Positions 1 through 64,000 of a stretch of DNA of 64,000 nucleotides are shown in pieces (positions within the stretch are counted from its first letter, which is position 1; each line of letters starts with the position of its first letter). The translations under genes were made by a program, and so were the position numbers. Source of the DNA: Streptomyces sp. 2114.4 (lineage in GTDB: Bacteria > Actinomycetota > Actinomycetes > Streptomycetales > Streptomycetaceae); contig NZ_FYEY01000001.1 in NCBI RefSeq assembly GCF_900187385.1, positions 6,510,001-6,574,000 of the forward strand, written 5' to 3'. Under the pieces are notes generated by a model. That model did not search any database and had not been told where the DNA came from. It was given only the letters and a program-made list of their open reading frames with translations.

Positions 1-29
1 ATCCACGCGATCTTGGGCAGGTTGCTCAT
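1..29 (-). CDS. glxR: 2-hydroxy-3-oxopropionate (tartronate semialdehyde) reductase, N-terminal codons only
   Basis: Only the first nine codons (MSNLPKIAW) are inside the window; the gene runs off the left edge. An ATG at 27-29 on the minus strand has a purine-rich GAGG site just upstream. The opening residues fit the lead-in to the Rossmann G-x-G-x-x-G motif of tartronate semialdehyde reductases. The gene lies directly downstream of hydroxypyruvate isomerase in the same direction, the usual order in glyoxylate operons. The identification rests on context plus nine residues, so it is tentative. Confidence 0.5.
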
Positions 30-69
30 CGGGAGGCCTCTTTCACGGTTTTCGCGGTGCTGGAAGTCG

Positions 70-912
70 TCAGGAGCGGGCCGCACGCAGCGGGGCGGGG
101 AGCCATGCGAAGGCGCCTGCGCCGGTTCCGTCGCCGGGCTTGTACTCCAGGCCGGTCCAGCCCTGGTAGCCGGCCTTCTTGAGGCGGCCGAGCAGGTCGG
201 CGAAGTCGAGATCGCCGGTGCCGGGGGCGCCGCGGCCGGGGTTGTCGGCGATCTGCACATGGGCGGTCTTGGGCGTGTAGCGGTCGATGACCTCGTCCAG
301 GTCCTCGCCGTTCATCGACAGGTGGTAGAGGTCCATCAGGAAGCGGGTGTTGTCCAGGCCGGTGGCCGCGTTCACCGCGTCCACCACCTCGATGGCCTTC
401 GGTGCGCTGACGATCGGGCAGTGCGGCGACTCCGGCGCGTTCAGCGCCTCGATCAGCACCGTGCCGCCCACCTCCGCGACCGCCCGCGCGGCGAACGCCA
501 GGTTCTCCAGTGCCAGCGCGTCCTGCTCGGCGGCCGGCACCCCCGCCACCCGGTTGCCGTAGAGGGCGTTGAAGGACGTGCAGCCCAGCGAACGGCCGAA
601 CTCCACCGCCACCGGCACATTCGCCCGGAACTTCTCCGACTCCTCGCCCGGGACCGACAGGGCTCCGCGGTCCGGGCCCGGCAGCTGTCCGGCGTAGAAG
701 TTCAGTCCCACCAGCCGCGTCCCGGCATCCGTCAGCGCGGTGCGCAGCTCCGCCAGCTCCGCCGGCTCCGGCACCGGGGCGTCCACCCACGGCCACCACA
801 GCTCCACCGCCGTGAAGCCCGCCGCCCGCGCGGCCGCCGGCCGCTCCAGCAACGGAAGCTCGGTGAACAGGATCGACAGATTGACGTCGAAGCGCGTGTC
901 CGTGAAACCCAT
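70..912 (-). CDS. hyi: Hydroxypyruvate isomerase (TIM-barrel, Hyi family)
   Basis: Predicted cytoplasmic 280-aa enzyme interconverting hydroxypyruvate and tartronate semialdehyde in glyoxylate metabolism. The sequence shows a xylose-isomerase-like TIM barrel: an early FTELPLLERP segment, IEALN near residue 152, DLYHLSMNGEDL with metal/substrate residues, HVQIADNPGRGAPGTG, and a C-terminal GLEYKP. Length is normal for the family. The open frame extends 27 codons upstream, but the ATG at 912 is where homology should begin (MGFTDTRFDVNLS). It precedes the reductase gene by about 40 bp and is probably co-transcribed with it. A TTCC-N7-GGAA palindrome lies 17-31 bp upstream of the start, suggesting control by the local purine/allantoin regulator. 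Confidence 0.88.
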   Translation of the reverse strand: MGFTDTRFDVNLSILFTELPLLERPAAARAAGFTAVELWWPWVDAPVPEPAELAELRTALTDAGTRLVGLNFYAGQLPGPDRGALSVPGEESEKFRANVPVAVEFGRSLGCTSFNALYGNRVAGVPAAEQDALALENLAFAARAVAEVGGTVLIEALNAPESPHCPIVSAPKAIEVVDAVNAATGLDNTRFLMDLYHLSMNGEDLDEVIDRYTPKTAHVQIADNPGRGAPGTGDLDFADLLGRLKKAGYQGWTGLEYKPGDGTGAGAFAWLPAPLRAARS

Positions 913-928
913 CAGGCCCGGCACTCCC

Positions 929-943
929 TTCCGGATAGTGGAA
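929..943. promoter_or_regulatory. TTCC-N7-GGAA operator-like palindrome (class B, copy 1)
   Basis: TTCCGGATAGTGGAA lies in the 137-bp gap between divergent hyi (start 912) and the gene starting at 1050. The same half-sites and 7-bp spacing recur upstream of malate synthase (10463-10477) and, with GTCC as left half, upstream of the racemase (13347-13361). IclR-family regulators bind short palindromes with TTCC/GGAA-type arms, so the IclR gene at 12312-13115 is the obvious candidate; that link is inference. Confidence 0.5.
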
Positions 944-1049
944 CTGTTTTTCTGCTTATTGGAAGACTGCCTGGCGGGCTCGAAGGCTGTCAAGGGGGCC
1001 CCGGAGCAATTTCTGGTGGCCGGGCGCTCCCGCGCGTAGGTTGAGCGGC

Positions 1050-1319
1050 GTGCGATTGAGAGTGGAGTTCACGACGGAACCGTTCGACCTGGACGAGGCG
1101 CCGGCGCATGCGGTGGTGGCGCGGGACGTCGTCACGGGTGCCGGGCTGGACGCCGTCGATGTCGGCCCCTTCGGCAATACGGCGGAGGGCGAGGCCGAGC
1201 AGGTGCTCGGTGCCGTGGCCGCCCTGCTGCGGGAATCGCTGCAGGCGGGCGCCACCCGGGTCTCCCTGCAGGTCAATGTGATCCAGGGCGCCGGTCAGGG
1301 CGCGGGGGAGGCGACGTGA
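1050..1319 (+). CDS. Thiamine-binding (MTH1187/YkoF-like) family protein
   Basis: Predicted 89-aa cytoplasmic protein. The sequence resembles the small ferredoxin-like thiamine-binding family (Pfam Thiamine_BP): an N-terminal strand RVEFTTEPF, the GPFGNTAEGE turn, and a C-terminal GATRVSLQVNVI strand. These proteins bind thiamine or related ligands as oligomers; no enzyme activity is known. The GTG at 1050 is preferred; an in-frame TTG at 1041 would add three residues. The stop overlaps the next start in a GTGA, so it is translationally coupled to the HTH gene. Its role in purine catabolism is unclear. It might sense the ThDP cofactor required by glyoxylate carboligase, but that is only inference. 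Confidence 0.6.
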   Translation: MRLRVEFTTEPFDLDEAPAHAVVARDVVTGAGLDAVDVGPFGNTAEGEAEQVLGAVAALLRESLQAGATRVSLQVNVIQGAGQGAGEAT

Positions 1320-1696
1320 CGGAGCCCGCTGACCACCCGTTCGTCCAGGCGGTCAAGCCGCTGGTCGACGCGATGGGTGGACAGATGCTCGCGCCGGACC
1401 AGGCGCAGGGCGATGATGTCGTGCTGACCTGGGAGGGGCAGGACCGGGTGGCCGTACGGCTCCCGCATCTGTCGGACTCGCTCGACCACATCCTCGCCGA
1501 GCTCCAGCGCCGGCACGGCATGCCGCTGGCGGAGCTGGACCGTAAGACCAAGCAGTCGGTGGTGCGGATACTCGAGTCCCGCGGGGCCTTCTCGGTCCGT
1601 CACGGGGTGGAGACCGTCGCCACCGCCCTCGGCGTCAGCCGCTTCACCGTTTACAACTACCTGAACAGGGACAACCCCGCGAAGGGCGCCGACTGA
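1316..1696 (+). CDS. HTH_22 (YheO-like C-terminal) DNA-binding protein
   Basis: Predicted 126-aa transcriptional regulator. The C-terminal half (about residues 75-120) has the pattern of the YheO-type helix-turn-helix: LDRKTKQSVVRILESRGAF, then VETVATALGVSRFTVYNYL. The N-terminal PAS-like sensor typical of full YheO proteins (about 220 aa) is shortened here to about 70 residues, so this is a minimal form. It starts at a GTG overlapping the preceding stop and lies just upstream of the uric-acid operon promoter with its TCAACA-N3-TGTTGA palindrome, making it a candidate binder of that site. Family assignment is fair; target assignment is speculative. Confidence 0.6.
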   Translation: MTEPADHPFVQAVKPLVDAMGGQMLAPDQAQGDDVVLTWEGQDRVAVRLPHLSDSLDHILAELQRRHGMPLAELDRKTKQSVVRILESRGAFSVRHGVETVATALGVSRFTVYNYLNRDNPAKGAD

Positions 1697-1779
1697 GGGC
1701 GAAGCGGACCGAGATCCGCACCGGCCGCCGGAATCGTCGCCCGGAATCACCGGACGGCGGCATTTGCGCCGCCGAGTTT

Positions 1780-1794
1780 TCAACAAAGTGTTGA
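1780..1794. promoter_or_regulatory. TCAACA-N3-TGTTGA operator-like palindrome (class A, copy 1)
   Basis: TCAACAAAGTGTTGA lies 74 bp before the OHCU decarboxylase start. Its right arm overlaps a TTGACG -35-like hexamer (1791-1796), a position expected for a repressor. The same 15-mer pattern occurs before allantoinase (15805-15819) and, with two mismatches, before malate synthase (10480-10494). Confidence 0.55.
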
Positions 1795-1867
1795 CGTGCT
1801 GTTGCCAGGGGTCTTAGCTGTTTCCAGCCAAGCAGAGCTGTCCAGCACCAGGCCACGGAGGCTTCCC

Positions 1868-2419
1868 GTGTCTACGCGTTCACCACGCTCGACGGGGGAC
1901 ACCCCCGAGCCCACGCCGGGCCTCACCCGGTTCAACACCGCCGACGACCAGGCGGCCCTGGCCGCACTGCACGAGGTGTGTGCCAGCCGGGCTTGGGGCG
2001 GCAAGGTTCTCGCGCAGCGTCCCTACGCCACCGCCGATGCCCTGTTCGCCGCGAGCGACGCCGCCATGGCCGAGCTGACCGCCGAGGATCTGGCCGAGGC
2101 GATGGCCGGGCACCCGCCGATCGGCCGTCCGAAGCCGGGCGACCCCACTTCGCGCCGAGAACAGAGCGGGATGGCCGGCGCCTCCGAAGCGCTCAAGGCC
2201 GAGATGCTCGAACTCAACCTGGCCTACCAGGAGAAGTTCGGGCATGTCTTCCTGATCTGTGCCTCCGGCCGGACCGGAGAGGAGATGCGCGACGCCGTCC
2301 GTGACCGGATCGACAACACGCCGGAACAGGAACGCGAGATCGTGCGTGCGGAACTCGGCAAGATCAACCGCATCCGCCTGACCCGTATCGCCGAGCACGC
2401 AGAAGGAGACGCAGCATGA
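1868..2419 (+). CDS. 2-oxo-4-hydroxy-4-carboxy-5-ureidoimidazoline (OHCU) decarboxylase
   Basis: Predicted cytoplasmic 183-aa enzyme for the last step from urate to (S)-allantoin: stereospecific decarboxylation of OHCU. Family features are the catalytic-histidine motif HPPIGRPKPGD with the following SRREQSGM, the FLICASGRTGEEM segment, and a C-terminal ELGKINRIRLTRI helix. The start is a GTG at 1868 behind GGAGG at 1857-1861; an in-frame upstream extension lacks a ribosome site and would cover the promoter region. The stop overlaps the next gene's ATG (ATGA), so it is coupled to hydroxyisourate hydrolase. A class A palindrome lies 74 bp upstream. Confidence 0.9.
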   Translation: MSTRSPRSTGDTPEPTPGLTRFNTADDQAALAALHEVCASRAWGGKVLAQRPYATADALFAASDAAMAELTAEDLAEAMAGHPPIGRPKPGDPTSRREQSGMAGASEALKAEMLELNLAYQEKFGHVFLICASGRTGEEMRDAVRDRIDNTPEQEREIVRAELGKINRIRLTRIAEHAEGDAA

Positions 2420-2841
2420 GCAGCGAGAGGGCTGCACCGACGTCGGTGTCCACCCACATCCTGGACACCAGCGTGGGCCGCCCCGCGGAGGGCGTCGCCC
2501 TCACGCTCGCGGTGCGCTCCGGCCGCGACGGCGCCTGGACCGCCCACGGCGCGTCCACGACCGATGCGGACGGACGCTGCAAGGACCTGCCGGCCCTGCC
2601 GGAAGGCACAACCCACGTGCGCCTCGACTTCGCCGTCGAGGAGTACTTCGTTTCGCACCGGCACCGCGCACACCACAAGGCAACCCAGCAAGCCGAGGAA
2701 CAGCAGGACGCCCCCCGCGTAAGGGACAGCGGAGCTTTCTTCCCGGAGGTGGCGATCACCTTCGCCGTCACGCCGGGCGAGCATTATCACGTACCGCTGC
2801 TGCTCAACCCGTTCGGCTACTCCGTATACCGAGGGAGCTAG
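2416..2841 (+). CDS. 5-hydroxyisourate hydrolase (transthyretin-like)
   Basis: Predicted 141-aa enzyme hydrolysing 5-hydroxyisourate to OHCU, the second step of the uricase pathway. Hallmarks are the N-terminal STHILDTSVGRPA motif with the active-site His, a central strand ending in RLDFAVEEYF, HYHVPLLLNPFGYSVYRGS at the end, and the diagnostic C-terminal Y-R-G-S. An insertion rich in His/Gln (HRHRAHHKATQQAEEQQ, about residues 82-98) makes it somewhat longer than the usual 110-120 aa. Start and stop place it between OHCU decarboxylase (4-bp overlap) and uricase (7-bp gap) in one operon. Confidence 0.93.
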   Translation: MSSERAAPTSVSTHILDTSVGRPAEGVALTLAVRSGRDGAWTAHGASTTDADGRCKDLPALPEGTTHVRLDFAVEEYFVSHRHRAHHKATQQAEEQQDAPRVRDSGAFFPEVAITFAVTPGEHYHVPLLLNPFGYSVYRGS

Positions 2842-2848
2842 CACCGAC

Positions 2849-3853
2849 ATGACTGCCCAATCCCGCCCGGCCCACGCTGCCGATTCCCGCCCGGCCCGCG
2901 CTGCCGATTCCCGCCCGGCCCGCCCTGTGATTCTCGGTCAGAACCAGTACGGCAAAGCGGAGAACCGCGTCGTCAAGATCACCCGCGACGGTGACAGGCA
3001 CCACATCAAGGACCTGAACGTCTCGGTCTCGCTCTCCGGCGACCTGGAAGAGGTCCACCTCTCCGGCTCCAACGCCCACTGCCTTCCCACCGACACGACC
3101 AAGAACACCGTGTACGCCTTCGCCAAGGAGCACGGGATCGACTCGGCCGAGCAGTTCGGCATCCACCTGGCACGGCACTTCGTCACCAGCCAGGAGCCGA
3201 TCCACCGGGCCCGCATCCGGATCGAGGAGTACGCCTGGGAACGGATCGCCCCCTCCGACGCCAACTCCCGCTTCATCGGCGCCGACGAGGTCCAGCACTC
3301 CTTCGTCCGCAAGGGCCAGGAGACCCGCCTGACCGAGATCACCTATGACGGTGAGCGGTGGCAGGTCATCTCCGGCCTGAAGGACCTCGTGGTGATGAAC
3401 TCCACCAACTCGGAGTTCTGGGGCTACATCAAGGACAAGTACACGACGCTGAAGGAGGCCTACGACCGCATCCTGGCCACCGAGGTGTCCAGCCGCTGGC
3501 GGTTCAACTGGACCGACGACGAGCAGCGGATGCCGAACTGGGAGCGTTCGTACGAGCAGGTCAAGAAGCACATGCTGCAGGCGTTCGCGGAGACCTACAG
3601 CCTCTCGCTGCAGCAGACCCTGTACCAAATGGGCGCGCGTGTGATCAACAACCGTTCGGAGGTCGACGAGATCCGCTTCTCGCTCCCGAACAAGCACCAC
3701 TTCCTCGTCGATCTGGAGCCGTTCGGGCTCAAGAACGATACCGCCGAGGGCGCCGTGTACTACGCGGCCGACCGCCCGTACGGCCTGATCGAAGCCACTG
3801 TTCTGCGCGACGGTGTCGAGCCCGAGATCCCGGTGGATCTGACGAACCTCTAG
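2849..3853 (+). CDS. Factor-independent urate hydroxylase (uricase)
   Basis: Predicted 334-aa cofactor-free oxidase converting urate and O2 to 5-hydroxyisourate and H2O2. Core uricase motifs begin near residue 28: QYGKAENRVVKI with the catalytic Lys, LPTDTTKNTVYAFAKEHG with the catalytic Thr, NSTNSEFWGY, and LPNKHHFLVDLEPFGL with the catalytic His. Residues 5-25 are an unusual Ala/Arg/Pro-rich tail from 24-bp repeats. An internal GTG at 2927 would remove the tail, but it has no ribosome site, whereas ATG 2849 follows GAGGGAG. Third gene of the urate operon. Confidence 0.94.
   Translation: MTAQSRPAHAADSRPARAADSRPARPVILGQNQYGKAENRVVKITRDGDRHHIKDLNVSVSLSGDLEEVHLSGSNAHCLPTDTTKNTVYAFAKEHGIDSAEQFGIHLARHFVTSQEPIHRARIRIEEYAWERIAPSDANSRFIGADEVQHSFVRKGQETRLTEITYDGERWQVISGLKDLVVMNSTNSEFWGYIKDKYTTLKEAYDRILATEVSSRWRFNWTDDEQRMPNWERSYEQVKKHMLQAFAETYSLSLQQTLYQMGARVINNRSEVDEIRFSLPNKHHFLVDLEPFGLKNDTAEGAVYYAADRPYGLIEATVLRDGVEPEIPVDLTNL
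2861..2931 (+). repeat. 24-bp tandem repeat inside the 5' end of the uricase gene
   Basis: Two near-identical 24-bp units (2861-2884, 2885-2908; one A/G difference) and a decayed third (2909-2931) encode SRPA(H/R)AAD twice and then SRPARP. The repeat is in frame and adds a disordered basic tail ahead of the uricase fold. Confidence 0.85.
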
Positions 3854-3937
3854 CGGCTTTGACGCAACGCCGTGCCGCGTGTGTCCCTCCCCACCCCGCG
3901 GCGGGGAGGGGCGCACGGAACCCGAGGGGAACGACCC

Positions 3938-4377
3938 ATGGCACAGCACACGCACGCCCCGCACCACCCCGCGCCACCGGTCCACCCGGTGGACGAGAAG
4001 CCGGCCGTCGGACGGCTCGTCCCGGCCGCGCTCCAGCACATCGCCGCCCTGTACGCCGGTGTCGTCACCCCTCCGCTCATCATCGGCCAGGCCGTCGGCC
4101 TGGACACCGCGGGCCGGCCCCGGCTGATCGCCGCCGGTCTGCTCATCGCCGGGGCGCCTTCCCCGTCCTCGGCGCCGGCCTCGTCCCGCTCGCCGCACCG
4201 TCCTTCTACGACGCCTTCCCCGCCTGGGCGCAGACCGTGCTCGGCTCGGGGGTCAGCGCCGGCGCCCTGGTCGCGGTGCTGCTCAATCTGTTCTTCCACC
4301 ACCTCGGCACCCGGAGCACCCCACGGGCAGCGGTACCGTCAGCCGCCTCGCCCGGCTCCGGCACTCAAATCCCGTAG
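3938..4377 (+). pseudogene. NCS2 xanthine/uracil permease remnant with internal deletion
   Basis: The frame starting at ATG 3938 encodes a normal permease N-terminus (RLVPAALQHIAALYAGVV, then PPLIIGQAVGLDTAGRP and LIAAGLLIAG), ending near 4155. The sequence then matches a permease C-terminus in a different frame: FPVLGAGLVPLAAPSFYDAFPAW, and SGVSAGALVAVLLNLFFHHLG up to the stop at 4375-4377. About 300 central codons with most membrane helices are missing and the two parts are out of frame, so no functional transporter is possible. An intact paralogue lies at 6133-7629. The remnant keeps its operon place between uricase and the deaminase. Confidence 0.8.
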
Positions 4378-4419
4378 GGCCATGCCGTGCCCACCGCCGG
4401 AATCGAAAGTAGGAGCACC

Positions 4420-5820
4420 ATGGCTGCCTCGGCATCCCCTGAGGGCGCGACCGAGCGCCTCGTCATCGAGAACTGCGCCATCGCGACGGTCGACGCCCAC
4501 GACACCGAGTACGCCACCGGCCATGTCGTCGTCGCCGGGAACGTCATCGAGTCGGTCGGTGCGGGCAAGGCGCCCGAGGGCCTGGCGGGTGTCGTCCGCC
4601 GGATCGACGGCACCGGGCACCTGGTCACCCCCGGCCTGATCAACACCCATCACCACTTCTACCAGTGGATCACCCGTGGCCTGGCCACCGACCACAACCT
4701 GTTCAACTGGCTGGTCGCGCTCTACCCGACGTGGGCCCGCATCGACGCCCCGATGCTCGCCGCGGCCACCCAGGGCTCGCTGGGCATGATGGTCAAGGGC
4801 GGCGTCACCACCGCCTCCGACCACCACTACGTCTTCCCGCGGGGTTCCGGCGACCTCGTCGCCGCCGAGCTCGCGGCCGCCGCCGGGATCGGCGCCCGGA
4901 TCACCCTCGCCCGCGGCTCCATGGACCGCAGCGAGAAGGACGGCGGGCTGCCCCCGGACTTCGCCGTCGAGACCACCGAGGGTGCCCTGCTGGCGACCGA
5001 GGAGGCCATCGACGCCCACCACGACGCCTCCTTCGGCTCGATGGTGCAGATCGCCGCCGCGCCCTGCTCGCCGTTCTCCGTGTCCACCGAACTCATGCGG
5101 CAGGGCGCCGAGTTGGCTCGCCGCAAGGGTGTACGGATGCACACCCACGGCTCGGAGACCGTGGAGGAGGAGAAGTTCTGCCACGAGCTGTTCGGCATGG
5201 GCCCGACCGACTACTTCGAGTCGACCGGCTGGCTCGGCGGTGACGTGTGGATGGCGCACTGCGTCCACATGAACGACTCCGACATCGCCGCCTTCGCCCG
5301 CACCGGCACCGGCGTCGCGCACTGCCCGTCCTCCAACGCCCGCCTCGCGGCCGGGATCGCCCGCGTCCCCGACATGCTCGCGGCCGGCGTCCCGGTCGGC
5401 CTCGGCGTCGACGGCACCGCCTCCAACGAGTCCGGCGAACTCCACACCGAGCTGCGCAACGCCCTGCTGATCAACCGCCTCGGCGCGCACCGGGAGGCCG
5501 CGCTGAACGCCCGCAAGGCGCTGCGGCTGGGCACCTACGGCGGCGCGCAGGTCCTCGGCCGGAGCGCCGAGATCGGTTCGCTGGAGGCCGGAAAGCTCGC
5601 CGACCTGGTGCTGTGGAAGCTGGACGGCCTCGGCCACTCCACCATCGCCGACCCGGTCACCGCCCTGGTCTTCGGCCCGGCCGCACCGGTCACCCTCTCC
5701 CTCGTGGGCGGCCGGCCGGTCGTCGAGGACAACCACCTCAGCAACGTCGACGAGGACGCCGTCGCCCGCACCGCGCGGGCCGAGGCGCAGCGTCTGGCCC
5801 GGATCGCCGCCGAGGGCTGA
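4420..5820 (+). CDS. 8-oxoguanine deaminase / amidohydrolase (AtzA-TrzN-like)
   Basis: Predicted 466-aa mononuclear zinc amidohydrolase, most like 8-oxoguanine deaminases, which release ammonia and form urate from oxidised guanine. Metal and catalytic motifs are visible in order: INTHHHFYQW (His-x-His), MHTHGSET, MAHCVHM, and LGVDGTASNESG with the catalytic Asp. The start is ATG 4420, behind AGGAG at 4411-4415. Product urate would feed the uricase genes just upstream, in keeping with its place in the same operon. Guanine deaminase or a triazine-type hydrolase cannot be excluded. Confidence 0.82.
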   Translation: MAASASPEGATERLVIENCAIATVDAHDTEYATGHVVVAGNVIESVGAGKAPEGLAGVVRRIDGTGHLVTPGLINTHHHFYQWITRGLATDHNLFNWLVALYPTWARIDAPMLAAATQGSLGMMVKGGVTTASDHHYVFPRGSGDLVAAELAAAAGIGARITLARGSMDRSEKDGGLPPDFAVETTEGALLATEEAIDAHHDASFGSMVQIAAAPCSPFSVSTELMRQGAELARRKGVRMHTHGSETVEEEKFCHELFGMGPTDYFESTGWLGGDVWMAHCVHMNDSDIAAFARTGTGVAHCPSSNARLAAGIARVPDMLAAGVPVGLGVDGTASNESGELHTELRNALLINRLGAHREAALNARKALRLGTYGGAQVLGRSAEIGSLEAGKLADLVLWKLDGLGHSTIADPVTALVFGPAAPVTLSLVGGRPVVEDNHLSNVDEDAVARTARAEAQRLARIAAEG

Positions 5821-5858
5821 CCCCTCGGCGCGGCCGCGGCCGACGCCACCCCTGAACT

Positions 5859-5979
5859 CGGCCGGGAGGGACGGCTCCCGGCCGGGCTTGTGGATCCGAG
5901 CGGGATCCACAAGCGCCGGACCCGGGGGTGCGGGATCTTCTCGCACCCCCGGGCCGGTCGGCTCCCACCCCCGGGCCGG
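5859..5979 (+). terminator. Array of three perfect stem-loops with a duplicated 3' arm
   Basis: The 312-bp gap before the permease holds three consecutive perfect inverted repeats. CGGCCGGGAG/CTCCCGGCCG is at 5859-5868/5875-5884. GCTTGTGGATCC/GGATCCACAAGC is at 5886-5897/5903-5914. CCCGGGGGTGCG/CGCACCCCCGGG is at 5921-5932/5942-5953. The 14-mer CACCCCCGGGCCGG occurs twice (5944-5957, 5966-5979), so the third stem's 5' arm has two possible partners. No T-tract follows. It may be a compound terminator or a structured leader for the permease mRNA. Confidence 0.6.
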
Positions 5980-6132
5980 CCGGCCCCACCGCCGTCCGCG
6001 CGCGCCACGAGCGCACAGTCCCGCAGCATCGCTCACCAGGCAACTCCCTGCACCACGCACCACATGGCAAGCCCTCCGTGACAGCCTCGCCTCGCCGGCC
6101 CCCGGCGACGCAGAAAACGAAGGAGGCCCGCA

Positions 6133-7629
6133 GTGGCCGCAATGACCGGGCAGAAGCCGGAGGAGGACCGGAAGCATCCGGTCGACCGGACCCTCCCGCC
6201 CTTCAAGATGTTCACCAGCGGCCTCCAGCACGTGGCCGCGATGTACGCGGGAGTGGTGGCCCCGCCGATGATCGTGGGACCGGCCTGCGGGCTGAGCGCC
6301 ACCGAGACCGCGTTCCTGATGGGCGCCAGCCTCTTCACCGCGGGCATCGCGACGCTGCTGCAGACCCTGGGCTTCTGGAAGGTCGGCGCCAAGCTGCCCT
6401 TCGTCAACGGCGTCTCGTTCGCCGGCGTCACCCCGATGATCGCCATCGGCAAGGCGCACGGCCCCGCCGACGCACTGCCGGTCATCTTCGGCGCGGTGAT
6501 CGTCGCCGGTGTGCTGGGATTCCTGCTCGCCCCCTACTTCTCCAAGCTCGTACGGTTCTTCCCGCCGGTGGTCACCGGCACCGTCATCACCCTGATCGGC
6601 GTCTCGCTGCTGCCGGTGGCCTTCAACTGGTCCCAGGGCGGCAACGACCGGGCCCCGGACTACGGTTCGCTGACGAACATCGGGATGGCCGCGCTGACCT
6701 TCCTGATCGTGCTGGTGCTGCGCCGGGTGCTGCGCGGCTTCCTCCAGCAGATCGCGATCCTGCTCGGCCTGATCGCCGGCACCCTGATCGCGATACCCGT
6801 CGGCATCACCCACTTCTCCGCGCTCTCCCAGGCGTCCCTGATCGGCTTCCCGACGCCCTTCCACTTCGGCGCCCCGCAGTTCGACCTCGCCGCGGTCGTC
6901 TCCATGTGCATCGTGATGCTGGTCTGTATGACCGAGTCGACGGCCGACATGCTGGCCCTCGGCAGGATCGTCGGCCGCCCGGCGGACGAGCGCACCATCG
7001 AGGGCGGACTGCGCGCCGACACCCTCGGCACGGCTCTCAGCCCGCTGTTCAACGGCTTCGCCAACAGCGCCTTCGCCCAGAACATCGGCCTGGTCGCGAT
7101 GACCAAGGTGCGCAGCCGCTTCGTCGTGGCCACCAGCGGTCTGATCCTGCTCGTGCTGGGCCTGTGCCCGGTGGCCGCCTCGGTCATCTCGCTGGTCCCG
7201 CTGCCGGTCCTCGGCGGCGCCGGCATCGTGCTCTTCGGCTCGGTGGCCGCCAGCGGCATCCAGACGCTGGCCTCCGCCGCGATGGAGAAGGGCGACAACG
7301 CCCTGATCGTCGCCGCGGCCGTCGGCATCGGCCTGATCCCCATCGCCGCACCGGACTTCTACCACCACCTCCCCAAGGACCTGCTGGTCGTCCTGGACTC
7401 CGGCATCAGCACCGGCTGCCTGGTCGCCATCGTCCTCAACCTCGCCTTCAACCACTTCGGCAGGAAGACGGCGGACGCCGACGGGGACGCCGAGGGGGAA
7501 TCTCCGGGGGACACCGACACCGAGGCGGACGCGGCCGCCGCCGTCCCGTCCGGCCCGGCGATCGCCCAGCGGCCCGCCCCCGCCACGGCGTCCGACGCCG
7601 ACGAGCCCGCGGCGGCGACCGCCCACTGA
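6133..7629 (+). CDS. NCS2 nucleobase:cation symporter (xanthine/urate-type permease)
   Basis: Predicted 498-aa integral membrane transporter with about 12-14 helices. NCS2 features: LQHVAAMYAGVVAPPMIVGP early, FVNGVSFAGVTPMIAIG, the MTESTADMLALGRIVGR segment corresponding to the substrate-site helix, the Asn-rich FNGFANSAFAQNIGLVAMT signature, and a final ISTGCLVAIVLNLAFNHFG helix. A 55-residue acidic, Ala/Asp-rich cytoplasmic tail follows. The start is a GTG at 6133, with AGGAGG at 6121-6126. It lies downstream of the deaminase after a hairpin array and probably imports purines or urate; the exact substrate is not readable from sequence. Confidence 0.88.
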   Translation: MAAMTGQKPEEDRKHPVDRTLPPFKMFTSGLQHVAAMYAGVVAPPMIVGPACGLSATETAFLMGASLFTAGIATLLQTLGFWKVGAKLPFVNGVSFAGVTPMIAIGKAHGPADALPVIFGAVIVAGVLGFLLAPYFSKLVRFFPPVVTGTVITLIGVSLLPVAFNWSQGGNDRAPDYGSLTNIGMAALTFLIVLVLRRVLRGFLQQIAILLGLIAGTLIAIPVGITHFSALSQASLIGFPTPFHFGAPQFDLAAVVSMCIVMLVCMTESTADMLALGRIVGRPADERTIEGGLRADTLGTALSPLFNGFANSAFAQNIGLVAMTKVRSRFVVATSGLILLVLGLCPVAASVISLVPLPVLGGAGIVLFGSVAASGIQTLASAAMEKGDNALIVAAAVGIGLIPIAAPDFYHHLPKDLLVVLDSGISTGCLVAIVLNLAFNHFGRKTADADGDAEGESPGDTDTEADAAAAVPSGPAIAQRPAPATASDADEPAAATAH

Positions 7630-7710
7630 TGTGGGGACGGTGCGACGGCCCTTACGGGCAGACGCGGACTGTCTGACGCACCCCCTCGTGGCGGGACATG
7701 GAGTGCGCTC

Positions 7711-7899
7711 ATGCGCGCTGTAGTGATCGACTGCGAGGGGAAGTTCCCACTGGAGCAACGGCCGGACCCGGTGGCGGGACCGGGAGATGTGGTGGTCCGC
7801 GTGCGCGCCGCAGGTCTCAACGCCGCAGACCTGCAGCAGCAGGCACGCGGGGACTTCCGGCGCCGCCGGGATGGCCGACCGATGTGCCCGGGCCGTAAC
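7711..7899 (+). pseudogene. Quinone oxidoreductase/alcohol dehydrogenase 5' fragment, frameshifted
   Basis: The ATG at 7711 opens a frame matching the N-terminus of zinc-independent quinone oxidoreductases (MRAVVIDCEG, PGDVVVRVRAAGLNAADL). After GDF the expected PAPPGWPTDVPG continues only in another frame, consistent with loss of one C near 7855, and a stop follows at once. About 85 percent of the gene is missing; the next sequence is the tail of the TetR gene on the other strand. Such oxidoreductases often neighbour TetR genes, so this is probably the lost partner of 7914-8468. Confidence 0.7.
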
Positions 7900-7913
7900 T
7901 CTTCTCGGCCCCC

Positions 7914-8468
7914 TCAGTCCAGCAGTCCGCCCAGCAGCTCGCGGAGGCCCGGTCCCGGGTCGAATTCCTCGTCGGGGAAGGAGAGCTGGCGGAAGGCGAC
8001 GCCGTCCATGTAGTCGCAGAGGATCGCACAGTGCCGCCGCGGCGCCGGTGAGCCGATGCGCCGTAGCCACTCCGCTCCCCAGTTGATGACGGTTTCGCGG
8101 CCGCGGGTGAGTGCGGGGCGGAGCTCGGGGCGGGCCCAGGATTCCAGGTGGAGCGCGAAGCGGGCGGCGGTCCTGGCCCGCTCGGGGCCGGTCGCGTACC
8201 GGAGGAACCGGGCGACGGTATCGGCGAGTTCGGCGGCGTCGGCCGGGTCGGCCGCCGTGGCGAAGGCCTCCCAGTCGCGGTGCTCCAGGGCCTGGACGTG
8301 CTCGACGATGCCGTCGATCAGGGCCGTCCGGTTGCGGAAGTAGTTGGAGGTGGTGCCCGACGGGACTCCTGCCGCGGCATCCACGGCCTGGTAGGTCAGC
8401 CCCCGTGCCCCCGCGCTGCCCAGGACCTGGATGCCCGCGTCCAGCACCTGCTCCCGCCGTCGTGCCAC
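7914..8468 (-). CDS. TetR family transcriptional regulator
   Basis: Predicted 184-aa dimeric repressor. The N-terminal helix-turn-helix spans about residues 5-50: VLDAGIQVLGSAGARGLTYQAVDAAAGVPSGTTSNYFRNRTAL, with the typical G-x-x-S/T-x-x-x-Y-F-x recognition helix. The C-terminal domain is a helical ligand-binding region of normal length. The start is ATG 8468. An ACTAC-N4-GTAGT palindrome sits 32-45 bp upstream and probably serves autoregulation. Its convergent neighbour is a truncated oxidoreductase, so its natural target may be gone. Confidence 0.85.
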   Translation of the reverse strand: MARRREQVLDAGIQVLGSAGARGLTYQAVDAAAGVPSGTTSNYFRNRTALIDGIVEHVQALEHRDWEAFATAADPADAAELADTVARFLRYATGPERARTAARFALHLESWARPELRPALTRGRETVINWGAEWLRRIGSPAPRRHCAILCDYMDGVAFRQLSFPDEEFDPGPGLRELLGGLLD

Positions 8469-8499
8469 CCCGAGCGCCCTTCGTGCCGAACCGCTTCCT

Positions 8500-8513
8500 A
8501 CTACGTTTGTAGT
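8500..8513. promoter_or_regulatory. Probable TetR operator (ACTAC-N4-GTAGT)
   Basis: ACTACGTTTGTAGT lies 32-45 bp before the TetR start, in the position of a promoter-overlapping autoregulatory site. Spacing and symmetry suit a TetR dimer; no second copy was noticed nearby. Confidence 0.45.
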
Positions 8514-8624
8514 GCCGATCCACTATAAGCGCAGCCCCGCAGGCCCCGGCGCACCCGCCGCGCCGCCGTCACCGTCGTCGGCCTGGACGCGCCGCCCCTC
8601 GACCGCGCCGCCACCGAGGAAGGA

Positions 8625-8671
8625 CGAGGGGCCGGTACGCACCGCACCGCGGCGTACGTACCGGCCCCTCG
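8625..8671 (-). terminator. Strong hairpin downstream of malate synthase
   Basis: CGAGGGGCCGGTACG (8625-8639) pairs perfectly with CGTACCGGCCCCTCG (8657-8671) around a 17-nt loop, 31 bp past the malate synthase stop. There is no T-run, as is common in Streptomyces terminators. Confidence 0.6.
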
Positions 8672-8701
8672 GGAATCAGGGGAACCCCTACGGGTGAAGC
8701 C

Positions 8702-10330
8702 TCAGCCCAGCAGCTCGTACGCGGGCAGCGTCAGGAACTCCGTGTAGTTCTCGTCCAGGGCGACCCGGAGCAGCAGGTCGTGAGCCTGCTGCCACCTGCC
8801 GGCGGTGAAGGCGTCCTCGCCGACCTCGGCGCGGATGGCGGCCAGTTGCTCCGCGGCGACCGTGCGCACGAGCTCCGCGGTGGCCTTCTCGCCGTTCTCG
8901 AAGACGACCCCCGCGTTGACCCACTGCCAGATCTGGGAGCGGGAGATCTCGGCGGTGGCGGCATCCTCCATGAGGCCGAAGATGGCGACGGCGCCCAGGC
9001 CGCGCAGCCAGGCCTCGATGTAACGGGTGCCGACCTGGACCGCGTCGATCAGGCCCTGGTAAGTGGGCTTGGCGTCCAGGGAGTCGATCGCGATCAGATC
9101 GGCGGCCTTGACGTCGACGTCCTCGCGCAGGCGGTCCTTCTGGTGCGGCTTGTCGCCGAGGACCGCGTCGAAGGAGGCGCGGGCGACCGGGACCAGGTCG
9201 GGGTGAGCGACCCAGGAGCCGTCGAAGCCGTCGCCGGCCTCGCGGTCCTTGTCGTTCTTGACCTTGGCGAGGGCCTTCTCGTTGGCCTCGGGGTCGCGGC
9301 GGTTGGGGATGAAGGCCGCCATACCGCCGATCGCGTGCGCCCCGCGCTTGTGGCAGGTGCGGACGAGGAGTTCGGTGTAGGCGCGCATGAACGGGGCGGT
9401 CATCGTGACCGCGTTGCGGTCCGGGAGGACGAACTTGGCGCCGCCGTCACGGAAGTTCTTGACGATGGAGAAGAGGTAGTCCCAGCGGCCGGCGTTCAGC
9501 CCCGAGGCGTGGTCGCGCAGCTCGTAAAGGATCTCCTCCATCTCGTACGCGGCCGTGATGGTCTCGATCAGGACGGTGGCGCGCACGGTGCCCTGGGGGA
9601 TGCCGAGATAGTCCTGCGCGAAGACGAAGATCTCGTTCCAGAGGCGGGCCTCCAGGTGCGACTCGGTCTTCGGCAGGTAGAAGTACGGGCCCTTGCCCAG
9701 GTCCAGCAGGCGCTGGGCGTTGTGGAAGAAGTAGAGGCCGAAGTCGACCAGCGCACCGGGCACCGGCCGGCCCTCGAACTGGAGGTGGCGCTCGTCCAGG
9801 TGCCACCCGCGCGGGCGCATCACGACGGTGGCCAGCTCCCCGGCGGGCTTCAGGGCGTACGACTTCCCGGAGGCGGGGTCGGTGAAGTCGATCCGGCGCT
9901 CGTAGGCGTCGATCAGGTTGAGCTGGCCGGAGACGACGTTCTCCCAGGTCGGGGCGGAGGCGTCCTCGAAGTCGGCGAGCCAGACCCTGGCGCCCGAGTT
10001 GAGCGCGTTGATCGTCATCTTGCGGTCGGTGGGGCCGGTGATCTCCACCCGGCGGTCGTTGAGCGCGGCGGGCGCCCCGGCCACCTTCCAGCTGTCGTCC
10101 GCGCGGATCTCCGCGGTCTCAGGGAGGAAGTCCAGGGTGCTGGTCCGGGCGATCTCCGCGCGGCGCCCGGCGCGGCGGGCGAGCAGTTCGTCGCGGCGCG
10201 GGGTGAACCGGCGGTGCAGCTCGGCGACGAGGGTGAGCGCGGCGTCGGTAAGGACCTCGCCCTGCCGTTCGGGGGCGTGAGCGGGGTCGACGTCGACGAT
10301 GGCCAGCGGGGACGGCGCTGGTGCGGACAT
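8702..10330 (-). CDS. aceB: Malate synthase A
   Basis: Predicted 542-aa cytoplasmic enzyme condensing glyoxylate with acetyl-CoA to malate. Isoform A features: DFEDASAPTWENVVSGQLNL, VVMRPRGWHLDERHLQ with the catalytic Arg, FGLYFFHNAQRLL, a GPYFYLPKTESHLEARLWNEIF stretch, and the VLIETITAAYEMEEILYELR segment with catalytic Glu. GGMAAFIPNRRDPEANEKAL and a C-terminal EISRSQIWQWVN follow. Length is normal. The ATG at 10330 is chosen; 19 upstream in-frame codons are non-homologous. Location in the purine island, plus both operator classes upstream, indicate that it assimilates glyoxylate released by allantoin degradation. Confidence 0.95.
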   Translation of the reverse strand: MSAPAPSPLAIVDVDPAHAPERQGEVLTDAALTLVAELHRRFTPRRDELLARRAGRRAEIARTSTLDFLPETAEIRADDSWKVAGAPAALNDRRVEITGPTDRKMTINALNSGARVWLADFEDASAPTWENVVSGQLNLIDAYERRIDFTDPASGKSYALKPAGELATVVMRPRGWHLDERHLQFEGRPVPGALVDFGLYFFHNAQRLLDLGKGPYFYLPKTESHLEARLWNEIFVFAQDYLGIPQGTVRATVLIETITAAYEMEEILYELRDHASGLNAGRWDYLFSIVKNFRDGGAKFVLPDRNAVTMTAPFMRAYTELLVRTCHKRGAHAIGGMAAFIPNRRDPEANEKALAKVKNDKDREAGDGFDGSWVAHPDLVPVARASFDAVLGDKPHQKDRLREDVDVKAADLIAIDSLDAKPTYQGLIDAVQVGTRYIEAWLRGLGAVAIFGLMEDAATAEISRSQIWQWVNAGVVFENGEKATAELVRTVAAEQLAAIRAEVGEDAFTAGRWQQAHDLLLRVALDENYTEFLTLPAYELLG

Positions 10331-10462
10331 GCGTGTCACTCCATTCAGCGGCGGTGCCTGGCGGCCTCCGGAAACGCCGGGCGGCACCGGGTGCCGCGGG
10401 CTCCGGAATACGGTCGCGGGCGCCGTCAGGGTTCAGGGCGCTTCTGACCAGTGGAGACTAGT

Positions 10463-10494
10463 TTCCTTATCGCGGAACTTCAATGGTTTGTTGA
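10463..10494. promoter_or_regulatory. Malate synthase upstream region carrying class B and class A palindromes
   Basis: TTCCTTATCGCGGAA (10463-10477, TTCC-N7-GGAA) is followed two bases later by TCAATGGTTTGTTGA (10480-10494), which matches TCAACA-N3-TGTTGA at 10 of 12 arm positions. They lie 133-164 bp upstream of the malate synthase start within a 309-bp gene-free gap (10331-10639). It is the only place in the window where both motifs occur together, suggesting joint control by two regulators. Confidence 0.55.
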
Positions 10495-10639
10495 TGTCGA
10501 GATTCTCCGAGTCGACACAAGCGGTGATCGAATGGCTCTCGGTGCCACGCCGATCACTCTCCATTACCGCCTCCCGTGCGCCTACTCCCTTGCGCCGCAC
10601 GGGAGTTGCCGAGAGGTGTGCGGGGCCACCGCGGGCCGG

Positions 10640-11326
10640 TCACTGCAGGCGGTGCAGATCCTCCGGCGTGTCGATGTCGTACGGCTCGGCGATGTCGGAG
10701 CACTCGACGAGGGTGAGTGCGTCCGCATGCTCCTGGAGGTAGGCGCGCGCACCGCGGTCGCCCGTCGCGGTGGCGGCGATGTCCGGCCAGCGGTCGGCGC
10801 CGAAGAGGACCGGATGCCCCCGGCGGCCGTCGTACGCCGCGGAGGCGAGTGAGGTGCCGCCCGTGTACGCCGCCACCACACGCGCCACCGCGGCGGCTCC
10901 GATGCCCGGCTGGTCCACCAGCGACACCACCACCGCATCCGCCCCCGAACCGGCCAGCGCGGCGAGGCCCACGCGCAGCGAAGAGCCCATACCCTGGGCC
11001 CAGTCCGGGTTTTCCGAGACGCCGTACGCCGAGAGGTCGGCCCGTTCCCGCACGGAACCGGCGGCCGCTCCCAGCACGATGTGCACGGGGTCGCAGCCGC
11101 CGTCCCGCAGTGCCCGTGCGGCGTGTTCGACCAACGGCCGTCCCCGGCGGTCGAGCAGCGCCTTGGGCTGTCCCCCCAGGCGTCGCCCGCCGCCCGCCGC
11201 GAGCAGCAGGCCGGCCACCCTCCCCCCGGGCCGCCCGGCGTGCCGTGGCCCCTCATCGGCGCCCGGCCGGGCGGGTGGTGACTGTTCTTGCGGTTCTCCC
11301 GGCGGTCCGGGCGTCCTCGGCGTCAT
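10640..11326 (-). CDS. MobA/MocA-like nucleotidyltransferase
   Basis: Predicted 228-aa NTP-transferase of the MobA/MocA type that loads CTP or GTP onto molybdopterin. The pyrophosphorylase signature AGLLLAAGGGRRLGGQPKALL lies near residue 38, preceded by a Pro/Gly-rich tail. GMGSSLRVGLAAL, the metal-binding VVSLVDQPGIG, and GHPVLFGADRW follow, all as in MocA. MocA makes the cytosine dinucleotide form of the cofactor used by xanthine dehydrogenases, which fits a purine catabolism island even though no such dehydrogenase is in the window. A later start near residue 36 is possible. Confidence 0.72.
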   Translation of the reverse strand: MTPRTPGPPGEPQEQSPPARPGADEGPRHAGRPGGRVAGLLLAAGGGRRLGGQPKALLDRRGRPLVEHAARALRDGGCDPVHIVLGAAAGSVRERADLSAYGVSENPDWAQGMGSSLRVGLAALAGSGADAVVVSLVDQPGIGAAAVARVVAAYTGGTSLASAAYDGRRGHPVLFGADRWPDIAATATGDRGARAYLQEHADALTLVECSDIAEPYDIDTPEDLHRLQ

Positions 11327-11429
11327 GGGGACTGCTTACCTCATGGAGGGCGCTTGCCTCATGGGGGCTGCTTCCTTCGTGACGCCCGGTCTCCCGGTCC
11401 GGTGAGGCCGGTTCGCCCGGGGGTGTCGA

Positions 11430-11657
11430 TCAGGCCGCGTCACCGGCGGCTCGGGGGCGGGGGATGTCCGGCCGCAGCCGGTCGCGCAGGTGGGGTGTGC
11501 GTTCCTCCGCGCGCCGGCGCTCGGCGACATAACGGTGTATGTGCTCCAGGGTGATCTCCGAGGCATCGGAGAGGCCGTACGCACGGCAGATGAGTTGCAC
11601 GACGCTGGCGCCGCGGTGGTGGTTCGAGCCGGTGTCGGGGCCGGAGTTGGACTCCAT
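11430..11657 (-). CDS. Small hypothetical protein (75 aa)
   Basis: The ATG at 11657 follows a GGAG sequence about 7 bp upstream and opens a frame with good codon bias. The product starts MESNSGPDTGSNHHRGASVV and has a helical, charged second half (SEITLEHIHRYVAERRRAEE). There is no signal peptide or membrane segment. I do not recognise the family. It lies between the nucleotidyltransferase and a divergent small gene, with no obvious operon. Confidence 0.5.
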   Translation of the reverse strand: MESNSGPDTGSNHHRGASVVQLICRAYGLSDASEITLEHIHRYVAERRRAEERTPHLRDRLRPDIPRPRAAGDAA

Positions 11658-11918
11658 GGCATTCTCCGATCCAGTGATATGCCGGATATTTCCTTGAAGG
11701 GGAGAATGCTCCATCTCGCTGCGGCATACGCTTCGGACCGTGCGTGCCCACACCAAAGGGTGGTGAGGGGAACACATGTGCTGGCGTATCGTCAGGTCGT
11801 TCCGGGGTAGGGCGGGGCGCGGCCGTTCCGGGCTGTTCCCGGCCGCTTCCGCTCGGTGATCCGGTTTTTTCGCTCTCCGTGTGGCGCCATCAGCGCAGAG
11901 TGGCGTTAACTGTCCGGC

Positions 11919-12275
11919 ATGGCGGAACGGGCAACGGCCTTGGAGGACGCCGTCGTTGTGGAGCAGCTGCAGAGGGACGGACGGGTGGCCGGGGTCGAGG
12001 ACGACCCACGGGTCCAGGAACTGCGCGGGGCGGTGGCCCGGCTGCGTCGGCAACTGGCATTACTACCGGGCGAGTTAGCGGATCGGGTGGCAGCCGATGA
12101 CGAGCTGGCCGCGCTCGACGCGATGGTGAGCCACGGGCTGCCGGAGGTGCCCCGGCTGCGCCGTTCGCTCCTGCTGATCGCCGGGGCGGTCGGCTCGGTG
12201 AGTGCACTGTCGCCCGCGCTCACGGAGGTGCGTGCGGGCATCGACCGCTTCGGCGAGCTGCCGCGCAGCCGGTGA
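11919..12275 (+). CDS. Hypothetical protein, DUF5955-like, with two TTA codons
   Basis: Predicted 118-aa, largely helical cytoplasmic protein (LEDAVVVEQLQRDGRVAGVE, VARLRRQLALLPGELADRV, VPRLRRSLLLIAGAVGSVSAL). It resembles small Streptomyces proteins placed in DUF5955; the match is from memory and not firm. Two leucines are encoded by TTA (12060-12062, 12075-12077) and another by CTA, rare in this genome. Expression may therefore depend on the developmental leucyl tRNA encoded by bldA. It is convergent with the IclR gene. Confidence 0.55.
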   Translation: MAERATALEDAVVVEQLQRDGRVAGVEDDPRVQELRGAVARLRRQLALLPGELADRVAADDELAALDAMVSHGLPEVPRLRRSLLLIAGAVGSVSALSPALTEVRAGIDRFGELPRSR

Positions 12276-12311
12276 CCGCGTACCCGCACGGGTACGCGGG
12301 GTCCGCCGCGC

Positions 12312-13115
12312 CTACGCCGGCGTCTGGTTCGCCAGCGCCACCGACAGCTGCGCCGCGACGTCCTGCAGCACCGGGACGATCTTGTCCGTCGCGGCCTCGG
12401 TCACCCGTCCGGTCGGTCCGGAGATGGAGATCGCCGCCGAGGTGGGGGAGTTGGGCACCGGCACCGCGAGGCAGCGGACGCCGATCTCCTGCTCGTTGTC
12501 GTCGACCGCATAGCCCAGGCGGCGGACATCGGCGAGGGCTTCCAGGAAGCGGTCCGGGTCCGTGATGGTCTTCTCGGTCGCGGCCGGCATGCCCGTACGG
12601 CCGAGCAGGGCGCGGACCTCCTCCGGGGAGTGGTGGGCCAGCAGGGCCTTGCCGACGCCGGTGGAGTGCGGCAGCACCCGCCGGCCGACCTCGGTGAACA
12701 TCCGCACCGCGTGCCGCGAGGGCACCTGGGCGACATAGACGATCTCGTCTCCGTCGAGCAGCGCCATGTTGGCGGTCTCGCCGGTCTCCTCGACCAGACG
12801 GGCCAGGAACGGCCGGGCCCAGGTGCCCAGCAGCCGGGAGGAGCTTTCACCGAGCCGGATCAGGCGCGGGCCGAGTGCGTAGCGGCGGTTGGGCTGCTGC
12901 CGGACGTAGCCACAGGCGACGAGCGTGCGCATCAGGCGGTGGATGGTGGGCAGCGGCAGTCCGCTGCTGGTGGAGAGCTCGCTCAGGCCCACCTCGCCAC
13001 CGGCGTCGGCCATCCGCTCCAGCAGGTCGAAGGCGCGCTCGAGGGACTGGACGCCGCCGCTGGCGCCTGCGGGCTTGGCTTCGGCGGCGGAGGTGCTGGC
13101 GCTGGACGACGGCAC
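12312..13115 (-). CDS. allR: IclR family regulator (AllR-like)
   Basis: Predicted 267-aa repressor or activator. The N-terminal winged HTH is at about residues 22-85 (SLERAFDLLERMADAGGEVG, LSELSTSSGLPLPTIHRLMRTL). The C-terminal IclR effector domain carries ANMALLDGDEIVYVAQVPS, LPHSTGVGKALLAH and GVRCLAVPVPN. In allantoin regulators this domain binds allantoate or glyoxylate-type ligands. The GTG at 13115 has an AAAGGAA site upstream. It is divergent from the racemase-permease-allantoinase genes, as expected for the allantoin regulator of Streptomyces. TTCC-N7-GGAA sites nearby are candidate operators. Confidence 0.82.
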   Translation of the reverse strand: MPSSSASTSAAEAKPAGASGGVQSLERAFDLLERMADAGGEVGLSELSTSSGLPLPTIHRLMRTLVACGYVRQQPNRRYALGPRLIRLGESSSRLLGTWARPFLARLVEETGETANMALLDGDEIVYVAQVPSRHAVRMFTEVGRRVLPHSTGVGKALLAHHSPEEVRALLGRTGMPAATEKTITDPDRFLEALADVRRLGYAVDDNEQEIGVRCLAVPVPNSPTSAAISISGPTGRVTEAATDKIVPVLQDVAAQLSVALANQTPA

Positions 13116-13346
13116 GTCGCGTTCCTTTCGGGGCGGGTCGGATCGGTCTCGGCCGGTGCCGGCGGGCGCCGGGCCCGACCGGAGAAGCCTACCGGTCCCG
13201 TTACGCGGGCACACGGTCTCTCGCACACTCGTTCCCGCCGGTCAGGCCCTCTTTGTCTCACGGTGCGAGCCGACCGGCAAGCTCCTGGCCGCGAACCCTT
13301 GACGGTGCCAGGGGCCGTAGCTACGTTCTGCTGCGCGAAACCTACT

Positions 13347-13379
13347 GTCCATTCTGTGGAATCCTCCAAATCGTTGGAG
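13347..13379. promoter_or_regulatory. Class B palindrome and a second palindrome before the racemase gene
   Basis: GTCCATTCTGTGGAA (13347-13361) matches the TTCC-N7-GGAA pattern with one mismatch. Immediately after it, CTCCAAATCGTTGGAG (13364-13379) is a perfect palindrome with 6-bp arms that includes the ribosome site of the gene starting at 13384. In mRNA the second could fold and hide the ribosome site; as DNA it could be an operator. Confidence 0.45.
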
Positions 13380-13383
13380 AGTC

Positions 13384-14178
13384 ATGCGCCTTCTCGTCAT
13401 GAACCCGAACACCACGGCTTCCATGACCGCCGCCATCCGCGTCACCGCCACCGCGGCCGCCGCCCCGGGCACCGAGATCATCGCGACCCAGCCCCGGTGG
13501 GGGCCGGAGTCGATCGAGGGCCACTTCGAGGGCTATCTCAGCGCCGCGGCCGTGCTGGACCGGCTCGCCACCTTCGATACGCCCTTCGACGCGCTGGTCA
13601 TGGCCGGATTCGGCGAGCCGGGCCGGGAGGGCGCCCAGGAGCTGCTGGACGTCCCCGTCCTGGACATCACCGAGAGCGCCGCCCAGATGGCGATGATGCT
13701 CGGCCACGCCTACGGCATCGTCACCACCCTCGACCGTGCCGTACCGCAGATCCGGGACCGGCTGCTGACCGCCGGGCTGCTGCAGCGCTGCGCCGCGGTG
13801 CGCGGCACCGGGCTCGGCGTCCTGGAGCTGGAGGAGGACCCGGAGCGGACCGTCGAAGTGATCACCGAGGCCGCCCGTGAGGTGGTCCGGGCCGGCGCCG
13901 AGGTGGTCTGCCTGGGCTGTGGGGGCATGGCCGGACTCCAGGAGAGGGTCGCGGCGGCGCTCGGGATTCCCGTGGTCGACGGGGTTGCCGCCGCGGTGAA
14001 GTTCGCGGAGGCTGTCGTCGGTCTCGGGCTGACCACCAGCGCGGGACGCAGCTTCGCGCCGCCCCGCCCCAAGGTCATCGGCTCCTGGCCGCTGAGCACA
14101 CATCTGCGCCGGTCCCCGGGGCGCGCTCAGGACTCACCCCGTCCCGCCGCATTTTCGGCACAGACATCAGGCATCTGA
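13384..14178 (+). CDS. Asp/Glu/hydantoin racemase family protein (allantoin racemase-like)
   Basis: Predicted 264-aa member of the hydantoin/allantoin racemase branch: MNPNTTASMTAAI at the N-terminus, HFEGYLSAAAVLD, a VVCLGCGGMAGLQE motif with the second catalytic Cys region, and PVVDGVAAAVKFAE. The first catalytic cysteine, expected in a C-F-G-D-P-G motif, is replaced: the protein reads AGFGEPG, with Gly at about residue 75. This could abolish racemisation or mark a different specificity. It is followed by the NCS1 permease and allantoinase, so a role in allantoin stereochemistry is likely. The C-terminal 30 residues are extra. Confidence 0.75.
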   Translation: MRLLVMNPNTTASMTAAIRVTATAAAAPGTEIIATQPRWGPESIEGHFEGYLSAAAVLDRLATFDTPFDALVMAGFGEPGREGAQELLDVPVLDITESAAQMAMMLGHAYGIVTTLDRAVPQIRDRLLTAGLLQRCAAVRGTGLGVLELEEDPERTVEVITEAAREVVRAGAEVVCLGCGGMAGLQERVAAALGIPVVDGVAAAVKFAEAVVGLGLTTSAGRSFAPPRPKVIGSWPLSTHLRRSPGRAQDSPRPAAFSAQTSGI

Positions 14179-14228
14179 CAACTGGTCATTCCGCTGTAAG
14201 CTCCACCCCCACCCGCCCGGGAGGACAC

Positions 14229-15776
14229 GTGACCACACCCCCGAAGCCCCCGCAGCCGGACCCACGCCTCTTCAACGGGGACCTCGCACCGGCCCCCGAG
14301 CGCACCTGGGGCACGTACAGCATCTTCGCGCTGTGGATGTCCGACACCCACGCGATCAGCAACTACGCCTTCGCCGCCAGCCTGTTCGTGCTCGGCCTGC
14401 CCGCCTGGGAGGTGTTCGTGGCGCTGCTGGCCGGCATCACGATCGTCCACTGGCTGATGAACCGGATGGGGCACGCCGGGCACCGGACCGGCGTCCCCTA
14501 CCCGGTGCTCGCCCGCGCCAGCTGGGGCGTCTACGGCGCCAACATCCCCGCCCTGCTGCGTGCGGTCATGGCCGTGGCCTGGTACGGCATCCAGACCTGG
14601 CTGGCCTCCACCGCCGTGGTCCTGCTGACGCTGCAGCTCGCGCCGGGCCTGGCGGCCTACCACCACAACTCGGTGCTGGGACTGTCCACGCTGGGCTGGG
14701 TCGCGTTCCTGGTGATGTGGGGGCTGCAGGCCGTCCTGCTGACCCGGGGGATGGAGTTCATCCGCAAGGTCCAGGACTTCGCGACCGGGCCGGTGGTCTG
14801 GCTGGTCGTCCTCGCGCTCGCGGTGTATCTGGTCGTCAAGGCCGGTGGTGACATCTCGCTGACCCGCAGTCTCACCGGCCTCAGCGGCCCCGCGCAGGCC
14901 GAGCAGAGCCTGATCGCGGTCAGCCTGACCGTCGCCACCTTCCTGACCCTGGTCCTCAACTACGCCGACTTCGCCCGCTTCACCCCCGACCACCGCTCCT
15001 ACCGGCGCGGGAATCTGATCGGGCTGCCGGTGAACTTCACCGCCTTCGCCGTGGTCGCGGTCCTCGTCACCGCGGGCACGATCTCGGTCTTCGGCGAGGC
15101 GATCTACGACCCGGTGAAGGTGATCCAGAAGATCGACAATCCGGTGGTCACGGTCATCGGCGCGCTGGCCTTCATCGTCGCCACCATCGGCATCAATGTC
15201 GTCGCCAACTTCGTCTCGCCCGCCTACGACTTCGCCAACCTCGCGCCGAAGTACCTGAACTTCAAGCGCGGCGGCATGATCACCGCGGTGCTGGCGATCG
15301 TCGTCATGCCCTGGAAGCTCTATTCGTCCGCGCTGGTGATCCAGTACTTCCTGGGGGCGCTCGGCGCCTTCCTCGGCCCCCTGGTGGCGATCCTGCTCGT
15401 CGACTACCACCTGGTGCGCCGCGGCCGGATCGACGTCGATGCGCTGTTCTCGGCCGACGCCCGGGGCGCCTACTTCTACCGCAGGGGCTACAACCCGAAG
15501 GCCGTGGCCGCCTTTCTGCCGGCCGCCGCGGTCTGTGCCGCGCTCGCCCTCGTCCCGGCTTTCGCCGTGGTCGCGCCGTTCTCCTGGATCTTCGGGATGG
15601 GGCTCGCCGGGGCGCTCTACGCCCTGCTCTCCCGCCGTGAGCGCGCCGCGGCCGCCGCCGGCCCGGTACCGGAGGAGATCATCCCGTCGCAGGTCGGGGC
15701 CGTTGCGGCGGAGGAGCCCGCGGCGTCGGAGGGGGCCGGGCCGCTCGCTCCGCCGGTGCCGGTCAAGGGGTCTTGA
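14229..15776 (+). CDS. NCS1 family allantoin/purine-cytosine permease
   Basis: Predicted 515-aa membrane transporter with about 12 helices. NCS1 hallmarks: a soluble N-terminus DPRLFNGDLAPAPERTWGTY, helix I GTYSIFALWMSDTHAISNY, the VPYPVLARASWGVYGANIPA loop and VAWYGIQTWLAS in helix III, and a final cytoplasmic tail rich in Pro/Ala. The sequence order agrees with allantoin transporters (PucI type). The start is a GTG at 14229 behind GGGAGG. Its position between the racemase and allantoinase supports allantoin or hydantoin uptake; the substrate is inferred. Confidence 0.86.
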   Translation: MTTPPKPPQPDPRLFNGDLAPAPERTWGTYSIFALWMSDTHAISNYAFAASLFVLGLPAWEVFVALLAGITIVHWLMNRMGHAGHRTGVPYPVLARASWGVYGANIPALLRAVMAVAWYGIQTWLASTAVVLLTLQLAPGLAAYHHNSVLGLSTLGWVAFLVMWGLQAVLLTRGMEFIRKVQDFATGPVVWLVVLALAVYLVVKAGGDISLTRSLTGLSGPAQAEQSLIAVSLTVATFLTLVLNYADFARFTPDHRSYRRGNLIGLPVNFTAFAVVAVLVTAGTISVFGEAIYDPVKVIQKIDNPVVTVIGALAFIVATIGINVVANFVSPAYDFANLAPKYLNFKRGGMITAVLAIVVMPWKLYSSALVIQYFLGALGAFLGPLVAILLVDYHLVRRGRIDVDALFSADARGAYFYRRGYNPKAVAAFLPAAAVCAALALVPAFAVVAPFSWIFGMGLAGALYALLSRRERAAAAAGPVPEEIIPSQVGAVAAEEPAASEGAGPLAPPVPVKGS

Positions 15777-15802
15777 CGGGCCGCGGTCCGGAGTGAAGAC
15801 TC

Positions 15803-15821
15803 ATTCAACAGATTGTTGAAT
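15803..15821. promoter_or_regulatory. Perfect 19-bp class A palindrome before allantoinase
   Basis: ATTCAACAGATTGTTGAAT is a perfect inverted repeat with 8-bp arms around a 3-bp centre, lying 138 bp upstream of the allantoinase start. It contains TCAACA-N3-TGTTGA, shared with 1780-1794 and, weaker, 10480-10494. Confidence 0.6.
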
Positions 15822-15958
15822 TCGTGGTCTTCCCGCAGGCCGTTCTTGCAGGCCGTTCCTGCGGGCGTCCGTGCCCCGGATGTCACGGCCCCTCGCGGCG
15901 GCCGTGCGCCCCGTACGCCCGCACGCAACGATGAAGACAGAAACGAGGAGGGGACCGG

Positions 15959-17302
15959 GTGTCCGAAACAGAGCTGGTGCTGCGCTCCACGCGCGTCGTC
16001 ACCCCGCAGGGGACGCGCGCCGCGTCCGTCACCGTCGCGGCCGGCACGATCACCGCGGTGCTGCCGCACGACGCCGAGGCTCCGGCCGGGGCGTTGGTCC
16101 GGGACTTCGGTGACGATGTCCTGCTGCCCGGCCTCGTCGACACCCACGTCCACGTCAACGACCCCGGCCGCACCGAGTGGGAGGGCTTCTGGACCGCCAC
16201 CCGCGCGGCCGCGGCCGGCGGCATCACCACCCTCCTGGACATGCCGCTCAACAGCCTCCCGCCCACCACCACGGCCGCTCACCTCGACACCAAGCGCGCG
16301 GTCGCCCGTCCCAAGGCCCATGTCGACGTCGGCTTCTGGGGCGGTGCCATCCCCGGCAACGTCAAGGAGCTGCGGCCGCTGCACGACGCCGGTGTCTTCG
16401 GCTTCAAATGCTTTCTCTCGCCCTCCGGCGTGGACGAGTTCCCCGAGCTCGACCAGGAGCAACTGGCCACCGCCCTCGGTGAGATCGCAGGATTCGGCGG
16501 CCTGCTGATCGTGCACGCCGAGGACCCGGGCCATCTGGGCGACGCCCCCCAGCCGCACGGCCCGAAGTACGCCGACTTCCTCGCCTCCCGCCCCCGCGCC
16601 TGCGAGAACGACGCCATCGCCGGGCTGATCGCGCTCGCCCGGCGGCTCGACGCGCGGGTACACGTCCTGCATCTGTCCTCCAGCGACGCACTGCCGCTGA
16701 TCGCCGCCGCCAAGCGCGAGGGCGTCAAGATCACCGTCGAGTCCTGCCCGCACTTCCTCACCCTCACCGCCGAGGAAATCCCGGACGGCGCAACGGAGTT
16801 CAAGTGCTGCCCGCCGATCCGCGAGGCCGCCAACCGGGACGCGCTGTGGGAGGGACTGGCCGACGGCACCCTCGACTGCATCGTCTCCGACCACTCGCCC
16901 TCCACCGCCGACCTCAAGACCGCCGACTTCGGCGCGGCCTGGGGCGGCATCTCCTCCCTCCAGCTCGGCCTGCCCGCCATCTGGACCGAGGCCCGCGAGC
17001 GTGGTCACACCCTCGATGACGTGGTGCGCTGGATGGCCACCGCGCCCGCGGCGCTGGCCGGACTCGGCCACAAGGGCGCCATCGAGCCAGGCCGGGACGC
17101 GGACTTCGCGGTCCTCGCCCCCGAGGAGAGCTTCACCGTCGACCCGCAGGCCCTCCAGCACCGCAACAAGATCACCGCCTACGCCGGCAAGACCCTGCAC
17201 GGAGTCGTACGTTCCACCTGGCTGCGCGGCCGGGAGATCCACGACGGCACCACCCTCGCCGCACCCACCGGCCGGCTGCTCGAACGGCCGCACCGCGCCT
17301 GA
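15959..17302 (+). CDS. allB: Allantoinase
   Basis: Predicted 447-aa binuclear zinc amidohydrolase opening the hydantoin ring of allantoin to allantoate. Diagnostic residues: [20 protein letters not shown] (His-x-His), the carboxylated-Lys motif [24 protein letters not shown], and SDHSPS with the catalytic Asp. Length is typical. The GTG at 15959 follows GAGGAGGGG. It is separated from the permease by a 182-bp gap with the class A palindrome, so it probably has its own promoter. No allantoicase follows; the next gene is convergent, and allantoate must be processed by enzymes encoded elsewhere. Confidence 0.94.
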
Positions 17303-17315
17303 CCGCGGCCGGCCC

Positions 17316-17336
17316 GCCCCGCACCACCGGCGGGGC
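17316..17336. terminator. Hairpin between convergent allantoinase and TenA-like genes
   Basis: GCCCCGC (17316-17322) and GCGGGGC (17330-17336) form a short GC stem around ACCACCG in the 80-bp gap between converging genes; it probably ends transcription from one or both sides. Confidence 0.4.
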
Positions 17337-17382
17337 ACGCCCGTCCGCAGGCGGGACGTCGACGACAGGCCCTACGCCCTGA

Positions 17383-18063
17383 TCACTCGGCGACGCAGTT
17401 CCAGAACATGAGTTCATACGCCTGGAGGAGGCGGCCGTAGCGGTGTGCCGTGGCCGGCCGCGCCTGGCCGGTGTCGAGGCCGTGCTGCACCGCCTGGCGC
17501 GCCTTCTCGTCGACGGCCGGTGCCGGCCCGGCGAATAAGCCGAAGAATCGACAAGCCTCCTCAGGGAAGGAGTAGTGGTCCCGCATCGCGGCCTCGACGA
17601 CCGCGCAATAGCCGCCCCACGCCGCGAAGTTGGCGGTCAGCGCGATCGCCACGTCGGACGGCTCGCCGCTGAGGGCGAGCCGCGCCGCGTAGGAGGGGTA
17701 GGCCTGGCACCCGGGGCGCGGCTGGTACTCCGCGATCTGCCGCTCGCTCAGCTCACAGGCGTCCGCCAGCCCGGCCAGCTGCTTCATGGCCAGCGCCTCG
17801 CCCTGGGCGAGCAGGTCGAAGAAGTCGGCCACGGGCGGATCGCCGTCCGCCCGCCGCGCCAGATGCTGGAAGCTGAGCCGGTCGGCGCTGATCACATGAT
17901 GCTGTTCGAGGGCGAAGGTGGCGAACACGGAGCGCGGCGCCGCCCCCGCCTCGATCCGCGAGACCAGCCGGTTGGCATCGGTGTCCGGGGCGAGGGAACG
18001 GACCGCGTCATCGAGCACGGCGGCCGCGGTCGGGCGGGGGGCATCGGGCGCGGGTCGGGCCAT
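17383..18063 (-). CDS. TenA/THI-4/PQQC-like helical protein
   Basis: Predicted 226-aa all-helical protein with the haem-oxygenase-like fold of the TenA/PqqC group (FALEQHHVISADRLSFQHLA, FFDLLAQGEALAMKQLAGLAD, LTANFAAWGGYCAVVEAAMRDHY). It lacks the clear Cys/Glu catalytic set of thiaminase II that I could identify, so the function is open: thiamine salvage or an unrelated role. The ATG at 18063 follows GGAGGAGACC. It lies 125 bp downstream of the GH84 gene on the same strand. The nearby thiamine-binding-like gene at 1050 may be coincidence. Confidence 0.6.
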   Translation of the reverse strand: MARPAPDAPRPTAAAVLDDAVRSLAPDTDANRLVSRIEAGAAPRSVFATFALEQHHVISADRLSFQHLARRADGDPPVADFFDLLAQGEALAMKQLAGLADACELSERQIAEYQPRPGCQAYPSYAARLALSGEPSDVAIALTANFAAWGGYCAVVEAAMRDHYSFPEEACRFFGLFAGPAPAVDEKARQAVQHGLDTGQARPATAHRYGRLLQAYELMFWNCVAE

Positions 18064-18188
18064 GGGTCGGTCTCCTCCGGGGCGAGGGCGGCGGCCAGAG
18101 CCTCAGAGTAGGACGCACGGCGTGGACCGAGGGCCCCATGACGCGGCCCGTCAGGAAAAGGTGACCCCCGTCAGCCCCTCGGTTCCCC

Positions 18189-20876
18189 TCAGTGCAGTAT
18201 CACCTCATCGACCTCGGGCGCCGGCGTCCCGTCCCGCCAGACCAGGCGCACGCCCCCGATCGCGCCGTCGCCGGCCGGCAGCCGCGTCAAGGCCCCGGAC
18301 AGCGTGCCGAGCGTGCGCCAGGCACCGCCCGTACGGACCCGGACCTCCGCCGCTCCGGTGGGTGCGCCCTGCGGCCGGAGGACGGTGACGGACCGTGCCC
18401 TGCGGGGCGTATCGGGGGTGAACTCCAGCGCCTCGCCCTGCTGCGCCGACCGCGCCGCGCGATAGGCGGTCGCCGGGTCACCGTCCCCCGCCGACCGCAG
18501 CGCGCTGCCCGCCGCCGCGGGCGGGCCACCGGCCACCGTCGCCGCACCGTCCCCGGCCACCGTGAACTCCCGCACCACCAGCCAGTTGTCCTGCGCCGCA
18601 GTGGCCCGTGCGCGGACGTACCGGGCCCTGGTCCCGGCCGGTGGTTCGGCGCCGACCTCGGCCTTCCCGTCGAACGAGGCCAGCGGGTGCCAGTTCCTGT
18701 GGTCCGACGAGTACTCCAGGACACCGTGCCGCAGATAGTCGTCCGGGCTGCCGCTCTTGCCCATCGCCAGCCGTACGGTCCCCAGCGGACGCTCCGCATG
18801 CAGATCCAGCTCCACGAAGGAGCCAGCCCGGGGCGCCGCGCCGCTCCAGAAGTAGGTGGCATCGTCACCATCGGTCATCCGGGAAGCCGCGTGGTCCTGG
18901 TAGACGGCCAGATTCGTCGACCCCTTCGGACGGCCGACGACGCCCAGCGCCGCGTCGTGCTCGGCCACCGCCGCCTCGACGAAGGTGTCCAGCACCCCGT
19001 CCGCCACCAGCACCGGAACCCTCTTCCCCGACATGTCCACATAGACGAACGCGGTGGCGGTCCTCACCAGCTCCGGTATGCCCTGCCGCAGTTGCCAGGC
19101 CTTGGCATCGTCCCCCGCCCTGGTGGCCTCGATCAGCTGAAGGGCGCCGCGCGCCGCGACGGCCCAGGCCCGGGTGGCATCCAGCCAGGGCCCGCTGTCC
19201 TTGACGAATCCCCGGTCGGCGAGCCGGTCCCGCAGCACCCCCGGCGCGTCCCGCAGGTTCCGCAACACCCCGTCCAGCCTCCGCGCATCGCCGTCCTTGC
19301 CGAACTGCGCGATGGCGGCGGCCAGTTCGGGCGCCTGCCGTGGATTGAGCGACGAGGCGTAGTGGGCATCGGCGAAGGCACGCAGCGCCCGTGCCGTCCG
19401 GGCGTCGCCGCCGGCCAGCTCCGCGATCGCCGCGCTCCAGGAGGCACGGGCGTCATACGCCGTGTCGTTCCACGTGTAGTCGGCCACCGTGTACAGCGCG
19501 AGCTTGGACGCGGCAGGCTGGATCATCGGGTTCGCGGTGATCCCCGCCAGCTGCCCCGGCAGCCCCTTCTCGCGGCCGTTGAACGGCCCGAGCAGCAACC
19601 GGTTGGTCACATAGTCATTGACCGGGTAGTTGTCCCACGTCAGGACCCGGTGCCCGAACACCTCCCGGGCCTGCCGCGCCTGGGCGACGGTCATCGTCGG
19701 CGCGATCACCCCCACGCCCGTCCACTCGACCAGCACGTCCTTGTCCAGCCTGGCGGCCAGCGCCTTCTTGTACGGCGACGGCTTCACGTCGTAGTACTCG
19801 GTCGGCACCATCTGCAGCGGCCCGGCACCGGAGTGCCGGGCGATGAACTCCTGCTGGACGCGATTGAGAAGATGCGCCTGCGCCGCCCCCGCCGCCCCGC
19901 CGCCGGTCCCGAACGCGTCCTTGTCCGCCACGCAGTTCCAGTCCGTGTAACTGATGTCGTCCAGCGGCACCGCGAAGGACCGCACCCCGATGTCCCACAG
20001 CGTCTGGAACTTGGTGGTCAGCGCCTTGCGATCCGCGTCGGAGCTGTAGCAGACCGACAGCCCCGGGGAGAGCGCATAGGTGAACTCCACATGCCGCTCG
20101 TGCGCCCGGTCCACCAGCTCCTTGAGCTGCGCGAGCCGGTCCGCGGGATAGGGGTCACGCCACTTCGCCCGCAGGTAGGGGTCGTCCTTGGGCGAGTACA
20201 CATAGATGTTCATCTTGTGCTCGCCGTAGAAGTCGAGCTGGTCGAGCCGGGCCTCATGCGACCAAGGGGTTCCGTAGAAGCCCTCGATGACACCTCGCAG
20301 CGGGGTGGCCGGCCAGTCGCGTACGGCGGTGCCCCGCACCCGCGCGCCCGGCCGCTCCCGGTGGGGCAGCAGCTGCCGCAGCGACTGCGCGGCGTAATAC
20401 GTACCGGTGGCGTCCTTGCCGGACAACGCGATCCGGCCCCCGCCGACGGCCAGCGCATAGCCCTCGGCGGGCAGCCCGTCCGGCCCCCGGGCCCCCAGCG
20501 CCCGCAACGCGCGCGATGCCCCCGCCCCGCCCACGTACACCGCCAACTGCCCGTCGCCCGGGTCCCTTTCGGCCCGTACGACCCGGTCCGCACCGGCGTC
20601 CTTGAGCGATTTCTCGACGACGGCCAGTGCAGGGGCATCGGTGTCCGGCCCGGCGACGACAGTCACGGAGCGGGTGATGGTGACCTGGTCGGACCGGCTC
20701 CGGACGGACCGGGGCGTGGGGGAGAGGGCACGGGAACCGGCAACTCCGGGACTGTCCCGGGGGCCGTCCTGCCCCGCCTTCCCGCCGCCGCCCGGCGGCC
20801 CGGCCATGCCCGTCAGCGGAAGCACGGCCAGGGCCACGGCCAACGCGGTGGCCGCCGCGGTGCGCGTTCGGTGCAT
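18189..20876 (-). CDS. Secreted GH84 beta-N-acetylglucosaminidase (hyaluronidase/O-GlcNAcase-like)
   Basis: Predicted 895-aa exported glycosidase. A signal peptide covers about residues 1-30 (TAAATALAVALAVLPLTGMA). A GH20b-like N-terminal domain follows (YALAVGGGRIALSGKDATGTY, then YAAQSLRQLL). The GH84 barrel starts at about residue 190 with RGVIEGFYGTPWSHEARLD and carries the paired catalytic aspartates in PLDDISYTDWNC, plus EWTGVGVIAP and VLTWDNYPVND. After a helical region the C-terminus holds one or two F5/8-type (CBM32-like) carbohydrate-binding domains. It should remove terminal N-acetylglucosamine from glycans outside the cell. Confidence 0.9.
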   Translation of the reverse strand: MHRTRTAAATALAVALAVLPLTGMAGPPGGGGKAGQDGPRDSPGVAGSRALSPTPRSVRSRSDQVTITRSVTVVAGPDTDAPALAVVEKSLKDAGADRVVRAERDPGDGQLAVYVGGAGASRALRALGARGPDGLPAEGYALAVGGGRIALSGKDATGTYYAAQSLRQLLPHRERPGARVRGTAVRDWPATPLRGVIEGFYGTPWSHEARLDQLDFYGEHKMNIYVYSPKDDPYLRAKWRDPYPADRLAQLKELVDRAHERHVEFTYALSPGLSVCYSSDADRKALTTKFQTLWDIGVRSFAVPLDDISYTDWNCVADKDAFGTGGGAAGAAQAHLLNRVQQEFIARHSGAGPLQMVPTEYYDVKPSPYKKALAARLDKDVLVEWTGVGVIAPTMTVAQARQAREVFGHRVLTWDNYPVNDYVTNRLLLGPFNGREKGLPGQLAGITANPMIQPAASKLALYTVADYTWNDTAYDARASWSAAIAELAGGDARTARALRAFADAHYASSLNPRQAPELAAAIAQFGKDGDARRLDGVLRNLRDAPGVLRDRLADRGFVKDSGPWLDATRAWAVAARGALQLIEATRAGDDAKAWQLRQGIPELVRTATAFVYVDMSGKRVPVLVADGVLDTFVEAAVAEHDAALGVVGRPKGSTNLAVYQDHAASRMTDGDDATYFWSGAAPRAGSFVELDLHAERPLGTVRLAMGKSGSPDDYLRHGVLEYSSDHRNWHPLASFDGKAEVGAEPPAGTRARYVRARATAAQDNWLVVREFTVAGDGAATVAGGPPAAAGSALRSAGDGDPATAYRAARSAQQGEALEFTPDTPRRARSVTVLRPQGAPTGAAEVRVRTGGAWRTLGTLSGALTRLPAGDGAIGGVRLVWRDGTPAPEVDEVILH

Positions 20877-21146
20877 CCTTCGGTCCTCCTCGGTGCGACG
20901 AGGTGCGGGGACGATTCGTCCGAGCCTTCGCGCCAGCAGGCTTCACCTGCACACCGCACCGAAGCAATGGACTTTCGAACCGAGGAGATGGACGTTGCCG
21001 CACCGAAGGGTCCTCCACCCCGCACCGAGACGTCCCACATGCCCCCACCGCCTCCACTCACCGCACCCACAGCCCCGCGCAGCGGGCGAAAAACCCCCAC
21101 GACGGGACAGCCGAAGACGGGGCGGAGGTAAAACACAGCGGACCGC

Positions 21147-21344
21147 TCAGCGCGACTTGGCGACGATCACCAAGAAGCTCATGAACGCCAACAGCACATG
21201 CGTCGCCACGACGTAGAGGAACACCCGCACATACACCCCGCGCGGAGGTTTGCCCTCCTTGTACGTCCGGGCGGCGGGCGCCGTCCCGGGCAGCGGCTCC
21301 GAAGGCGGCGGCGCGGGTACGGCAGGAACGGTCTGATCGGGCAC
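21147..21344 (-). CDS. Small single-span membrane protein (DUF6126-like)
   Basis: Predicted 65-aa protein: a Pro-rich cytoplasmic N-terminus and one C-terminal transmembrane helix (VRVFLYVVATHVLLAFMSFL) with a basic end. The GTG at 21344 is preceded by GGAAGGA. The GVYVRVFLY core resembles proteins labelled DUF6126 in Streptomyces, commonly downstream of an XRE-cupin regulator as here (38-bp gap, same strand). It is probably co-expressed with the regulator; a role as a small partner of the divergent permease is possible but unproven. Confidence 0.65.
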   Translation of the reverse strand: MPDQTVPAVPAPPPSEPLPGTAPAARTYKEGKPPRGVYVRVFLYVVATHVLLAFMSFLVIVAKSR

Positions 21345-21381
21345 GACGGATGGTCCTTCCTTCAAGAACGGCGCCCGGGGC

Positions 21382-22008
21382 TCACAGCCCGCGGCGCCTC
21401 GCGTCGTCGCCGAGGCACCACTCGGCGGCCCCGCTCTGCAACAGCGTGTGGACGAACAACAGCTCGGTCCCGCCCCGGGAGGCGGCGGAAATCCGGTGGG
21501 GCGTGAGCGAGTCGAAGTGCGCGGAGTCCCCCGGGTCCAGCACATGCGCCGCCGCGCCGAGCGTCAGCCGCAGCCGCCCCTCCAGGACGTACAGCCACTC
21601 CTCGCCCGGATGCACCCGCACCAGATCGCCCTGTGTCCGCTGCGGCACATGGACCCGCAGCGCCTGCATCGCGCGCCCGGCTCCGCCCACGGTCCAATAC
21701 GTCCAGCCGCCGACCTCGGACGGCTCCGTGCGGTCCGCGCGCAGCACCGGGTCCCGCTCCGGCGCGGTCTCGCCGAGCAGGTCGGATACCGTGGTGCCGT
21801 AGGTACGGGCCAGCGCCAGCAGCACCGGCAGCGACGGCTGCCGCTGACGCGTCTCCAGCCGCGACAGGTGCGCGGGCGAGAGTCCCACCAGCCGGGCCGC
21901 GGTCTCCAGCGTGAGACCACTGCGTCTGCGCAGGTCACGAAGGCGCGGCGCGACGGTGGACAAGTCCCCCGGCGGAGTGCCGACGGGCTCGTCGGGAAGC
22001 TCGGTCAT
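21382..22008 (-). CDS. XRE family regulator with C-terminal cupin
   Basis: Predicted 208-aa regulator: an N-terminal XRE helix-turn-helix at about residues 20-75 (LRDLRRRSGLTLETAARLVG, LSPAHLSRLETRQRQPSLPV) and a C-terminal cupin at about 125-195 (VHPGEEWLYVLEGRLRLTLG, LDPGDSAHFDSLTPHRI). Such proteins sense small molecules such as amino acids or amines. The ATG at 22008 is used; upstream in-frame sequence is promoter. It is divergent from an amino-acid permease, and a perfect palindrome TTTGCCTGACAGGCAAA lies 41-57 bp upstream as a likely operator. Confidence 0.85.
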   Translation of the reverse strand: MTELPDEPVGTPPGDLSTVAPRLRDLRRRSGLTLETAARLVGLSPAHLSRLETRQRQPSLPVLLALARTYGTTVSDLLGETAPERDPVLRADRTEPSEVGGWTYWTVGGAGRAMQALRVHVPQRTQGDLVRVHPGEEWLYVLEGRLRLTLGAAAHVLDPGDSAHFDSLTPHRISAASRGGTELLFVHTLLQSGAAEWCLGDDARRRGL

Positions 22009-22048
22009 ACCCCTTGGTATAGCGATCCTTCGCCTGCTGGGCAAAAGA

Positions 22049-22065
22049 TTTGCCTGACAGGCAAA
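22049..22065. promoter_or_regulatory. 17-bp perfect palindrome in the XRE regulator promoter
   Basis: TTTGCCTGACAGGCAAA (22049-22065) is a perfect inverted repeat. An additional GGGCAAAAG half-site lies one to two helical turns closer to the regulator (22039-22047). The element sits in the 303-bp divergent region between the XRE regulator (22008) and the permease (22312) and is probably the regulator's binding site. Confidence 0.55.
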
Positions 22066-22311
22066 AGTCCCCGCCTGCCTTCGGCCTCCCGGCCGCCACC
22101 CGTCCCCAACTCCCGGCCTCCCGTGAGGCCATGGGCCGACACCCGCCACCCTGGGCCGGAATCACGGCTTCCGGGCCACTGCCTTTGCGTGATGACGCCT
22201 TCACCGCAGGTGAAGGAACGGTCCGAATAGCGGGCGTTCACCTCATACGTGCACGTGCGTCTTCACACTCGTCTGGCTTCCGCACGTCTCAACCAATGAA
22301 CAGGCACGACC

Positions 22312-23724
22312 ATGAGCCGGACCATCACCCCGCCGCCCCAGGGCTCCCCGCAGCCCGTGCAGAACGGCGAAGCCGTGCTGTCGCACGGTCTCAAGCAGCG
22401 CCATCTGTCGATGATCGCGCTCGGCGGGGTCATCGGCGCGGGTCTCTTCGTCGGCTCCGGGGTCGGCATCGCCGCGGCCGGACCGGCCATCGTTCTCCTC
22501 TTCGCGGGGACCGGCGCGCTGGTCATGCTGATCATGCGGATGCTCGGCGAGATGTCCGCGGCCCGGCCTTCCACCGGCTCGTTCTCGGTGCATGCCGAGG
22601 CGGAACTCGGCTCCTGGGCAGGCGCCACCTCGGGCTGGATGTACTGGCTGATGCTCTGTGCCGGCGTGGCCGCCGAGGCCACCGCGGCGGGCACGATCAT
22701 GCACACCTGGGTGTCGTTCATCCCCGCCTACGGCTGGGTGGCGATCTTCATGGTGTTCTTCTGCGCCAGCAACCTCACCGCGGTCAAGAACTTCGGCGAG
22801 TTCGAGTTCTGGTTCTCCGCCGTCAAGGTCACCGCGATCGTCGCCTTTCTGGTGCTGGGCGTGCTCGGCATTCTCGGGGTGTTCGGCAGTGCGCCCGGCA
22901 CCAGCCATCTCACCGGCCACGGCGGCTTCTTCCCGACCGGCGCCGCCGGGCTCGCAGCCGGTCTGCTGACCACCATCTCCGGGTTCGCCGGTCTGGAGAC
23001 CGTCACCATCGCGGCGGCGGAGTCCGACAACCCGAGCCGGAACGTGGCCCGTGCCGTCCGCACCGCCGTCTGGCGTATCGCCGTGTTCTACATCGGCTCG
23101 ATGGCCGTGGTGGTCACCCTGGTGCCGTGGAACAACCCGAAGGTCGCCACGGACGGCCCGTACGTCACCGTGCTCGACCAGCTCGGTATCCCGGCAGCCG
23201 GCACGATCATGCAGATCGTCGTGCTGGTGGCGCTGCTCTCCGCGATGAACGCCAACATCTACGGCTCGTCGCGCATGGCGTACTCCCTCGTCCACCGGGG
23301 CCAGGGGCCGCGTTTCCTGGCCAAGGTCACCCGGGGCGTGCCGGCCGCGGCGGTGCTGGCGTCCTGTGTGTTCGGCTTCGCGGCCGTGATCGCCGGGATC
23401 GTCTGGCCGACCACGGTGTTCGCCTGGCTGCTGAACATCGCCGGCTGCTCGGTGCTGGTCGTCTGGTCCATCGTCGGCCTCACCCAGCTGAGGATGCGCC
23501 GCCGCCTGGAGCGCGAGGCACCCGAGCTGCTCTCCGTGCGGATGTGGGCCTTCCCCTACCTGACCTGGCTGGCGCTGGCCGCCATCCTGGGCGTCTTCGC
23601 CGTCATGGCCGGCAGCGCGGACGGGCGGCAGCAGCTCGCCGGCACGGCCGTCGTGGCCGCCGCGCTGGCGGGGGCGGGCCACCTCAAGCAGCGCCGCGAC
23701 CGGCAGGCCGCCCTCAGCTCCTGA
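22312..23724 (+). CDS. Amino acid permease (APC superfamily, GABA/D-Ala-type)
   Basis: Predicted 470-aa membrane transporter with 12 helices of the amino-acid transporter family. The start RHLSMIALGGVIGAGLFVGSG is the conserved helix I motif; IMRMLGEMSAARPSTGSFSV follows in helix II. FEFWFSAVKVTAIVAFL, TISGFAGLETVTIAAAES and ESDNPSRNVARAV are typical of the GabP/CycA/ProY group. The ATG at 22312 is used. It is divergent from the XRE-cupin regulator, and a strong hairpin follows the stop. Exact substrate cannot be read from sequence. Confidence 0.88.
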   Translation: MSRTITPPPQGSPQPVQNGEAVLSHGLKQRHLSMIALGGVIGAGLFVGSGVGIAAAGPAIVLLFAGTGALVMLIMRMLGEMSAARPSTGSFSVHAEAELGSWAGATSGWMYWLMLCAGVAAEATAAGTIMHTWVSFIPAYGWVAIFMVFFCASNLTAVKNFGEFEFWFSAVKVTAIVAFLVLGVLGILGVFGSAPGTSHLTGHGGFFPTGAAGLAAGLLTTISGFAGLETVTIAAAESDNPSRNVARAVRTAVWRIAVFYIGSMAVVVTLVPWNNPKVATDGPYVTVLDQLGIPAAGTIMQIVVLVALLSAMNANIYGSSRMAYSLVHRGQGPRFLAKVTRGVPAAAVLASCVFGFAAVIAGIVWPTTVFAWLLNIAGCSVLVVWSIVGLTQLRMRRRLEREAPELLSVRMWAFPYLTWLALAAILGVFAVMAGSADGRQQLAGTAVVAAALAGAGHLKQRRDRQAALSS

Positions 23725-23728
23725 GCCG

Positions 23729-23755
23729 GGTGCCCCTCGGTCCCCGAGGGGCACC
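23729..23755 (+). terminator. Terminator hairpin after the amino acid permease
   Basis: GGTGCCCCTCGG (23729-23740) and CCGAGGGGCACC (23744-23755) form a perfect 12-bp stem with a 3-nt loop, starting 5 bp after the permease stop codon. Confidence 0.7.
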
Positions 23756-23832
23756 TCGGTGAGGGGCGAGCGTCGGGCGTATCCGATGCGGACGTCCGCG
23801 CTCGCGGGCGCTGATGAGAGTGGCTCAACGCG

Positions 23833-24087
23833 TCACCGCCGGAGTAGATCGCGCTGGATCTGGTGGGCGACGGCGCGGCGTACGGATGCTGATGTGGCGG
23901 TGGCCTTCGAGGGAAGGTCGAGACCGCGGCTGATCTCGTCGTATGCGGCTTGGAAACCGCCGGGCAGCTCTGCCCGGTGCAGCCTCAGGTCGTCCTCGAC
24001 GAGACGCCTCAGCTCGTCGATGTTCTGGGGCGTGAAGCGCTTCTTGCCCCGGGCGAGTGCGTTGACACAGCGGGTACAGCGGGCGGT
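23833..24087 (-). pseudogene. 5'-truncated gene of unknown function
   Basis: On the minus strand a well-biased frame ends at 23833 and encodes CVNALARGKKRFTPQNIDEL, RRLVEDDLRLHRAELPGGFQ and VRRAVAHQIQRDLLRR. No ATG, GTG or TTG exists between the upstream stop (24088-24090) and the conserved-looking sequence, so the 5' end appears lost. The break lies within five bases of the break in the divergent hydrolase gene at 24092. The CTRCVNALARGKKRF stretch suggests a small charged protein, but I do not recognise the family. Confidence 0.5.
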
Positions 24088-24091
24088 TTAA

Positions 24092-24841
24092 GGAGGACCT
24101 GCGGATTCCGTCTACCTCGGCGACCTCGGTGGCCTGTCCGCGTACTGCCGGCTGGTCATTCTGGATCTTCGCGGCACCGGCCGGTCCGCGATTCCGCAAG
24201 ACACCTCCTCATACCGCTGCGATCGCCTGGTCGACGATGTCGAGGCATTGCGCCGGCACCTCGGCCTCCCCCGGACGGACCTGCTCGGCCACTCCGCCGG
24301 CACGAACATCGCGACGCAATACGCGGCCCGGCACCCGGAGAAAGTCGGCAACCTCGCCCTCATCGGCCCCAGCACCCGAGCTGTCGACGTGGCGATCACG
24401 GGACAGACGCGGCGCGAGCTCGCGCAGCTCCGGAAAAACGAGCCGTGGTTCCCGGCGGCATTCGCCGCCCTGCAGGAGATCACCGAGGGCACGGGCAGCG
24501 ACTGGGAAGCCGTCGCCCCCTTCTTCTGGGGCCGGTGGGACGCCACGGCACAAAAGCACCACGCAGCCAGCCGGCCGAGCAACCAAGAAGCCGTCGCTTT
24601 CTTCGCGGCCGAGGGTGCCTTCGACTCGAAGGGCACTCGTGCGGCGCTCGCCGCCTGCGAGGCCCCCGTTCTGCTGCTCACCGGAGAGTTCGATCTGAAC
24701 AGCCCTCCTGTGTCCGCGGCCGAGTTCGCGGAAGTGTTCCCGGACGCCACGCTTGTGGTGCAGCCGGGAGCGGGGCACTATCCGTGGCTCGACGATGCCG
24801 GCTGGTTCGTGGCGGCCACGGCGGCATTCCTCCGCGGGTGA
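24092..24841 (+). pseudogene. Alpha/beta hydrolase (proline iminopeptidase-like) lacking its N-terminus
   Basis: The frame opens directly after a TAA with GGPADSVYLGDLGGLSAYCR, matching the oxyanion-loop region (HGGPG-like) of alpha/beta hydrolases. LVILDLRGTGRSA, the nucleophile elbow LLGHSAGTN, LLLTGEFDLNSPP and GAGHYPWLDD follow with Ser, Asp and His in order. About 30 N-terminal residues and any start are missing; internal TTG 24248 would delete the core strands. The catalytic part is intact, so the damage is a single 5' truncation. The adjacent minus-strand gene is cut at the same point, indicating one deletion that removed the shared promoter. Confidence 0.72.
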
Positions 24842-25026
24842 CCTGGCTCATGTCCCCGGAGTCCGAAGGGGGCGCGAAGGGCTGCAGGGGTGGGAAGGAC
24901 CCGGCACTCGACATGTCCCTGCGTCAGAGGCGGGACAGGGGCACAGTATGGGGAGAATTGAGGCAGTTGGTGGGCGTGGTGTTGTGAACTCCCGGAAAAC
25001 TTCCGCCCGTTGGGATTGACAGGATC

Positions 25027-25503
25027 ATGTCTACGCGCGTCATTCTGGATGGCATGAGAATCCCCCCACGGATCACCAAGTTCGGCGCCGCCGGCGCCCT
25101 CGCTTCGGCCCTTCTCATCGGCCAGGCCGCGGTCGCCGCCACGCCCGCCGTCGCCACGACCCACCCGGCCACCTCGTACGCCGCCACGGCGCACGTCACG
25201 TCCGTGCACGTCAAGGACGTCGGCAAGACCTGCTACTCCAAGCTGCCCGCACAGGCCCACGACACCCTCGATCTGATCGCCAAGGGCGGGCCCTACCCGT
25301 ATCCCAAGGACGGGACGGTCTTCGACAACCGGGAGGGCATCCTGCCGTCCCAGAGCTCGGACTACTACCACGAGTTCACCGTCGTCACGCCCGGCTCTCC
25401 CGACCGCGGTGCGCGACGCATCGTGACCGGCGAGAAGAAGGACGAGGACTACTACACCGCCGACCACTACAAGACATTCGATCTCGTCGACCGCGGCTGC
25501 TGA
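25027..25503 (+). CDS. Secreted guanyl-specific ribonuclease (RNase Sa/N1/T1 family)
   Basis: Predicted 158-aa exported ribonuclease cleaving RNA after guanosine. A signal peptide (GAAGALASALLIGQAAVAA) is followed by a mature domain of about 95 aa very close to RNase Sa: CYSKLPAQAHDTLDLIA, GPYPYPKDGTVFDNREGILP, YYHEFTVVTPG with the catalytic Glu, RGARRIVTGE with the catalytic Arg, DYYTADHYKTFDLVD with the catalytic His, and a terminal Cys pairing with the first. The start may be ATG 25027 or ATG 25054; the second gives a more typical signal peptide. No barstar-like inhibitor is adjacent. Confidence 0.92.
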   Translation: MSTRVILDGMRIPPRITKFGAAGALASALLIGQAAVAATPAVATTHPATSYAATAHVTSVHVKDVGKTCYSKLPAQAHDTLDLIAKGGPYPYPKDGTVFDNREGILPSQSSDYYHEFTVVTPGSPDRGARRIVTGEKKDEDYYTADHYKTFDLVDRGC

Positions 25504-25700
25504 CGGCGACCGCGGCTGCTGACGGCCCGCCCGTACGAGGGGCGGCGGAGCAGCAACCCGCAGTGGAACAGCCGAACGGCGAAGCAGCAGTTCAGACGAA
25601 CAGCGATACAGCGATACAGCGACAGAGTGACACAGCGAAACGGCTGAAAAGCTGAGCAATGGGGCGGCGGGCCCGGCCAGGGTCCGCCGCCTTCCACGTG

Positions 25701-25736
25701 ACGGCGGCCGGGGTGTGCAGGCACCCCGGCCGCCGT
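25701..25736. terminator. Perfect 15-bp hairpin between RNase and KDPG aldolase genes
   Basis: ACGGCGGCCGGGGTG (25701-25715) and CACCCCGGCCGCCGT (25722-25736) form a perfect stem with a 6-nt loop. It lies in a 542-bp gene-free stretch (25504-26045) that otherwise shows only short degenerate repeats (GCGATACA-type, 25601-25625). Confidence 0.65.
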
Positions 25737-26045
25737 TGTGCTGTCCGCGGGTGCCGTGCGGCCGTCTTGTGCGCCCCACGCCCGGCGCCCACGTCGTGCG
25801 CCCCCTTCTCACCTCCCTCTTCTCCCCATTCTTGGCAGAAGGGGCGCACGGGGCGCACCCCCGAGAGAGGATTGTCAGTGGTTCCCGGTAGCGTTTCGGC
25901 AGAAACGAGGAGCGGGCGGGCATCAGCGGAAAAAGACCATGTGGGGTCGGCTGCTGGGGCGCGCCCCGGAAAGTGCCGTATCCACCGTGTAGGCATGGTG
26001 AAACCGGCATCAGGCGTCGGAGACAAGGAAGGACGGCGAACTGCC

Positions 26046-26714
26046 GTGTATCGCTGGGAGATCACCCGGGCCGCTCTGGCGCAGCGGGTTTTCGCCATCG
26101 TCCGGAGCAGAACGTATGACGAGGCGAGCGCCACGGCGGACACCCTGCTGTCGGCGGGCATCACAAGCCTGGAGATATCCCTCACCACCCCCTTCGCCCT
26201 GGAGGCGGTCACGACGCTCACCCGCGAGCTGGGCGACGACGCCGTCATCGGCGCGGGCACGGTCCTTGACGCGGTATCGGCCCGGATGGCGGTCGACGCG
26301 GGCGCCCGCTATCTCGTCTCGCCGAGCCTCGACGCCGAGGTCATCCGTACCGGCCACCGTTACGGCATCCCGGTCTTCCCCGGGGTGTCGACGCCGACCG
26401 AGATGGTCCGCGCGCTCGAACTCGGCGCGGACGCGGTCAAGCTGTTCCCCGCCGCGGGGCACGACCCGGCCTGGCTGGCGGAGGTTCGTGCCTCACTGCC
26501 TCAGGTGCCGCTGCTGCCGACGGGTGGGGTGACGGTCGACAGCGCGCCGGAGTGGATCGCGGCGGGGGCGGTCGCCGTCGGCATGGGAACGGCGCTCTCC
26601 GAGGGGGACCGCGAGACCGTCGCCAAGCGCGCCGCCGACCTCCTCAACCGCCTGGACGAAGCCGCCCCCGACCGCTCGGCCGGCAGAGGTACGGCGGACC
26701 TCTACGAGGACTGA
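26046..26714 (+). CDS. eda: 2-dehydro-3-deoxy-phosphogluconate (KDPG/KHG) aldolase
   Basis: Predicted 222-aa class I aldolase splitting KDPG to pyruvate and glyceraldehyde-3-phosphate. Family residues: an early Arg in VFAIVRS, SLEISLTTP with the catalytic Glu, VIGAGTVLD, VFPGVSTPTEMVRALE, and the Schiff-base Lys in DAVKLFPAAG, then LLPTGGVTVD. The GTG at 26046 follows a GGAAGGA site; an ATG at 25995 would add 17 residues without a good ribosome site. No dehydratase (edd) or kinase is adjacent, so the sugar-acid pathway served is not evident. Confidence 0.86.
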   Translation: MYRWEITRAALAQRVFAIVRSRTYDEASATADTLLSAGITSLEISLTTPFALEAVTTLTRELGDDAVIGAGTVLDAVSARMAVDAGARYLVSPSLDAEVIRTGHRYGIPVFPGVSTPTEMVRALELGADAVKLFPAAGHDPAWLAEVRASLPQVPLLPTGGVTVDSAPEWIAAGAVAVGMGTALSEGDRETVAKRAADLLNRLDEAAPDRSAGRGTADLYED

Positions 26715-26915
26715 CAGGCCCTCGGCTCGCCATCCCGCCGGCCTCTTCGGTCCACGCATCGGCCGCTCCGGTCACCGCATCGGCCGTCCCGCCGTCCGGC
26801 CCGTCCGGTCATCCCGCCGGCCGGTCAAGGGGTTCACCTGCACCACGGGCTCTGCCACCCTGAGCGCTTCGATCATGCGATCACGCCGCCGCGTCCAGGA
26901 GTCACAGGAGCCCTT

Positions 26916-27743
26916 ATGAAGCGCGCCGCCACCCTCTCCGCCCTGGCTTGTCTGCTCGCCGTCACCGCCGCCGCACCGGCGGTTCCGGACGCCCCGACCG
27001 GAGGAGGGGGTGCCCCACTCGCCGCCGGCAAGAAGGCCTCGGCCCTCGACGTCATCCCCCGGCGCGGTGTGCTGCGGGTCTGCACCACCGGCGACTACCG
27101 TCCCTTCAGCCACCTCGACCCCAAGACCGGCACCTACAGCGGTGTGGACATCACCATGGCCGGTGACCTCGCCAAGAGCCTTGACGCCACACCCCGCTAT
27201 GTGGCCACGACCTGGGCCAAGCTCGTCGGTGACCTGTCGGCCGGCCGCTGTGACATCGCCATGGGCGGCGTCTCGATCACCCTCCCGCGCGCTCGCTCCG
27301 TCTACTTCAGCGAACCCACCCGCACCGACGGCAAGACGCCCCTCGCGCGTTGCGCGGACAAGGACAAGTACCAGACCCTGCAACAGATCGACCGGCCCGG
27401 AACCAAGGTCATCGTCAATCCCGGTGGCACCAACGAGGAATTCGCCCGCGCCCATCTCCGGCGTGCCACCCTCACGGTCCACCCGGACAACACCACGATC
27501 TTCGACGAGATCATTGCGGGCCGCGCGGATGTGATGATGACCGACGCGAGTGAGACCCGCTACCAGGCCAAGATCCACCCCGAACTCTGCTCACTCCACC
27601 CGGACAAGCCCTTCTCCTTCTCCGAAAAGGCCTACGCCCTGCCCCGCGGCGACAACGAGTTCAAGGCGTATGTGGACCAGTGGGTACACCTGGCCACCCA
27701 TGACGGGACCTACCGCAAGTACGAGGATGCCTGGATGAAGTGA
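26916..27743 (+). CDS. pheC: PheC-like secreted cyclohexadienyl (prephenate/arogenate) dehydratase
   Basis: Predicted 275-aa exported protein of the periplasmic-binding fold. A signal peptide (TLSALACLLAVTAAAPA) precedes a domain very close to the PheC dehydratase: LRVCTTGDYRPFSHLDPKTG, DIAMGGVSITLPRARSVYFS, VNPGGTNEEFARAHL, VHPDNTTIFDEIIAGRADVM, MTDASETRYQAKIHPELC, and AYVDQWVHLATHDGTY. In Pseudomonas the enzyme is periplasmic and makes phenylpyruvate or phenylalanine. A plain amino-acid binding protein is the alternative, but no ABC partner is adjacent. CAGGAG precedes the ATG. Confidence 0.75.
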   Translation: MKRAATLSALACLLAVTAAAPAVPDAPTGGGGAPLAAGKKASALDVIPRRGVLRVCTTGDYRPFSHLDPKTGTYSGVDITMAGDLAKSLDATPRYVATTWAKLVGDLSAGRCDIAMGGVSITLPRARSVYFSEPTRTDGKTPLARCADKDKYQTLQQIDRPGTKVIVNPGGTNEEFARAHLRRATLTVHPDNTTIFDEIIAGRADVMMTDASETRYQAKIHPELCSLHPDKPFSFSEKAYALPRGDNEFKAYVDQWVHLATHDGTYRKYEDAWMK

Positions 27744-27795
27744 TGCCGCGTGAAGTGATGCCGCGTGAAGTGAAACCGCGTGAAGTGATGCCGCC
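27736..27795. repeat. 15-bp tandem repeat overlapping the pheC stop codon
   Basis: Four consecutive 15-bp units (TGAAGTGATGCCGCG and close variants) start within the last codons of the PheC-like gene and run past its TGA. The repeat leaves the protein intact. Read from the ATG at 27740 it would encode MPREV-type pentapeptides, but there is no sign that this is translated. Confidence 0.8.
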
Positions 27796-27929
27796 GGTGA
27801 TGCCGTGCGAAGAGATGCGGTGTGCAGTGAAGATGTGGCGCGCACCCATGGATACGGTGCCGTGGTGGAGAGCTGGCTCTCATATCGGCCAGGTCTTCTT
27901 CGGAGGCTCGGCGAGAGGCGGTTGGCGAG

Positions 27930-28153
27930 ATGGCCGGCGCAGTACAGGAGAGCGCGGCGCTCGATCTTGTGGCGGCGCAGCAGGGGCTGGACGCACAGCC
28001 GTTCAGCAGGCTGGTGCCGTACAGGCCGGACGCCGGCAGGCGGTGTGTCGCTGCGATCTGACGGGGGCCGACGACGCGGGGGAGGAGAGCGTGTGCGCGG
28101 TGGCACAGGGGACGGTGCTGCCGCTCAAGGCTCCGACGGGCGGCAGGGAGTGA
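27930..28153 (+). pseudogene. PaaI-type thioesterase remnant with internal deletion
   Basis: ATG 27930 begins AGAVQESAALDLVAAQQGLD and AQPFSRLV, the typical N-terminus of a PaaI-like hotdog thioesterase. After about 30 codons the sequence jumps, in another frame, to a C-terminal hotdog strand region (RRQAVCRCDL, ESVCAVAQGTVLPL) ending at 28153. Roughly 75 central codons containing the catalytic Asp/Gly region are missing and the two parts are out of frame. This is the same type of damage as in the permease remnant at 3938-4377. Confidence 0.6.
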
Positions 28154-28227
28154 GAGGCGGTCCGGCCGGCGACGGCGCCGGTGGTAGTCGGACGTAGGTC
28201 AGGGCAAGCAGGAACGGACGCCACAGG

Positions 28228-28704
28228 TCAAGGCCTGCGGGACCGCAGGGCGGCGAGGCCGAAGGCCACTCCTCCGGCGATGAACCAGGGGTTCCAGAGG
28301 GCCAGCGTCCAGGTCCGCTGTTCCGCGCTCACGGAGGCGTCCAGGTACGTGGCGCCGGCCAGCAGCAGCACCTCGATACCGATGCCACGGGCCAGCAGGA
28401 GGGCACTGATGCCCCATCCCAGCCACCGTGCCGGCGGAGCGGGAACGCCCCTGGGCCCGGACCGGGCAAGCTGCCGTGCCAGCAGGGCGCCGAGGAGGCA
28501 GAGCACACCCACACCCCACAAACCGGCTACGACGAACCACAGCGGGCGCTCGGCGGCCAGCGGACCGGCGGAAACGTTCAGCCCCACCTCACCGCCAACG
28601 GCCCAGTAGAAGTGCAACCCGGCGAACGCGACCGCCCACCCGCATGCGATACGCCCCCACAGCGTGGACGGCTCTGCGTCCGTTCCCTCCGGTTCGCGTT
28701 TCAC
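28228..28704 (-). CDS. DUF3995-like membrane protein
   Basis: Predicted 158-aa membrane protein with four helices: CGWAVAFAGLHFYWAVGG, LWFVVAGLWGVGVLCLLGAL, WLGWGISALLLARGIGIEVL and WFIAGGVAFGLAAL. The H-x-Y-W motif in the first helix and the NPWF motif before the last fit the DUF3995 family of unknown function. A GTG start at 28704 overlaps the upstream gene's stop, so translation is coupled to the DUF6191-like gene. Confidence 0.68.
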   Translation of the reverse strand: MKREPEGTDAEPSTLWGRIACGWAVAFAGLHFYWAVGGEVGLNVSAGPLAAERPLWFVVAGLWGVGVLCLLGALLARQLARSGPRGVPAPPARWLGWGISALLLARGIGIEVLLLAGATYLDASVSAEQRTWTLALWNPWFIAGGVAFGLAALRSRRP

Positions 28705-29057
28705 CGTCGGCCCTCAAAGGTGTCGCACCTGTCGGCGCGCGGACCGTCCGCTTCCTGCGGCACCACGATGAACGCGGTGCCCTTGGCCAGGTCGATGCTG
28801 GAGCGGGGCGGGGCACCGTCGCTCTCGTCGTCCCGCCGCAGCAGCTCCACCCGCCGCTGCTCCAGCTCCACCGTCTTGTTTCCGTTCACGACCGCGGTGA
28901 ATTCATCAAAGGCCGTACTCGACAGCGACCGTTCCGTGCGCCTGCGGAGCCACGGGAGCAAGCCCAGCCCCGTGAACCCTCGCCACGCGCTCTCCACCAG
29001 GGCGAAAAGGATCAGGAGGCACACGAACGCCGGGAACGACATGAGCCACATCGTCAC
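28701..29057 (-). CDS. DUF6191-like small membrane-anchored protein
   Basis: Predicted 118-aa protein with one N-terminal membrane helix (SFPAFVCLLILFALVESAW) and a charged cytoplasmic part. The part contains TAFDEFTAVVNGNKTVELEQ, RRVELLRRDDESDGAPPRS and IDLAKGTAFIVVP, a pattern seen in DUF6191 proteins of Streptomyces. The GTG at 29057 is used; an ATG two codons later (29051) is also possible. It is the first gene of a two-gene unit with the DUF3995-like protein. Function unknown. The 281-bp gap upstream to 29338 holds no convincing gene. Confidence 0.65.
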   Translation of the reverse strand: MTMWLMSFPAFVCLLILFALVESAWRGFTGLGLLPWLRRRTERSLSSTAFDEFTAVVNGNKTVELEQRRVELLRRDDESDGAPPRSSIDLAKGTAFIVVPQEADGPRADRCDTFEGRR

Positions 29058-29338
29058 AGCCGGCCCCCCGGCGTCCTCAGGCCGGCAAGGGGCTCCGCCC
29101 GGAGCGGCACAGGTTGCTCGGCCCCCTCGACCGCCGCCACCACTGCCACCGTCGCCACCGCCGTCGTCGTCGGATTCGTCTCGCTGATCGCCATGGGGCC
29201 ACTGTTCTGGTTCGGCAGCGCGCAGGGATCGGACCGGCGCATGATCCGCTTCCCCCGTGCGGCGGAGGTACCGCCCTGGAGAGCCACCGCACGGCGGAGT
29301 GCCACGGCCCCGCCGGCCAGGCCTTAAGACTTGGGAAC

Positions 29339-29749
29339 CTAGGACTCGTCGACCTCGTTCTTGGCCTCGTTCGTCGCCTCGTTCACGGCCTCGCGAGGCG
29401 GCGCCCGGTGTGAAAGGACATTGACGACCCGGTCGTTCGGATCCTTGACGAAGAACCGGCGGACGCCCCACTCCTCGTCCCGGAGCGGCCGGACGATCTC
29501 TGCGCCGGCGGCCAGCAGGGCGGCGTGGACCGTGTCCACGTCGTCGACCTCGATGCTCATGTCGGGGGTGACCGGGGCGGTCTTGTCGTGGGTCATGAAG
29601 GTGAGCTGCGCGGTGGGGTTGGCGGGGGACGCCAGGGTCATGACCCAGCCCAGGTTCATGACCTCCTCGAACCCCAGCAGGCCGTAGAACGTGCGGTTCT
29701 CCTCCAGGGCGTCGGACTGGAGGTCGGGGACGACGCGACGTACGGACAT
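29339..29749 (-). CDS. VOC (glyoxalase/bleomycin-resistance-like) family protein
   Basis: Predicted 136-aa single-domain vicinal-oxygen-chelate protein: RRVVPDLQSDALEENRTFYG, LLGFEEVMNLGWVMTLASP, EVDDVDTVHAALLAAGAEIV, and EEWGVRRFFVKDPNDRVVNV with the usual D-P-x-G/N-x-x-x-x-x-x end. A Glu/Asn-rich tail follows. The ATG at 29749 gives the natural family length. It may be a lyase, isomerase or antibiotic-binding protein; metal residues are only partly conserved, so function is not assigned. It is divergent from the GntR gene. Confidence 0.75.
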   Translation of the reverse strand: MSVRRVVPDLQSDALEENRTFYGLLGFEEVMNLGWVMTLASPANPTAQLTFMTHDKTAPVTPDMSIEVDDVDTVHAALLAAGAEIVRPLRDEEWGVRRFFVKDPNDRVVNVLSHRAPPREAVNEATNEAKNEVDES

Positions 29750-29818
29750 GGCCGGCTGGCTCCTCGGGGAGGGGGCGGGGCGTTCCGAAGGGTACGGCGC
29801 GCGCAGGTCTACGGCCCC

Positions 29819-29830
29819 TTGTCCGGACAA
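29819..29830. promoter_or_regulatory. TTGTCCGGACAA palindrome before the GntR gene
   Basis: A perfect 12-bp palindrome lies 51-62 bp upstream of the GntR start, in the gap shared with the divergent VOC gene. GntR/HutC proteins bind such short palindromes, so autoregulation is plausible. The sugar operon promoter has a related G-T-C-A-G-A-A palindrome (30973-30988) rather than an exact copy. Confidence 0.4.
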
Positions 29831-29880
29831 TGTGACCTCCGGACTTCCCGTCATCTGTCCGGGCGGATACGCTCGCCAGC

Positions 29881-30654
29881 GTGGGGAAACGCGAAACAGA
29901 AGCCCGGGGCGCCGAAAGCCCCCTCCAGTTCAGCGTGGACCGGAACAGTCCGGTCCCGTTGTATTTCCAGCTGTCCCAGCAGCTGGAGGCCGCGATCGAG
30001 CACGGCAAGCTGGCTCCCGGCAGCCTGCTCGGGAATGAGATCGAGCTGGCCGGCCGGCTCGGTCTGTCCCGGCCGACGGTGCGGCAGGCGATCCAGTCGC
30101 TGGTCGACAAGGGGCTCCTGGTACGCCGCAGGGGGATCGGCACGCAGGTTGTCCACAGTCAGGTCAAGCGCCCGCTGGAGCTGAGCAGCCTCTACGACGA
30201 CCTGGAGGCGGCCGGGCAGAAGCCGGCCACCCGTGTGCTGCTCAACACCACCACCGAGGCCGACGCCGAGGTCGCCGCCGCGCTGGGGATCGCGGAGGGG
30301 GCCGAGGTCGCGCTCGTCGAGCGGCTGCGGCTGACGCACGGCGAGCCCGTCGCGCATCTGCGCAACCACCTTCCCGCGGGGCTGCTCAAGCTGGAGACGG
30401 CCGAGCTGGAGGAGACCGGTCTGTACCGCCTGATGCGGTCGGCCGGCATCACCCTGCACAGCGCCCGTCAGGCGGTCGGCGCGCGCGCCGCGACCGTCGA
30501 GGAGGGCGAACGGCTCGACGAGCCCGAGGGCGCCCCGCTGCTCACGATGCAGCGCACCACGTTCGACGACACCGGGCGCGCGGTCGAATTCGGCTCGCAT
30601 GTCTATCGCGCCTCCCGGTACGCCTTCGAGTTCCAGTTGCTCGTGCGCCCCTGA
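29881..30654 (+). CDS. GntR/HutC family regulator with UTRA domain
   Basis: Predicted 257-aa regulator. The winged helix is at about residues 20-85 (PLYFQLSQQLEAAIEHGKLA, LAGRLGLSRPTVRQAIQSLVDKG) and the UTRA effector domain at about 105-250 (SSLYDDLEAAGQKPATRVL, EVALVERLRLTHGEPVAHLRN, ASRYAFEFQLLVR). UTRA domains sense sugars, phosphosugars or histidine-type ligands. The GTG at 29881 is used. The next genes on the same strand form the sugar ABC operon about 420 bp downstream, which it probably controls. Confidence 0.85.
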   Translation: MGKRETEARGAESPLQFSVDRNSPVPLYFQLSQQLEAAIEHGKLAPGSLLGNEIELAGRLGLSRPTVRQAIQSLVDKGLLVRRRGIGTQVVHSQVKRPLELSSLYDDLEAAGQKPATRVLLNTTTEADAEVAAALGIAEGAEVALVERLRLTHGEPVAHLRNHLPAGLLKLETAELEETGLYRLMRSAGITLHSARQAVGARAATVEEGERLDEPEGAPLLTMQRTTFDDTGRAVEFGSHVYRASRYAFEFQLLVRP

Positions 30655-30784
30655 GAATGCCCCTGAGGCAGCCCTGAGAGCGCCCCTGAGAGCACGGCCT
30701 CTGAGCGCCGCCCCTGAGTGCCCCTGAGCGCCCCTGAGGGCCAAGAGGGGCGCGCCTGGAAGCGGCCCCGGACCCCCGGCCCGC

Positions 30785-30907
30785 TGCGACGCCCCCGAGG
30801 CATGCGACGCCCCCGAGGCATGCGACGCCCCCGAGGCATGCGACGCCCCCGAGGCATGCGACGCCCCCGAGGTATGCGACGCCCGGAGGCATGCGGCGCC
30901 CCGAGGT
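30785..30907. repeat. 18-bp minisatellite downstream of the GntR gene
   Basis: Five 18-bp units TGCGACGCCCCCGAGGCA (30785-30874, last with one change) are followed by two shortened copies to about 30907. Just before, 30655-30745 holds a looser array of CCCCTGAG motifs. Together they fill much of the 416-bp gap between the GntR stop and the first binding protein (30655-31070). No frame through them has a credible start. Confidence 0.85.
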
Positions 30908-30972
30908 CTCCGGCCAGTGAACCAATTCCAGCCGCAATGTCCCCCTATGGGATATGTCTGCGGAACCCCCTC

Positions 30973-31024
30973 GTCAGAATGTTCTGACAAACCATTGACG
31001 CGGCTCTGTGCGCGCCGTTACAAA
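30973..31024 (+). promoter_or_regulatory. Promoter and 16-bp operator of the sugar ABC operon
   Basis: GTCAGAATGTTCTGAC (30973-30988) is a perfect palindrome just upstream of a -35 element TTGACG (30995-31000) and a -10-like TTACAA/TACAAA (31018-31024) at 17-18 bp spacing. The transcript would start near 31031, about 40 bp before the first binding-protein gene. The palindrome's place directly upstream of -35 suits a regulator such as the upstream GntR protein. Confidence 0.55.
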
Positions 31025-31070
31025 CTCCTCCAGCCGCAGTCCGGCGGCCGGGAGAAAAGGCGGTCCCACG

Positions 31071-32093
31071 ATGATGGGCGTGCGTACGGCTGGTCCCCTC
31101 ACTGTCCGCGGCGTCGCGGTGCGCGGCGCCGCCGCCTTACTGACGACCCTCGCCCTCGCCACCGGGTGCAGCGCCTCCGGCGGGCAGGGTGCCGGGAGCA
31201 CGGCGTCCGGGTCCGGCAAGGGCGCCACCACCCCGCGGATGACGATCGGGATGGTCACCCACTCCGGCGACGGCGACACCTTCTGGGACATCGTGCAGAA
31301 CGGTGCCGAGCAGGCCGCCGCCAAGGACAATGTGAAGTTCCTGTATGCCCACGACAAGGAGGGCGCCCAGCAGGCCGCGCTGATCCAGTCGTACATCGAC
31401 CAGAAGGTCGACGGACTGATCGTCACCCTCGCCAAGCCGCAGGCCGTCAAGGCGGCGGTCCGCAAGGCGGAGGCGCAGGGCATACCCGTCATCACCATCA
31501 ACTCCGGCGGCGAGCTCTCCCGGGCGTACGGGGCCCTGACGCACATCGGGCAGGACGAGTCCGTGGCGGGGCGCGCGGTCGGCGAGGAGCTGAACCACCG
31601 GCACCGGAAGAAGGCCCTCTGCGTCGTCCACGAGCAGGGCAATGTGTCGCTGGAGGACCGCTGTGCCGGCGTCCGCAAGGCGTTCCACGGGACGGTCGAC
31701 AATCTCGATGTCGACGGCACCAACGCGCCCGCCTCGCAGTCCTCCGTCGAGGCCAAGCTCCAGTCCGACAAGGACATCGACGCGATCGTCACGCTCGGTG
31801 CGCCGATGGCGGCGATCTCCGTCAAGGCCAAGGAGGAGGCGGGCAGCTCCGCGCAGCTGGCGACCTTCGACCTGAACTCCGCCGTCGTCAAGCTGCTCAA
31901 GGCGAAGGACGTCACCTTCGCCGTCGACCAGCAGCCTTACCTCCAGGGCTACGAGGCGGTGGATCTGCTCTGGCTCCACAAGGCCAATGCCGATGTGCTC
32001 GGCGGGGGCAGGCCGGTACTCACCGGGCCCGCCCTGGTCACGGAGAAGGACGTACCAAAGCTGACCGCCTACACCGGGCGAGGCACCCGGTGA
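31071..32093 (+). CDS. Sugar ABC transporter substrate-binding lipoprotein 1 (RbsB-like)
   Basis: Predicted 340-aa lipoprotein of the periplasmic-binding type I family. A signal with lipobox LATGC (Cys about residue 32) precedes MTIGMVTHSGDGDTFWDIVQ, LIQSYIDQKVDGLIVTLAKP, IPVITINSGGELSRAYGAL, THIGQDESVAGRAVGEEL, and FAVDQQPYLQGYEAVDLLW. These match ribose/galactose-type binding proteins. A TTA codon (31137-31139) lies in the signal peptide, so synthesis may depend on bldA. ATG 31071 follows GGAGAAAAGG. It is closely similar to the next gene, a tandem duplication. Confidence 0.88.
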   Translation: MMGVRTAGPLTVRGVAVRGAAALLTTLALATGCSASGGQGAGSTASGSGKGATTPRMTIGMVTHSGDGDTFWDIVQNGAEQAAAKDNVKFLYAHDKEGAQQAALIQSYIDQKVDGLIVTLAKPQAVKAAVRKAEAQGIPVITINSGGELSRAYGALTHIGQDESVAGRAVGEELNHRHRKKALCVVHEQGNVSLEDRCAGVRKAFHGTVDNLDVDGTNAPASQSSVEAKLQSDKDIDAIVTLGAPMAAISVKAKEEAGSSAQLATFDLNSAVVKLLKAKDVTFAVDQQPYLQGYEAVDLLWLHKANADVLGGGRPVLTGPALVTEKDVPKLTAYTGRGTR

Positions 32094-32302
32094 AGCCCCA
32101 GGGAAGACGGGACCCGATGAACCCGGACAGATCACCGGTAACGGATACTTGGCCGGCCGGTCCCGGCCGACCGGTGCCGGAGGCGGTGCGGAACACCGCA
32201 CACGCACGGACCAGCCGGTCCGGACAGCGCAGTCAACCAACGCAGCCAAGCAGTCAACCAACGCAGCCGATACGGCAGCACCAGCGGGAAGGGCGAGTCC
32301 TC

Positions 32303-33316
32303 GTGGCACGGGTTCGAAGAAGGGGACGCGTCGTCGGCGCCGTGCTGGCGGCGGCGCTCGGCGTCGCGCTGGCGGGATGCAGCAGCACCGGCGGCCTGCG
32401 CGCCGAACAGGAGCGCGCCGCCAAGTCCGCGGGCGGCAAGGCCGCGGTGAACACCCCCCGGTGGACGTTCGCGATGGTCACCCACTCGGGAGACGGCGAC
32501 ACCTTCTGGGACATCGTCCAGAACGGCGCCCAGCAGGCCGCCGTCAAGGACAACATCAAGTTCGTCTACGGGCACGACAAGGAGGCCCAGCGGCAGAGCG
32601 AGCTGGTGCAGTCCTACATCGATCAGAAGGTCGACGGGCTGATCGTGTCGCTGGCCAAGCCCAATGCGATGAAGGACGTGATCGCCAAGGCCGAAAAGGC
32701 CGGCATCCCGGTGATCACGGTGAACTCCGGCGCCGAGGCGTCAAAGGCCTTCGGTGCGCTCAGCCACATCGGGCAGGACGAGACGGTGGCCGGTGAGGCG
32801 GTCGGCGAGGAGCTGAACAAGCGCGGCCGGAAGAAGGCCCTGTGCGTCCTGCACGAACAGGGCAACGTCGGCCACGAGCAGCGCTGCGACGGCGCCGAGA
32901 AGACCTTCAAGGGCGATCTGCAGAAGCTGTACGTCGAGGGCACCAACATGCCCGATGTGCAGTCCTCCATCGAGTCCAAGCTCCAGGCGGACAGCTCCAT
33001 CGACGCCGTGGTCACGCTCGGCGCCCCGTTCGCCCCCACCGCCGTCAAGGCCAAGGAGCAGGCCGGCAGCAAGGCCGAGATCGACACCTTCGACCTCAAC
33101 GCCCAGGTCGCGACCGGCCTCAAGGACGGCTCCCTCGGCTTCGCCGTCGACCAGCAGCCCTACCTCCAGGGCTACGAGGCCGTCGACCTGCTGTGGCTCT
33201 ACAAGTACAACTCCGATGTCCTCGGCGGCGGCAAGCCGGTGCTCACCGGACCCCAGGTGATCACCAAGAAGGACGCCGCCGCACTGCAGGAGTACACGAA
33301 GCGGGGGACGCGATGA
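32303..33316 (+). CDS. Sugar ABC transporter substrate-binding lipoprotein 2 (RbsB-like paralogue)
   Basis: Predicted 337-aa lipoprotein, collinear with the preceding protein over its whole mature part (MVTHSGDGDTFWDIVQNGAQ, SYIDQKVDGLIVSLAKP, SHIGQDETVAGEAVGEELN, FAVDQQPYLQGYEAVDLLW). The lipobox is LAGC near residue 28. The GTG at 32303 follows GGGAAGGG; the frame is open far upstream, but that sequence is low-complexity and includes a direct repeat (AGTCAACCAACGCAGCC, twice near 32230-32265). It lacks the TTA codon of its twin. Its stop overlaps the permease start (ATGA). Confidence 0.88.
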   Translation: MARVRRRGRVVGAVLAAALGVALAGCSSTGGLRAEQERAAKSAGGKAAVNTPRWTFAMVTHSGDGDTFWDIVQNGAQQAAVKDNIKFVYGHDKEAQRQSELVQSYIDQKVDGLIVSLAKPNAMKDVIAKAEKAGIPVITVNSGAEASKAFGALSHIGQDETVAGEAVGEELNKRGRKKALCVLHEQGNVGHEQRCDGAEKTFKGDLQKLYVEGTNMPDVQSSIESKLQADSSIDAVVTLGAPFAPTAVKAKEQAGSKAEIDTFDLNAQVATGLKDGSLGFAVDQQPYLQGYEAVDLLWLYKYNSDVLGGGKPVLTGPQVITKKDAAALQEYTKRGTR

Positions 33317-34386
33317 GCCACACCGACGCACCGCCGCTGCAGCCCGCGGAGCCGCCCGCCAAGAGCGGCGGCGACGAACGGCTGCTGCACCGCTCCCTGG
33401 CCCGTCGGCTGATGGGCCGCCCCGAACTGGGCTCTGTCGTCGGCGCCGCCGCGGTCTTCGTGTTCTTCTCGATCGTCGCCGAACCGTTCCTGCGGGCCTC
33501 CAGCCTCTCCACGGTGCTCTATGCGTCCTCGACGATCGGCATCATGGCCGTGCCGGTGGCGCTGCTGATGATCGGCGGGGAATTCGACCTCTCGGCCGGC
33601 GTCATGGTCGTCAGCTCGGCACTGATCTCCTCGATGTTCAGCTACCAGATGACGGCCGACACCTGGGTGGGCGTCGGGGTGTCACTGCTGGTCACCCTGG
33701 CCATCGGGGCCTTCAACGGCCTGCTGCTGACCCGCACCAAACTGCCCAGCTTCATCATCACGCTGGGCACCTTCTTCATGCTGACCGGCCTCAACCTCGG
33801 CTTCACCAAGCTGATCGACGGCACCGTCTCGACCAAGTCCATCGCCGACATGGAGGGCTTCGAGTCGGCCCGCAAGGTCTTCGCCTCGCACCTGACGCTC
33901 GGCAATGTCGACATCCAGATCACCATCCTGTGGTGGATCGTGCTGGTCGCCCTCGCCACCTGGATCCTGCTGCGCACCCGCGTCGGCAACTGGATCTTCG
34001 CGGTCGGCGGCAACGCCGACGCGGCACGGGCGGTGGGCGTCCCGGTCACCAAAACCAAGATCGGCCTCTACATGGGCGTCGCCTTCGCCGCCTGGGTCTC
34101 CGGCCAGCACCTGCTGTTCTCGTACGACGCGATCCAGTCCGGTGACGGGGTGGGCAACGAATTCCTCTACATCATCGCCGCGGCGGTCGGCGGCTGTCTG
34201 ATGACCGGCGGCTTCGGCTCGGCGATCGGTGCGGCCGTCGGCGCCTTCATCTTCGGCATGGCCAGCAAGGGCATCGTCTACGCGCAGTGGAATCCGGACT
34301 GGTACAAGTTCTTCCTCGGCGCGATGCTGCTGCTCGCCACACTCCTGAACGCATGGGTCCGCAAGCGGGCGGAGGAAAAGGCATGA
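33313..34386 (+). CDS. Sugar ABC transporter permease (RbsC-like)
   Basis: Predicted 357-aa inner-membrane permease with 8-10 helices. Family landmarks: [20 protein letters not shown] followed by [59 protein letters not shown], and [17 protein letters not shown] with the cytoplasmic EAA-like loop. It is embedded by ATGA overlaps with the upstream binding protein and the downstream ATPase, so the transporter genes are translated as a block. Confidence 0.9.
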
Positions 34387-35192
34387 CCGCGCTGGTCGAG
34401 CTGAGCGACGTCAGCAAGTACTACGGCAATGTCCGGGCGCTGGAAGGCGTGTCCCTGGAGGTGCACGCGGGCGAGATCTCCTGTGTGCTCGGGGACAACG
34501 GCGCCGGCAAATCCACCCTCATCAAGATCATCGCGGGGCTGCACCGGCATGACGCCGGATCCTTCACCATCGACGGGGAGGAGAGTGCCCTCGCTTCCCC
34601 GCGCGAGGCCCTGGACCGCGGGATCGCCACCGTCTACCAGGACCTGGCCGTCGTTCCCCTCATGCCGGTGTGGCGGAATTTCTTCCTCGGCTCCGAGCCC
34701 ACCACCGGCGTGGGTCCCTTCAAGCGGCTCGACGTCAAGACGATGCGCGAGACCACCCGCAGCGAGCTGCTGCGGATGGGCATCGACCTGCGCGACGTCG
34801 ACCAGCCCATCGGCACCCTCTCGGGCGGCGAACGCCAGTGCGTGGCCATCGCCCGCGCCGTCTATTTCGGCGCCAAGGTCCTGGTCCTGGACGAGCCGAC
34901 GGCGGCGCTCGGCGTCAAGCAGTCCGGCGTCGTCCTCAAGTACGTCGCGGCCGCCCGGGACGCCGGGCTCGGCGTGGTGTTGATCACCCACAATCCGCAC
35001 CATGCGTATCTCGTCGGTGACCGCTTCGTCCTGCTCAAGCGCGGCGCCATGGCCGGCAGCCACGCCAAAACGGAGATCACCCTGGAGGAGCTGACCCGCC
35101 AAATGGCAGGCGGCAGCGAACTGGAACAGCTCAGTCATGAGCTGGCCCGGACCGCGACCCCGGAGTTTCCCGGCGGTCATCGCCCCGAGTGA
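34383..35192 (+). CDS. Sugar ABC transporter ATP-binding protein (single ABC domain)
   Basis: Predicted 269-aa ATPase: Walker [10 protein letters not shown] near residue 38, Q-loop TVYQDLAV, signature LSGGERQ, Walker [12 protein letters not shown], and H-loop [10 protein letters not shown]. Ribose-type transporters normally use a fused double-domain ATPase of about 500 aa; here only one domain is present, so it should dimerise. The ATG at 34383 overlaps the permease stop. The C-terminal tail is short and has no regulatory domain. Confidence 0.9.
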
Positions 35193-35420
35193 TCGCCACC
35201 GCGCCCCGCACGGCCCCCGAGCTGTGCGGGGCGCGTCACTCCCCGTCGCGGTGCGCCGGACGCCGCCGGTGATGCACAATCGCACCGAACCCGCACATCG
35301 AGGCCCCGGCCTCCCGAGACCCGCAGGGACGAGACGACTCTTGCGTGCACACAGCCGCCGCATGGGGGTACCACCCACGCCCGTGAGGCAGTGGGGGAGA
35401 TACGGCGAAGAGGTGGGTCG

Positions 35421-36542
35421 ATGAGCATGTACCGGGACCGGGTGCACCGAGGATCGGCCAGGGCCACCGTGCTGCGCACGGTCGGCACCCGTGAGCGGCG
35501 CTCGCACCTGACCGCCCCCCGGGTGCCCACCGTGGGTATCGACATCGGCGGCACCAAGGTCATGGCGGGCGTCGTCGACGCCGACGGCACCATCCTGGAG
35601 AAGGTCCGCGCCGAGACGCCGGACAAGTCCAAGAGCCCCAAGGTCGTCGAGGACACCATCACCGAGCTGGTGCTCGACCTCTCCGACCGGCACGACGTCC
35701 ATGCGGTCGGCATCGGCGCGGCCGGCTGGGTCGACGCGGACCGTAGCAACGTGCTGTTCGCACCTCATCTGAACTGGCGCAACGAACCGCTGCGCGACCG
35801 CCTCGCCGGCCGCCTCGCGGTCCCGGTCATGGTCGACAACGACGCCAACACCGCCGCCTGGGCGGAGTGGCGCTTCGGCGCCGGCCGCGGCGAGGACCAT
35901 CTCGTCATGATCACGCTCGGTACCGGTATCGGCGGCGCGATACTGGAGGACGGCGCCGTCAAGCGCGGCAAGTACGGCGTGGCCGGTGAATTCGGCCATA
36001 TGCAGGTCGTCCCCGGCGGCCATCGCTGCCCGTGCGGCAACCGCGGCTGCTGGGAGCAGTACAGCTCCGGCAACGCCCTGGTGCGTGAGGCCCGTGAGCT
36101 GGCCGCCGCCGACTCCCCGGTCGCGTACAACATCATCGAGCGGGTCGGCGGCCGCATCGGCGACATCACCGGACCGCTGATCACCGAGCTGGCCCGGGAG
36201 GGCGACGCGATGTGCGTCGAACTCCTCCAGGAGATCGGCCAGTGGCTCGGCGTCGGCATCGCCAACCTTGCCGCCGCCCTCGACCCGTCGTGCTTCGTCA
36301 TCGGCGGCGGCGTCAGCGCCGCCGACGACCTGCTGATCGGCCCGGCCAGGGAGGCGTTCCGGCGTCATCTCACCGGCCGCGGCTACCGTCCCGAAGCCAC
36401 CCTCACCAAGGCCCAGTTGGGCCCCGAGGCCGGTATGGTCGGCGCCGCCGACCTGGCCCGACTGGTGGCTCGCCGCTTCCGGCGCGCCAACCGGCGCCGG
36501 GTCGAGCGCTACGAACGATACGAACGGGCAGGCCGCCGATGA
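35421..36542 (+). CDS. ROK family sugar kinase (glucokinase-like)
   Basis: Predicted 373-aa kinase with a 35-residue basic lead before the fold. ROK motifs: VGIDIGGTKVMAGVVD phosphate loop, PVMVDNDANTAAWAEW with the catalytic Asp, ITLGTGIGGAIL, VAGEFGHMQV, and the zinc site CPCGNRGCWEQYSSG. There is no N-terminal DNA-binding domain, so this is a kinase rather than an NagC-type repressor. ATG 35421 is used. It would phosphorylate the sugar brought in by the upstream ABC genes (228-bp gap) and overlaps the next gene by 4 bp. Confidence 0.88.
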   Translation: MSMYRDRVHRGSARATVLRTVGTRERRSHLTAPRVPTVGIDIGGTKVMAGVVDADGTILEKVRAETPDKSKSPKVVEDTITELVLDLSDRHDVHAVGIGAAGWVDADRSNVLFAPHLNWRNEPLRDRLAGRLAVPVMVDNDANTAAWAEWRFGAGRGEDHLVMITLGTGIGGAILEDGAVKRGKYGVAGEFGHMQVVPGGHRCPCGNRGCWEQYSSGNALVREARELAAADSPVAYNIIERVGGRIGDITGPLITELAREGDAMCVELLQEIGQWLGVGIANLAAALDPSCFVIGGGVSAADDLLIGPAREAFRRHLTGRGYRPEATLTKAQLGPEAGMVGAADLARLVARRFRRANRRRVERYERYERAGRR

Positions 36543-37111
36543 CCGACACCGACCTGCACACCGTGCACGACGACGCCCAGCCCGTCCCGCCGCCCCGCGT
36601 CAAGCGCCGGCGCCCGGTGCTGATGGCGCTGATCATCTTTCTGCTGATCGCGATCCCGGCCGGCTATATCGTCATCTCCGCCGAGCAGAGCCGGGACAGC
36701 GGCGAGGGCAAGGAGGCCGAGGCAGCCGCCACCGGCCTGACCAACGCCTTCCCCTCCAAGGTCCAGCAGCGGATCTACAACGTGCCGGTGCCGATCGGCT
36801 CCACCCCGGTCTACTACTACGAGACCAACTCCTGGCAGACCAGTTCGCTGTTCGTGCAGTTCAGGACCAACAAGTGGGGACTTGAGCACTACCTCAACGC
36901 CGTCGGCACCAGCACCGCCGCCCTCAAGAAGAACCGTCAGACCATCGCGCCCGAGCAGGCGTCGAAGGTCGGCTGGGACTTCGGCATCGACGCGCCCTGG
37001 GCCGGCACCACGACCACGGGCCGGTCACCGCACCCGTACCAGCGGATCATGGTCAACTACGACGAGCCGGGCCACCCGGTCGTCCACACCGTCTCGACCG
37101 TGAGGTTCTGA
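36539..37111 (+). CDS. Hypothetical single-span membrane protein in the sugar operon
   Basis: Predicted 190-aa protein: a Pro-rich basic cytoplasmic segment, one helix (PVLMALIIFLLIAIPAGYIVI, residues about 29-48), and an extracellular domain of about 140 aa (NVPVPIGSTPVYYYETNSWQ, SSLFVQFRTNKWGLEHYLNA, VGWDFGIDAPWAGTTTTGRS). I do not recognise the family. Its ATG overlaps the kinase stop, so it is co-translated and may act at the surface with the transporter. Confidence 0.75.
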   Translation: MTDTDLHTVHDDAQPVPPPRVKRRRPVLMALIIFLLIAIPAGYIVISAEQSRDSGEGKEAEAAATGLTNAFPSKVQQRIYNVPVPIGSTPVYYYETNSWQTSSLFVQFRTNKWGLEHYLNAVGTSTAALKKNRQTIAPEQASKVGWDFGIDAPWAGTTTTGRSPHPYQRIMVNYDEPGHPVVHTVSTVRF

Positions 37112-37168
37112 AGGCGACGGGCTGAGGGTGGGGTCCCGACGGTGCAGCGCCGGCTGTCCTGAGACTGT

Positions 37169-37924
37169 TCACGGCCGTGGCGGGACCAGCCCCTGCAGCA
37201 GCAGGGTGAGGGTGAAGGTGAACCGGTCGTGTCCGGCGCCTGAGGTGAGCTCCCGTGCATGGGCGACGGTATGGGGGAACAGGTCGGGCGGCAGCATCCG
37301 GAGCCGCTCCGCGATTTCGGCGCGGTCGATCACACGGCCGTCGGCGTCCTCACCCTGCCGTCGGGCCGCGGATGCCTCCAGGCAGTAGCCCGTGATGTAG
37401 AGGAAGGCCGCGTCGCTGGTCCAGGCCGCCTGTCGGGCGGGCGCACCACCGGCGAGCAGGATCGCGAGCATCCCCTCGCCGACCCGAAGAGTTGCCAGAT
37501 CGGCGGGCACCACGGCGAGAGCGGCCTGCGCGATACCGGGGTAGCGCAGAAACTGATCGCGCAGCTGTGCACATACGTCCATGAACTGCTCCCGCCAGCA
37601 CGCGGGGTCCGGTGCGGGGAGAGCGACTTGCGAGCACAGCCTGCCGATGAGCAGGTCACCTAGCTCCGCCCTGTTGCGCACGTGCGCGTACAGCGACGCG
37701 GGGCCGGTCCCGAGCCTCGCCGCGACCATCCGCATCGTCAGGTCCTCGAAGCCGCCTTCCTCGACGGCCTGGAGAGCGGCGTCGATGATGCGCTCCACCG
37801 TGAGGGGCTTTTTCCGGCCGGCGGCCCGGCGCCCTCCGGTTTCCGAGTCGGCGTTCTTGGCCGAGATCAGCGCCGCCCACTGATCCCGGGAGATTGCGTC
37901 ACGCGCTGCCCGTCGTCCTGCCAC
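37169..37924 (-). CDS. TetR family regulator (TetR_C domain)
   Basis: Predicted 251-aa repressor. A 35-residue Arg-rich lead precedes the HTH (LTVERIIDAALQAVEEGGFE, DLTMRMVAARLGTGPASLYAHV), whose recognition helix resembles that of Tet repressors, and a C-terminal TetR_C-like helical domain (LRDQFLRYPGIAQAALAVVP, AAFLYITGYCLEASAARRQ). It is divergent from the TetX-like monooxygenase, with an operator region between them, the arrangement of a drug- or substrate-inducible pair. Confidence 0.86.
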   Translation of the reverse strand: MAGRRAARDAISRDQWAALISAKNADSETGGRRAAGRKKPLTVERIIDAALQAVEEGGFEDLTMRMVAARLGTGPASLYAHVRNRAELGDLLIGRLCSQVALPAPDPACWREQFMDVCAQLRDQFLRYPGIAQAALAVVPADLATLRVGEGMLAILLAGGAPARQAAWTSDAAFLYITGYCLEASAARRQGEDADGRVIDRAEIAERLRMLPPDLFPHTVAHARELTSGAGHDRFTFTLTLLLQGLVPPRP

Positions 37925-37942
37925 GACGCCACTCTACCTGTT

Positions 37943-37977
37943 GACGAACAATGATCGTCGACCGAACAATGTTCGTC
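37943..37977. promoter_or_regulatory. Paired operator region between TetR and monooxygenase genes
   Basis: CGAACAATGTTCG (37963-37975) is a perfect palindrome. Next to it GACGAACAATGATCGTC (37943-37959) is an imperfect palindrome sharing CGAACAATG-x-TCGTC in direct orientation 19 bp away. Two adjacent sites suit binding by TetR dimers controlling both divergent genes. Confidence 0.6.
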
Positions 37978-38009
37978 AGGGAAGTGAAACCACCGCGAAA
38001 GGAATCACC

Positions 38010-39146
38010 ATGACGACCTCGGTCTCGATCATCGGCGCCGGCCTCGGCGGACTCACGCTCGCCCGGATCCTGCACCTCCACGACATCCCCGCCACCGTCT
38101 ACGAGGCGGAGAAGTCCGCAGGCGTCCGCACCCAGGGAGGACAGCTCGACCTCCACGAGGAAGACGGCCAGCTCGCCCTCGAGATGGCCGGACTCACCGA
38201 GGAGTACCGCTCGATCATCCACCGGGGCGGCGGAGCACGACGTGTCGTCAACGAGCAGGGACGCGTGGTCGTCGACCGGCCGGACGACGGCTCCCTGGCA
38301 CGGCCGGAAGCACTGCGCGGTGACATCCGTCGGATCCTGCTCGCCTCACTGCCGCCCGGCACGGTGCGATGGGACAAGAAACTCGTCTCGGCGACCCCCC
38401 TCGGAAACGGACGACACCAGATGTCGTTCTCGGATGGCTCGTCGGCCGTGTCCGACGTCCTCGTGGGCGCCGACGGGGTCTGGTCCAACGTCCGGCCGCT
38501 CCTGTCGGACGAGCGGCCGGTGTACTCGGGCATGAGCTACGTCGACACCCGCCTCCATGACGTCGACACGGCCCACCCGCGCGTGGCCGCCCTCGTCGGG
38601 AACGGCGCCCTGTACGCCCTGGTCCCGGGCAAAGGACTCCTCGCCCACCGTGAAGCCGGTGACGTCGTCCACACCTACGTCGTGCTGCGCCGTCCTGTGG
38701 AGTGGTTCGATGCGCTCGACTTCACCGACGCCCCGGCGGCGAAGGCACGGCTGGCGGCAGAGTTCGACGGCTGGGCACCGGAACTGCTGTCCCTGATCAC
38801 CGACGGCGCGTCCGCACCCGTCCTGCGCAGCATCTACGAGCTGCCGGACGACCACCGCTGGGACCGGGTCCCCGGCGTCACACTTCTCGGCGACGCGGCA
38901 CACGCGACCGTCCCCGGAGGGGACGGAGCCAATCTCGCGATGCTCGACGGCGCCGAACTCGGCACGGCGATCGCAGCCCACCCCGACGACATCGAGCAGG
39001 CCCTCGCCGACCACGAGAGCAGGATGTTCCCCCGGAGCCAGAAGGCGGCTGCCGACGCCCACCGCACCATCGACTTCATCTTCGGCGCCAACGCCCCCGC
39101 CGGGGTCATCAGCCTGTTCTCAGAAGACGAAAGCACCTCCGCCTGA
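38010..39146 (+). CDS. FAD-dependent monooxygenase (TetX-like)
   Basis: Predicted 378-aa flavoprotein hydroxylase. The Rossmann motif SIIGAGLGGLTLARILHLH opens the protein; TQGGQLDLHEEDGQLALEMA resembles the corresponding segment of Tet(X) tetracycline-inactivating enzymes. LVGADGVWSNVRPLL and GVTLLGDAAHATVPGGDGAN give the second and third FAD motifs. ATG 38010 follows AAAGGAATC. Divergent from a Tet-repressor-like gene, it may inactivate a tetracycline-like or other aromatic compound; the substrate is not proven by sequence. No resistance exporter is adjacent. Confidence 0.85.
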   Translation: MTTSVSIIGAGLGGLTLARILHLHDIPATVYEAEKSAGVRTQGGQLDLHEEDGQLALEMAGLTEEYRSIIHRGGGARRVVNEQGRVVVDRPDDGSLARPEALRGDIRRILLASLPPGTVRWDKKLVSATPLGNGRHQMSFSDGSSAVSDVLVGADGVWSNVRPLLSDERPVYSGMSYVDTRLHDVDTAHPRVAALVGNGALYALVPGKGLLAHREAGDVVHTYVVLRRPVEWFDALDFTDAPAAKARLAAEFDGWAPELLSLITDGASAPVLRSIYELPDDHRWDRVPGVTLLGDAAHATVPGGDGANLAMLDGAELGTAIAAHPDDIEQALADHESRMFPRSQKAAADAHRTIDFIFGANAPAGVISLFSEDESTSA

Positions 39147-39438
39147 GCCGGTGCGCATGTTCCCTGAGGCCCGACACGGTGCCGCACCCCGGCCGTCACG
39201 GGATGGTCGGTGTACCCGGTCTCTCCGCCGACATACATTGCGGGCGGCGGTGGCGAAGTCGGCCACGGTGGACCGGATGTGGTGTTCGGCTGACGGTCCG
39301 CGAGGGAGACCGCACTTCGTCGAGGGGCAGTCCCGCGGACGAAGCCGTCACCACAGCCTCGGCCGCCCCGTCGGCCTCCGCCATTCCTCGCGGATAACCA
39401 GTGTCTCGGGCGCCGTTGTCCCCGGTAGCGTCGCTGCC

Positions 39439-39543
39439 GTGACTCCAGAAGATCTTGCGGTCGTTGTGCTCACGGAGGCCGCCAGGCTGGTGCTGCGCAA
39501 CGGGCTGCAGCTGCTCGGAGTCTCGGCGCCGGAACGGATGTGA
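39439..39543 (+). pseudogene. Possible 5' fragment of an ArgS/DALR-type gene
   Basis: A GTG at 39439, 7 bp after a TAGCGT -10-like box (leaderless arrangement), opens 34 codons (TPEDLAVVVLTEAARLV and LRNGLQLLGVSAPERM). The pattern resembles the first residues of arginyl-tRNA synthetase-like DALR proteins of Streptomyces, but the frame stops at once. It may be a truncated copy or a chance frame. Confidence 0.28.
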
Positions 39544-39640
39544 GGACGACCGCCGGCCACCACCACAACCGTCCGGCACCGGGGTGAGATCGGCAGCGCC
39601 GCCGCAAGGAGCATCCGCCGCCCGCTTCTCCGCTCGCCCC

Positions 39641-39787
39641 GGCGTCGTCTGCCGCCCTGTCAGCGGCGTCAGCCCCAGCCAGGTGGGCGTCGCGTGGTCC
39701 CCCGTCGACGACGCCCGCCTCGTCCTCCGGGACTTCGTCCGCTGCCGCCTGGACAACGGCCCCCGGGCAGAGGAGACCACTGCCTGA
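39641..39787 (+). pseudogene. C-terminal fragment of a LysR family regulator
   Basis: The frame encodes GVVCRPVSGVSPSQVGVAWS and VDDARLVLRDFVRCRL, ending at 39787. This matches the last effector-domain strands of LysR proteins (VxxRP...VxLAW...RxFV). No upstream HTH or effector core exists; preceding sequence in the frame is not LysR-like. Together with 39439-39543 it fills most of the otherwise gene-free 39147-39933 stretch. Confidence 0.5.
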
Positions 39788-39867
39788 TCACCACACACCA
39801 CAGCGGCGAACCCCCGTTGCAGGGCTATGACATAGCCGACTTGAGTCAACTGTCGCCACACAAGTAG

Positions 39868-39887
39868 GTTCAGTATGAACTGAGTTC
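39868..39887. promoter_or_regulatory. Overlapping palindromes upstream of the D,D-carboxypeptidase
   Basis: GTTCAGTATGAAC (39868-39880) and GAACTGAGTTC (39877-39887) are both perfect and overlap by four bases. They lie 47-66 bp before the start at 39934 and could be the binding site of a dimeric regulator covering the promoter. Confidence 0.4.
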
Positions 39888-39933
39888 TACTACATACCGG
39901 CGTCCCTTCGCCGGAAGGATGGATGGACGCCCC

Positions 39934-41004
39934 ATGGGTTCCCACGCCCGCCCCAACCGCATCCACCGCACCGGAGTCCGGGTCGCGATGGTCGCCCTTG
40001 TCGGTGCCGCCCTGCCGATCACCGCCAGTGGCCTCGCCCAGGCGGCCACCCCCGGTGCCACGCACTCCGCGGACGAGAACGGCCGGCAGGGCGGCGAGGC
40101 CACCGCGGGGGCGGCCCACAAGCAGGGAACGCAGCGGCAGTTCGGGTCCGCGCAGGCGGGCCGGCAGCACGCCGTCGAGGGCAAGGCCGCCGCCGCGCAG
40201 GCCGCGAAGGACCAGGACGCTCCGCAGATCCACGCCGACCACGCCTTCCTGCTGGACGCCCGCGACGGCAGCCAGGAGCGGGAGTTGTGGGGCGGGGCCA
40301 AGGCGGACGAGAGCGTGTCGATGGCCAGCACCACCAAGATCATGACGGCCATGGTGGTGCTCAAGCACCCGGAGTGGCTGAACCGGCAGATCACGGTGAA
40401 GCAGGAGTACCGGGACTACGTCCAGAAGGTCGGCGGCAGCACCGCCGACCTCCAGACCGGCGACACGCTGACCGTCGAGCAGCTGCTGCACGCCATGCTG
40501 ATCCCGTCCGGCGACGACGCCGCGATGGCCCTGGCCGACAACTTCGGCGCCGGTGCCACCGCGGACGCGCGGATCGACGACTTCGTGAGCCAGATGAACG
40601 TCGAGGCGCAACAACTGGGCCTGGCCGGCACGCACTTCGACGGCTTCGACGGCATCTCGCACGGCAGCAACTACAGCACCGCCCGCGACCTGGCCAAGCT
40701 CGGCCAGCGCGCCATGCTGCAGCCGGTGTTCGCCGACATCGTGAAGAACAAGCAGTTCAAGGCCGAGGCTCCGGCCGCCAACGGCCACACCCGGTACTAC
40801 ACCTGGGACAACACCAACAAGCTGCTGGGCAGCTACGACGGCGCCCTGGGCATCAAGACGGGCAGCGGCCCGGAGGCCGGCTACGCCCTCGTCTTCGCCG
40901 CCAAGCGGGACAACCGCACCCTGGTCGGCGCGATCCTCAAGGACGACCAGGGGAGCCGCTTCGATGACGCCGCCAAGATGCTCGACTGGGGCTTCGCCCA
41001 CTGA
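39934..41004 (+). CDS. D-alanyl-D-alanine carboxypeptidase (peptidase S11, penicillin-binding)
   Basis: Predicted 356-aa exported serine peptidase trimming the terminal D-Ala of peptidoglycan peptides. A signal peptide (VAMVALVGAALPITASGLAQA) and an Ala/Gln-rich linker of about 60 residues precede the catalytic domain. The active-site Ser-x-x-Lys is STTK in VSMASTTKIMTAMVVLKHP. The second motif reads SGD (LIPSGDDAAMALAD), where S11 enzymes usually have SGN, and the third is KTG (GIKTGSGPEAGY). ATG 39934 is chosen; ATG 39919 overlaps the ribosome site GGAAGG. No C-terminal membrane anchor is present. Confidence 0.9.
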   Translation: MGSHARPNRIHRTGVRVAMVALVGAALPITASGLAQAATPGATHSADENGRQGGEATAGAAHKQGTQRQFGSAQAGRQHAVEGKAAAAQAAKDQDAPQIHADHAFLLDARDGSQERELWGGAKADESVSMASTTKIMTAMVVLKHPEWLNRQITVKQEYRDYVQKVGGSTADLQTGDTLTVEQLLHAMLIPSGDDAAMALADNFGAGATADARIDDFVSQMNVEAQQLGLAGTHFDGFDGISHGSNYSTARDLAKLGQRAMLQPVFADIVKNKQFKAEAPAANGHTRYYTWDNTNKLLGSYDGALGIKTGSGPEAGYALVFAAKRDNRTLVGAILKDDQGSRFDDAAKMLDWGFAH

Positions 41005-41168
41005 ACGGGCAGCGCCCCCGGCGTTGAGCGCGTACCGCATGCGGCACCGTCGGCCCCGCCCTCGCCCCTGCCCCCGCCTCCTGACCGGTCCCGCGGCACG
41101 TTTAGTGATCGTTTATTGCGGCTCGGCAGGATGTGAAGTGTCGGGAAGGATCCTTCACAGGGGACGGT

Positions 41169-41477
41169 ATGGCCAAGCTCTATCTGGAGAAGCTCCAGTG
41201 CGTCACGACTGAGGGCTGGAGCGGCGTCGACGAGCCGAGGCTTGTTGTCCAGCATCGTGGCACCGTGTGGAACAGGACGGTGCTGGGAGACCGGATGTAC
41301 ACCGTCAAGTACGACTGCGACTTCACGGGAACGATTGCCGTCTCCCTCGGGGAGGCCGGCGGAGCGGTCGGGGACGGCAGGCCCGGGGAGCAGTGGATCA
41401 CGGATACGCCCGGTGAGCGCAGTCTGCGCTTCAGGGCGGATGGTGCTGAGTACAACCTGCTGTATGCGGTCGAGTAG
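41169..41477 (+). CDS. Hypothetical cytoplasmic protein (102 aa)
   Basis: Predicted 102-aa protein with no signal peptide (MAKLYLEKLQCVTTEGWSGV at the start) and a beta-rich pattern (RTVLGDRMYTVKYDCDFTGT, SLRFRADGAEYNLLYAVE). This suggests a small beta-sandwich, perhaps C2- or lectin-like, but I do not recognise the family. ATG 41169 follows AGGGGACGG. A large perfect hairpin follows. It is convergent with the small secreted gene at 41640-41888. Confidence 0.65.
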   Translation: MAKLYLEKLQCVTTEGWSGVDEPRLVVQHRGTVWNRTVLGDRMYTVKYDCDFTGTIAVSLGEAGGAVGDGRPGEQWITDTPGERSLRFRADGAEYNLLYAVE

Positions 41478-41551
41478 TCGAGTAAGGTCCGCCGGCCGCG
41501 GGGACTGCCGTTGGGGGAACGGATCCTGCGGTCGGCGGGTGGTGGAAGCGG

Positions 41552-41594
41552 AAAGTCCGCTGCCCCGGTGTGACACACCGGGGCAGCGGACTTT
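41552..41594. terminator. 20-bp perfect bidirectional terminator hairpin
   Basis: Positions 41552-41571 and 41575-41594 are exact inverse complements with a 3-nt loop (GAC). The stem begins AAAGTCCGC and ends GCGGACTTT followed by TT, so each strand has a short U-run. It lies between convergent genes. Confidence 0.85.
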
Positions 41595-41639
41595 TTGGCG
41601 CAGCGTCGGGGGGACGCCTCCTCGCCGGATCGAGAACGG

Positions 41640-41888
41640 TCAGCGGCTGTAGATGGGCATGATGGTCTCGCTGTCGTCGCACCACACCTCGTGGTAGCCG
41701 TTCGCCTGGGCCTGCGGGAGTTCCGCCGCTTCGCACGCCGTCTTCGACGGGTACTTCATGGCACCGACGGGGACCCAGCCGTCGCCGGGCGGAGGGGCGG
41801 CGGAGGCGGTGGTGGCGGTCAGCGGAATGGCGACCGCTGCGGCACTGACAGCGAGACCGACACCGATACGGGTACGCCACGACTTCAT
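41640..41888 (-). CDS. Small secreted protein
   Basis: Predicted 82-aa exported protein: a signal peptide (IGVGLAVSAAAVAIPLTATT then ASAA) and a mature part of about 52 residues with two Cys (SKTACEAAELPQAQ, YHEVWCDDSETIMPIYSR) likely forming a disulfide. The ATG at 41888 follows AAGGAG. The YPSKTACEAAE and W-C-D pattern recalls small actinobacterial secreted proteins of unknown role. Upstream, 41977-42024 is a 12-bp repeat. Confidence 0.75.
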   Translation of the reverse strand: MKSWRTRIGVGLAVSAAAVAIPLTATTASAAPPPGDGWVPVGAMKYPSKTACEAAELPQAQANGYHEVWCDDSETIMPIYSR

Positions 41889-41976
41889 GGTCTTCTTCTC
41901 CTTGCTTGTCATCACTGCCCCGAGCCGGTCCTGCTCGGATACGGTCTTGGCCCATGTCCAGGGCGGTACCGAGATG

Positions 41977-42024
41977 GTCAGCCGGGTCGTCAGCCGAGTG
42001 GTCAGTCGAGTGGTCAGTCGATCG
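41977..42024. repeat. 12-bp tandem repeat
   Basis: Four consecutive 12-bp units, GTCAGCCGGGTC, GTCAGCCGAGTG, GTCAGTCGAGTG and GTCAGTCGATCG, lie between the small secreted gene and the lipoprotein gene. They have no credible coding role. Confidence 0.8.
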
Positions 42025-42051
42025 GGCTGACGAAGGTGGCCGGGCGGGTAT

Positions 42052-42759
42052 TTACGCGTGGGCGCTGATCACGCCGCCGGCGCTGAGCACGATGTAGATG
42101 CCGTTGGCGTTGAGCCCGGCGTCGTGCTGGTTCGTCTCCAGGGTGGCGGCTACGCCGTCGTGGCCGATGATCTGTGCGCGGTACCGCAGCTCGCCGATCT
42201 TCGTGACCTTGGCCGTCCAGCCGCCCGCGAGCTTGAAGGTGCCCGGTCCCTGGTGTCCGCCACCCATCCAGGAGTGGACCTGGCCGTCCAGCGTGAGCGT
42301 GACGAACATGTCGTTGGCGTCGAGCCCGTCGTCGTGCCCCTTCGTCTCCAGCGTGGCCAGGACCGAACCGCGGGCGACGATCTTGGCGCGGTAGTGCTGG
42401 TCGCCCAGCTTGTAGATCTCGGCCTTGCTGATGCCGTCCGCCAGGCGTTGGGTGCGGACCGGCGATGCCGCCGTGGCACCGGCCGTGTGCGCGCTGCCCG
42501 ACTGCTGCCGGCCCGACTGCTTGTCCGCGACGCCCGCCTTGACGTCGGCCTTGGCGTCGGTGCTCTGCAATCCGGACCAGCCCGAGGCGGTGGACTCGGC
42601 GGCGGTCGAGCGCATGTTCGTGTGGCCCGCGGACTTCGTGCCGCCGGCGTCCGAGCCGGAGCAGGCGGTCAGGGTGAGACCGGCGGCCGCGGTCAGGGCC
42701 GCGGCGGCGATACGCAGCGTGCGGCGACGAGCGGTGCGGACAGTGGAGCTGGAGCTCAT
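42052..42759 (-). CDS. Lipoprotein with two internal repeat domains
   Basis: Predicted 235-aa lipoprotein. The signal ends in a lipobox (LTLTACSGS, Cys about residue 33), followed by a Ser/Thr/Ala linker and two homologous units of about 45 residues. The first is HYRAKIVARGSVLATLETKG, HDDGLDANDMFVTLTLDG; the second is RYRAQIIGHDGVAATLETNQ, HDAGLNANGIYIVLSAGG. The duplicated A-T-L-E-T/G-L-x-A-N pattern suggests a small beta-domain repeated twice. Family not recognised. ATG 42759 is used; upstream in-frame codons lack a ribosome site. Confidence 0.72.
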   Translation of the reverse strand: MSSSSTVRTARRRTLRIAAAALTAAAGLTLTACSGSDAGGTKSAGHTNMRSTAAESTASGWSGLQSTDAKADVKAGVADKQSGRQQSGSAHTAGATAASPVRTQRLADGISKAEIYKLGDQHYRAKIVARGSVLATLETKGHDDGLDANDMFVTLTLDGQVHSWMGGGHQGPGTFKLAGGWTAKVTKIGELRYRAQIIGHDGVAATLETNQHDAGLNANGIYIVLSAGGVISAHA

Positions 42760-43782
42760 TTCGTATTCCCCGGGGCGGTCGGTGTCGTTGTTTTCTCGGT
42801 ACGTCACCCACTCTGCTCGGTGCCACTAGCGCACGGCTGCCGCTCCGCTAACACCCGGCTAACACGCTGCTGAGCAAGGGATGGACGCCAAGGCGAGCCT
42901 CAAGAGCCGGGCGAGTGCTGCCGAGTTGGGAGACGGGAAGCTGCAGCTGATGGACATTCAGCGGTGCGATGCGGGCTGCGATAACCGGGAGACGGCGTAC
43001 GTCGGCTGGTCCGGATCGGCGCGCCGCGGCGGGCCCGGCCCTCCGCGCCCGCGACGGGCTCGGTCGCCGTACCGCCGGCCGAGAGGCGATCCTTCGGTCC
43101 AAACTGCCTACTTCAAGCCGACTATGACTTCCGGGCATGCAGGGCCAGTAGCCCCAGGAGTTCGCCGCGACGTCATGACGCCGTACCCGTCGCTCCGGAG
43201 CCTCGGAGGGCGGTTCTTCCTGGGGCAGTGCTGCCGCAGGAGCCACTTCCGCACCATCGGGGCCATCCGTTACCCCGTGTCGACGCTCCCGGTGGAGTAA
43301 CGGAACCATGACCATGGGTAGTGGTGCGGCTCTCGACAAGTGGCCGGTAAAGACTGTTCCTGAATCAACCTTTAGGCAATCATGGAGCACGGCCGACCAC
43401 CGGGGTGGTCATCGTGGCTCACCTGGAGGGTGGATATACGTTCAGCGATTCTTCTGCCTTCATCAGGAGGAAGGTCTGTAGGTTTCCTGTCCGATTCCGG
43501 GTCTCAGCTCTTCGCGGCGCACTGGGGTGTGCGAGGGAGCGAGCAATCCTCTCCCGTCCGTGGAATGAAGCGACCTTCCTCGGGCGCGAACATTCTCATG
43601 GTGCGAGACGGTGGATTCGTGGGGTGACCCCCGCGGTTCGCCGGCCGGGCCGCCACGATGGCTCGTGATAGTGATCAAGCGCAATCGAAGACGTCTCAAG
43701 GCATCTATCCAGTGGATCGTTGCGTCAATTTGACCACCATATTGACCGCGATCCACACCTGTGTGAACTGGAGTGAAGCAAG
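42760..43782. other. 1-kb stretch without a convincing gene, upstream of the six-gene cluster
   Basis: Short open frames occur on both strands (for example 43308-43481 and 43405-43668), but none has good codon bias with a ribosome site or recognisable protein pattern. The second half (about 43280-43780) is visibly poorer in G/C than its surroundings. It should contain the promoter of the cluster starting at 43783; no clear operator was recognised. Confidence 0.5.
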
Positions 43783-44550
43783 ATGACGACAAGCACGGCA
43801 ACGGCACTTCACGATCAAGTCACTTCGCTCATGGACGAGTTGGACCGGCACCCGGTCTACGAGAATGAGTACTTCAAGTTCCTGGAGAACTCGCCATGGA
43901 ACAGCCGTACCTATGAATTTCACCGGGCGAACTTCTTCCAGCGCACCGAGGGCACGGTCAAAGGCATTGCTCACGTGTGTGCGCAGGCGGCGGCCAATGA
44001 TGACCGGGACACCCTGGTCCTGTTCTCCTACATCCTCAACGAGGAGGCCGGGAACGGCGAGGCCGCCCATTGCCATGAGGTGTTGATGGAGAACGCCCAC
44101 AACTTGCACGGAAAGATCGAGTTCGGCCTGGCGCCGTTACTCGTGAAGGATGCGCGCCACAGTGACCTGGTCATCCCGGAGACGTTCGCGTACCGCGAGC
44201 GCACCCGGGAGCTGCTGGGGGCCAACTACCACCGGATGCTGGGCGTCGCGATGGCTCTGGAGTCCCACGCCGACAGGATGCTGCAGGTCTGCCGTACGGC
44301 GTTCCGCAACAGCAACAACAAGCAGCCCGAAGTCGAGTTCGTCAACAACGTCGAGATCTACTTCAACGTCCACGTCGGCGATGAGGGCGTCGAGGAACGC
44401 CATGCCGCCGATGCGAAGAAGTGCGTCCAGAACAACTGCCGCACCGAAGCCGACGTCGCCGAGATCGCCTACGGTGCGAACGAGACGCTGAAAATACAAC
44501 AGGAAATGTGGAACGCGATGCACAAGGCCGTCCGCGAGTTGAATTCCTAG
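43783..44550 (+). CDS. Haem-oxygenase-like diiron oxidase/oxygenase (HDO family)
   Basis: Predicted 255-aa helical metalloenzyme of the iron-containing redox group (relatives include UndA, BesC, RohS and the central domain of SznF). Likely iron ligands: Glu56 in FFQRTEGTVKG, the NEEAGNGEAAHCHEV helix (Glu93/His96/His98), Glu160 in AMALESHADRM, and the late helix FNVHVGDEGVEERHAADA (His197, Asp200, His207). Members cleave C-C bonds or oxidise nitrogen in small amino acids or amines. A TTA codon lies at 44137-44139 (Leu119). It is the first gene of a six-gene run; substrate unknown. Confidence 0.8.
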   Translation: MTTSTATALHDQVTSLMDELDRHPVYENEYFKFLENSPWNSRTYEFHRANFFQRTEGTVKGIAHVCAQAAANDDRDTLVLFSYILNEEAGNGEAAHCHEVLMENAHNLHGKIEFGLAPLLVKDARHSDLVIPETFAYRERTRELLGANYHRMLGVAMALESHADRMLQVCRTAFRNSNNKQPEVEFVNNVEIYFNVHVGDEGVEERHAADAKKCVQNNCRTEADVAEIAYGANETLKIQQEMWNAMHKAVRELNS

Positions 44551-44559
44551 CGGGGAGAG

Positions 44560-45855
44560 GTGAATCGGCCGACCGTGCAGAAAAATCGTGGAATTTCCGA
44601 TGCCGTCCTGAGCATTCCAGAATCGGTGACTCACGGGACCGCGGCGAAGATCGCCGCGCTCAACAAGTCGCTCCCCGAGGACGACCAGATCATCGACCTC
44701 AGCATCGGCGCGCTGGACACACCGACCGATCCCCGGATCGACCGAGGTGTGATCGAGTTCGTGGAGAAGCAGTCCGACGCGATTCATGCCTTTGCGCCCG
44801 TCAGAGGGTTTCCGTTCCTGTTGGAGTCCGTGGCCGCGCGCGTGGCCCGCCTCCATGGAATTGCGTACGACCCGAACCGTGAAATCATGGTCACACCGGG
44901 CGGTGTGAAGGGTTCGATTTCGGTGGTCTTCCACGCCCTGCTGAACCCGGGCGACGAAGTCGTGATCCCCGTGCCCAACTGGCCGCACTACTCGGACATG
45001 GTGCGGCTGCACGAAGCCATCCCGAAGACCGTCCTGGTCACGGCGCACGACGGGCTCACGGCGCCGGCTCTTGAGGAAGCGCTCTCGGAGCGAACCAAGA
45101 TCGTCGTGCTCGGCGACTGCATCAACCCGACGGGCAAGGTCTATTCGACCGAGGAATTGTCGGCGCTGGCCGATGTCCTCGCCCGGCACAATATGCGGTG
45201 TGAGTCCCGAGGCGAGAGCCCCGTCCATGTCCTGTTCGACTCTCCCTACGAGGCCCATATCGTGGGGGACCGCGCCAAGACGTTCGCCGCCATCGACGTT
45301 CCGCTGCCCGACGGCAGCCGCTGCTCCATGCGGCCGTGGACGCTGTCAGTGACCGGACCCGGCAAGACGTACGGAATGCACGGCGACCGGATCGGCTACC
45401 TCTGCGGTCCACCGGACATCGTGGACGCGGCGGCGCGCGCACAGGTCAACATCACCTCGTTCGCCTCCACTTACGGGCAGGTCGCCACGCACATCGCCCT
45501 GCAGCCGGAAATGGACGAGGTGGCGGCCGCCAGAGCGAAGACCGCACGCGCCAATCTCCAGACCATGCTGCGCGAGCTCGAAGCCGTCCCCTCGTTGAAG
45601 ATCAGCCCCGCCCAAGGGGGCTACTTCCTCTTCGTCGACTTTTCGAGCTACGCCGACGCCTACCAGAAGCAGGGCTACAGCAGCGCCGATCAGTTTCTGC
45701 TGAACGAGGCGAAGGTCGCCACGATCTGCGGCAGCCATTTCGCGGAGGGCCACTTCCTCAATCACCTCGTGCGGATCAACTGCGGCCGGACGGGTGCGCT
45801 CGTGAGCAAGGCCGGCATACGTATCAGGCGCGCCCTCACACGCTTGGAGTCCTGA
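44560..45855 (+). CDS. PLP-dependent aminotransferase, class I/II
   Basis: Predicted 431-aa fold-type I enzyme: IIDLSIGALDTPTDPRIDRG, PVRGFPFLLESVAARVARLH, IMVTPGGVKGSISVVFHALL, NPGDEVVIPVPNWPHYSDMV, VLGDCINPTGKVYSTEELSA with the Asn contacting PLP, and the Schiff-base Lys in TGPGKTYGMHGDRIGYLCG. A C-terminal LVRINCGRTGAL supplies the carboxylate-binding Arg. The start is GTG 44560, which abuts the purine-rich ribosome site; GTG 44575 is the alternative. It begins 10 bp after the diiron oxidase. It may transaminate the cluster's amino acid or, like RohP/MppP relatives, oxidise it. Confidence 0.85.
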   Translation: MNRPTVQKNRGISDAVLSIPESVTHGTAAKIAALNKSLPEDDQIIDLSIGALDTPTDPRIDRGVIEFVEKQSDAIHAFAPVRGFPFLLESVAARVARLHGIAYDPNREIMVTPGGVKGSISVVFHALLNPGDEVVIPVPNWPHYSDMVRLHEAIPKTVLVTAHDGLTAPALEEALSERTKIVVLGDCINPTGKVYSTEELSALADVLARHNMRCESRGESPVHVLFDSPYEAHIVGDRAKTFAAIDVPLPDGSRCSMRPWTLSVTGPGKTYGMHGDRIGYLCGPPDIVDAAARAQVNITSFASTYGQVATHIALQPEMDEVAAARAKTARANLQTMLRELEAVPSLKISPAQGGYFLFVDFSSYADAYQKQGYSSADQFLLNEAKVATICGSHFAEGHFLNHLVRINCGRTGALVSKAGIRIRRALTRLES

Positions 45856-45868
45856 CCTGAATGCCAAG

Positions 45869-47647
45869 ATGAGGGGAAGCATCACCTTCTGCATCATCGG
45901 CACGGGTTTCGCAGGAACCTGCGCGTTGTGGCACGTGGTGCAACGACTTACCGATCCACGCCGCAGGCCCTCGCTCTCCCCCTCGGCCGTCACGATCGTC
46001 ACGGTGGAGCGGGGGCCGGTGAACGGGCCGGGATATCCCTATGCGAAGGACAACGTCCAGCTTGCGCATCGGTGCAACAACGAGGCGAGCACCATGGGGA
46101 TCCACGGCAATGATTTCGTCGACTGGCTGGCCGCGAGCAAACCATGGCTCATCAGGGACTGTCCGGAGCTGGTCCGGGAGACCCACCCCGGAGTCACGCT
46201 CAGTGAATGGCAGCCCGAAAACGGCGAGTTCTATCCGCGGGCGTTGTTCGGCCTGTATCTCGAGAAGCGGTTCCAGGAGACCGTAGAGCGGGCCCGTGCA
46301 CATGGCATTGACGTTCAGCAGTACGTGCGCCACGAGGCCGTCGACGGCTACGCAACGGAGCAGGGATTCGCCCTGTCCCTCCGTAGCCTCGATACCGACC
46401 ACGAGTTCACGGTGGACGGGATCGACCGCGTCCTGCTGAGCACCGGACACTGGCAGTCCAAGGCGACCGACTCGCTTTCCGGAGAGAGTGGATACGTCAT
46501 GGCGCCCTATCCACCGGACGCGGTGAAAGCAGCCGTCGACGAACGCATCCGGTTACGGCGCGCACGTGGCGAGCGGCCCCGTGTGTTCGTTCAGGGGATG
46601 GGCCCGAGCGGTATCGACGCCATCATGACGCTGTGCGGTGACGGCGAGTTCACGTACACCGACGACGGTCATATCGCGTCGTACCAGCCGGCGGCGCAGG
46701 CCGGCGAGGAGCCCTTGCACATCGTCGCCGGGTCGCGCTGCGGGTTCTTCCCTCCCGTGCGGGGGCCGCTCGTTCCGTACGAGCCGCACCATCTCACGGA
46801 GGAGCGCCTGGCGGAGATCCGGCGCGATCACCAAGGGCAGCTGACGATCGAGCGCATTCTGGAGCTCTTGGACAAGGACCTGCGCCGGGCAACCGAGGGG
46901 GCAGTGGGGTGGAACGACATCACCAACCCCGGCTATCACTCCGCCAAGGAAAAGCTCGCGAGTGATCTTCGGGACTCGTACACCGGAAACCTCGTCCACA
47001 CCATTGTGCTGAAAGCGCGGCGGATGCGCTTCTACAACCAGCTCGAACCGTCTGACAAGGCGACGTACGACCGGCTGCTCGACACCCACTTCATTCGGAC
47101 GGCCGTGCCGATGCCGTCCGCGAACGCGGAGAAGCTTCTTGCTTTGATGGACGCCGGGATGCTGACGACCGTCAGGCAGGGCTATGACGCGCCGCGTCCA
47201 GCAGTGGGGGAGGACGGTGATTTCCGGATCACCTACCGGTCCGACGAGGGCGGACAGTCGACCCTGCGGGCGGACTGCGTGATCCGTGCCAGCGGGCAGG
47301 ACTTCAACATGGAGAACCATCCGTCACCGTTGGTGCAGAACCTTCTGAGGCGAGGCGAGATCGTCCCGCATGAGGAAGGGGGATATGTCACGGGCGGTAT
47401 CGCGCTCGACGCCCGCGGCGGGTACCGGGTGATGAAGCGGGCGGGCGGCGGGTGTGTTCCGTCGCCGCATCTCACCTCCTACGGTTCGCCCGTCAGGTTC
47501 TGGCAGCACGAACACAATTTCGCCGGCGCATTCGTCGAGGCGGCCGAGTGGGTTGCCGAGGCGTGGCTCGATGTCGCGGCGGCCGTCACCGCACGCTCCG
47601 TCGCCGTCGACGGTCCCGGGTTGGTCACCAGCGAGACAGGGAGTTGA
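45869..47647 (+). CDS. FAD/NAD(P)-binding protein (NAD_binding_9-like)
   Basis: Predicted 592-aa flavoprotein. The dinucleotide motif ITFCIIGTGFAGTCALWHVV starts the chain; VERGPVNGPGYPYAKDNVQL with the following NNEASTMGIHGNDFVDWLA is characteristic of the FAD-NAD(P)-binding (PF13454) group, and PRVFVQGMGPSGIDAIMTL is a second dinucleotide-binding turn. VIRASGQDFNMENHPSPLV comes near the end. Such enzymes are N- or C-hydroxylases or amine oxidases in natural-product pathways. A TTA codon lies at 46553-46555 (Leu229). It follows the aminotransferase by 13 bp. Confidence 0.8.
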   Translation: MRGSITFCIIGTGFAGTCALWHVVQRLTDPRRRPSLSPSAVTIVTVERGPVNGPGYPYAKDNVQLAHRCNNEASTMGIHGNDFVDWLAASKPWLIRDCPELVRETHPGVTLSEWQPENGEFYPRALFGLYLEKRFQETVERARAHGIDVQQYVRHEAVDGYATEQGFALSLRSLDTDHEFTVDGIDRVLLSTGHWQSKATDSLSGESGYVMAPYPPDAVKAAVDERIRLRRARGERPRVFVQGMGPSGIDAIMTLCGDGEFTYTDDGHIASYQPAAQAGEEPLHIVAGSRCGFFPPVRGPLVPYEPHHLTEERLAEIRRDHQGQLTIERILELLDKDLRRATEGAVGWNDITNPGYHSAKEKLASDLRDSYTGNLVHTIVLKARRMRFYNQLEPSDKATYDRLLDTHFIRTAVPMPSANAEKLLALMDAGMLTTVRQGYDAPRPAVGEDGDFRITYRSDEGGQSTLRADCVIRASGQDFNMENHPSPLVQNLLRRGEIVPHEEGGYVTGGIALDARGGYRVMKRAGGGCVPSPHLTSYGSPVRFWQHEHNFAGAFVEAAEWVAEAWLDVAAAVTARSVAVDGPGLVTSETGS

Positions 47648-47650
47648 ACG

Positions 47651-48178
47651 ATGGAGATGAAAGAGTTCCATTACCAGGACGGCCTGCGGGTCAGCCTGTT
47701 CAATCTCGACCACAAGGCTGTCCCCTATCACTTCCATAATGAAGTGTCCGACATGATGTATTGCTCACGGGGTCAGATCACGATCGAGCTGCCCGATACG
47801 GACGAGGTGTTCACCGTCCACCCGGATCAGGTGTTCCAGGTTCCCCACCCGAGCAAGCACAGGTTCGTCAACGGAGCACCTGTCGGAACGCCCTCACGCT
47901 ATGTCCTCCTGCAGATCGGCGATTTCGACATCAACTTCGTTCCCGCCGCCAAGGATATTGCGGGGCAATTCGCCGAGCGCGCCGCGACGCAGGTCACCGG
48001 CGACGCCGTTTACATCGAGGATCGCAAGACCGACATCATCAAGCTCGCCGACCACTTCGAACAGGAGAAGCCCGAGGTCCTGGACGCGGAGGAGCAGGCT
48101 GACGTCGTGGCTGCCCTGCGGTGCTTCGCCTCCCGTGGAGTGGAGACGGCGCACCCGCGCAGTGGCCGCAACTCTTGA
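47651..48178 (+). CDS. Cupin-domain protein
   Basis: Predicted 175-aa protein with a single cupin barrel at about residues 20-100: VPYHFHNEVSDMMYCSRGQI gives the first metal motif (two His and a Glu), TIELPDTDEVFTVHPDQVFQ and VPHPSKHRFVNG the second with another His. A C-terminal helical tail (ITKLADHF-like, then EEQADVVAALRCFASRGVE) follows. It could be a dioxygenase, isomerase or rearrangement catalyst. ATG 47651 lies 3 bp after the flavoprotein stop, so co-translation is likely. Confidence 0.8.
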   Translation: MEMKEFHYQDGLRVSLFNLDHKAVPYHFHNEVSDMMYCSRGQITIELPDTDEVFTVHPDQVFQVPHPSKHRFVNGAPVGTPSRYVLLQIGDFDINFVPAAKDIAGQFAERAATQVTGDAVYIEDRKTDIIKLADHFEQEKPEVLDAEEQADVVAALRCFASRGVETAHPRSGRNS

Positions 48179-48945
48179 CCGACACGGCACCGCTCTCCTT
48201 CGACGTGGCCACCGTCACGCTGATAGTTCTGACGTTCTTCGCGGGTGGGTTGATCAAGGGTTTGACCGGCCTCGGCCTGCCGCCCGTCGTCCTGGGAATT
48301 CTCGCGGCGACGGTCGGGATCCACCCCGCGAAGGCGTTGATTCTCATTCCGACGTTCCTGACGAATGTCCTTCAGGCGTCGCGCGGTGGTCACGGCCGGG
48401 AAGTCGTGCGGCTCACCTGGCCGTTTCTTCTGGCCGCCACGGTCTTCACCGTCTCGGGTGCGTTCACGCTGAGCTACTTCCGGGCAGACGTGATGTCCGC
48501 ACTGCTCGGCCTGGGGCTCACGGTGTACGGGTTGCTCGGGCTGTTCAAGCTCCGGGTGAACATCAGGGACAGATGGTGGCACCACCCCGCGGGTGTGGCC
48601 TTCGGAGCCACCAACGGCTTCCTTACCGGAATGACCGGCTCGTCAGCCGTCCCGGGAGTTTTCTACCTGCAGTCCATCGGTCTGCTGCGGGACCAACTGG
48701 TGCAGAGCATGGGGATCCTCTTCACGCTCTCCACCGTTGGTCTGGCATGGTCGCTGCGGACACAGGACCTGCTCAGTATGGATCTCGGCGTCATGTCGGC
48801 CGCCGCCTTGGCGCCGGCCTTTCTCGGGATGTCGGTCGGCAATCGGATTCGCCGGAGGATCTCCGAGGAAAAGTTCCGCACAGTACTGTGTGTCGCCCTG
48901 TTGATCCTCGGCCTGTACGTCGCGATACAGAGTCTGGCCGGCTGA
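48175..48945 (+). CDS. TSUP family membrane transporter (TauE/SafE-like)
   Basis: Predicted 256-aa membrane protein with about eight helices. TSUP features: TLIVLTFFAGGLIKGLTGLG then LPPVVLGILAATVGIHPAKA in the first repeat, and FGATNGFLTGMTGSSAVPGV in the second. The best start is a TTG at 48175 overlapping the cupin stop (TTGA); a GTG at 48121 is in frame but would add 18 non-conserved residues. TSUP proteins export sulfite, sulfonates or organic acids; here it probably exports the cluster's product or a by-product. Confidence 0.8.
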   Translation: MTDTAPLSFDVATVTLIVLTFFAGGLIKGLTGLGLPPVVLGILAATVGIHPAKALILIPTFLTNVLQASRGGHGREVVRLTWPFLLAATVFTVSGAFTLSYFRADVMSALLGLGLTVYGLLGLFKLRVNIRDRWWHHPAGVAFGATNGFLTGMTGSSAVPGVFYLQSIGLLRDQLVQSMGILFTLSTVGLAWSLRTQDLLSMDLGVMSAAALAPAFLGMSVGNRIRRRISEEKFRTVLCVALLILGLYVAIQSLAG

Positions 48946-48977
48946 TGAGGCTTCATGAAGCAAGGAGAGGATTCGCC

Positions 48978-49565
48978 ATGGAACACGGTCTCGCCGAACT
49001 GCTGGGTGAGTTGGAGGAATTCGGCAGTACCAACGATGCGGCGACGGACGACCGAAGCCGGAAGATGCTGAACATCACGCACGACACCGGCGTGTTCCTC
49101 GCCTTACTTGTCAAGGCATCCAAGGCCAAGAAGGTGCTGGAGATCGGGACGTCGAACGGCTACTCGACGCTGTGGCTCGCCGACGCCGTGGGCGAGGGCG
49201 GCTCGGTCACCACCATCGAAAAGGCGCCTGACAAGCGCGCGATGGCAGAGCGGAACTTTCAGCGTGCCGGGCTCGGCCCCCGCATTCAGCAGATCGGCGA
49301 CGAGGCCGGCCGCTTCCTCGCAACGCGCGAAGCGGGCGAGTACGACTTCATTTTCCTGGACAGCGATCGCGGACAGTACGCCGGCTGGTGGCCCTTGCTA
49401 CAGCGGATCCTCGCTCCCGGCCACCTCCTCGTGGTCGACAACGCGACCTCCCATGCCCACCAGATGGAAGACTTCACCCGGCTGGTCACGGCCTCGGACG
49501 GCTACCTCAGCTCGCTTTCCCCGATCGGCAAGGGCGAGTTGGTCATCCTGAAGGAGGACGTGTAA
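48978..49565 (+). CDS. SAM-dependent O-methyltransferase (COG4122/caffeoyl-CoA OMT-like)
   Basis: Predicted 195-aa methyltransferase. Motif I is VLEIGTSNGYSTLWLADAVG; TIEKAPDKRAMAERNFQRAG, YDFIFLDSDRGQYAGWWPLL with the metal/catalytic Asp, and HLLVVDNATSHAHQM follow, as in divalent-metal-dependent catechol-type O-methyltransferases. ATG 48978 follows AAGGAGAGG; an upstream in-frame ATG lacks such a site. A TTA codon lies at 49104-49106 (Leu43). Last gene of the cluster, 32 bp after the exporter. Confidence 0.86.
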   Translation: MEHGLAELLGELEEFGSTNDAATDDRSRKMLNITHDTGVFLALLVKASKAKKVLEIGTSNGYSTLWLADAVGEGGSVTTIEKAPDKRAMAERNFQRAGLGPRIQQIGDEAGRFLATREAGEYDFIFLDSDRGQYAGWWPLLQRILAPGHLLVVDNATSHAHQMEDFTRLVTASDGYLSSLSPIGKGELVILKEDV

Positions 49566-49781
49566 CGGGCACGCGCGCACTTCGAGTGCCTGGCTGGGCC
49601 GCCGTCGCCGACGACGTCCTCGGCTCCTGACCACCACAACGTCCTGGACAGGGGGGCATGACGGACCGGACCGCCAGGTCTGGCCTGAACGGACGGTCAT
49701 CAGCACGGCGAGGGCTGTACCCGTGGGAGCTTGTACAGCCCTCCCCCTGTGTGCGGGCGTGTCAGCCGGGGGTGTCCGGCC

Positions 49782-50156
49782 TCAGCGGCGTTCGCAGGCA
49801 AGTGTCAGGCACAGCATCAGCACCTCGTAGGGGGTGCTGTCGCTCTCTGCGGCGGGTGTCTCCTCGGAGTCCGCCAGGAACCGCCACTGCGAGGGCTGGG
49901 CGTGCTGGGTCTCTGCCTTCTTCTCCACCTTGACGTGGAGTGTGCGGGCCTGCGGGTCGTTCGTCTCGACGGGCACTTCGTCGCTGCCGATGGAGAAGTG
50001 GTCGTGTAACAGCACCAGGCCGAACCGGTCCAGATTGCCGTGCTTCTCCAGCACGGCTTTGATGTCCCTGGCGAACTCCGCGTCCTGTGGGCCGAGCGGT
50101 TCTGCGTCTTCGAAGCGGGGAAGGTGGCGCGGTGCGCTGCTGGTCTGCGTAGGCAT
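49782..50156 (-). CDS. Hypothetical protein (124 aa)
   Basis: Predicted 124-aa soluble protein (FEDAEPLGPQDAEFARDIKA, VLEKHGNLDRFGLVLLHDHF, SIGSDEVPVETNDPQARTLH, YEVLMLCLTLACERR). Charged, with alternating helix and strand patterns and no signal peptide. Codon bias and length support a real gene, but I do not recognise the family. The ATG at 50156 follows GGAGAT. It borders the decayed region at 50188-51577. Confidence 0.65.
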   Translation of the reverse strand: MPTQTSSAPRHLPRFEDAEPLGPQDAEFARDIKAVLEKHGNLDRFGLVLLHDHFSIGSDEVPVETNDPQARTLHVKVEKKAETQHAQPSQWRFLADSEETPAAESDSTPYEVLMLCLTLACERR

Positions 50157-50187
50157 GACGATCTCCTCTCGACCGCGCTCTGCGGTC

Positions 50188-50349
50188 TCAAGTCACCATA
50201 AGCAAAGGGTGAGTTGTGGCAGAAGTGCCTGACGGTAAAAGAACGTCGCCGAGCTCGGTGCACCCGTCGAGAACGTCGTTCGCGCGCTGGACCGCGTCCC
50301 GGTAGCGGGCGACGACATCGGTCACGCTGTCCGCCGGTGCGGCTTCCTG
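50188..50349 (-). pseudogene. DinB/DUF664-like C-terminal fragment
   Basis: A minus-strand frame without start encodes PADSVTDVVARYRDAVQRAN then DVLDGCTELGDVLLP, reminiscent of the helix after the metal site in DinB-type proteins. It ends at 50188. Upstream it meets a stop before any start. Weak but consistent with neighbouring fragments. Confidence 0.35.
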
Positions 50350-50410
50350 TCAGCTTGCCTCGGCAACGCCAGGCTGAGGCGACCTCGGCGTCCCGTCGCC
50401 CCCGGGGGGG

Positions 50411-50698
50411 CGCGGCGGCGATGATGGTGTCGAGCATCGCGCGCGACGCCTGTAGATCCTCGATGGCGCGGGTGATCCGCTCGCCCTCCCGGCGCAGCTG
50501 GGCGAGCAGGTCCGGGCAGGTGGGCACGAGGTGCTGGTCGTCCGCCCGGATGCACGGCAGAACCTGAGCGATCAGAGCGGTCGGAAGGCCTGCCGCCAGC
50601 AGACAGCGAATGCGGCGCACCGTCTCGACGTCCGACTCGCCGTAGACACGGTAGCCGCTGGGCAGCCGCTCGGGCGTCAGCAGTCCTTGCTGCTCCAT
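50411..50698 (-). pseudogene. MerR family regulator lacking the first part of its HTH
   Basis: The frame begins MEQQGLLTPERLPSGYRVYG, which is the MerR wing region normally preceded by an R-Y-Y motif and about 20 residues of helix-turn-helix. ESDVETVRRIRCLLAAGLPT, ALIAQVLPCIRADDQHLVP and a coiled coil (LLAQLRREGERITRAIEDLQ) follow. With the recognition helix missing, DNA binding should be lost. The break (about 50700) adjoins the break of a divergent hydrolase fragment. Confidence 0.65.
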
Positions 50699-50704
50699 CG
50701 AACC

Positions 50705-50929
50705 ACTGGACCTGGACGACCTCGGGTGTCCGCCCCCACCCTGGTGGTGGCGCCGACCGGCGACCGACTTGTGCTGCCCGAGAGCTCGTACCGCCTGGCG
50801 GCCGGCATCCCGGGTGCCCAGCTGATCGAACTGCCCGGCGCCGCCCACGTCCTGAGCACGGCAGACCGAGCGACCTGGCTGCGCCACGTCCGCGAGTTCC
50901 TCGCCGCTCTGCCCACCACGTCAGCGTGA
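50705..50929 (+). pseudogene. Alpha/beta hydrolase C-terminal fragment
   Basis: The frame encodes VSAPTLVVAPTGDRLVLPES, LAAGIPGAQLIELPGAAHVL and a closing helix WLRHVREFLAAL. This is the Asp- and His-bearing end of an alpha/beta hydrolase; the nucleophile half is absent. The stop overlaps the start of the MFS remnant (GTGA), showing that the two were once an operon. Confidence 0.65.
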
Positions 50930-51459
50930 GCGCACCGCTGCTCACGGATCAGGCCGGTCCGCTCACGAAGTCGCCGGCCCGGCAACGGGCCGGCCTGCTC
51001 GTTCTCGCCACTACGACCTTCGTCGTCGTCACCACAGAGCTGCTGCCGGTCGGGCTGCTGACGCCGATCAGCGACGATCTGGGAGTCGCGCGATCACGGG
51101 TGGGGCTGCTGGTCACCGTGTACGCCTTCACCGTCTACACCTACGTGCCCCCGCTCCTGCACGACGCCGCTGCCTTCAGCGAGGCCGCCACCAGCATGCT
51201 CCTTGCCTTGTACGGGCTGGCGGGCTTCCTGGGGACCTGGCTCGGCGGTGTCCTGGGGGACCGTCGCCCGCACACCGTCCTGCTCGGCACCATCGCCCTG
51301 ATGGCCGGCTCACTGGTTCTGCTCGGTGCGAGCGTCCGGCTGCAGCCACTCGCCGTGGTGGCCGTGGCCCTGTGGGGCGTTGCCTTCGCCGCACTGCCGG
51401 TAACGCTGCAATCGAGCGTTCTCCGCCTGGGAGCCACCGCACCCGACGCGGCGTCCTCC
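50926..51459 (+). pseudogene. MFS drug-efflux transporter remnant with internal deletion
   Basis: GTG 50926 starts a normal MFS (DHA1-type) N-terminus: RAGLLVLATTTFVVVTTELL, PVGLLTPISDDLGVARSRVG and LLVTVYAFTV. It then jumps to a later region, YTYVPPLLHDAAAFSEAATS, LYGLAGFLGTWLGGVLGDRR, LWGVAFAALPVTLQSSVLRL. It breaks off at 51459 before the last helices. The reading frame is kept, but about half of the 12 helices are missing. A recombinase fragment abuts the end. Confidence 0.7.
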
Positions 51460-51577
51460 TGGTGCGCCGGAAAGGCGGCAGGGGCGGACGCGACGGACGC
51501 CGACACCGTCAACCGCGAACTGTCCCTCGCACGCAAGGCGATCGGCTGGTGGCAGCGCCAGGGCTGGATCGTCGTGA
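51460..51577 (+). mobile_element. Tyrosine recombinase (integrase) fragment
   Basis: In frame with the MFS remnant the sequence continues ATDADTVNRELSLARKAIGW and WQRQGWIVV. This matches the core-binding helix of actinobacterial tyrosine integrases (typically T-V-N-R-x-L-x-x-x-R-x-A-I-G-W-W). Only about 35 codons survive. It marks a former recombination or integrated element at the edge of the decayed region. Confidence 0.5.
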
Positions 51578-51603
51578 TCCGACGGTCAGGCAGGAGGTCG
51601 GGG

Positions 51604-52587
51604 TTACCTCCGGGCCGCGGTGTCGGAGGGGAGTTCGGCGAAGCGGTCGCGATAGGCGCTCGCGAAGCGGCCGAGGTGCGAGACGCCCCACCGGTAGGCG
51701 ATCGTGCCGATGGGGTCGGTGGAGGCGAGGATGTCCGCACGGATCCGGTCGAGCCGGAGGTTGCGGACGTAGGACAGGGGCGGAAGGCCGAGCCGGTTGC
51801 GGAACGCCGAGCTGATGGTGCGAGGGCTGCAGTGGGCGGCCCGAGCGATGTCACCGAGGCTGATGTGTTCGGTGAGGTTCGCCTCGATGAACGCGAGGGC
51901 TGCGCGCACCGCACGCGGGTGGCCGGGGGGAGGGCCGTCGCGCAGCTCGGCCGTGTGCGAGTGCGGCTGGGTCAGGAGCAGGGCGGTGACGAGGGCCCGC
52001 AGCTGGCTGCGCTGCACGTCCGTGCGCTGGAAGAGGGGGTCTCCCGAGTCCAGCTGTTCGAGCAGGGCACGGACCAGCAGCCGCACCGCCCGGCCCTTGG
52101 ACGTGGCCAGGTCCAGGGCGAAGTCGAAGCGTATGGGGGACAGCGGCGGGTGCCCGGTCAGCGCACTGAACTCCTGGTCGACCAGGGCGGCGTCGAGGCG
52201 CAGCCCCAGGAACCGCGTCCCGCGGGCAGGCACGGGCCGCAGTTCCTGGGAGTCCCCGGGGTTGACGACTCCCGCCGTCGACCTGTCCAAGGTCGCCCGC
52301 AGGCTGCCGCGCGCTGCCGAGATCGCGCCGGAGACGCCGATGTTGACGAAGTAGGACCTGCGGCCCTCGGCCGAGGCGACGCGCACGTCGAGCGGCGAGA
52401 CGAAGTAGCCCACTGCGAAGCCGTGGGCGGCCACGCCGCGCAGTTCGTGATCGCCGCTGCCCAGGCCGTCCAGCGGCGATGTGGCGATGGAGCCGCCGAA
52501 GATCAGGGTGGCGGCGTTCAGCAGGTCGACGGGGTTCCGGGATTTGCTGATGAGGTAGGTGCGCAGCGGCTCCGGCACGGCGTTCAC
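51604..52587 (-). CDS. AraC family regulator
   Basis: Predicted 327-aa regulator. An N-terminal AraC_binding_2-like domain (VSPLDVRVASAEGRRSYFVN, AGVVNPGDSQELRPVPARGT) precedes a C-terminal double helix-turn-helix at about residues 220-320 (ALAFIEANLTEHISLGDIAR, AAHCSPRTISSAFRNRLGLP, PLSYVRNLRLDRIRADIL, AYRWGVSHLGRFASAYRDRF). The start is GTG 52587 behind AAAGGAGG, or GTG 52578. It is the last gene of a minus-strand group with an extradiol dioxygenase and FAD hydroxylase, and probably activates them. Confidence 0.88.
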   Translation of the reverse strand: MNAVPEPLRTYLISKSRNPVDLLNAATLIFGGSIATSPLDGLGSGDHELRGVAAHGFAVGYFVSPLDVRVASAEGRRSYFVNIGVSGAISAARGSLRATLDRSTAGVVNPGDSQELRPVPARGTRFLGLRLDAALVDQEFSALTGHPPLSPIRFDFALDLATSKGRAVRLLVRALLEQLDSGDPLFQRTDVQRSQLRALVTALLLTQPHSHTAELRDGPPPGHPRAVRAALAFIEANLTEHISLGDIARAAHCSPRTISSAFRNRLGLPPLSYVRNLRLDRIRADILASTDPIGTIAYRWGVSHLGRFASAYRDRFAELPSDTAARR

Positions 52588-52728
52588 CTCCTCCTTTGGT
52601 GCGCCCGCCGCGGCGCTGGGGGCGTATGCGGCGGGGCCCGCGTACGGCGTCAGTGTCTCAAGTCTCAGCCGTGGTGGCCTGCCCGGTGCGGTGCCGGTGC
52701 CGGTGCCCGGTGCCCGGTGCGGGCGGGC

Positions 52729-53673
52729 TCACATCGGCGGGGCGACGAACAGCCCCGGGTCCACGTCGTTGTGGGACTTGGCGGCGATGAACTCGTCCAT
52801 TTCGTTGGCCGTACCCCACTCATCCGCATTGGCGGGGTCGCGCAGGTCGTAGAGGTGGGGGTGCCAGGTGTCCTCGTCCAGGATCTCCAGCTCGGTGGTG
52901 TACTCGACGGTGTTGCCGGCCCGGTCGAGGAAGTAGCTGAAGGAGTTGTCGCCGGCACGGTGCCTGCCCGGCCCCCACAGCCGCTCGACGCCCCTGCGCC
53001 GCATCCGGCCGGTGCCGCGCATGAACTCGTCGACTCCGCGCATCTCGAAGGAGGCGTGGTGGAAGGCCGCGTGCGGCCCGCGCACGATACCGAAGCTGTG
53101 GTGGAAGGGGTTGCACCGCAGGAACCACATGATCTCGCCGCGGTCGCCCCGGCACATGGTGTCCGAGAGACGGAACCCCAGGTGCCTGATGTACCAGGCA
53201 ACCGTGGCCTCGGGGGTGGGAGAGTTCATCAGGACGTGGGAGAGGCGTACGGGGATCGGCTCGCGGGCCTCGATCCTGCGGTGCCGGCGCGCGGCGACGT
53301 CGGCGGAGACCTCCACCACGCGGCCCTCGTTGTCGAAGAAACGCACCGCGTAGCCGCCCCCGGGTGTGTCCAGCCGCTTCGGTTCGTGGACCAGCCGCAC
53401 GCCCTGCGCGATCAGCTGAGCCGCCAGGGTGTCGACATCGCCCGCGCCGGCGGCGCCGAAGGCGATCAGGTCGGTGCGCTTGTGGGCGTCCTCGCGCAGT
53501 CGCACCACGTACTGCTCAGGGGAGCCTTCGGCCGCCAGGAACGAGACACCGGTGTCACCGGCGGTCTCCGTCAGCCCCCACAGCTCGGTGTAGAACTGAC
53601 GCTGCTCGGCGAAGTTCGGCATGGCGACATCGATGTGCCGCAGATGGGTGATCAGGCTGCTGCTGTTGCTCAT
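52729..53673 (-). CDS. Type I extradiol (catechol 2,3-) dioxygenase, two VOC domains
   Basis: Predicted 314-aa ring-cleaving dioxygenase. The N-terminal VOC unit (THLRHIDVAMPNFAEQRQFY) is structural; the C-terminal unit holds the iron facial triad, with His in PVRLSHVLMNSP, His in AAFHHASFEM, and Glu in GNTVEYTTELE, together with the Y-F-L-D-R-A-G-N signature. Length is typical. It lies between an FAD hydroxylase and an AraC activator, consistent with meta-cleavage of a hydroxylated aromatic compound. Substrate not identified. Confidence 0.85.
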   Translation of the reverse strand: MSNSSSLITHLRHIDVAMPNFAEQRQFYTELWGLTETAGDTGVSFLAAEGSPEQYVVRLREDAHKRTDLIAFGAAGAGDVDTLAAQLIAQGVRLVHEPKRLDTPGGGYAVRFFDNEGRVVEVSADVAARRHRRIEAREPIPVRLSHVLMNSPTPEATVAWYIRHLGFRLSDTMCRGDRGEIMWFLRCNPFHHSFGIVRGPHAAFHHASFEMRGVDEFMRGTGRMRRRGVERLWGPGRHRAGDNSFSYFLDRAGNTVEYTTELEILDEDTWHPHLYDLRDPANADEWGTANEMDEFIAAKSHNDVDPGLFVAPPM

Positions 53674-53780
53674 GGTGAACTCCCTTGAGTCGCACTGGTC
53701 AGGTCAAGGTGCTGCCGCCGAAGATGCGGGTCCTGGCCACAACTCCCTCGTCTCGTCGTCCACTTGGCGTCGTCTGGACG

Positions 53781-53852
53781 CTTCGCGTCGTCTGGTCGCT
53801 TCGCGCCGGCTGTTCACTTCGCGCCGGCTGTTCACTTCGCGCCGGACGGTCA
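53781..53852. repeat. 18-bp tandem repeat
   Basis: Units CTTCGCGCCGGCTGTTCA at 53799-53816 and 53817-53834 are exact; 53781-53798 and 53835-53852 are diverged copies. The array lies between the FAD hydroxylase stop and the dioxygenase start on the minus strand, ending within three bases of the hydroxylase's stop codon. Confidence 0.8.
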
Positions 53853-54977
53853 CGCGGGCTCGGCCATGAGCCGGTGACCGGCCTCCGTCAGCGGATACGT
53901 TTCGCGATGGCGCTGCGCACGTTCCAGGCCGGCGATCGTCACCGAGGTCTCCACGAGCGTTCGGCACCGCTGCCCGCGCCGTCTCACGAACGCCTCGAGC
54001 CCCGCCCCGACCGGCCTGTGCCGCCCGAGCTCTTCGGCCAGCACCAGCCCGTCCTCGATGGCCAGAGCCGCGCCGCTCGCCATCTGCGGTGCGGGAGCGT
54101 GCGCGGCGTCACCGATGACGACGCCGCTGCCCCGGTTCCAGGCGCCCGCCAGGAACGCGGTCAGCACCGGGCGGCGCACCACCGACTCCGACGCGGACAC
54201 CAGAGGGAGGACTTCCGCCACCCTGCCCGGGAAGGTTTCCAGCATCTGCTGCAGGCGCGGGACGAGTTCGGCCTCGGGCAGGACGCTCCGCTCCACTCCG
54301 TTCTCCGTCAGGAACACGTACGCCTGGCTGACCGAGAGGGGCACCAGGCCGGCCGTGCCGGCCTTCCCGGCGAACTGGTGGATCCCGGTGGCCCACTGCG
54401 GGCGGGGCACCAGAGCCCGCCAGACCATCTGCCCGTGATAGTCGAGCGAGGCCGCAAGGCCCAGCAGGCTCCGCGTCGATGAGCGGATCCCGTCCGCGCC
54501 CACCAACAGCGCGACCTGCCGGACCGACCCGTCCGACAACTGCACGTGGACCAGTTCTCCCTCCTGGTCCACCGCCGTGACGGTCAGCCCGTGTCGTACG
54601 ACGACGCCGCGCCGCTCGGCTTCCGCGTGCAGGATGCGGTGCAGCACGGGGCGCGCTATGCCGGCCATCGCCGGCCGCCGCGCACCGATCAAGCTCGGCA
54701 GCCGGGCCCGGCCCGCGGGTTCGCCGTCCACGTCCACGTGCGTGATCACGCTCATGCCGTAGCCCGCGGCCAGACAGTCGTCCGCGAGACCCAGCCCGGC
54801 CAGCGCGCGCAGGGCAGGACCGGTCAGGCACAACCCCCATCCGGAAGTCGCCCTGGACGGGCTGGCCTCGGCGATCTCCACCTGCCATCCCGCGCCTGCC
54901 AGGGCGGCGGCCGCTGTCAGACCGGCGACGCCCGCTCCCACGATCATGGCGGTGCGCGCACCGCGACAGCTGTTCAT
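53850..54977 (-). CDS. FAD-dependent aromatic monooxygenase
   Basis: Predicted 375-aa single-component flavoprotein hydroxylase: AMIVGAGVAGLTAAAALAGA for FAD, VALLVGADGIRSSTRSLLGL (the D-G motif), and GVVIGDAAHAPAPQMASGAA with ALAIEDGLVLAEEL (the G-D motif). It is of the UbiH/PHBH type. First gene of the minus-strand group 54977-51604, it would introduce the hydroxyl needed before ring cleavage by the downstream dioxygenase. ATG 54977 is used. Confidence 0.86.
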   Translation of the reverse strand: MNSCRGARTAMIVGAGVAGLTAAAALAGAGWQVEIAEASPSRATSGWGLCLTGPALRALAGLGLADDCLAAGYGMSVITHVDVDGEPAGRARLPSLIGARRPAMAGIARPVLHRILHAEAERRGVVVRHGLTVTAVDQEGELVHVQLSDGSVRQVALLVGADGIRSSTRSLLGLAASLDYHGQMVWRALVPRPQWATGIHQFAGKAGTAGLVPLSVSQAYVFLTENGVERSVLPEAELVPRLQQMLETFPGRVAEVLPLVSASESVVRRPVLTAFLAGAWNRGSGVVIGDAAHAPAPQMASGAALAIEDGLVLAEELGRHRPVGAGLEAFVRRRGQRCRTLVETSVTIAGLERAQRHRETYPLTEAGHRLMAEPA

Positions 54978-55520
54978 GTACGCCTCCAGAGCATCTGATG
55001 TCGTCGAAACCGTAGGCTTCGTCCGCGCGCCGCCTTATCCGAATCAGGCGACGACCATCCGCTGTCCGCAAGCGACTCCCTGACCGTCGTCCTCATCGGC
55101 CCGCCTTCGCCGGCACCCCCAGGGTGCTTCGGCCGCCGTCGCGCGCCCGACCTCGAAGTAGGGGCCCGCCTTGTTGTCGTACTCGTCGGGGCCGGTGTGG
55201 TTCGCCTTGCGCTGCCCGCCCATAGCGCGGCGAAGTGCCGACGGGCGCACAGCAAGCCGGCGGCGACGGCCGCGCGGTCGGCGCCTGTGAGCGGTTTGTG
55301 AGCCGAACATGAGCCATGGGGCCAAATATCGGTGGTGTGCCGGTCGCAGCGGCAGTCCCTCAGGGGCGCGTGACCGGTGGGGCTCCGTGCCTGCCGGTTT
55401 GGAGCTGACGCACACCTCACTCACCCCGGGTGTCACCTTCCCGGGACGGCAACGCCTGGAGTCGTGAGCGCAACCGCAGGACGTCATCGCGCTTCAGGTG
55501 GAAAGTAAGGGACGCACAAG
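54978..55520. other. 543-bp gap with at most one small gene
   Basis: A minus-strand frame 55223-55044 could encode a 59-aa hydrophilic peptide starting MGGQRKANHTGPDEYDNKAG, but it lacks a ribosome site and I do not recognise it. The rest shows no coding pattern and should contain the divergent promoters of the FAD monooxygenase and the secreted protein. Confidence 0.4.
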
Positions 55521-56242
55521 ATGAACATACGAGTACGCGATGTTTTCCCGTCCGGCAGAAGCCGGCGGGCAAAGGCGGTCGCGGTGGGATCGATGACCCT
55601 CGCGGCGGCGCTGTGCCTGTCCATCACCCCGGCGCAGGCGGACGGCGGCGGTGGCGGTTGGGTGAACCCCGACTATCACATGCCCGTTCCCCAGGGCGAC
55701 GGCATCTGGAGCACCCCCGAGAAAGTCGCGGAGTTCCTCGCCGACTGCGGCGAGAACTGCACCTTCACCCCCACCTCATGGGTCGGTGAGCCGACTGAGG
55801 GCACGCCGACGAAGGTGGGGGACTACCGCGACAACTGCACCACCGAGAACGCCGACTTCAAGCAGGGCGAGGCGGAGACCACTGGCGAGTCGACGGTCGT
55901 CGGCATGTCGGTCGGTGCGAACCCCGTCTCGGTGCTGCCGAAGATCGAGCACACCTGGTTCAAGCAGAACACGGAGAGCAGCGATACCACGGGCACTCTG
56001 AAGCCCGGCGAAATCGGTTGGGTCGACGAGGTGTCGGTCACCCGGAAGGCAAAGGGCAACTGGCACCTCAACGGCGTCGACCAGTCGAACCCCTTCGCTC
56101 CCGTGAACGATCACAACTCCCATGGTCCCCACGACTTCACCGATGTCGAGGGGACATCACCTACAAGATCATCAGGATCCAGTCCCGCCCCATGACCGAC
56201 GAAGAGCGCACCACCCGCTGCGGCAACACAAGCCCCAGCTGA
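55521..56242 (+). pseudogene. Secreted protein with a C-terminal frameshift
   Basis: ATG 55521 opens an exported protein: a twin-Arg-like basic lead and hydrophobic stretch (AVAVGSMTLAAALCLSITPA, then QADGGGGG), followed by a domain with paired Cys (FLADCGENCTFTPTSWVGEP, CTTENADFKQ) and a beta-rich region (ESTVVGMSVGANPVSVLPKI). After FTDVEG at about 56151 the frame ends quickly. A convincing continuation, DITYKIIRIQSRPMTDEERT and TRCGNTSPS, lies in another frame, as if one G were lost from a G-run. It could be a real mutation or a sequence error. Function unknown. Confidence 0.6.
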
Positions 56243-56392
56243 CCAGTTCGCGCGGAGTCCCGGCGGCCACCGCCTTTCCGTAAAAGGCCACAAGTCGGGA
56301 TGAGGGCCTGCCGACCCGGTGCGGATCGCGAGCCCCGCACCGGTAAACAGGAGCCCTCACCACCCCCGGCCACCTCCTCGGCCGAGAACACA

Positions 56393-56421
56393 CCGGCCCC
56401 AGGTCACTGACCTGGGGCCGG
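56393..56421. terminator. 14-bp perfect palindrome/hairpin
   Basis: CCGGCCCCAGGTCA (56393-56406) and TGACCTGGGGCCGG (56408-56421) are exact inverse complements around a single C. It lies 151 bp after the secreted-protein stop, in a 469-bp gap (56243-56711) otherwise without recognisable features, and probably ends that transcript. Confidence 0.6.
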
Positions 56422-56711
56422 CGCCGTCGTGCCCGGGTGGGGCTGTGTGTTGGTCTGTCCGGGTGATAGTCGGGTCAAGGCGGTGGTGTTTCGTTGGCCA
56501 TTTCGGGTTAATGGTGGCGACCGTTATCCGGTGGGTTGCCCATCTCTCCGGGGAGAGAGGCACCCCCTGTGGTGCGCGGATGCGCGGTACGTGTCGGTGG
56601 GTCTCTCTGTCCCGGTGTGCAAGCGGTGGTCCGGCGCGTATACCGGCGCCGTGCGACACGGGCCCCGGATGGGAGTTCTCGGGCGGCCCTCTCAGCTGAG
56701 AGAGGTTTGTC

Positions 56712-58661
56712 ATGGAACCGATTACGGGTTGGTGGGGAGCTCCGGCGGTAGCCGGCGGGGTTCGGCCGGTTGTACCGGCCGGTGAATCCGAGGTGGCCGC
56801 GATCCGGGGGCTTGCGGTCGCGCCCTTCAGTGCGGCGTTCTCCACGGTGACGATCCCGGCGGGCACGAGCCCGCTGGCGGTGACGGTGGCGCCGAACGGC
56901 AACGTCTACGTCGGCAACGCGAATTCCAACAACGTGACGGTGATCAGCAGCACCACGAACACCGTCCTGGCCACCGTCCCCGCCGGCAGCAACCCGGCCA
57001 TGATTGCGGTGGCGCAGAACGGCAACGTCTACGTCACCAACCAGAGCTCGAACAACGTGACGGTGATCAGCAGCGCCACGAACACGGTCCTGGCCACCGT
57101 CCCCGTCGGCGGGGGCCCGTTCGCGCTGGCGGTGGCGCCGAACGGCAACGTCTACGTCGCCAACAGCACTTCCAACAACGTGACGGTGATCAGCAGCGCC
57201 ACGAACACGGTCCTGGCCACCGTCCCCGTCGGCGCGGTCCCGGACGCGGTGGCGGTGGCGGCGAACGGCAACGTCTACGTCGCCAACCGGAACGCGAACA
57301 CCGTGACGGTGATCAGCAGCGCCACGAACACCGTCCTGACCACCCTCCCCACCGGTGGGTTCCCGGGCGCGGCGGCGGTGGCGCAGAACGGCAACGTCTA
57401 CATCGCCAACCAGAGCTCGAACAACGTGACGGTGATCGACAGCGCCACGAACACGGTCGTGGCCACCGTCCCCGCCGGCACGGTCCCGGGAGTGATCGCG
57501 GTGGCGCCGAACGGCAACGTCTACGTCACCAACACCGTTTCGAACAACGTGACGGTGATCGGCAGCGCCACGAACACGGTCCTGGCCACCGTCCCCACCG
57601 GCTTGGGCCCGTTCGGAGTGGCGGTGGCGCCGACCGGCAACGTCTACGTCGGCAACAGCAATTCCAACAACGTGACGGTGATCAGCAGCGCCACGAACAC
57701 CGTCCTGGCCACCGTCCCCGTCGGCGCGTTCCCGTTCTCGGTGGCGGCGGCGCAGAACAGCAACGTCTATGTCACCAACGCCAATTCGGCAAACGTGACG
57801 GAGATTTCGCCGTTGACGGTGACGACCTCGCCGGCGTCGCCGGTGTGCGGGCAACCGGTGACGTTCAACATTTCCGGGGGGACTCCCAACGGGACGGCGG
57901 TGGTGAACTTCGGGGACGCCGGCCCCACGGTCACCGTCCCCCTGGACGCCACCGGGAGCGGGCAGACCACCCACACCTACACCGCGGGTACGTTCACCGC
58001 GACCGTGAACGGCAACCCCACCTCCGTCACCGTGAGCCCCAACCCCACAACGACGACGCTGTCGGTGACGCCGAACCCCTCCGCCTGCGGGCAGAGTGTG
58101 ACCGTATGCGCCACCATCACCCCGGCACCAGGCACCACCTCCGTGCCGACCGGCACGGTCACCTTCACCCTCCCCAACAGCCAGACCCAGATGGTCCCCG
58201 TCAACGCATCGGGGCAGGCCTGCTTCGCCACCACCGCGCTGACCACCGGCACCCTCACCGCCGTCTATAGCGGTGACAGCTGCTTCACCGGCTCCAACGC
58301 CAGCACCCCCGTCACCGTGAGCCCCAACCCCACAACGCTGACCGCGCAGCCAGGCACGATCCGGCTCCGGCTGACCCCGCTGCCCGAGTTCTACATCCCC
58401 ACCCTCAGCGCCACCCTGACGACCACCTCGGGGATGCCGGTGGCCGGTCAGCCGGTGACCTTCACCGCCACCACGCTCTTCGGCCCGGTCAACCTCGGCA
58501 CCGCCGTCACCGACGCCAACGGCACCGCCACCCTCCACAACGCCATCGTCCCCGTCTTCGCCATCGCCACCCCCTTCTACACCGCCACCTTCGCCGGCAC
58601 TGCCTGCTACACCCCCGCCACCGCCCACGGCATCCTGCTGTTCATCCCCCTCCCGGGCTGA
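56712..58661 (+). CDS. YncE/YVTN-type beta-propeller protein with Ig-like domains
   Basis: Predicted 649-aa protein. Residues about 50-365 are eight tandem 41-residue units (pattern AVAPNGNVYVxNxxSNNVTV, ISSATNTVLATVPVG), encoded by near-identical 123-bp DNA repeats and expected to form beta-propeller blades. Residues about 370-645 are Ig-like units (SPASPVCGQPVTFNISGG, PSACGQSVTVCATITPAPG, AVYSGDSCFTGSNASTPVTV, GTACYTPATAHG) with paired Cys. These are normally extracellular, yet no clear signal peptide is seen after MEPITGWWGAPAVAGG. Possibly a surface or adhesion protein. The ATG follows GAGAGAGG. Confidence 0.8.
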   Translation: MEPITGWWGAPAVAGGVRPVVPAGESEVAAIRGLAVAPFSAAFSTVTIPAGTSPLAVTVAPNGNVYVGNANSNNVTVISSTTNTVLATVPAGSNPAMIAVAQNGNVYVTNQSSNNVTVISSATNTVLATVPVGGGPFALAVAPNGNVYVANSTSNNVTVISSATNTVLATVPVGAVPDAVAVAANGNVYVANRNANTVTVISSATNTVLTTLPTGGFPGAAAVAQNGNVYIANQSSNNVTVIDSATNTVVATVPAGTVPGVIAVAPNGNVYVTNTVSNNVTVIGSATNTVLATVPTGLGPFGVAVAPTGNVYVGNSNSNNVTVISSATNTVLATVPVGAFPFSVAAAQNSNVYVTNANSANVTEISPLTVTTSPASPVCGQPVTFNISGGTPNGTAVVNFGDAGPTVTVPLDATGSGQTTHTYTAGTFTATVNGNPTSVTVSPNPTTTTLSVTPNPSACGQSVTVCATITPAPGTTSVPTGTVTFTLPNSQTQMVPVNASGQACFATTALTTGTLTAVYSGDSCFTGSNASTPVTVSPNPTTLTAQPGTIRLRLTPLPEFYIPTLSATLTTTSGMPVAGQPVTFTATTLFGPVNLGTAVTDANGTATLHNAIVPVFAIATPFYTATFAGTACYTPATAHGILLFIPLPG

Positions 58662-59166
58662 TCGCACCGGCTCCGAAAACCCCACGTCACCCGGTCTGCT
58701 GCGACGGGAGGAACACGCCGTGGCCCCGCTGGACGAGGTGGCCGACCGGTCGAGAGGTCTGGCGACACGCGTTAATTCCAGAGGCGGGGCTCCGGATGCC
58801 CATTTCAGGACGCTGTGCCGGCCAGCTACAGGGGCTGTTATCTCATGCATCATGCAGCGCGAGGTGTCGGCCCATGAGCGCGGTGCTTGGCAGCAGCGGT
58901 GCGGACGTCGACGGGGAAGCGGGGAAGCAGGGGAGGGCTTTGTGGCCGCCGTCGAGGTGGTCGCCCGGCCCCATGTGTCACGGGGCACCGCCACAGCCTT
59001 CGCTGATCGTTCGGGGGCGCCGATCCCGGCGAGGCTCGTCTGCGTCCGTTGTGCGCATCGTGCCGCCGGCCGGGGCGGCTCTGCCGTTCGACCTTGACTG
59101 TTGCCTCAAGACCGGACCTGAGGTGTGAGGGCAGTGAACCTTCGCATCGGATGGTCAGGGCGGAAG
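58662..59166. other. 505-bp gap without a convincing gene
   Basis: A frame from 58720 to 59097 is open but has no recognisable protein pattern and poor codon periodicity. Nothing else was identified between the propeller gene and the MITE-like element. Confidence 0.45.
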
Positions 59167-59362
59167 CTAGGGGGTGTCGTTCGGATCATGGTGGATCAGG
59201 GAGCGGGGCCTGGCGCGTGCGATCGCAAGGCGGAGGAGGGAGTCGACGCGGAGCGTCGGCGAGTGACGACAACGCGGATGGGGGTCCCCCCGCGCCGTTC
59301 AGGCGTGGGGGAGTGCGTGCCAGGCCCCGCGAGCCCGCCATGATCCGAACGACACCCCCTAG
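59167..59362. mobile_element. 196-bp MITE-like element with perfect 25-bp terminal inverted repeats
   Basis: The left end 59167-59191 (starting CTAGGGGGTGTCGTTCGGAT) is the exact inverse complement of the right end 59338-59362. Subterminal GCGGGGCCTGGC (59203-59214) is repeated inverted at 59320-59331. The interior carries no gene. Both ends begin with CTAG. It lies 7 bp beyond the stop of the DUF1648-like gene. Size, ends and lack of transposase fit a non-autonomous transposon; an IS5-type transposase is a guess. Confidence 0.78.
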
Positions 59363-59369
59363 GTGAAGC

Positions 59370-59930
59370 TCAGTGTGCAGGTGCCCGGCGGTCGCGAACG
59401 GCGGATGCCACCGTCAGCGCAGTCCCGGCGAGGATCGGCGCGATCATCGCGATGAACAGCCAGCCGGATACCTCTGGCTCCGGCGCCGAACGCCACAAGA
59501 CTGCGCAGCCGATCAGGAGCGACATGCCCACGCAGGCGTTGAATGCCAACAACGCCCGGGCGGTCCGGAGGGCGGAGGCCCGTGTGCGAGGCCGGTTGAG
59601 CGACGACCTCACGAGCCCGTTGCCGAAGGGCGCAACGTTGTCGGGGAGTTCGGCGCTTGGAGTTACCCGCAGCGTCAGCTCTGCGCAGGCGGTCAGCAGG
59701 ACAGTGACGCCGATGTGCACGAATACGAGGACGAAGGCGCTACCGACGGACCGGTTCGTCCAGGCGTCCACCCCATCGGTGCCGATGTGCTGCGGTATCC
59801 GGCCCGGCAGCTGCGGATAGCGGATGATGCCCCAGACGGCCAGTGCGGTCAGAAGAGTGGCGTTGGGGAGGAGCCACAGGCGTACGGGAGATGACAAGAC
59901 CATGCGGCCGATTGTCCGACGAGCGCGCAA
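59370..59930 (-). CDS. DUF1648-like membrane protein
   Basis: Predicted 186-aa membrane protein with four helices (WLLPNATLLTALAVWGIIRY, GSAFVLVFVHIGVTVLLTAC, LLAFNACVGMSLLIGCAVLW, WLFIAMIAPILAGTALTVAS). The loop YPQLPGRIPQHIGTDGVDAW is the DUF1648 signature (LPxxIPxHxxxxGxxDxW), seen in anti-sigma-like and SdpI-related membrane proteins. ATG 59930 or ATG 59903 may start it. The MITE-like element sits just past its stop. Confidence 0.72.
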   Translation of the reverse strand: MRARRTIGRMVLSSPVRLWLLPNATLLTALAVWGIIRYPQLPGRIPQHIGTDGVDAWTNRSVGSAFVLVFVHIGVTVLLTACAELTLRVTPSAELPDNVAPFGNGLVRSSLNRPRTRASALRTARALLAFNACVGMSLLIGCAVLWRSAPEPEVSGWLFIAMIAPILAGTALTVASAVRDRRAPAH

Positions 59931-59932
59931 GG

Positions 59933-60265
59933 GTGGGTACCGTTTTACCGGTCCAGGCCACCCGGGACCATCGTGCCGCCAACCGAACCGTCACCGAGTG
60001 GGCGCGCCGTCACGCCGCTGAACTGCGTGGCCTCGCCGGGCAGATCACCGCCCTCACGGACCTGCCGGCCGCGGCACGCGCTCCCCTCGATAACCTCAAC
60101 CGTGCGCTCGCCGGCAACGATCCCGCCACTCTGATGGAGCCCCTCCTCACTGCTGAGCCGTACCTGCAGCAATGTCGCCCCGACCTCGCCGCACGCATCA
60201 CCGCGCTCGGCGAGCACGCCGCTCAGCTCCGGCAGGCGAGCCACGACAAACGCAGCAACCCCTGA
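59933..60265 (+). CDS. Hypothetical helical protein (110 aa)
   Basis: The frame from GTG 59933 encodes a helical, Ala/Leu-rich protein (VTEWARRHAAELRGLAGQIT, ARAPLDNLNRALAGNDPATL, LAARITALGEHAAQLRQAS). It includes a TTA codon early. The start is uncertain: the GTG is only 3 bp from the divergent gene's ATG at 59930 and has no ribosome site, so the gene may be a remnant. Family not recognised. Confidence 0.4.
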   Translation: MGTVLPVQATRDHRAANRTVTEWARRHAAELRGLAGQITALTDLPAAARAPLDNLNRALAGNDPATLMEPLLTAEPYLQQCRPDLAARITALGEHAAQLRQASHDKRSNP

Positions 60266-60647
60266 GAAGGGCGCGAAGCGACATCACTGCGCCCGTCACC
60301 AGCCCACTCTGCGGCATCACCTGCCACAGGGGGGTCTCACCGAGATTCCAGGGGGTGAGCCGCGCGTGGGGCCAACACGGTGGTATCGGGCCGCTGGGGC
60401 GGCGCTCCCCACTGGCCCGGCGGGGATGAAGCCCGGTTCCAGGCCACCACAGAGCCGACGTGCGCGCCCGTCCGGCATGTGCTGACCTTGCGAGGGAAGC
60501 CGGTCACACACAGCGGCCGGGTGCGGCACTCGTTACGGCTGGAAGCCGGTTGAGTAGAACCCGTCCCGGGCGGGGGCCACTCCGGAACGGGGACGTGGAC
60601 AGTGGGGCCTCTGCAGACCGGGCAGCGACCGCGACGGAGGAGGAGAC
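60266..60647. other. 382-bp gap, no gene recognised
   Basis: No frame on either strand here shows a recognisable protein. It should contain the promoter of the endonuclease gene at 60648. A short stretch 60479-60560 has coding-like bias without a start and could be a remnant. Confidence 0.4.
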
Positions 60648-61304
60648 ATGGGCGGCACTTCGGGCCGGGCCCTTGCCCGCACGCTGGTGGAGCGACACGG
60701 CCGGACCTATGCGGAGGAGAGCGGTATCCGGCTGCGCAATACCCCGCAGCCGCTCTACCAGGTACTGGTGCTGGCCCATCTGCTCAGTGCCCGCATCCGC
60801 GCGTCGGTGGCTGTGGCATCGGCGCGTGCTCTGTTCGATGCGGGGATGCGTTCGCCACGGCGGATGGCGGACGCTACCTGGCAGCAACGGGTCGATGCCC
60901 TGGGCGAGGGCGGCTACCGACGTTACGACGAGCGCACTTCTACCCAGCTCGGTGACGCCGCGGAGCTTCTACTGGAGGAGTACAAGGGCGATCTGCGGCG
61001 GATGCGGGATGCTGCGGGCGGCGACCTCGGGAAATTGCGGGAGGCCTTGCGGAAAGTCCCCGGCCTCGGGCCGGCGGGTTCCGACATCTTCCTTCGCGAG
61101 GTGCAGGGCGTCTGGACCGAGTTCGCCCCGCACCTCGACGCCAAGGCCGTGCAGGGGGCTGAGCGGCTGGGCTTGCCAACGGACAGTGGCAAGCTGGCGA
61201 GGCTGGTCCAGGAGGGCGACGTAGCTGCGTTCGCGTCGGCGCTGGTGCGAGCTTCTTTGGACAAGTCGGTGGTGGACGATACGCGGCGGGCGGCTGACGG
61301 CTGA
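60648..61304 (+). CDS. HhH-GPD family endonuclease III-like protein
   Basis: Predicted 218-aa DNA-repair-type protein. The all-helical HhH-GPD fold is suggested by QPLYQVLVLAHLLSARIRAS, VASARALFDAGMRSPRRMAD, and the helix-hairpin-helix LREALRKVPGLGPAGSDIFL with the Asp in place of the catalytic G-V-G/P-x-D region. The usual C-terminal Cys4 iron-sulfur loop of endonuclease III is absent, and the Lys expected in the hairpin of bifunctional enzymes is not clear. It may be a monofunctional glycosylase-like protein. ATG 60648 follows GGAGGAGAC. A small hairpin (CTTACCG/CGGTAAG, 61347-61363 region) follows. Confidence 0.7.
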   Translation: MGGTSGRALARTLVERHGRTYAEESGIRLRNTPQPLYQVLVLAHLLSARIRASVAVASARALFDAGMRSPRRMADATWQQRVDALGEGGYRRYDERTSTQLGDAAELLLEEYKGDLRRMRDAAGGDLGKLREALRKVPGLGPAGSDIFLREVQGVWTEFAPHLDAKAVQGAERLGLPTDSGKLARLVQEGDVAAFASALVRASLDKSVVDDTRRAADG

Positions 61305-61576
61305 GGCAAGGCCCTTCTTGGTGCGCGCTCCCTGTAGGGAATCGCTGCTCTTACCGCGCCGGTAAGTAACGGCAGCATCGCCCCGAAGCCCTCTCCACCG
61401 GCTGAACCCGCCACTTCGCGGCACCGGCGAGGGCCCGGTCGGCTTGCTCCCGGGTGGCGCGAGTGCCCGTTTCGGCGTGGAGTAGAAACGCGCACCTGAC
61501 GTCCTCGCGGAGTGCCAGTGGTCCCTGTCGCCAGGTGCGCCCAGACACCGGAATGGGTCAGTTGAGGAGGCGCATC

Positions 61577-61903
61577 GTGCCTGCGGGGTCGAGTAAGAAA
61601 CGTGAGCGGCAGTACGAGCACATCAAGGAACAGGCCGAGGAACGGGGCACGTCCGAGAAGCGGGCGAAGGAGATCGCCGCGCGCACCGTCAACAAGGAAC
61701 GGGCCCGCTCCGGCGAGGCGAAGTCAGCGAGCAAGACCTCCACCCGGGATCGGAAATCCGCCCCACAGCGTGGCGGAGAGCGCTCCCACAAGGGGCCCGG
61801 GGGCCCCACCAAGGACCAGCTGTACGAGGAGGCCAAGAAGAAGAACGTCGACGGCCGCTCCCACATGAACAAGGAAGAGCTGCGCAAGGCCCTCGGCCGC
61901 TGA
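61577..61903 (+). CDS. Lys/Arg-rich protein with C-terminal SAP/Rho-N-like motif (plasmid-stabilisation-type)
   Basis: Predicted 108-aa very basic protein. GTG 61577 has GAGGAGG 7 bp upstream. The N-terminal half is a charged helix (SSKKRERQYEHIKEQAEERG, TSEKRAKEIAARTVNKERAR), followed by a disordered Ser/Lys linker. The C-terminus (TKDQLYEEAKKKNVDGRSHM, NKEELRKALGR) is a Rho-N/SAP-like nucleic-acid-binding helix pair. Streptomyces homologues are often labelled plasmid stabilisation protein; a role in DNA or RNA binding is more likely than a toxin-antitoxin role. Confidence 0.75.
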   Translation: MPAGSSKKRERQYEHIKEQAEERGTSEKRAKEIAARTVNKERARSGEAKSASKTSTRDRKSAPQRGGERSHKGPGGPTKDQLYEEAKKKNVDGRSHMNKEELRKALGR

Positions 61904-62173
61904 TCCAGGCCCGTCTACTGGCGGCCGAGTCATGCTGGCTGTCCTGGCTCGCGACTCGTGCGCCGCATCACTCGGTGGGGCGAGCGGGGTCCTTCCAGAG
62001 CCCGTGCCCCTTGGGGCACCGGCGGACTGAGGTCAGTGCCGAAGTGGCGCTCCACTCCGGTCTGGCGCCCTCTCCGCGAGGTCTTGGTCCTGCCGGCTTT
62101 GCCACCCCGGCTCCTGGAGTCGCGCCCTGACCGGGTACGGCGTAGACAGGAGAAACTGGAGCAAGGAGGCACC

Positions 62174-62350
62174 ATGACGGTGAATGTCGTCGACAGTTCG
62201 GGTGCCACCGCCTGGTCGGCGGGGTCAAGGGCCGCACCGGGCGAGAGCGGGGCTCGGCGGAGCTGCTCGACCGGGCGTGCTCCCGGTCCTTTCCGCGGCC
62301 GCCGGCCCGGAACAGTGGCAGAGAGCCGGCAGGGGCCGGAGGGACGATGA
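62174..62350 (+). CDS. Possible short ORF or gene remnant before the YbdK-type ligase
   Basis: ATG 62174 has a strong AAGGAGG site and opens 58 codons (TVNVVDSSGATAWSAGSRAA onward) that overlap the next start by ATGA. The first residues look normal, the rest is Arg/Gly/Ser-rich and shadow-like, so it may be a truncated gene or a leader peptide coupled to the ligase gene. The rest of the 443-bp gap (61904-62346) shows nothing else. Confidence 0.35.
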   Translation: MTVNVVDSSGATAWSAGSRAAPGESGARRSCSTGRAPGPFRGRRPGTVAESRQGPEGR

Positions 62351-63597
62351 ACAGCGGGCCGTGCCCTGGAGCGGGGCCGACGGGCCGCGCCCCGGCCCCG
62401 TTGCTGGGCGTGGAGGAAGAGTTCTTTCTCATCGATCCAGGCAGCCGGGCGGTGGCATCGCTGGGCAGCCGGGTGGTGGCGCGTGCCCGGAACGCGGTGG
62501 GGGACCTCGTTTCGGGGGAATTCGACGAGTGTCAGGTCGAGGTGAAAACGCCTCCCCGCCGGGAGGGCGCTGACCTGTACGACGAGCTGGTCGCCGTACG
62601 AGGGGCCGCCGCAGCAGCCGCGCAGGCCGAAGGGCTCGGTATCTGCGCTTCCGGTACACCCGTCATTGGGCGCGAGGGCCCGGCAATCGTGGGGGACCAT
62701 CCGCGCTACCGGGCCGGCCTGGGCCAGTTCGGGACCTTGCTCGAGGGATTCGCCATCTGCGCCGCGCACGTCCACGTGCACATGCCCGACCGAGAAGTGG
62801 CTGTGCTGGTCGGCAATCACCTGCGGCCGTGGCTGCCGCTGCTCGTGGCGATGAGTGCCAACTCGCCTTACCTCGACGGGCGTGACATGGGGTATGCCAG
62901 CTGGCGCACCGCTATCAGAGGCCGCTTCCCAGCCCTGGGCCCCCCGCCGTACGTCGAGTCCTTGGACCACTACCAGAGGCTTGCCGCCGCCCTGCAGGAG
63001 TCCGAGGCGATGCTGGATGCCAACATCCCCTTCTGGGACGTGCGACCCAATCCCCGGTTCCCCACGCTGGAGATCCGGGTCATGGATGTCCCGGCGGAGG
63101 CGGCCGACACCGTCGGCCTGGCGGTGCTGATCCGGGCACTCGTGGTGACGGCCGGCGGGTCGGTAGAGCGCGGCCACACCGGCCCCGAGGCCTGTGGCGA
63201 ACTGGTGCGCGCCGCCTACTGGCGAACCGCGCGCGACGGGTGGTCCGGCAAGGGGCTCGATGCACTGACGGGCCGGATGTTGCCCTGCTCCGTGCAGGCC
63301 GCCCGGCTCGTCGAGCATGTCCGCCCCGCGCTGGAGCGGCACGGGGATTTCGACCGAGCCGTCGCCTTCCTGCGCCGCCTTGCCGAGCGGGGCTGTGGAG
63401 CTCAGCGTCAGCGGGCCTCGTGGCGCCGTCGTGCAGTCCTGGCGGACGTAGTGGACGATCTTGAGCGGCTGACGTTCGGCGAGGAGAGCCACCGGGAGGG
63501 CGCCCACCGGGACGCCTCACCGGCAGGCCGGCGTGAGCGTGGTGACCAGCACATCCCGGCGCGCGGGCCGGGACGCATCCAACGGGCGGATGGGTGA
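62347..63597 (+). CDS. Carboxylate-amine ligase (YbdK/GCS2 family)
   Basis: Predicted 416-aa ATP-dependent ligase of the glutamate-cysteine ligase 2 type. Landmarks: LLGVEEEFFLIDPGSRAVAS with the metal Glu residues, DECQVEVKTPP, AAHVHVHMPDREVAVLVGNH, LLVAMSANSPYLDGRDMGYA with SWRTAIRGRFP, and FWDVRPNPRFPTLEIRVMDV. ATG 62347 follows GGAGGGACG. Family members make gamma-glutamylcysteine or related amides; the true substrate is unknown. The C-terminal 25 residues are Arg/Gly-rich and overlap the converging dioxygenase gene by 81 bp, suggesting loss of the original stop. Confidence 0.85.
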   Translation: MNSGPCPGAGPTGRAPAPLLGVEEEFFLIDPGSRAVASLGSRVVARARNAVGDLVSGEFDECQVEVKTPPRREGADLYDELVAVRGAAAAAAQAEGLGICASGTPVIGREGPAIVGDHPRYRAGLGQFGTLLEGFAICAAHVHVHMPDREVAVLVGNHLRPWLPLLVAMSANSPYLDGRDMGYASWRTAIRGRFPALGPPPYVESLDHYQRLAAALQESEAMLDANIPFWDVRPNPRFPTLEIRVMDVPAEAADTVGLAVLIRALVVTAGGSVERGHTGPEACGELVRAAYWRTARDGWSGKGLDALTGRMLPCSVQAARLVEHVRPALERHGDFDRAVAFLRRLAERGCGAQRQRASWRRRAVLADVVDDLERLTFGEESHREGAHRDASPAGRRERGDQHIPARGPGRIQRADG

Positions 63598-64000
63598 CAC
63601 GCCGTGCAAGGTGTGGCGATCGTCCGACAGCAGCAGGCTCGCGGGCTCATCCAGAGTGGCCGAAACCAGTTCGGGCCCTTCCGGAGTGAAGACGGAGCTC
63701 CGGCCCCCGGTCGCATTGTTGCGGCCGACGAGCAGTGAAGAGACCAGGGTCACTCCGTCGCGGTGCCGGCCCTCCGGAGTCGGCTGCCCTTCACCGCCGG
63801 CCCTGGCGACGACCCGGAACGGATGCACCTTCGCGATCCAGCATGCGGCGGAGTCCAGGGCGCCCGCGACGTCCCCGAGGAGCGTCACGACCGAGCGCAG
63901 GAGCGGGTCCGCCGCAAAGGCGTCGGTCAGCGGGTCGAAGTGACGGTCGACGTCCACGTAGAGGGGGTTGCTGCGGTCCGGCTGCACGAACGGGGTGTGA
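63517..64000 (-). CDS. 2OG-Fe dioxygenase family protein (PF10014-like), partial
   Basis: The gene enters from the right edge; 161 codons are visible. YVDVDRHFDPLTDAFAADPL, WIAKVHPFRVVARAGGEGQP, PEGRHRDGVTLVSSLLVGRN with the iron-binding His-x-Asp, and DDRHTLHGVSPIRPLD with the distal His agree with the 2-oxoglutarate-Fe oxygenases that include isoleucine dioxygenase. The frame remains open beyond a GTG at 63987 (HTPFVQPD upstream), so the true start lies outside. It overlaps the ligase gene tail to tail. Confidence 0.75.
   Translation of the reverse strand, partial: HTPFVQPDRSNPLYVDVDRHFDPLTDAFAADPLLRSVVTLLGDVAGALDSAACWIAKVHPFRVVARAGGEGQPTPEGRHRDGVTLVSSLLVGRNNATGGRSSVFTPEGPELVSATLDEPASLLLSDDRHTLHGVSPIRPLDASRPARRDVLVTTLTPACR

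Follow-up and report, generated by a model that had tools for sequence, protein, structure and literature searches.

We found that positions 43783-49565 of the window (the whole 64,000-nucleotide stretch of Streptomyces sp. 2114.4 DNA analysed here) carry six closely packed plus-strand genes, A to F, that form one conserved biosynthetic operon. We tentatively propose, at a little short of even confidence, that through this operon an amino-acid derivative is N-oxidised, O-methylated and exported without any PKS or NRPS. The initial annotation had described a tight same-strand cluster devoid of PKS, NRPS and regulator genes, and the open frames together with the Pfam matches bear this out, with none of the three found in a Pfam search of the six proteins. 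The features are as follows.

43707..43717, no strand assigned: operator-like palindrome ATCCAGTGGAT upstream of A (ATCCANTGGAT in 6/13 upstream regions)
43783..44550, plus strand: A, haem-oxygenase-like oxidase (HDO), 255 aa (PF14518; ligand pattern in 13/13; wider-family alignment)
44560..45855, plus strand: B, PLP transaminase of fold type I, 431 aa (PF00155; A's neighbour in 13/13 loci)
45869..47647, plus strand: C, FAD/NAD(P) flavoprotein, 592 aa (PF13454; profile match to 8cp2)
47651..48178, plus strand: D, cupin, 175 aa (Cupin_2 below cut-off; metal motif in 9/9)
48175..48945, plus strand: E, TSUP (TauE/SafE) permease, ~256 aa (PF01925; alignment of E)
48978..49565, plus strand: F, class I O-methyltransferase (Methyltransf_3), 195 aa (PF01596; solved relative 8c9v)

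Stop-to-start gaps across A to E measure 9, 13, 3 and -4 bases, and the gap between E and F is 35 bases to codon 2 of F, or 32 to its ATG at 48978. E likely starts at the TTG at 48175, overlapping D's stop, and F likely starts at the ATG at 48978, which is preceded by AAGGAG.

Genes A and B are an invariant core

Across the comparison set of 13 genomes with intact A, B directly follows A in every case. The claim that the six genes are kept together holds for the nine loci in which C-F are present and fails for the other four, where a YczE-family membrane protein stands in place of C-F (NCBIfam NF052291, 235.1, 231.2, 234.0 and 239.7 bits, all four over the cut-off of 205) and one locus retains a C remnant. 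Because B accompanies A in all loci, while C-F occur in only nine and YczE otherwise, the core consists of A-B, with C-F forming an exchangeable tailoring and export module. When A+B are placed in a tree (13 rows, good support on only 5 of 10 branches), the two gene arrangements require two changes, and a single origin of the three-gene type is weakly rejected (p-AU 0.045).

All six genes are co-linear in eight loci besides the window. Six of those eight were measured, and there every gene shows a dN/dS between 0.07 and 0.35, with protein identity to the window of 64.7-97.3%; the arrangement thus goes beyond chance. A is rare, being found in 9 of 392 sampled Streptomyces genomes (one copy broken), and C was found in 6 of 392, all six belonging to the nine with A. 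No cluster matching the six-gene set was found among the open-licence papers listed by literature searches, which is weak evidence of novelty.

Upstream region and neighbouring genes

The palindrome ATCCAGTGGAT has one full match within the window, and ATCCANTGGAT lies at -71 to -78 in six of the 13 upstream regions. A genome-wide search with a pattern that, owing to its first letter, could not match the copy in the window itself found a single site in G297 and another in G786; G000, G389 and G294 had none. Iron-box regulation was rejected, as the best matches in the 13 upstream regions had 7-10 mismatches of 19 to an iron-box consensus, and no riboswitch was matched by Rfam within positions 40000-54000 of the window. 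Among neighbouring genes are some of nitroreductase type: a PF00881 gene directly follows F in G260, and an Rv2466c-like gene lies near the operon in G148, with an orthologue set of the 71-80% class adjoining the operon of G297.

A is an HDO with an altered third ligand helix

Assignment of A to the HDO superfamily, as first annotated, is confirmed by a PF14518 (Haem_oxygenas_2) score of 30.7 bits, barely above the 28.9 cut-off, and by six kept ligand residues. The pattern of these proposed metal ligands (E88, H98, E160, H197, E204 and H207) recurs in 13/13 orthologues, and all but E204 are also invariant over 15 mixed rows in which A is aligned with the wider family. The third ligand helix reads H-x6-E-x2-H in all 13 orthologues, and none has the canonical H-x3-(D/E)-x2-H (H311-D315-H318 in SznF), so that in alignments with the wider family this helix shows a 3-residue insertion. 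We considered a mononuclear, FlcD-like HDO because position 201 varies (E, Q or A), and rejected it on the invariance of E204 and H207 at D/E-x2-H spacing. The profile of A by itself matched none of the solved HDOs (E up to 10); SznF, HrmI, BesC and RohS were matched only after A was pooled with the wider family. The AlphaFold model of A (mean pLDDT 37.9, 5 of 11 rows) was unusable. Functions are known for about a dozen HDOs; the enzymes of this superfamily act chiefly on amino acids and fatty acids, and some are N-oxygenases (PMC13108848). A distant relative of A from another family (E 1.2e-8), in G685, is adjoined by EamA and nitroreductase genes and no transaminase.

B matches PF00155 at 161.1 bits, and its best relatives in a search of solved structures are aspartate/prephenate transaminases. 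A PLP hydroxylase of the RohP/MppP type was rejected for B, being absent among the 54 listed solved chains at E up to 1e-5.

C is remotely related to the aspartate N-hydroxylases

C carries GxGxxG motifs at residues 11-16 and 243-248 and scores 68.8 bits against PF13454, a family whose members are not necessarily N-oxygenases. The only credible solved relative of C is 8cp2, matched remotely over two stretches (profile E 2.9e-7, with an i-Evalue of 0.02-0.04 for each stretch singly) and identified, with 8cp5, as L-aspartate N-hydroxylase (PMC10404684). A profile of nine C orthologues without the outlier row gave E 1e-7 against the two stretches; as controls, neither the outlier row alone nor a reversed 8cp2 target gave a match, and phmmer with the C sequence alone found nothing at E up to 1. 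Within the aligned part, the Asp-site arginine R266 is kept as R298 of C and R276 faces P303; Asp-site residues R13, N413, R416 and R577 of 8cp2 lie outside the aligned stretches. The AlphaFold model of C (mean pLDDT 41.5, 3 rows) was unusable. On profile evidence, C is thus remotely related to this N-hydroxylase family, which lends N-oxidation independent support. The earlier suggestion of an N-oxidised or N-N product is thus sustained in part, for N-oxidation, while the SznF-type N-N route finds no profile match.

Among the remaining proteins, D reaches 21.2 bits against Cupin_2 (cut-off 27.2), keeps the metal motif H-x-H-x4-D-x35-H (H27, H29, D34, H70) in 9/9 orthologues, and has a profile that matches RemF and one other cupin among solved structures at E up to 0.1. 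E matches PF01925 at 85.4 bits and F matches PF01596 at 90.9 bits; the best solved relative of F is 8c9v (E 2e-76), and its residues D127, D153 and N154 (alignment numbering) are invariant in 7/7.

A proposed route to an N-oxidised product

In the pathway we propose, A would oxidise an amino acid with O2, B would interconvert amino and keto forms of the substrate or product, and C, as an NADPH-dependent flavin N-oxygenase, might oxidise an amine nitrogen as far as an oxime or a nitro group. The metal cupin D could rearrange, tautomerise or trim the intermediate, F may methylate a pair of metal-chelating oxygens, of the aci-nitro/nitronate, oxime or hydroxamate kind, and E would export the product; where A-B is followed by YczE, the latter would handle the untailored product instead. 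We infer the order of steps, the substrate and the product alike. Co-linearity and purifying selection, the confinement of C to A-bearing genomes in the Streptomyces sample, nitroreductase-type genes near the operon (G260, G148, G297) and the alternation of transporter between TSUP and YczE all favour the proposal, and for the enteromycin class a diiron oxygenase paired with a nitronate O-methyltransferase is on record (PMC9967187). Against it, the 8cp2 match is remote, with just one of the two aligned Asp-site arginines kept, membership of PF13454 does not by itself imply N-oxygenation, and the substrate of F could be a catechol instead.

A narrower version, in which a free amino or keto acid bearing an O-methyl nitronate or O-methyl oxime is made via the lengthened-third-helix HDO and a third, non-aspartate branch of the aspartate N-hydroxylase family, is doubtful. 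On our main proposal, the operon would offer a brief pathway of soluble enzymes that pairs an altered-helix HDO with a flavin N-oxygenase relative. A natural simplified version, A-B-YczE, allows the HDO step to be studied separately from tailoring.

Alternative explanations

The A-B core works without C-F in four of 13 genomes, and its chemistry therefore need not be N-oxidation. A might instead resemble BesC, UndA, PolF or MboA, desaturating an amino acid side chain, cleaving a C-C bond in it or closing a ring on it, with B adding or removing an amino group and C-F tailoring a product that is not N-oxidised. Among the known reactions of HDOs with amino acids and fatty acids, these are the more common (PMC13108848, PMC13185094); however, this would leave the N-hydroxylase-like C without a role, and A's profile matches none of these enzymes (E up to 10), making this explanation possible but unlikely.

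We consider it distinctly improbable that the operon is a split SznF toolkit, as initially suggested, with A N-hydroxylating and the cupin D forming an N-N or N-nitroso bond. SznF does join an HDO and a cupin (PMC11705231), the D histidines are spaced by 2 and 41 compared to 2 and 39 for SznF H407, H409 and H448, and the ham cluster is described as having separate HDO and cupin genes plus an N-oxygenase and a transaminase (PMC11659414). Homology does not support the idea, however, as SznF is missed by both the A profile (E up to 10) and the D profile (E up to 0.1), and HxH...H is general to cupins. In addition, A and D are encoded apart, D is missing from 4/13 loci, F resembles catechol-type O-methyltransferases rather than an N-methylating partner, and hamB is reported as non-essential for valdiazen (PMC11659414).

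That A-B and C-F are separate functions merely sharing an operon would fit the four genomes with A-B alone, but C never occurs without A in the genus sample (6/6) and gene order and spacing are constant across seven measured loci, so we give this very little weight. Metalloid or stress detoxification is equally hard to credit: an arsenite exporter, ACR3 (over its NCBIfam cut-off), is encoded no more than ~3.5 kb away from the operon in three genomes (G943, G148 and AJS327), but this link was noticed after the fact, ACR3 is absent beside the other 10/13 loci in the stretches read (whose flank lengths differ), and A-F include no arsenic enzyme.

Comparison with known systems

Under the proposed N-oxidation pathway, one likeness is to the L-aspartate N-hydroxylase family (CreE, FzmM and the oxime-forming PcxL), whose member 8cp2 is remotely similar to C, close in length (601 versus 592 aa) and alike in GxGxxG motifs, but differs in the Asp-site arginine that aligns to P303. 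The Pfam search of the six found no member of the nitrosuccinate lyase family, and without this partner the operon does not encode a nitrosuccinate-to-nitrite pair. The enteromycin/akazaoxime class would be alike in outline, with N-oxidation followed by O-methylation, but it uses an NRPS/PKS, which the operon lacks, and its described oxygenase takes carrier-bound glycine.

SznF, from the streptozotocin pathway, likewise brings an HDO and a cupin into one pathway, whereas here they are separate proteins without a detectable profile match to it, and the third ligand helix of A is altered. The ham cluster (fragin, valdiazen), like the operon, has individual genes for an HDO-type enzyme, a cupin, an N-oxygenase and a transaminase, but it also has an NRPS-like protein, its N-oxygenase is AurF-like rather than flavin-type, and no O-methyltransferase is named in the description consulted. 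RohS/RohP (azomycin) and BesC/BesB pair an HDO with a PLP enzyme, as A is paired with B, although B groups with aspartate/prephenate transaminases and the other genes differ.

The operon is conserved with a variable second half

We confirmed the six genes proposed in the initial annotation, tightly packed on the plus strand at 43783-49565 of the window, with Pfam assigning gene A to Haem_oxygenas_2 (30.7 bits, barely exceeding the cut-off of 28.9), B to Aminotran_1_2, C to NAD_binding_9, D to the cupins (sub-threshold), E to TauE and F to Methyltransf_3; no NCBIfam model matched A or E. In genome coordinates the window covers G000:C1:6510001-6574000. A small minus-strand ORF (window 49782-50156) has no Pfam match, and the equivalent place in the genome G389 holds a 90% identical stretch. 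The palindrome ATCCANTGGAT (window 43707-43717) recurs 71-78 bases 5' of A in 6 of 13 loci and is a possible operator for an unlinked regulator.

Gene A is rare, being present in 9 of 392 Streptomyces genomes (one copy, in G191, lies in two frames with transposase genes adjoining), in 6 of 394 genomes of a family sample (four already in the Streptomyces sample) and in 2 of 394 of a class sample, where one is the genome of the window itself and the other, G685, carries a remote relative. Among named genomes, a scan turned up four A loci, one identical with that of G260 (NRRL S-455). In G685 the remote relative (L079:6784-9232) has nitroreductase and EamA genes as neighbours, and no transaminase was called next to it.

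Co-occurrence of the six genes in related genomes, a check suggested in the initial annotation, held throughout for A and B, with B directly following A at all 13 intact loci, and in part for C-F, which complete the set in nine genomes (the window's own, G389, G294, G297, G148, G260, SolWspMP-5a-2, G943 and G786, the last of the same family and a different genus) and give way to a YczE-family membrane protein after B in the other four (S. inhibens, AJS327, G019 and G149). S. inhibens retains a C remnant (residues 3-93) and an intervening IS240-type DDE gene, and a weakly supported A+B tree points to two or more changes of gene arrangement. Gene C occurs in 6 of the 392 Streptomyces genomes, all within the nine having A, and across six loci every gene shows dN/dS of 0.07-0.35 against the window.

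Gene A has an altered ligand helix

Alignment with the wider PF14518 family places the ligand residues of A at E88-x9-H98, E160 and H197-x6-E204-x2-H207. The pattern E-H-X-H-(D/E)-H is reported for about 85% of HDO groups analysed (PMC11363339), and the SznF ligands are E215, H225, E281, H311, D315 and H318 (PMC11705231). In all 13 loci the third ligand helix is lengthened by an insertion of residues 200-202; because E, Q or A occupies position 201, otherwise the fifth ligand, the residue more likely to bind is E204. At E up to 10, a profile of 11 A orthologues reached none of the solved HDOs, and a pooled 15-row profile matched HrmI, SznF, BesC, RohS, FlcD and a 4-aminobenzoate synthase at <1e-4, matches driven by the rows other than the five that are A orthologues or the G685 relative. 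A is accordingly a distinct HDO branch, and its dimetal binding is putative.

Other PF14518 proteins lie in the window's own genome. One (184.6 bits) is directly beyond the window end, beside a GCS2-family ligase gene and a 2OG-Fe dioxygenase (PF10014; window 62347-64000 and L080:2521-4518), and another, L002 (G000:C1:4030603-4031115), is HrmI-like by eye and possibly belongs to another N-oxidation pathway.

Gene C is remotely related to an N-hydroxylase

A phmmer search with C gave no match among solved chains at E up to 1, and a profile built on the nine C orthologues, with a 28% relative from G260 added, matched 8cp2/8cp5 at 2.9e-7, with the next matches at chance level. These structures are described as an L-aspartate N-hydroxylase of the CreE/FzmM type from Streptomyces sp. 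V2, to which the oxime-forming PcxL is related (PMC10404684). The nine orthologues without the G260 outlier matched the aligned fragments of the target at 1e-7, and neither the outlier alone nor a search against the reversed target gave a match; as the fragments were picked from the original match, this re-test shows only that the outlier is not the driver. Because R276 of the 8cp2 aspartate site faces P303 of C, L-aspartate would not be a safe guess for the substrate, though R266 matches R298.

About 10 kb from the operon in G260, a small cluster (L040:879-6787) includes a flavoprotein 28-29% identical to C, an ATP-grasp protein, a 2OG-Fe dioxygenase, a GntC/VioD-like PLP enzyme (below cut-off), AzlC and, by eye, a small AzlD-like gene.

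Transaminase, cupin and methyltransferase

The B protein falls among the aspartate and prephenate transaminases. Cupin D keeps the motif H-x-H-x4-D-x35-H in 9 of 9 sequences and is close to no solved cupin. F lies near 8c9v, a structure named O-methyltransferase family 3, and retains D127, D153 and N154 (7/7); enzymes of that family generally use a divalent metal and chelating oxygens.

Neighbouring genes

In G297 and G148 a C-nucleoside-like cluster (IndA, UPRTase, PRAI-like, NRPS, methyltransferase and, by eye, PRPP synthase) is joined to the operon in differing arrangements, and an ACR3 arsenite exporter adjoins it in 3 of 13 genomes.

Loci neighbouring the operon
C-nucleoside-like cluster, G148: L037:10170-19017 and L023:1-9173; linked to the six-gene set
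C-nucleoside-like cluster, G297: L021, L036; linked to the six-gene set
ACR3 locus, G148: L023:15432-17398 with L038:3-1934
ACR3 locus, AJS327: L016:14384-15613
ACR3 locus, G943: L093:2612-4678

Pfam matches in G148 comprise Indigoidine_A, UPRTase and PRAI, together with a methyltransferase and an NRPS whose domains are AMP-binding, carrier and thioesterase; G297 has an 88% IndA orthologue about 2.5 kb from A. Both genomes share an Rv2466c-like protein, EamA and an MFS transporter at differing positions; G148 adds SAM synthetase, PfkB and MTHFR genes. ACR3 (E up to 1e-60) is present in exactly one copy in 9 of 11 genomes checked and absent from two; a simple binomial gives chance adjacency as 1.3e-4 (2/9) or 1.9e-6 (3/13) for a pattern chosen post hoc, which might also be accounted for by islands close to the chromosome ends. 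The G148 and G943 loci include LMW-phosphatase/arsenate-reductase-like genes that score below NCBIfam cut-offs, and the G148 locus has an ArsR-type regulator.

A proposed pathway and its relation to known systems

The analysis shows which genes are present and in what order, that they are inherited together and under selection, the ligand residues of A and a remote relation of C to an N-hydroxylase. From this we propose that A would oxidise an amino acid, B exchange amino and keto groups, C oxidise nitrogen, D catalyse a rearrangement, F methylate an N-linked chelating oxygen and E export the product. The enteromycin class pairs a diiron oxygenase with a nitronate O-methyltransferase (PMC9967187, citing He and Ryan 2021), and this pair is the precedent for the final two chemical conversions. 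Searches of open-licence literature, with a minority of queries aimed at the exact set, found no comparable cluster. HDO pathways as such are of an already known kind, and what makes this operon a variant is its gene set, the altered ligand helix of A and the branch to which C belongs.
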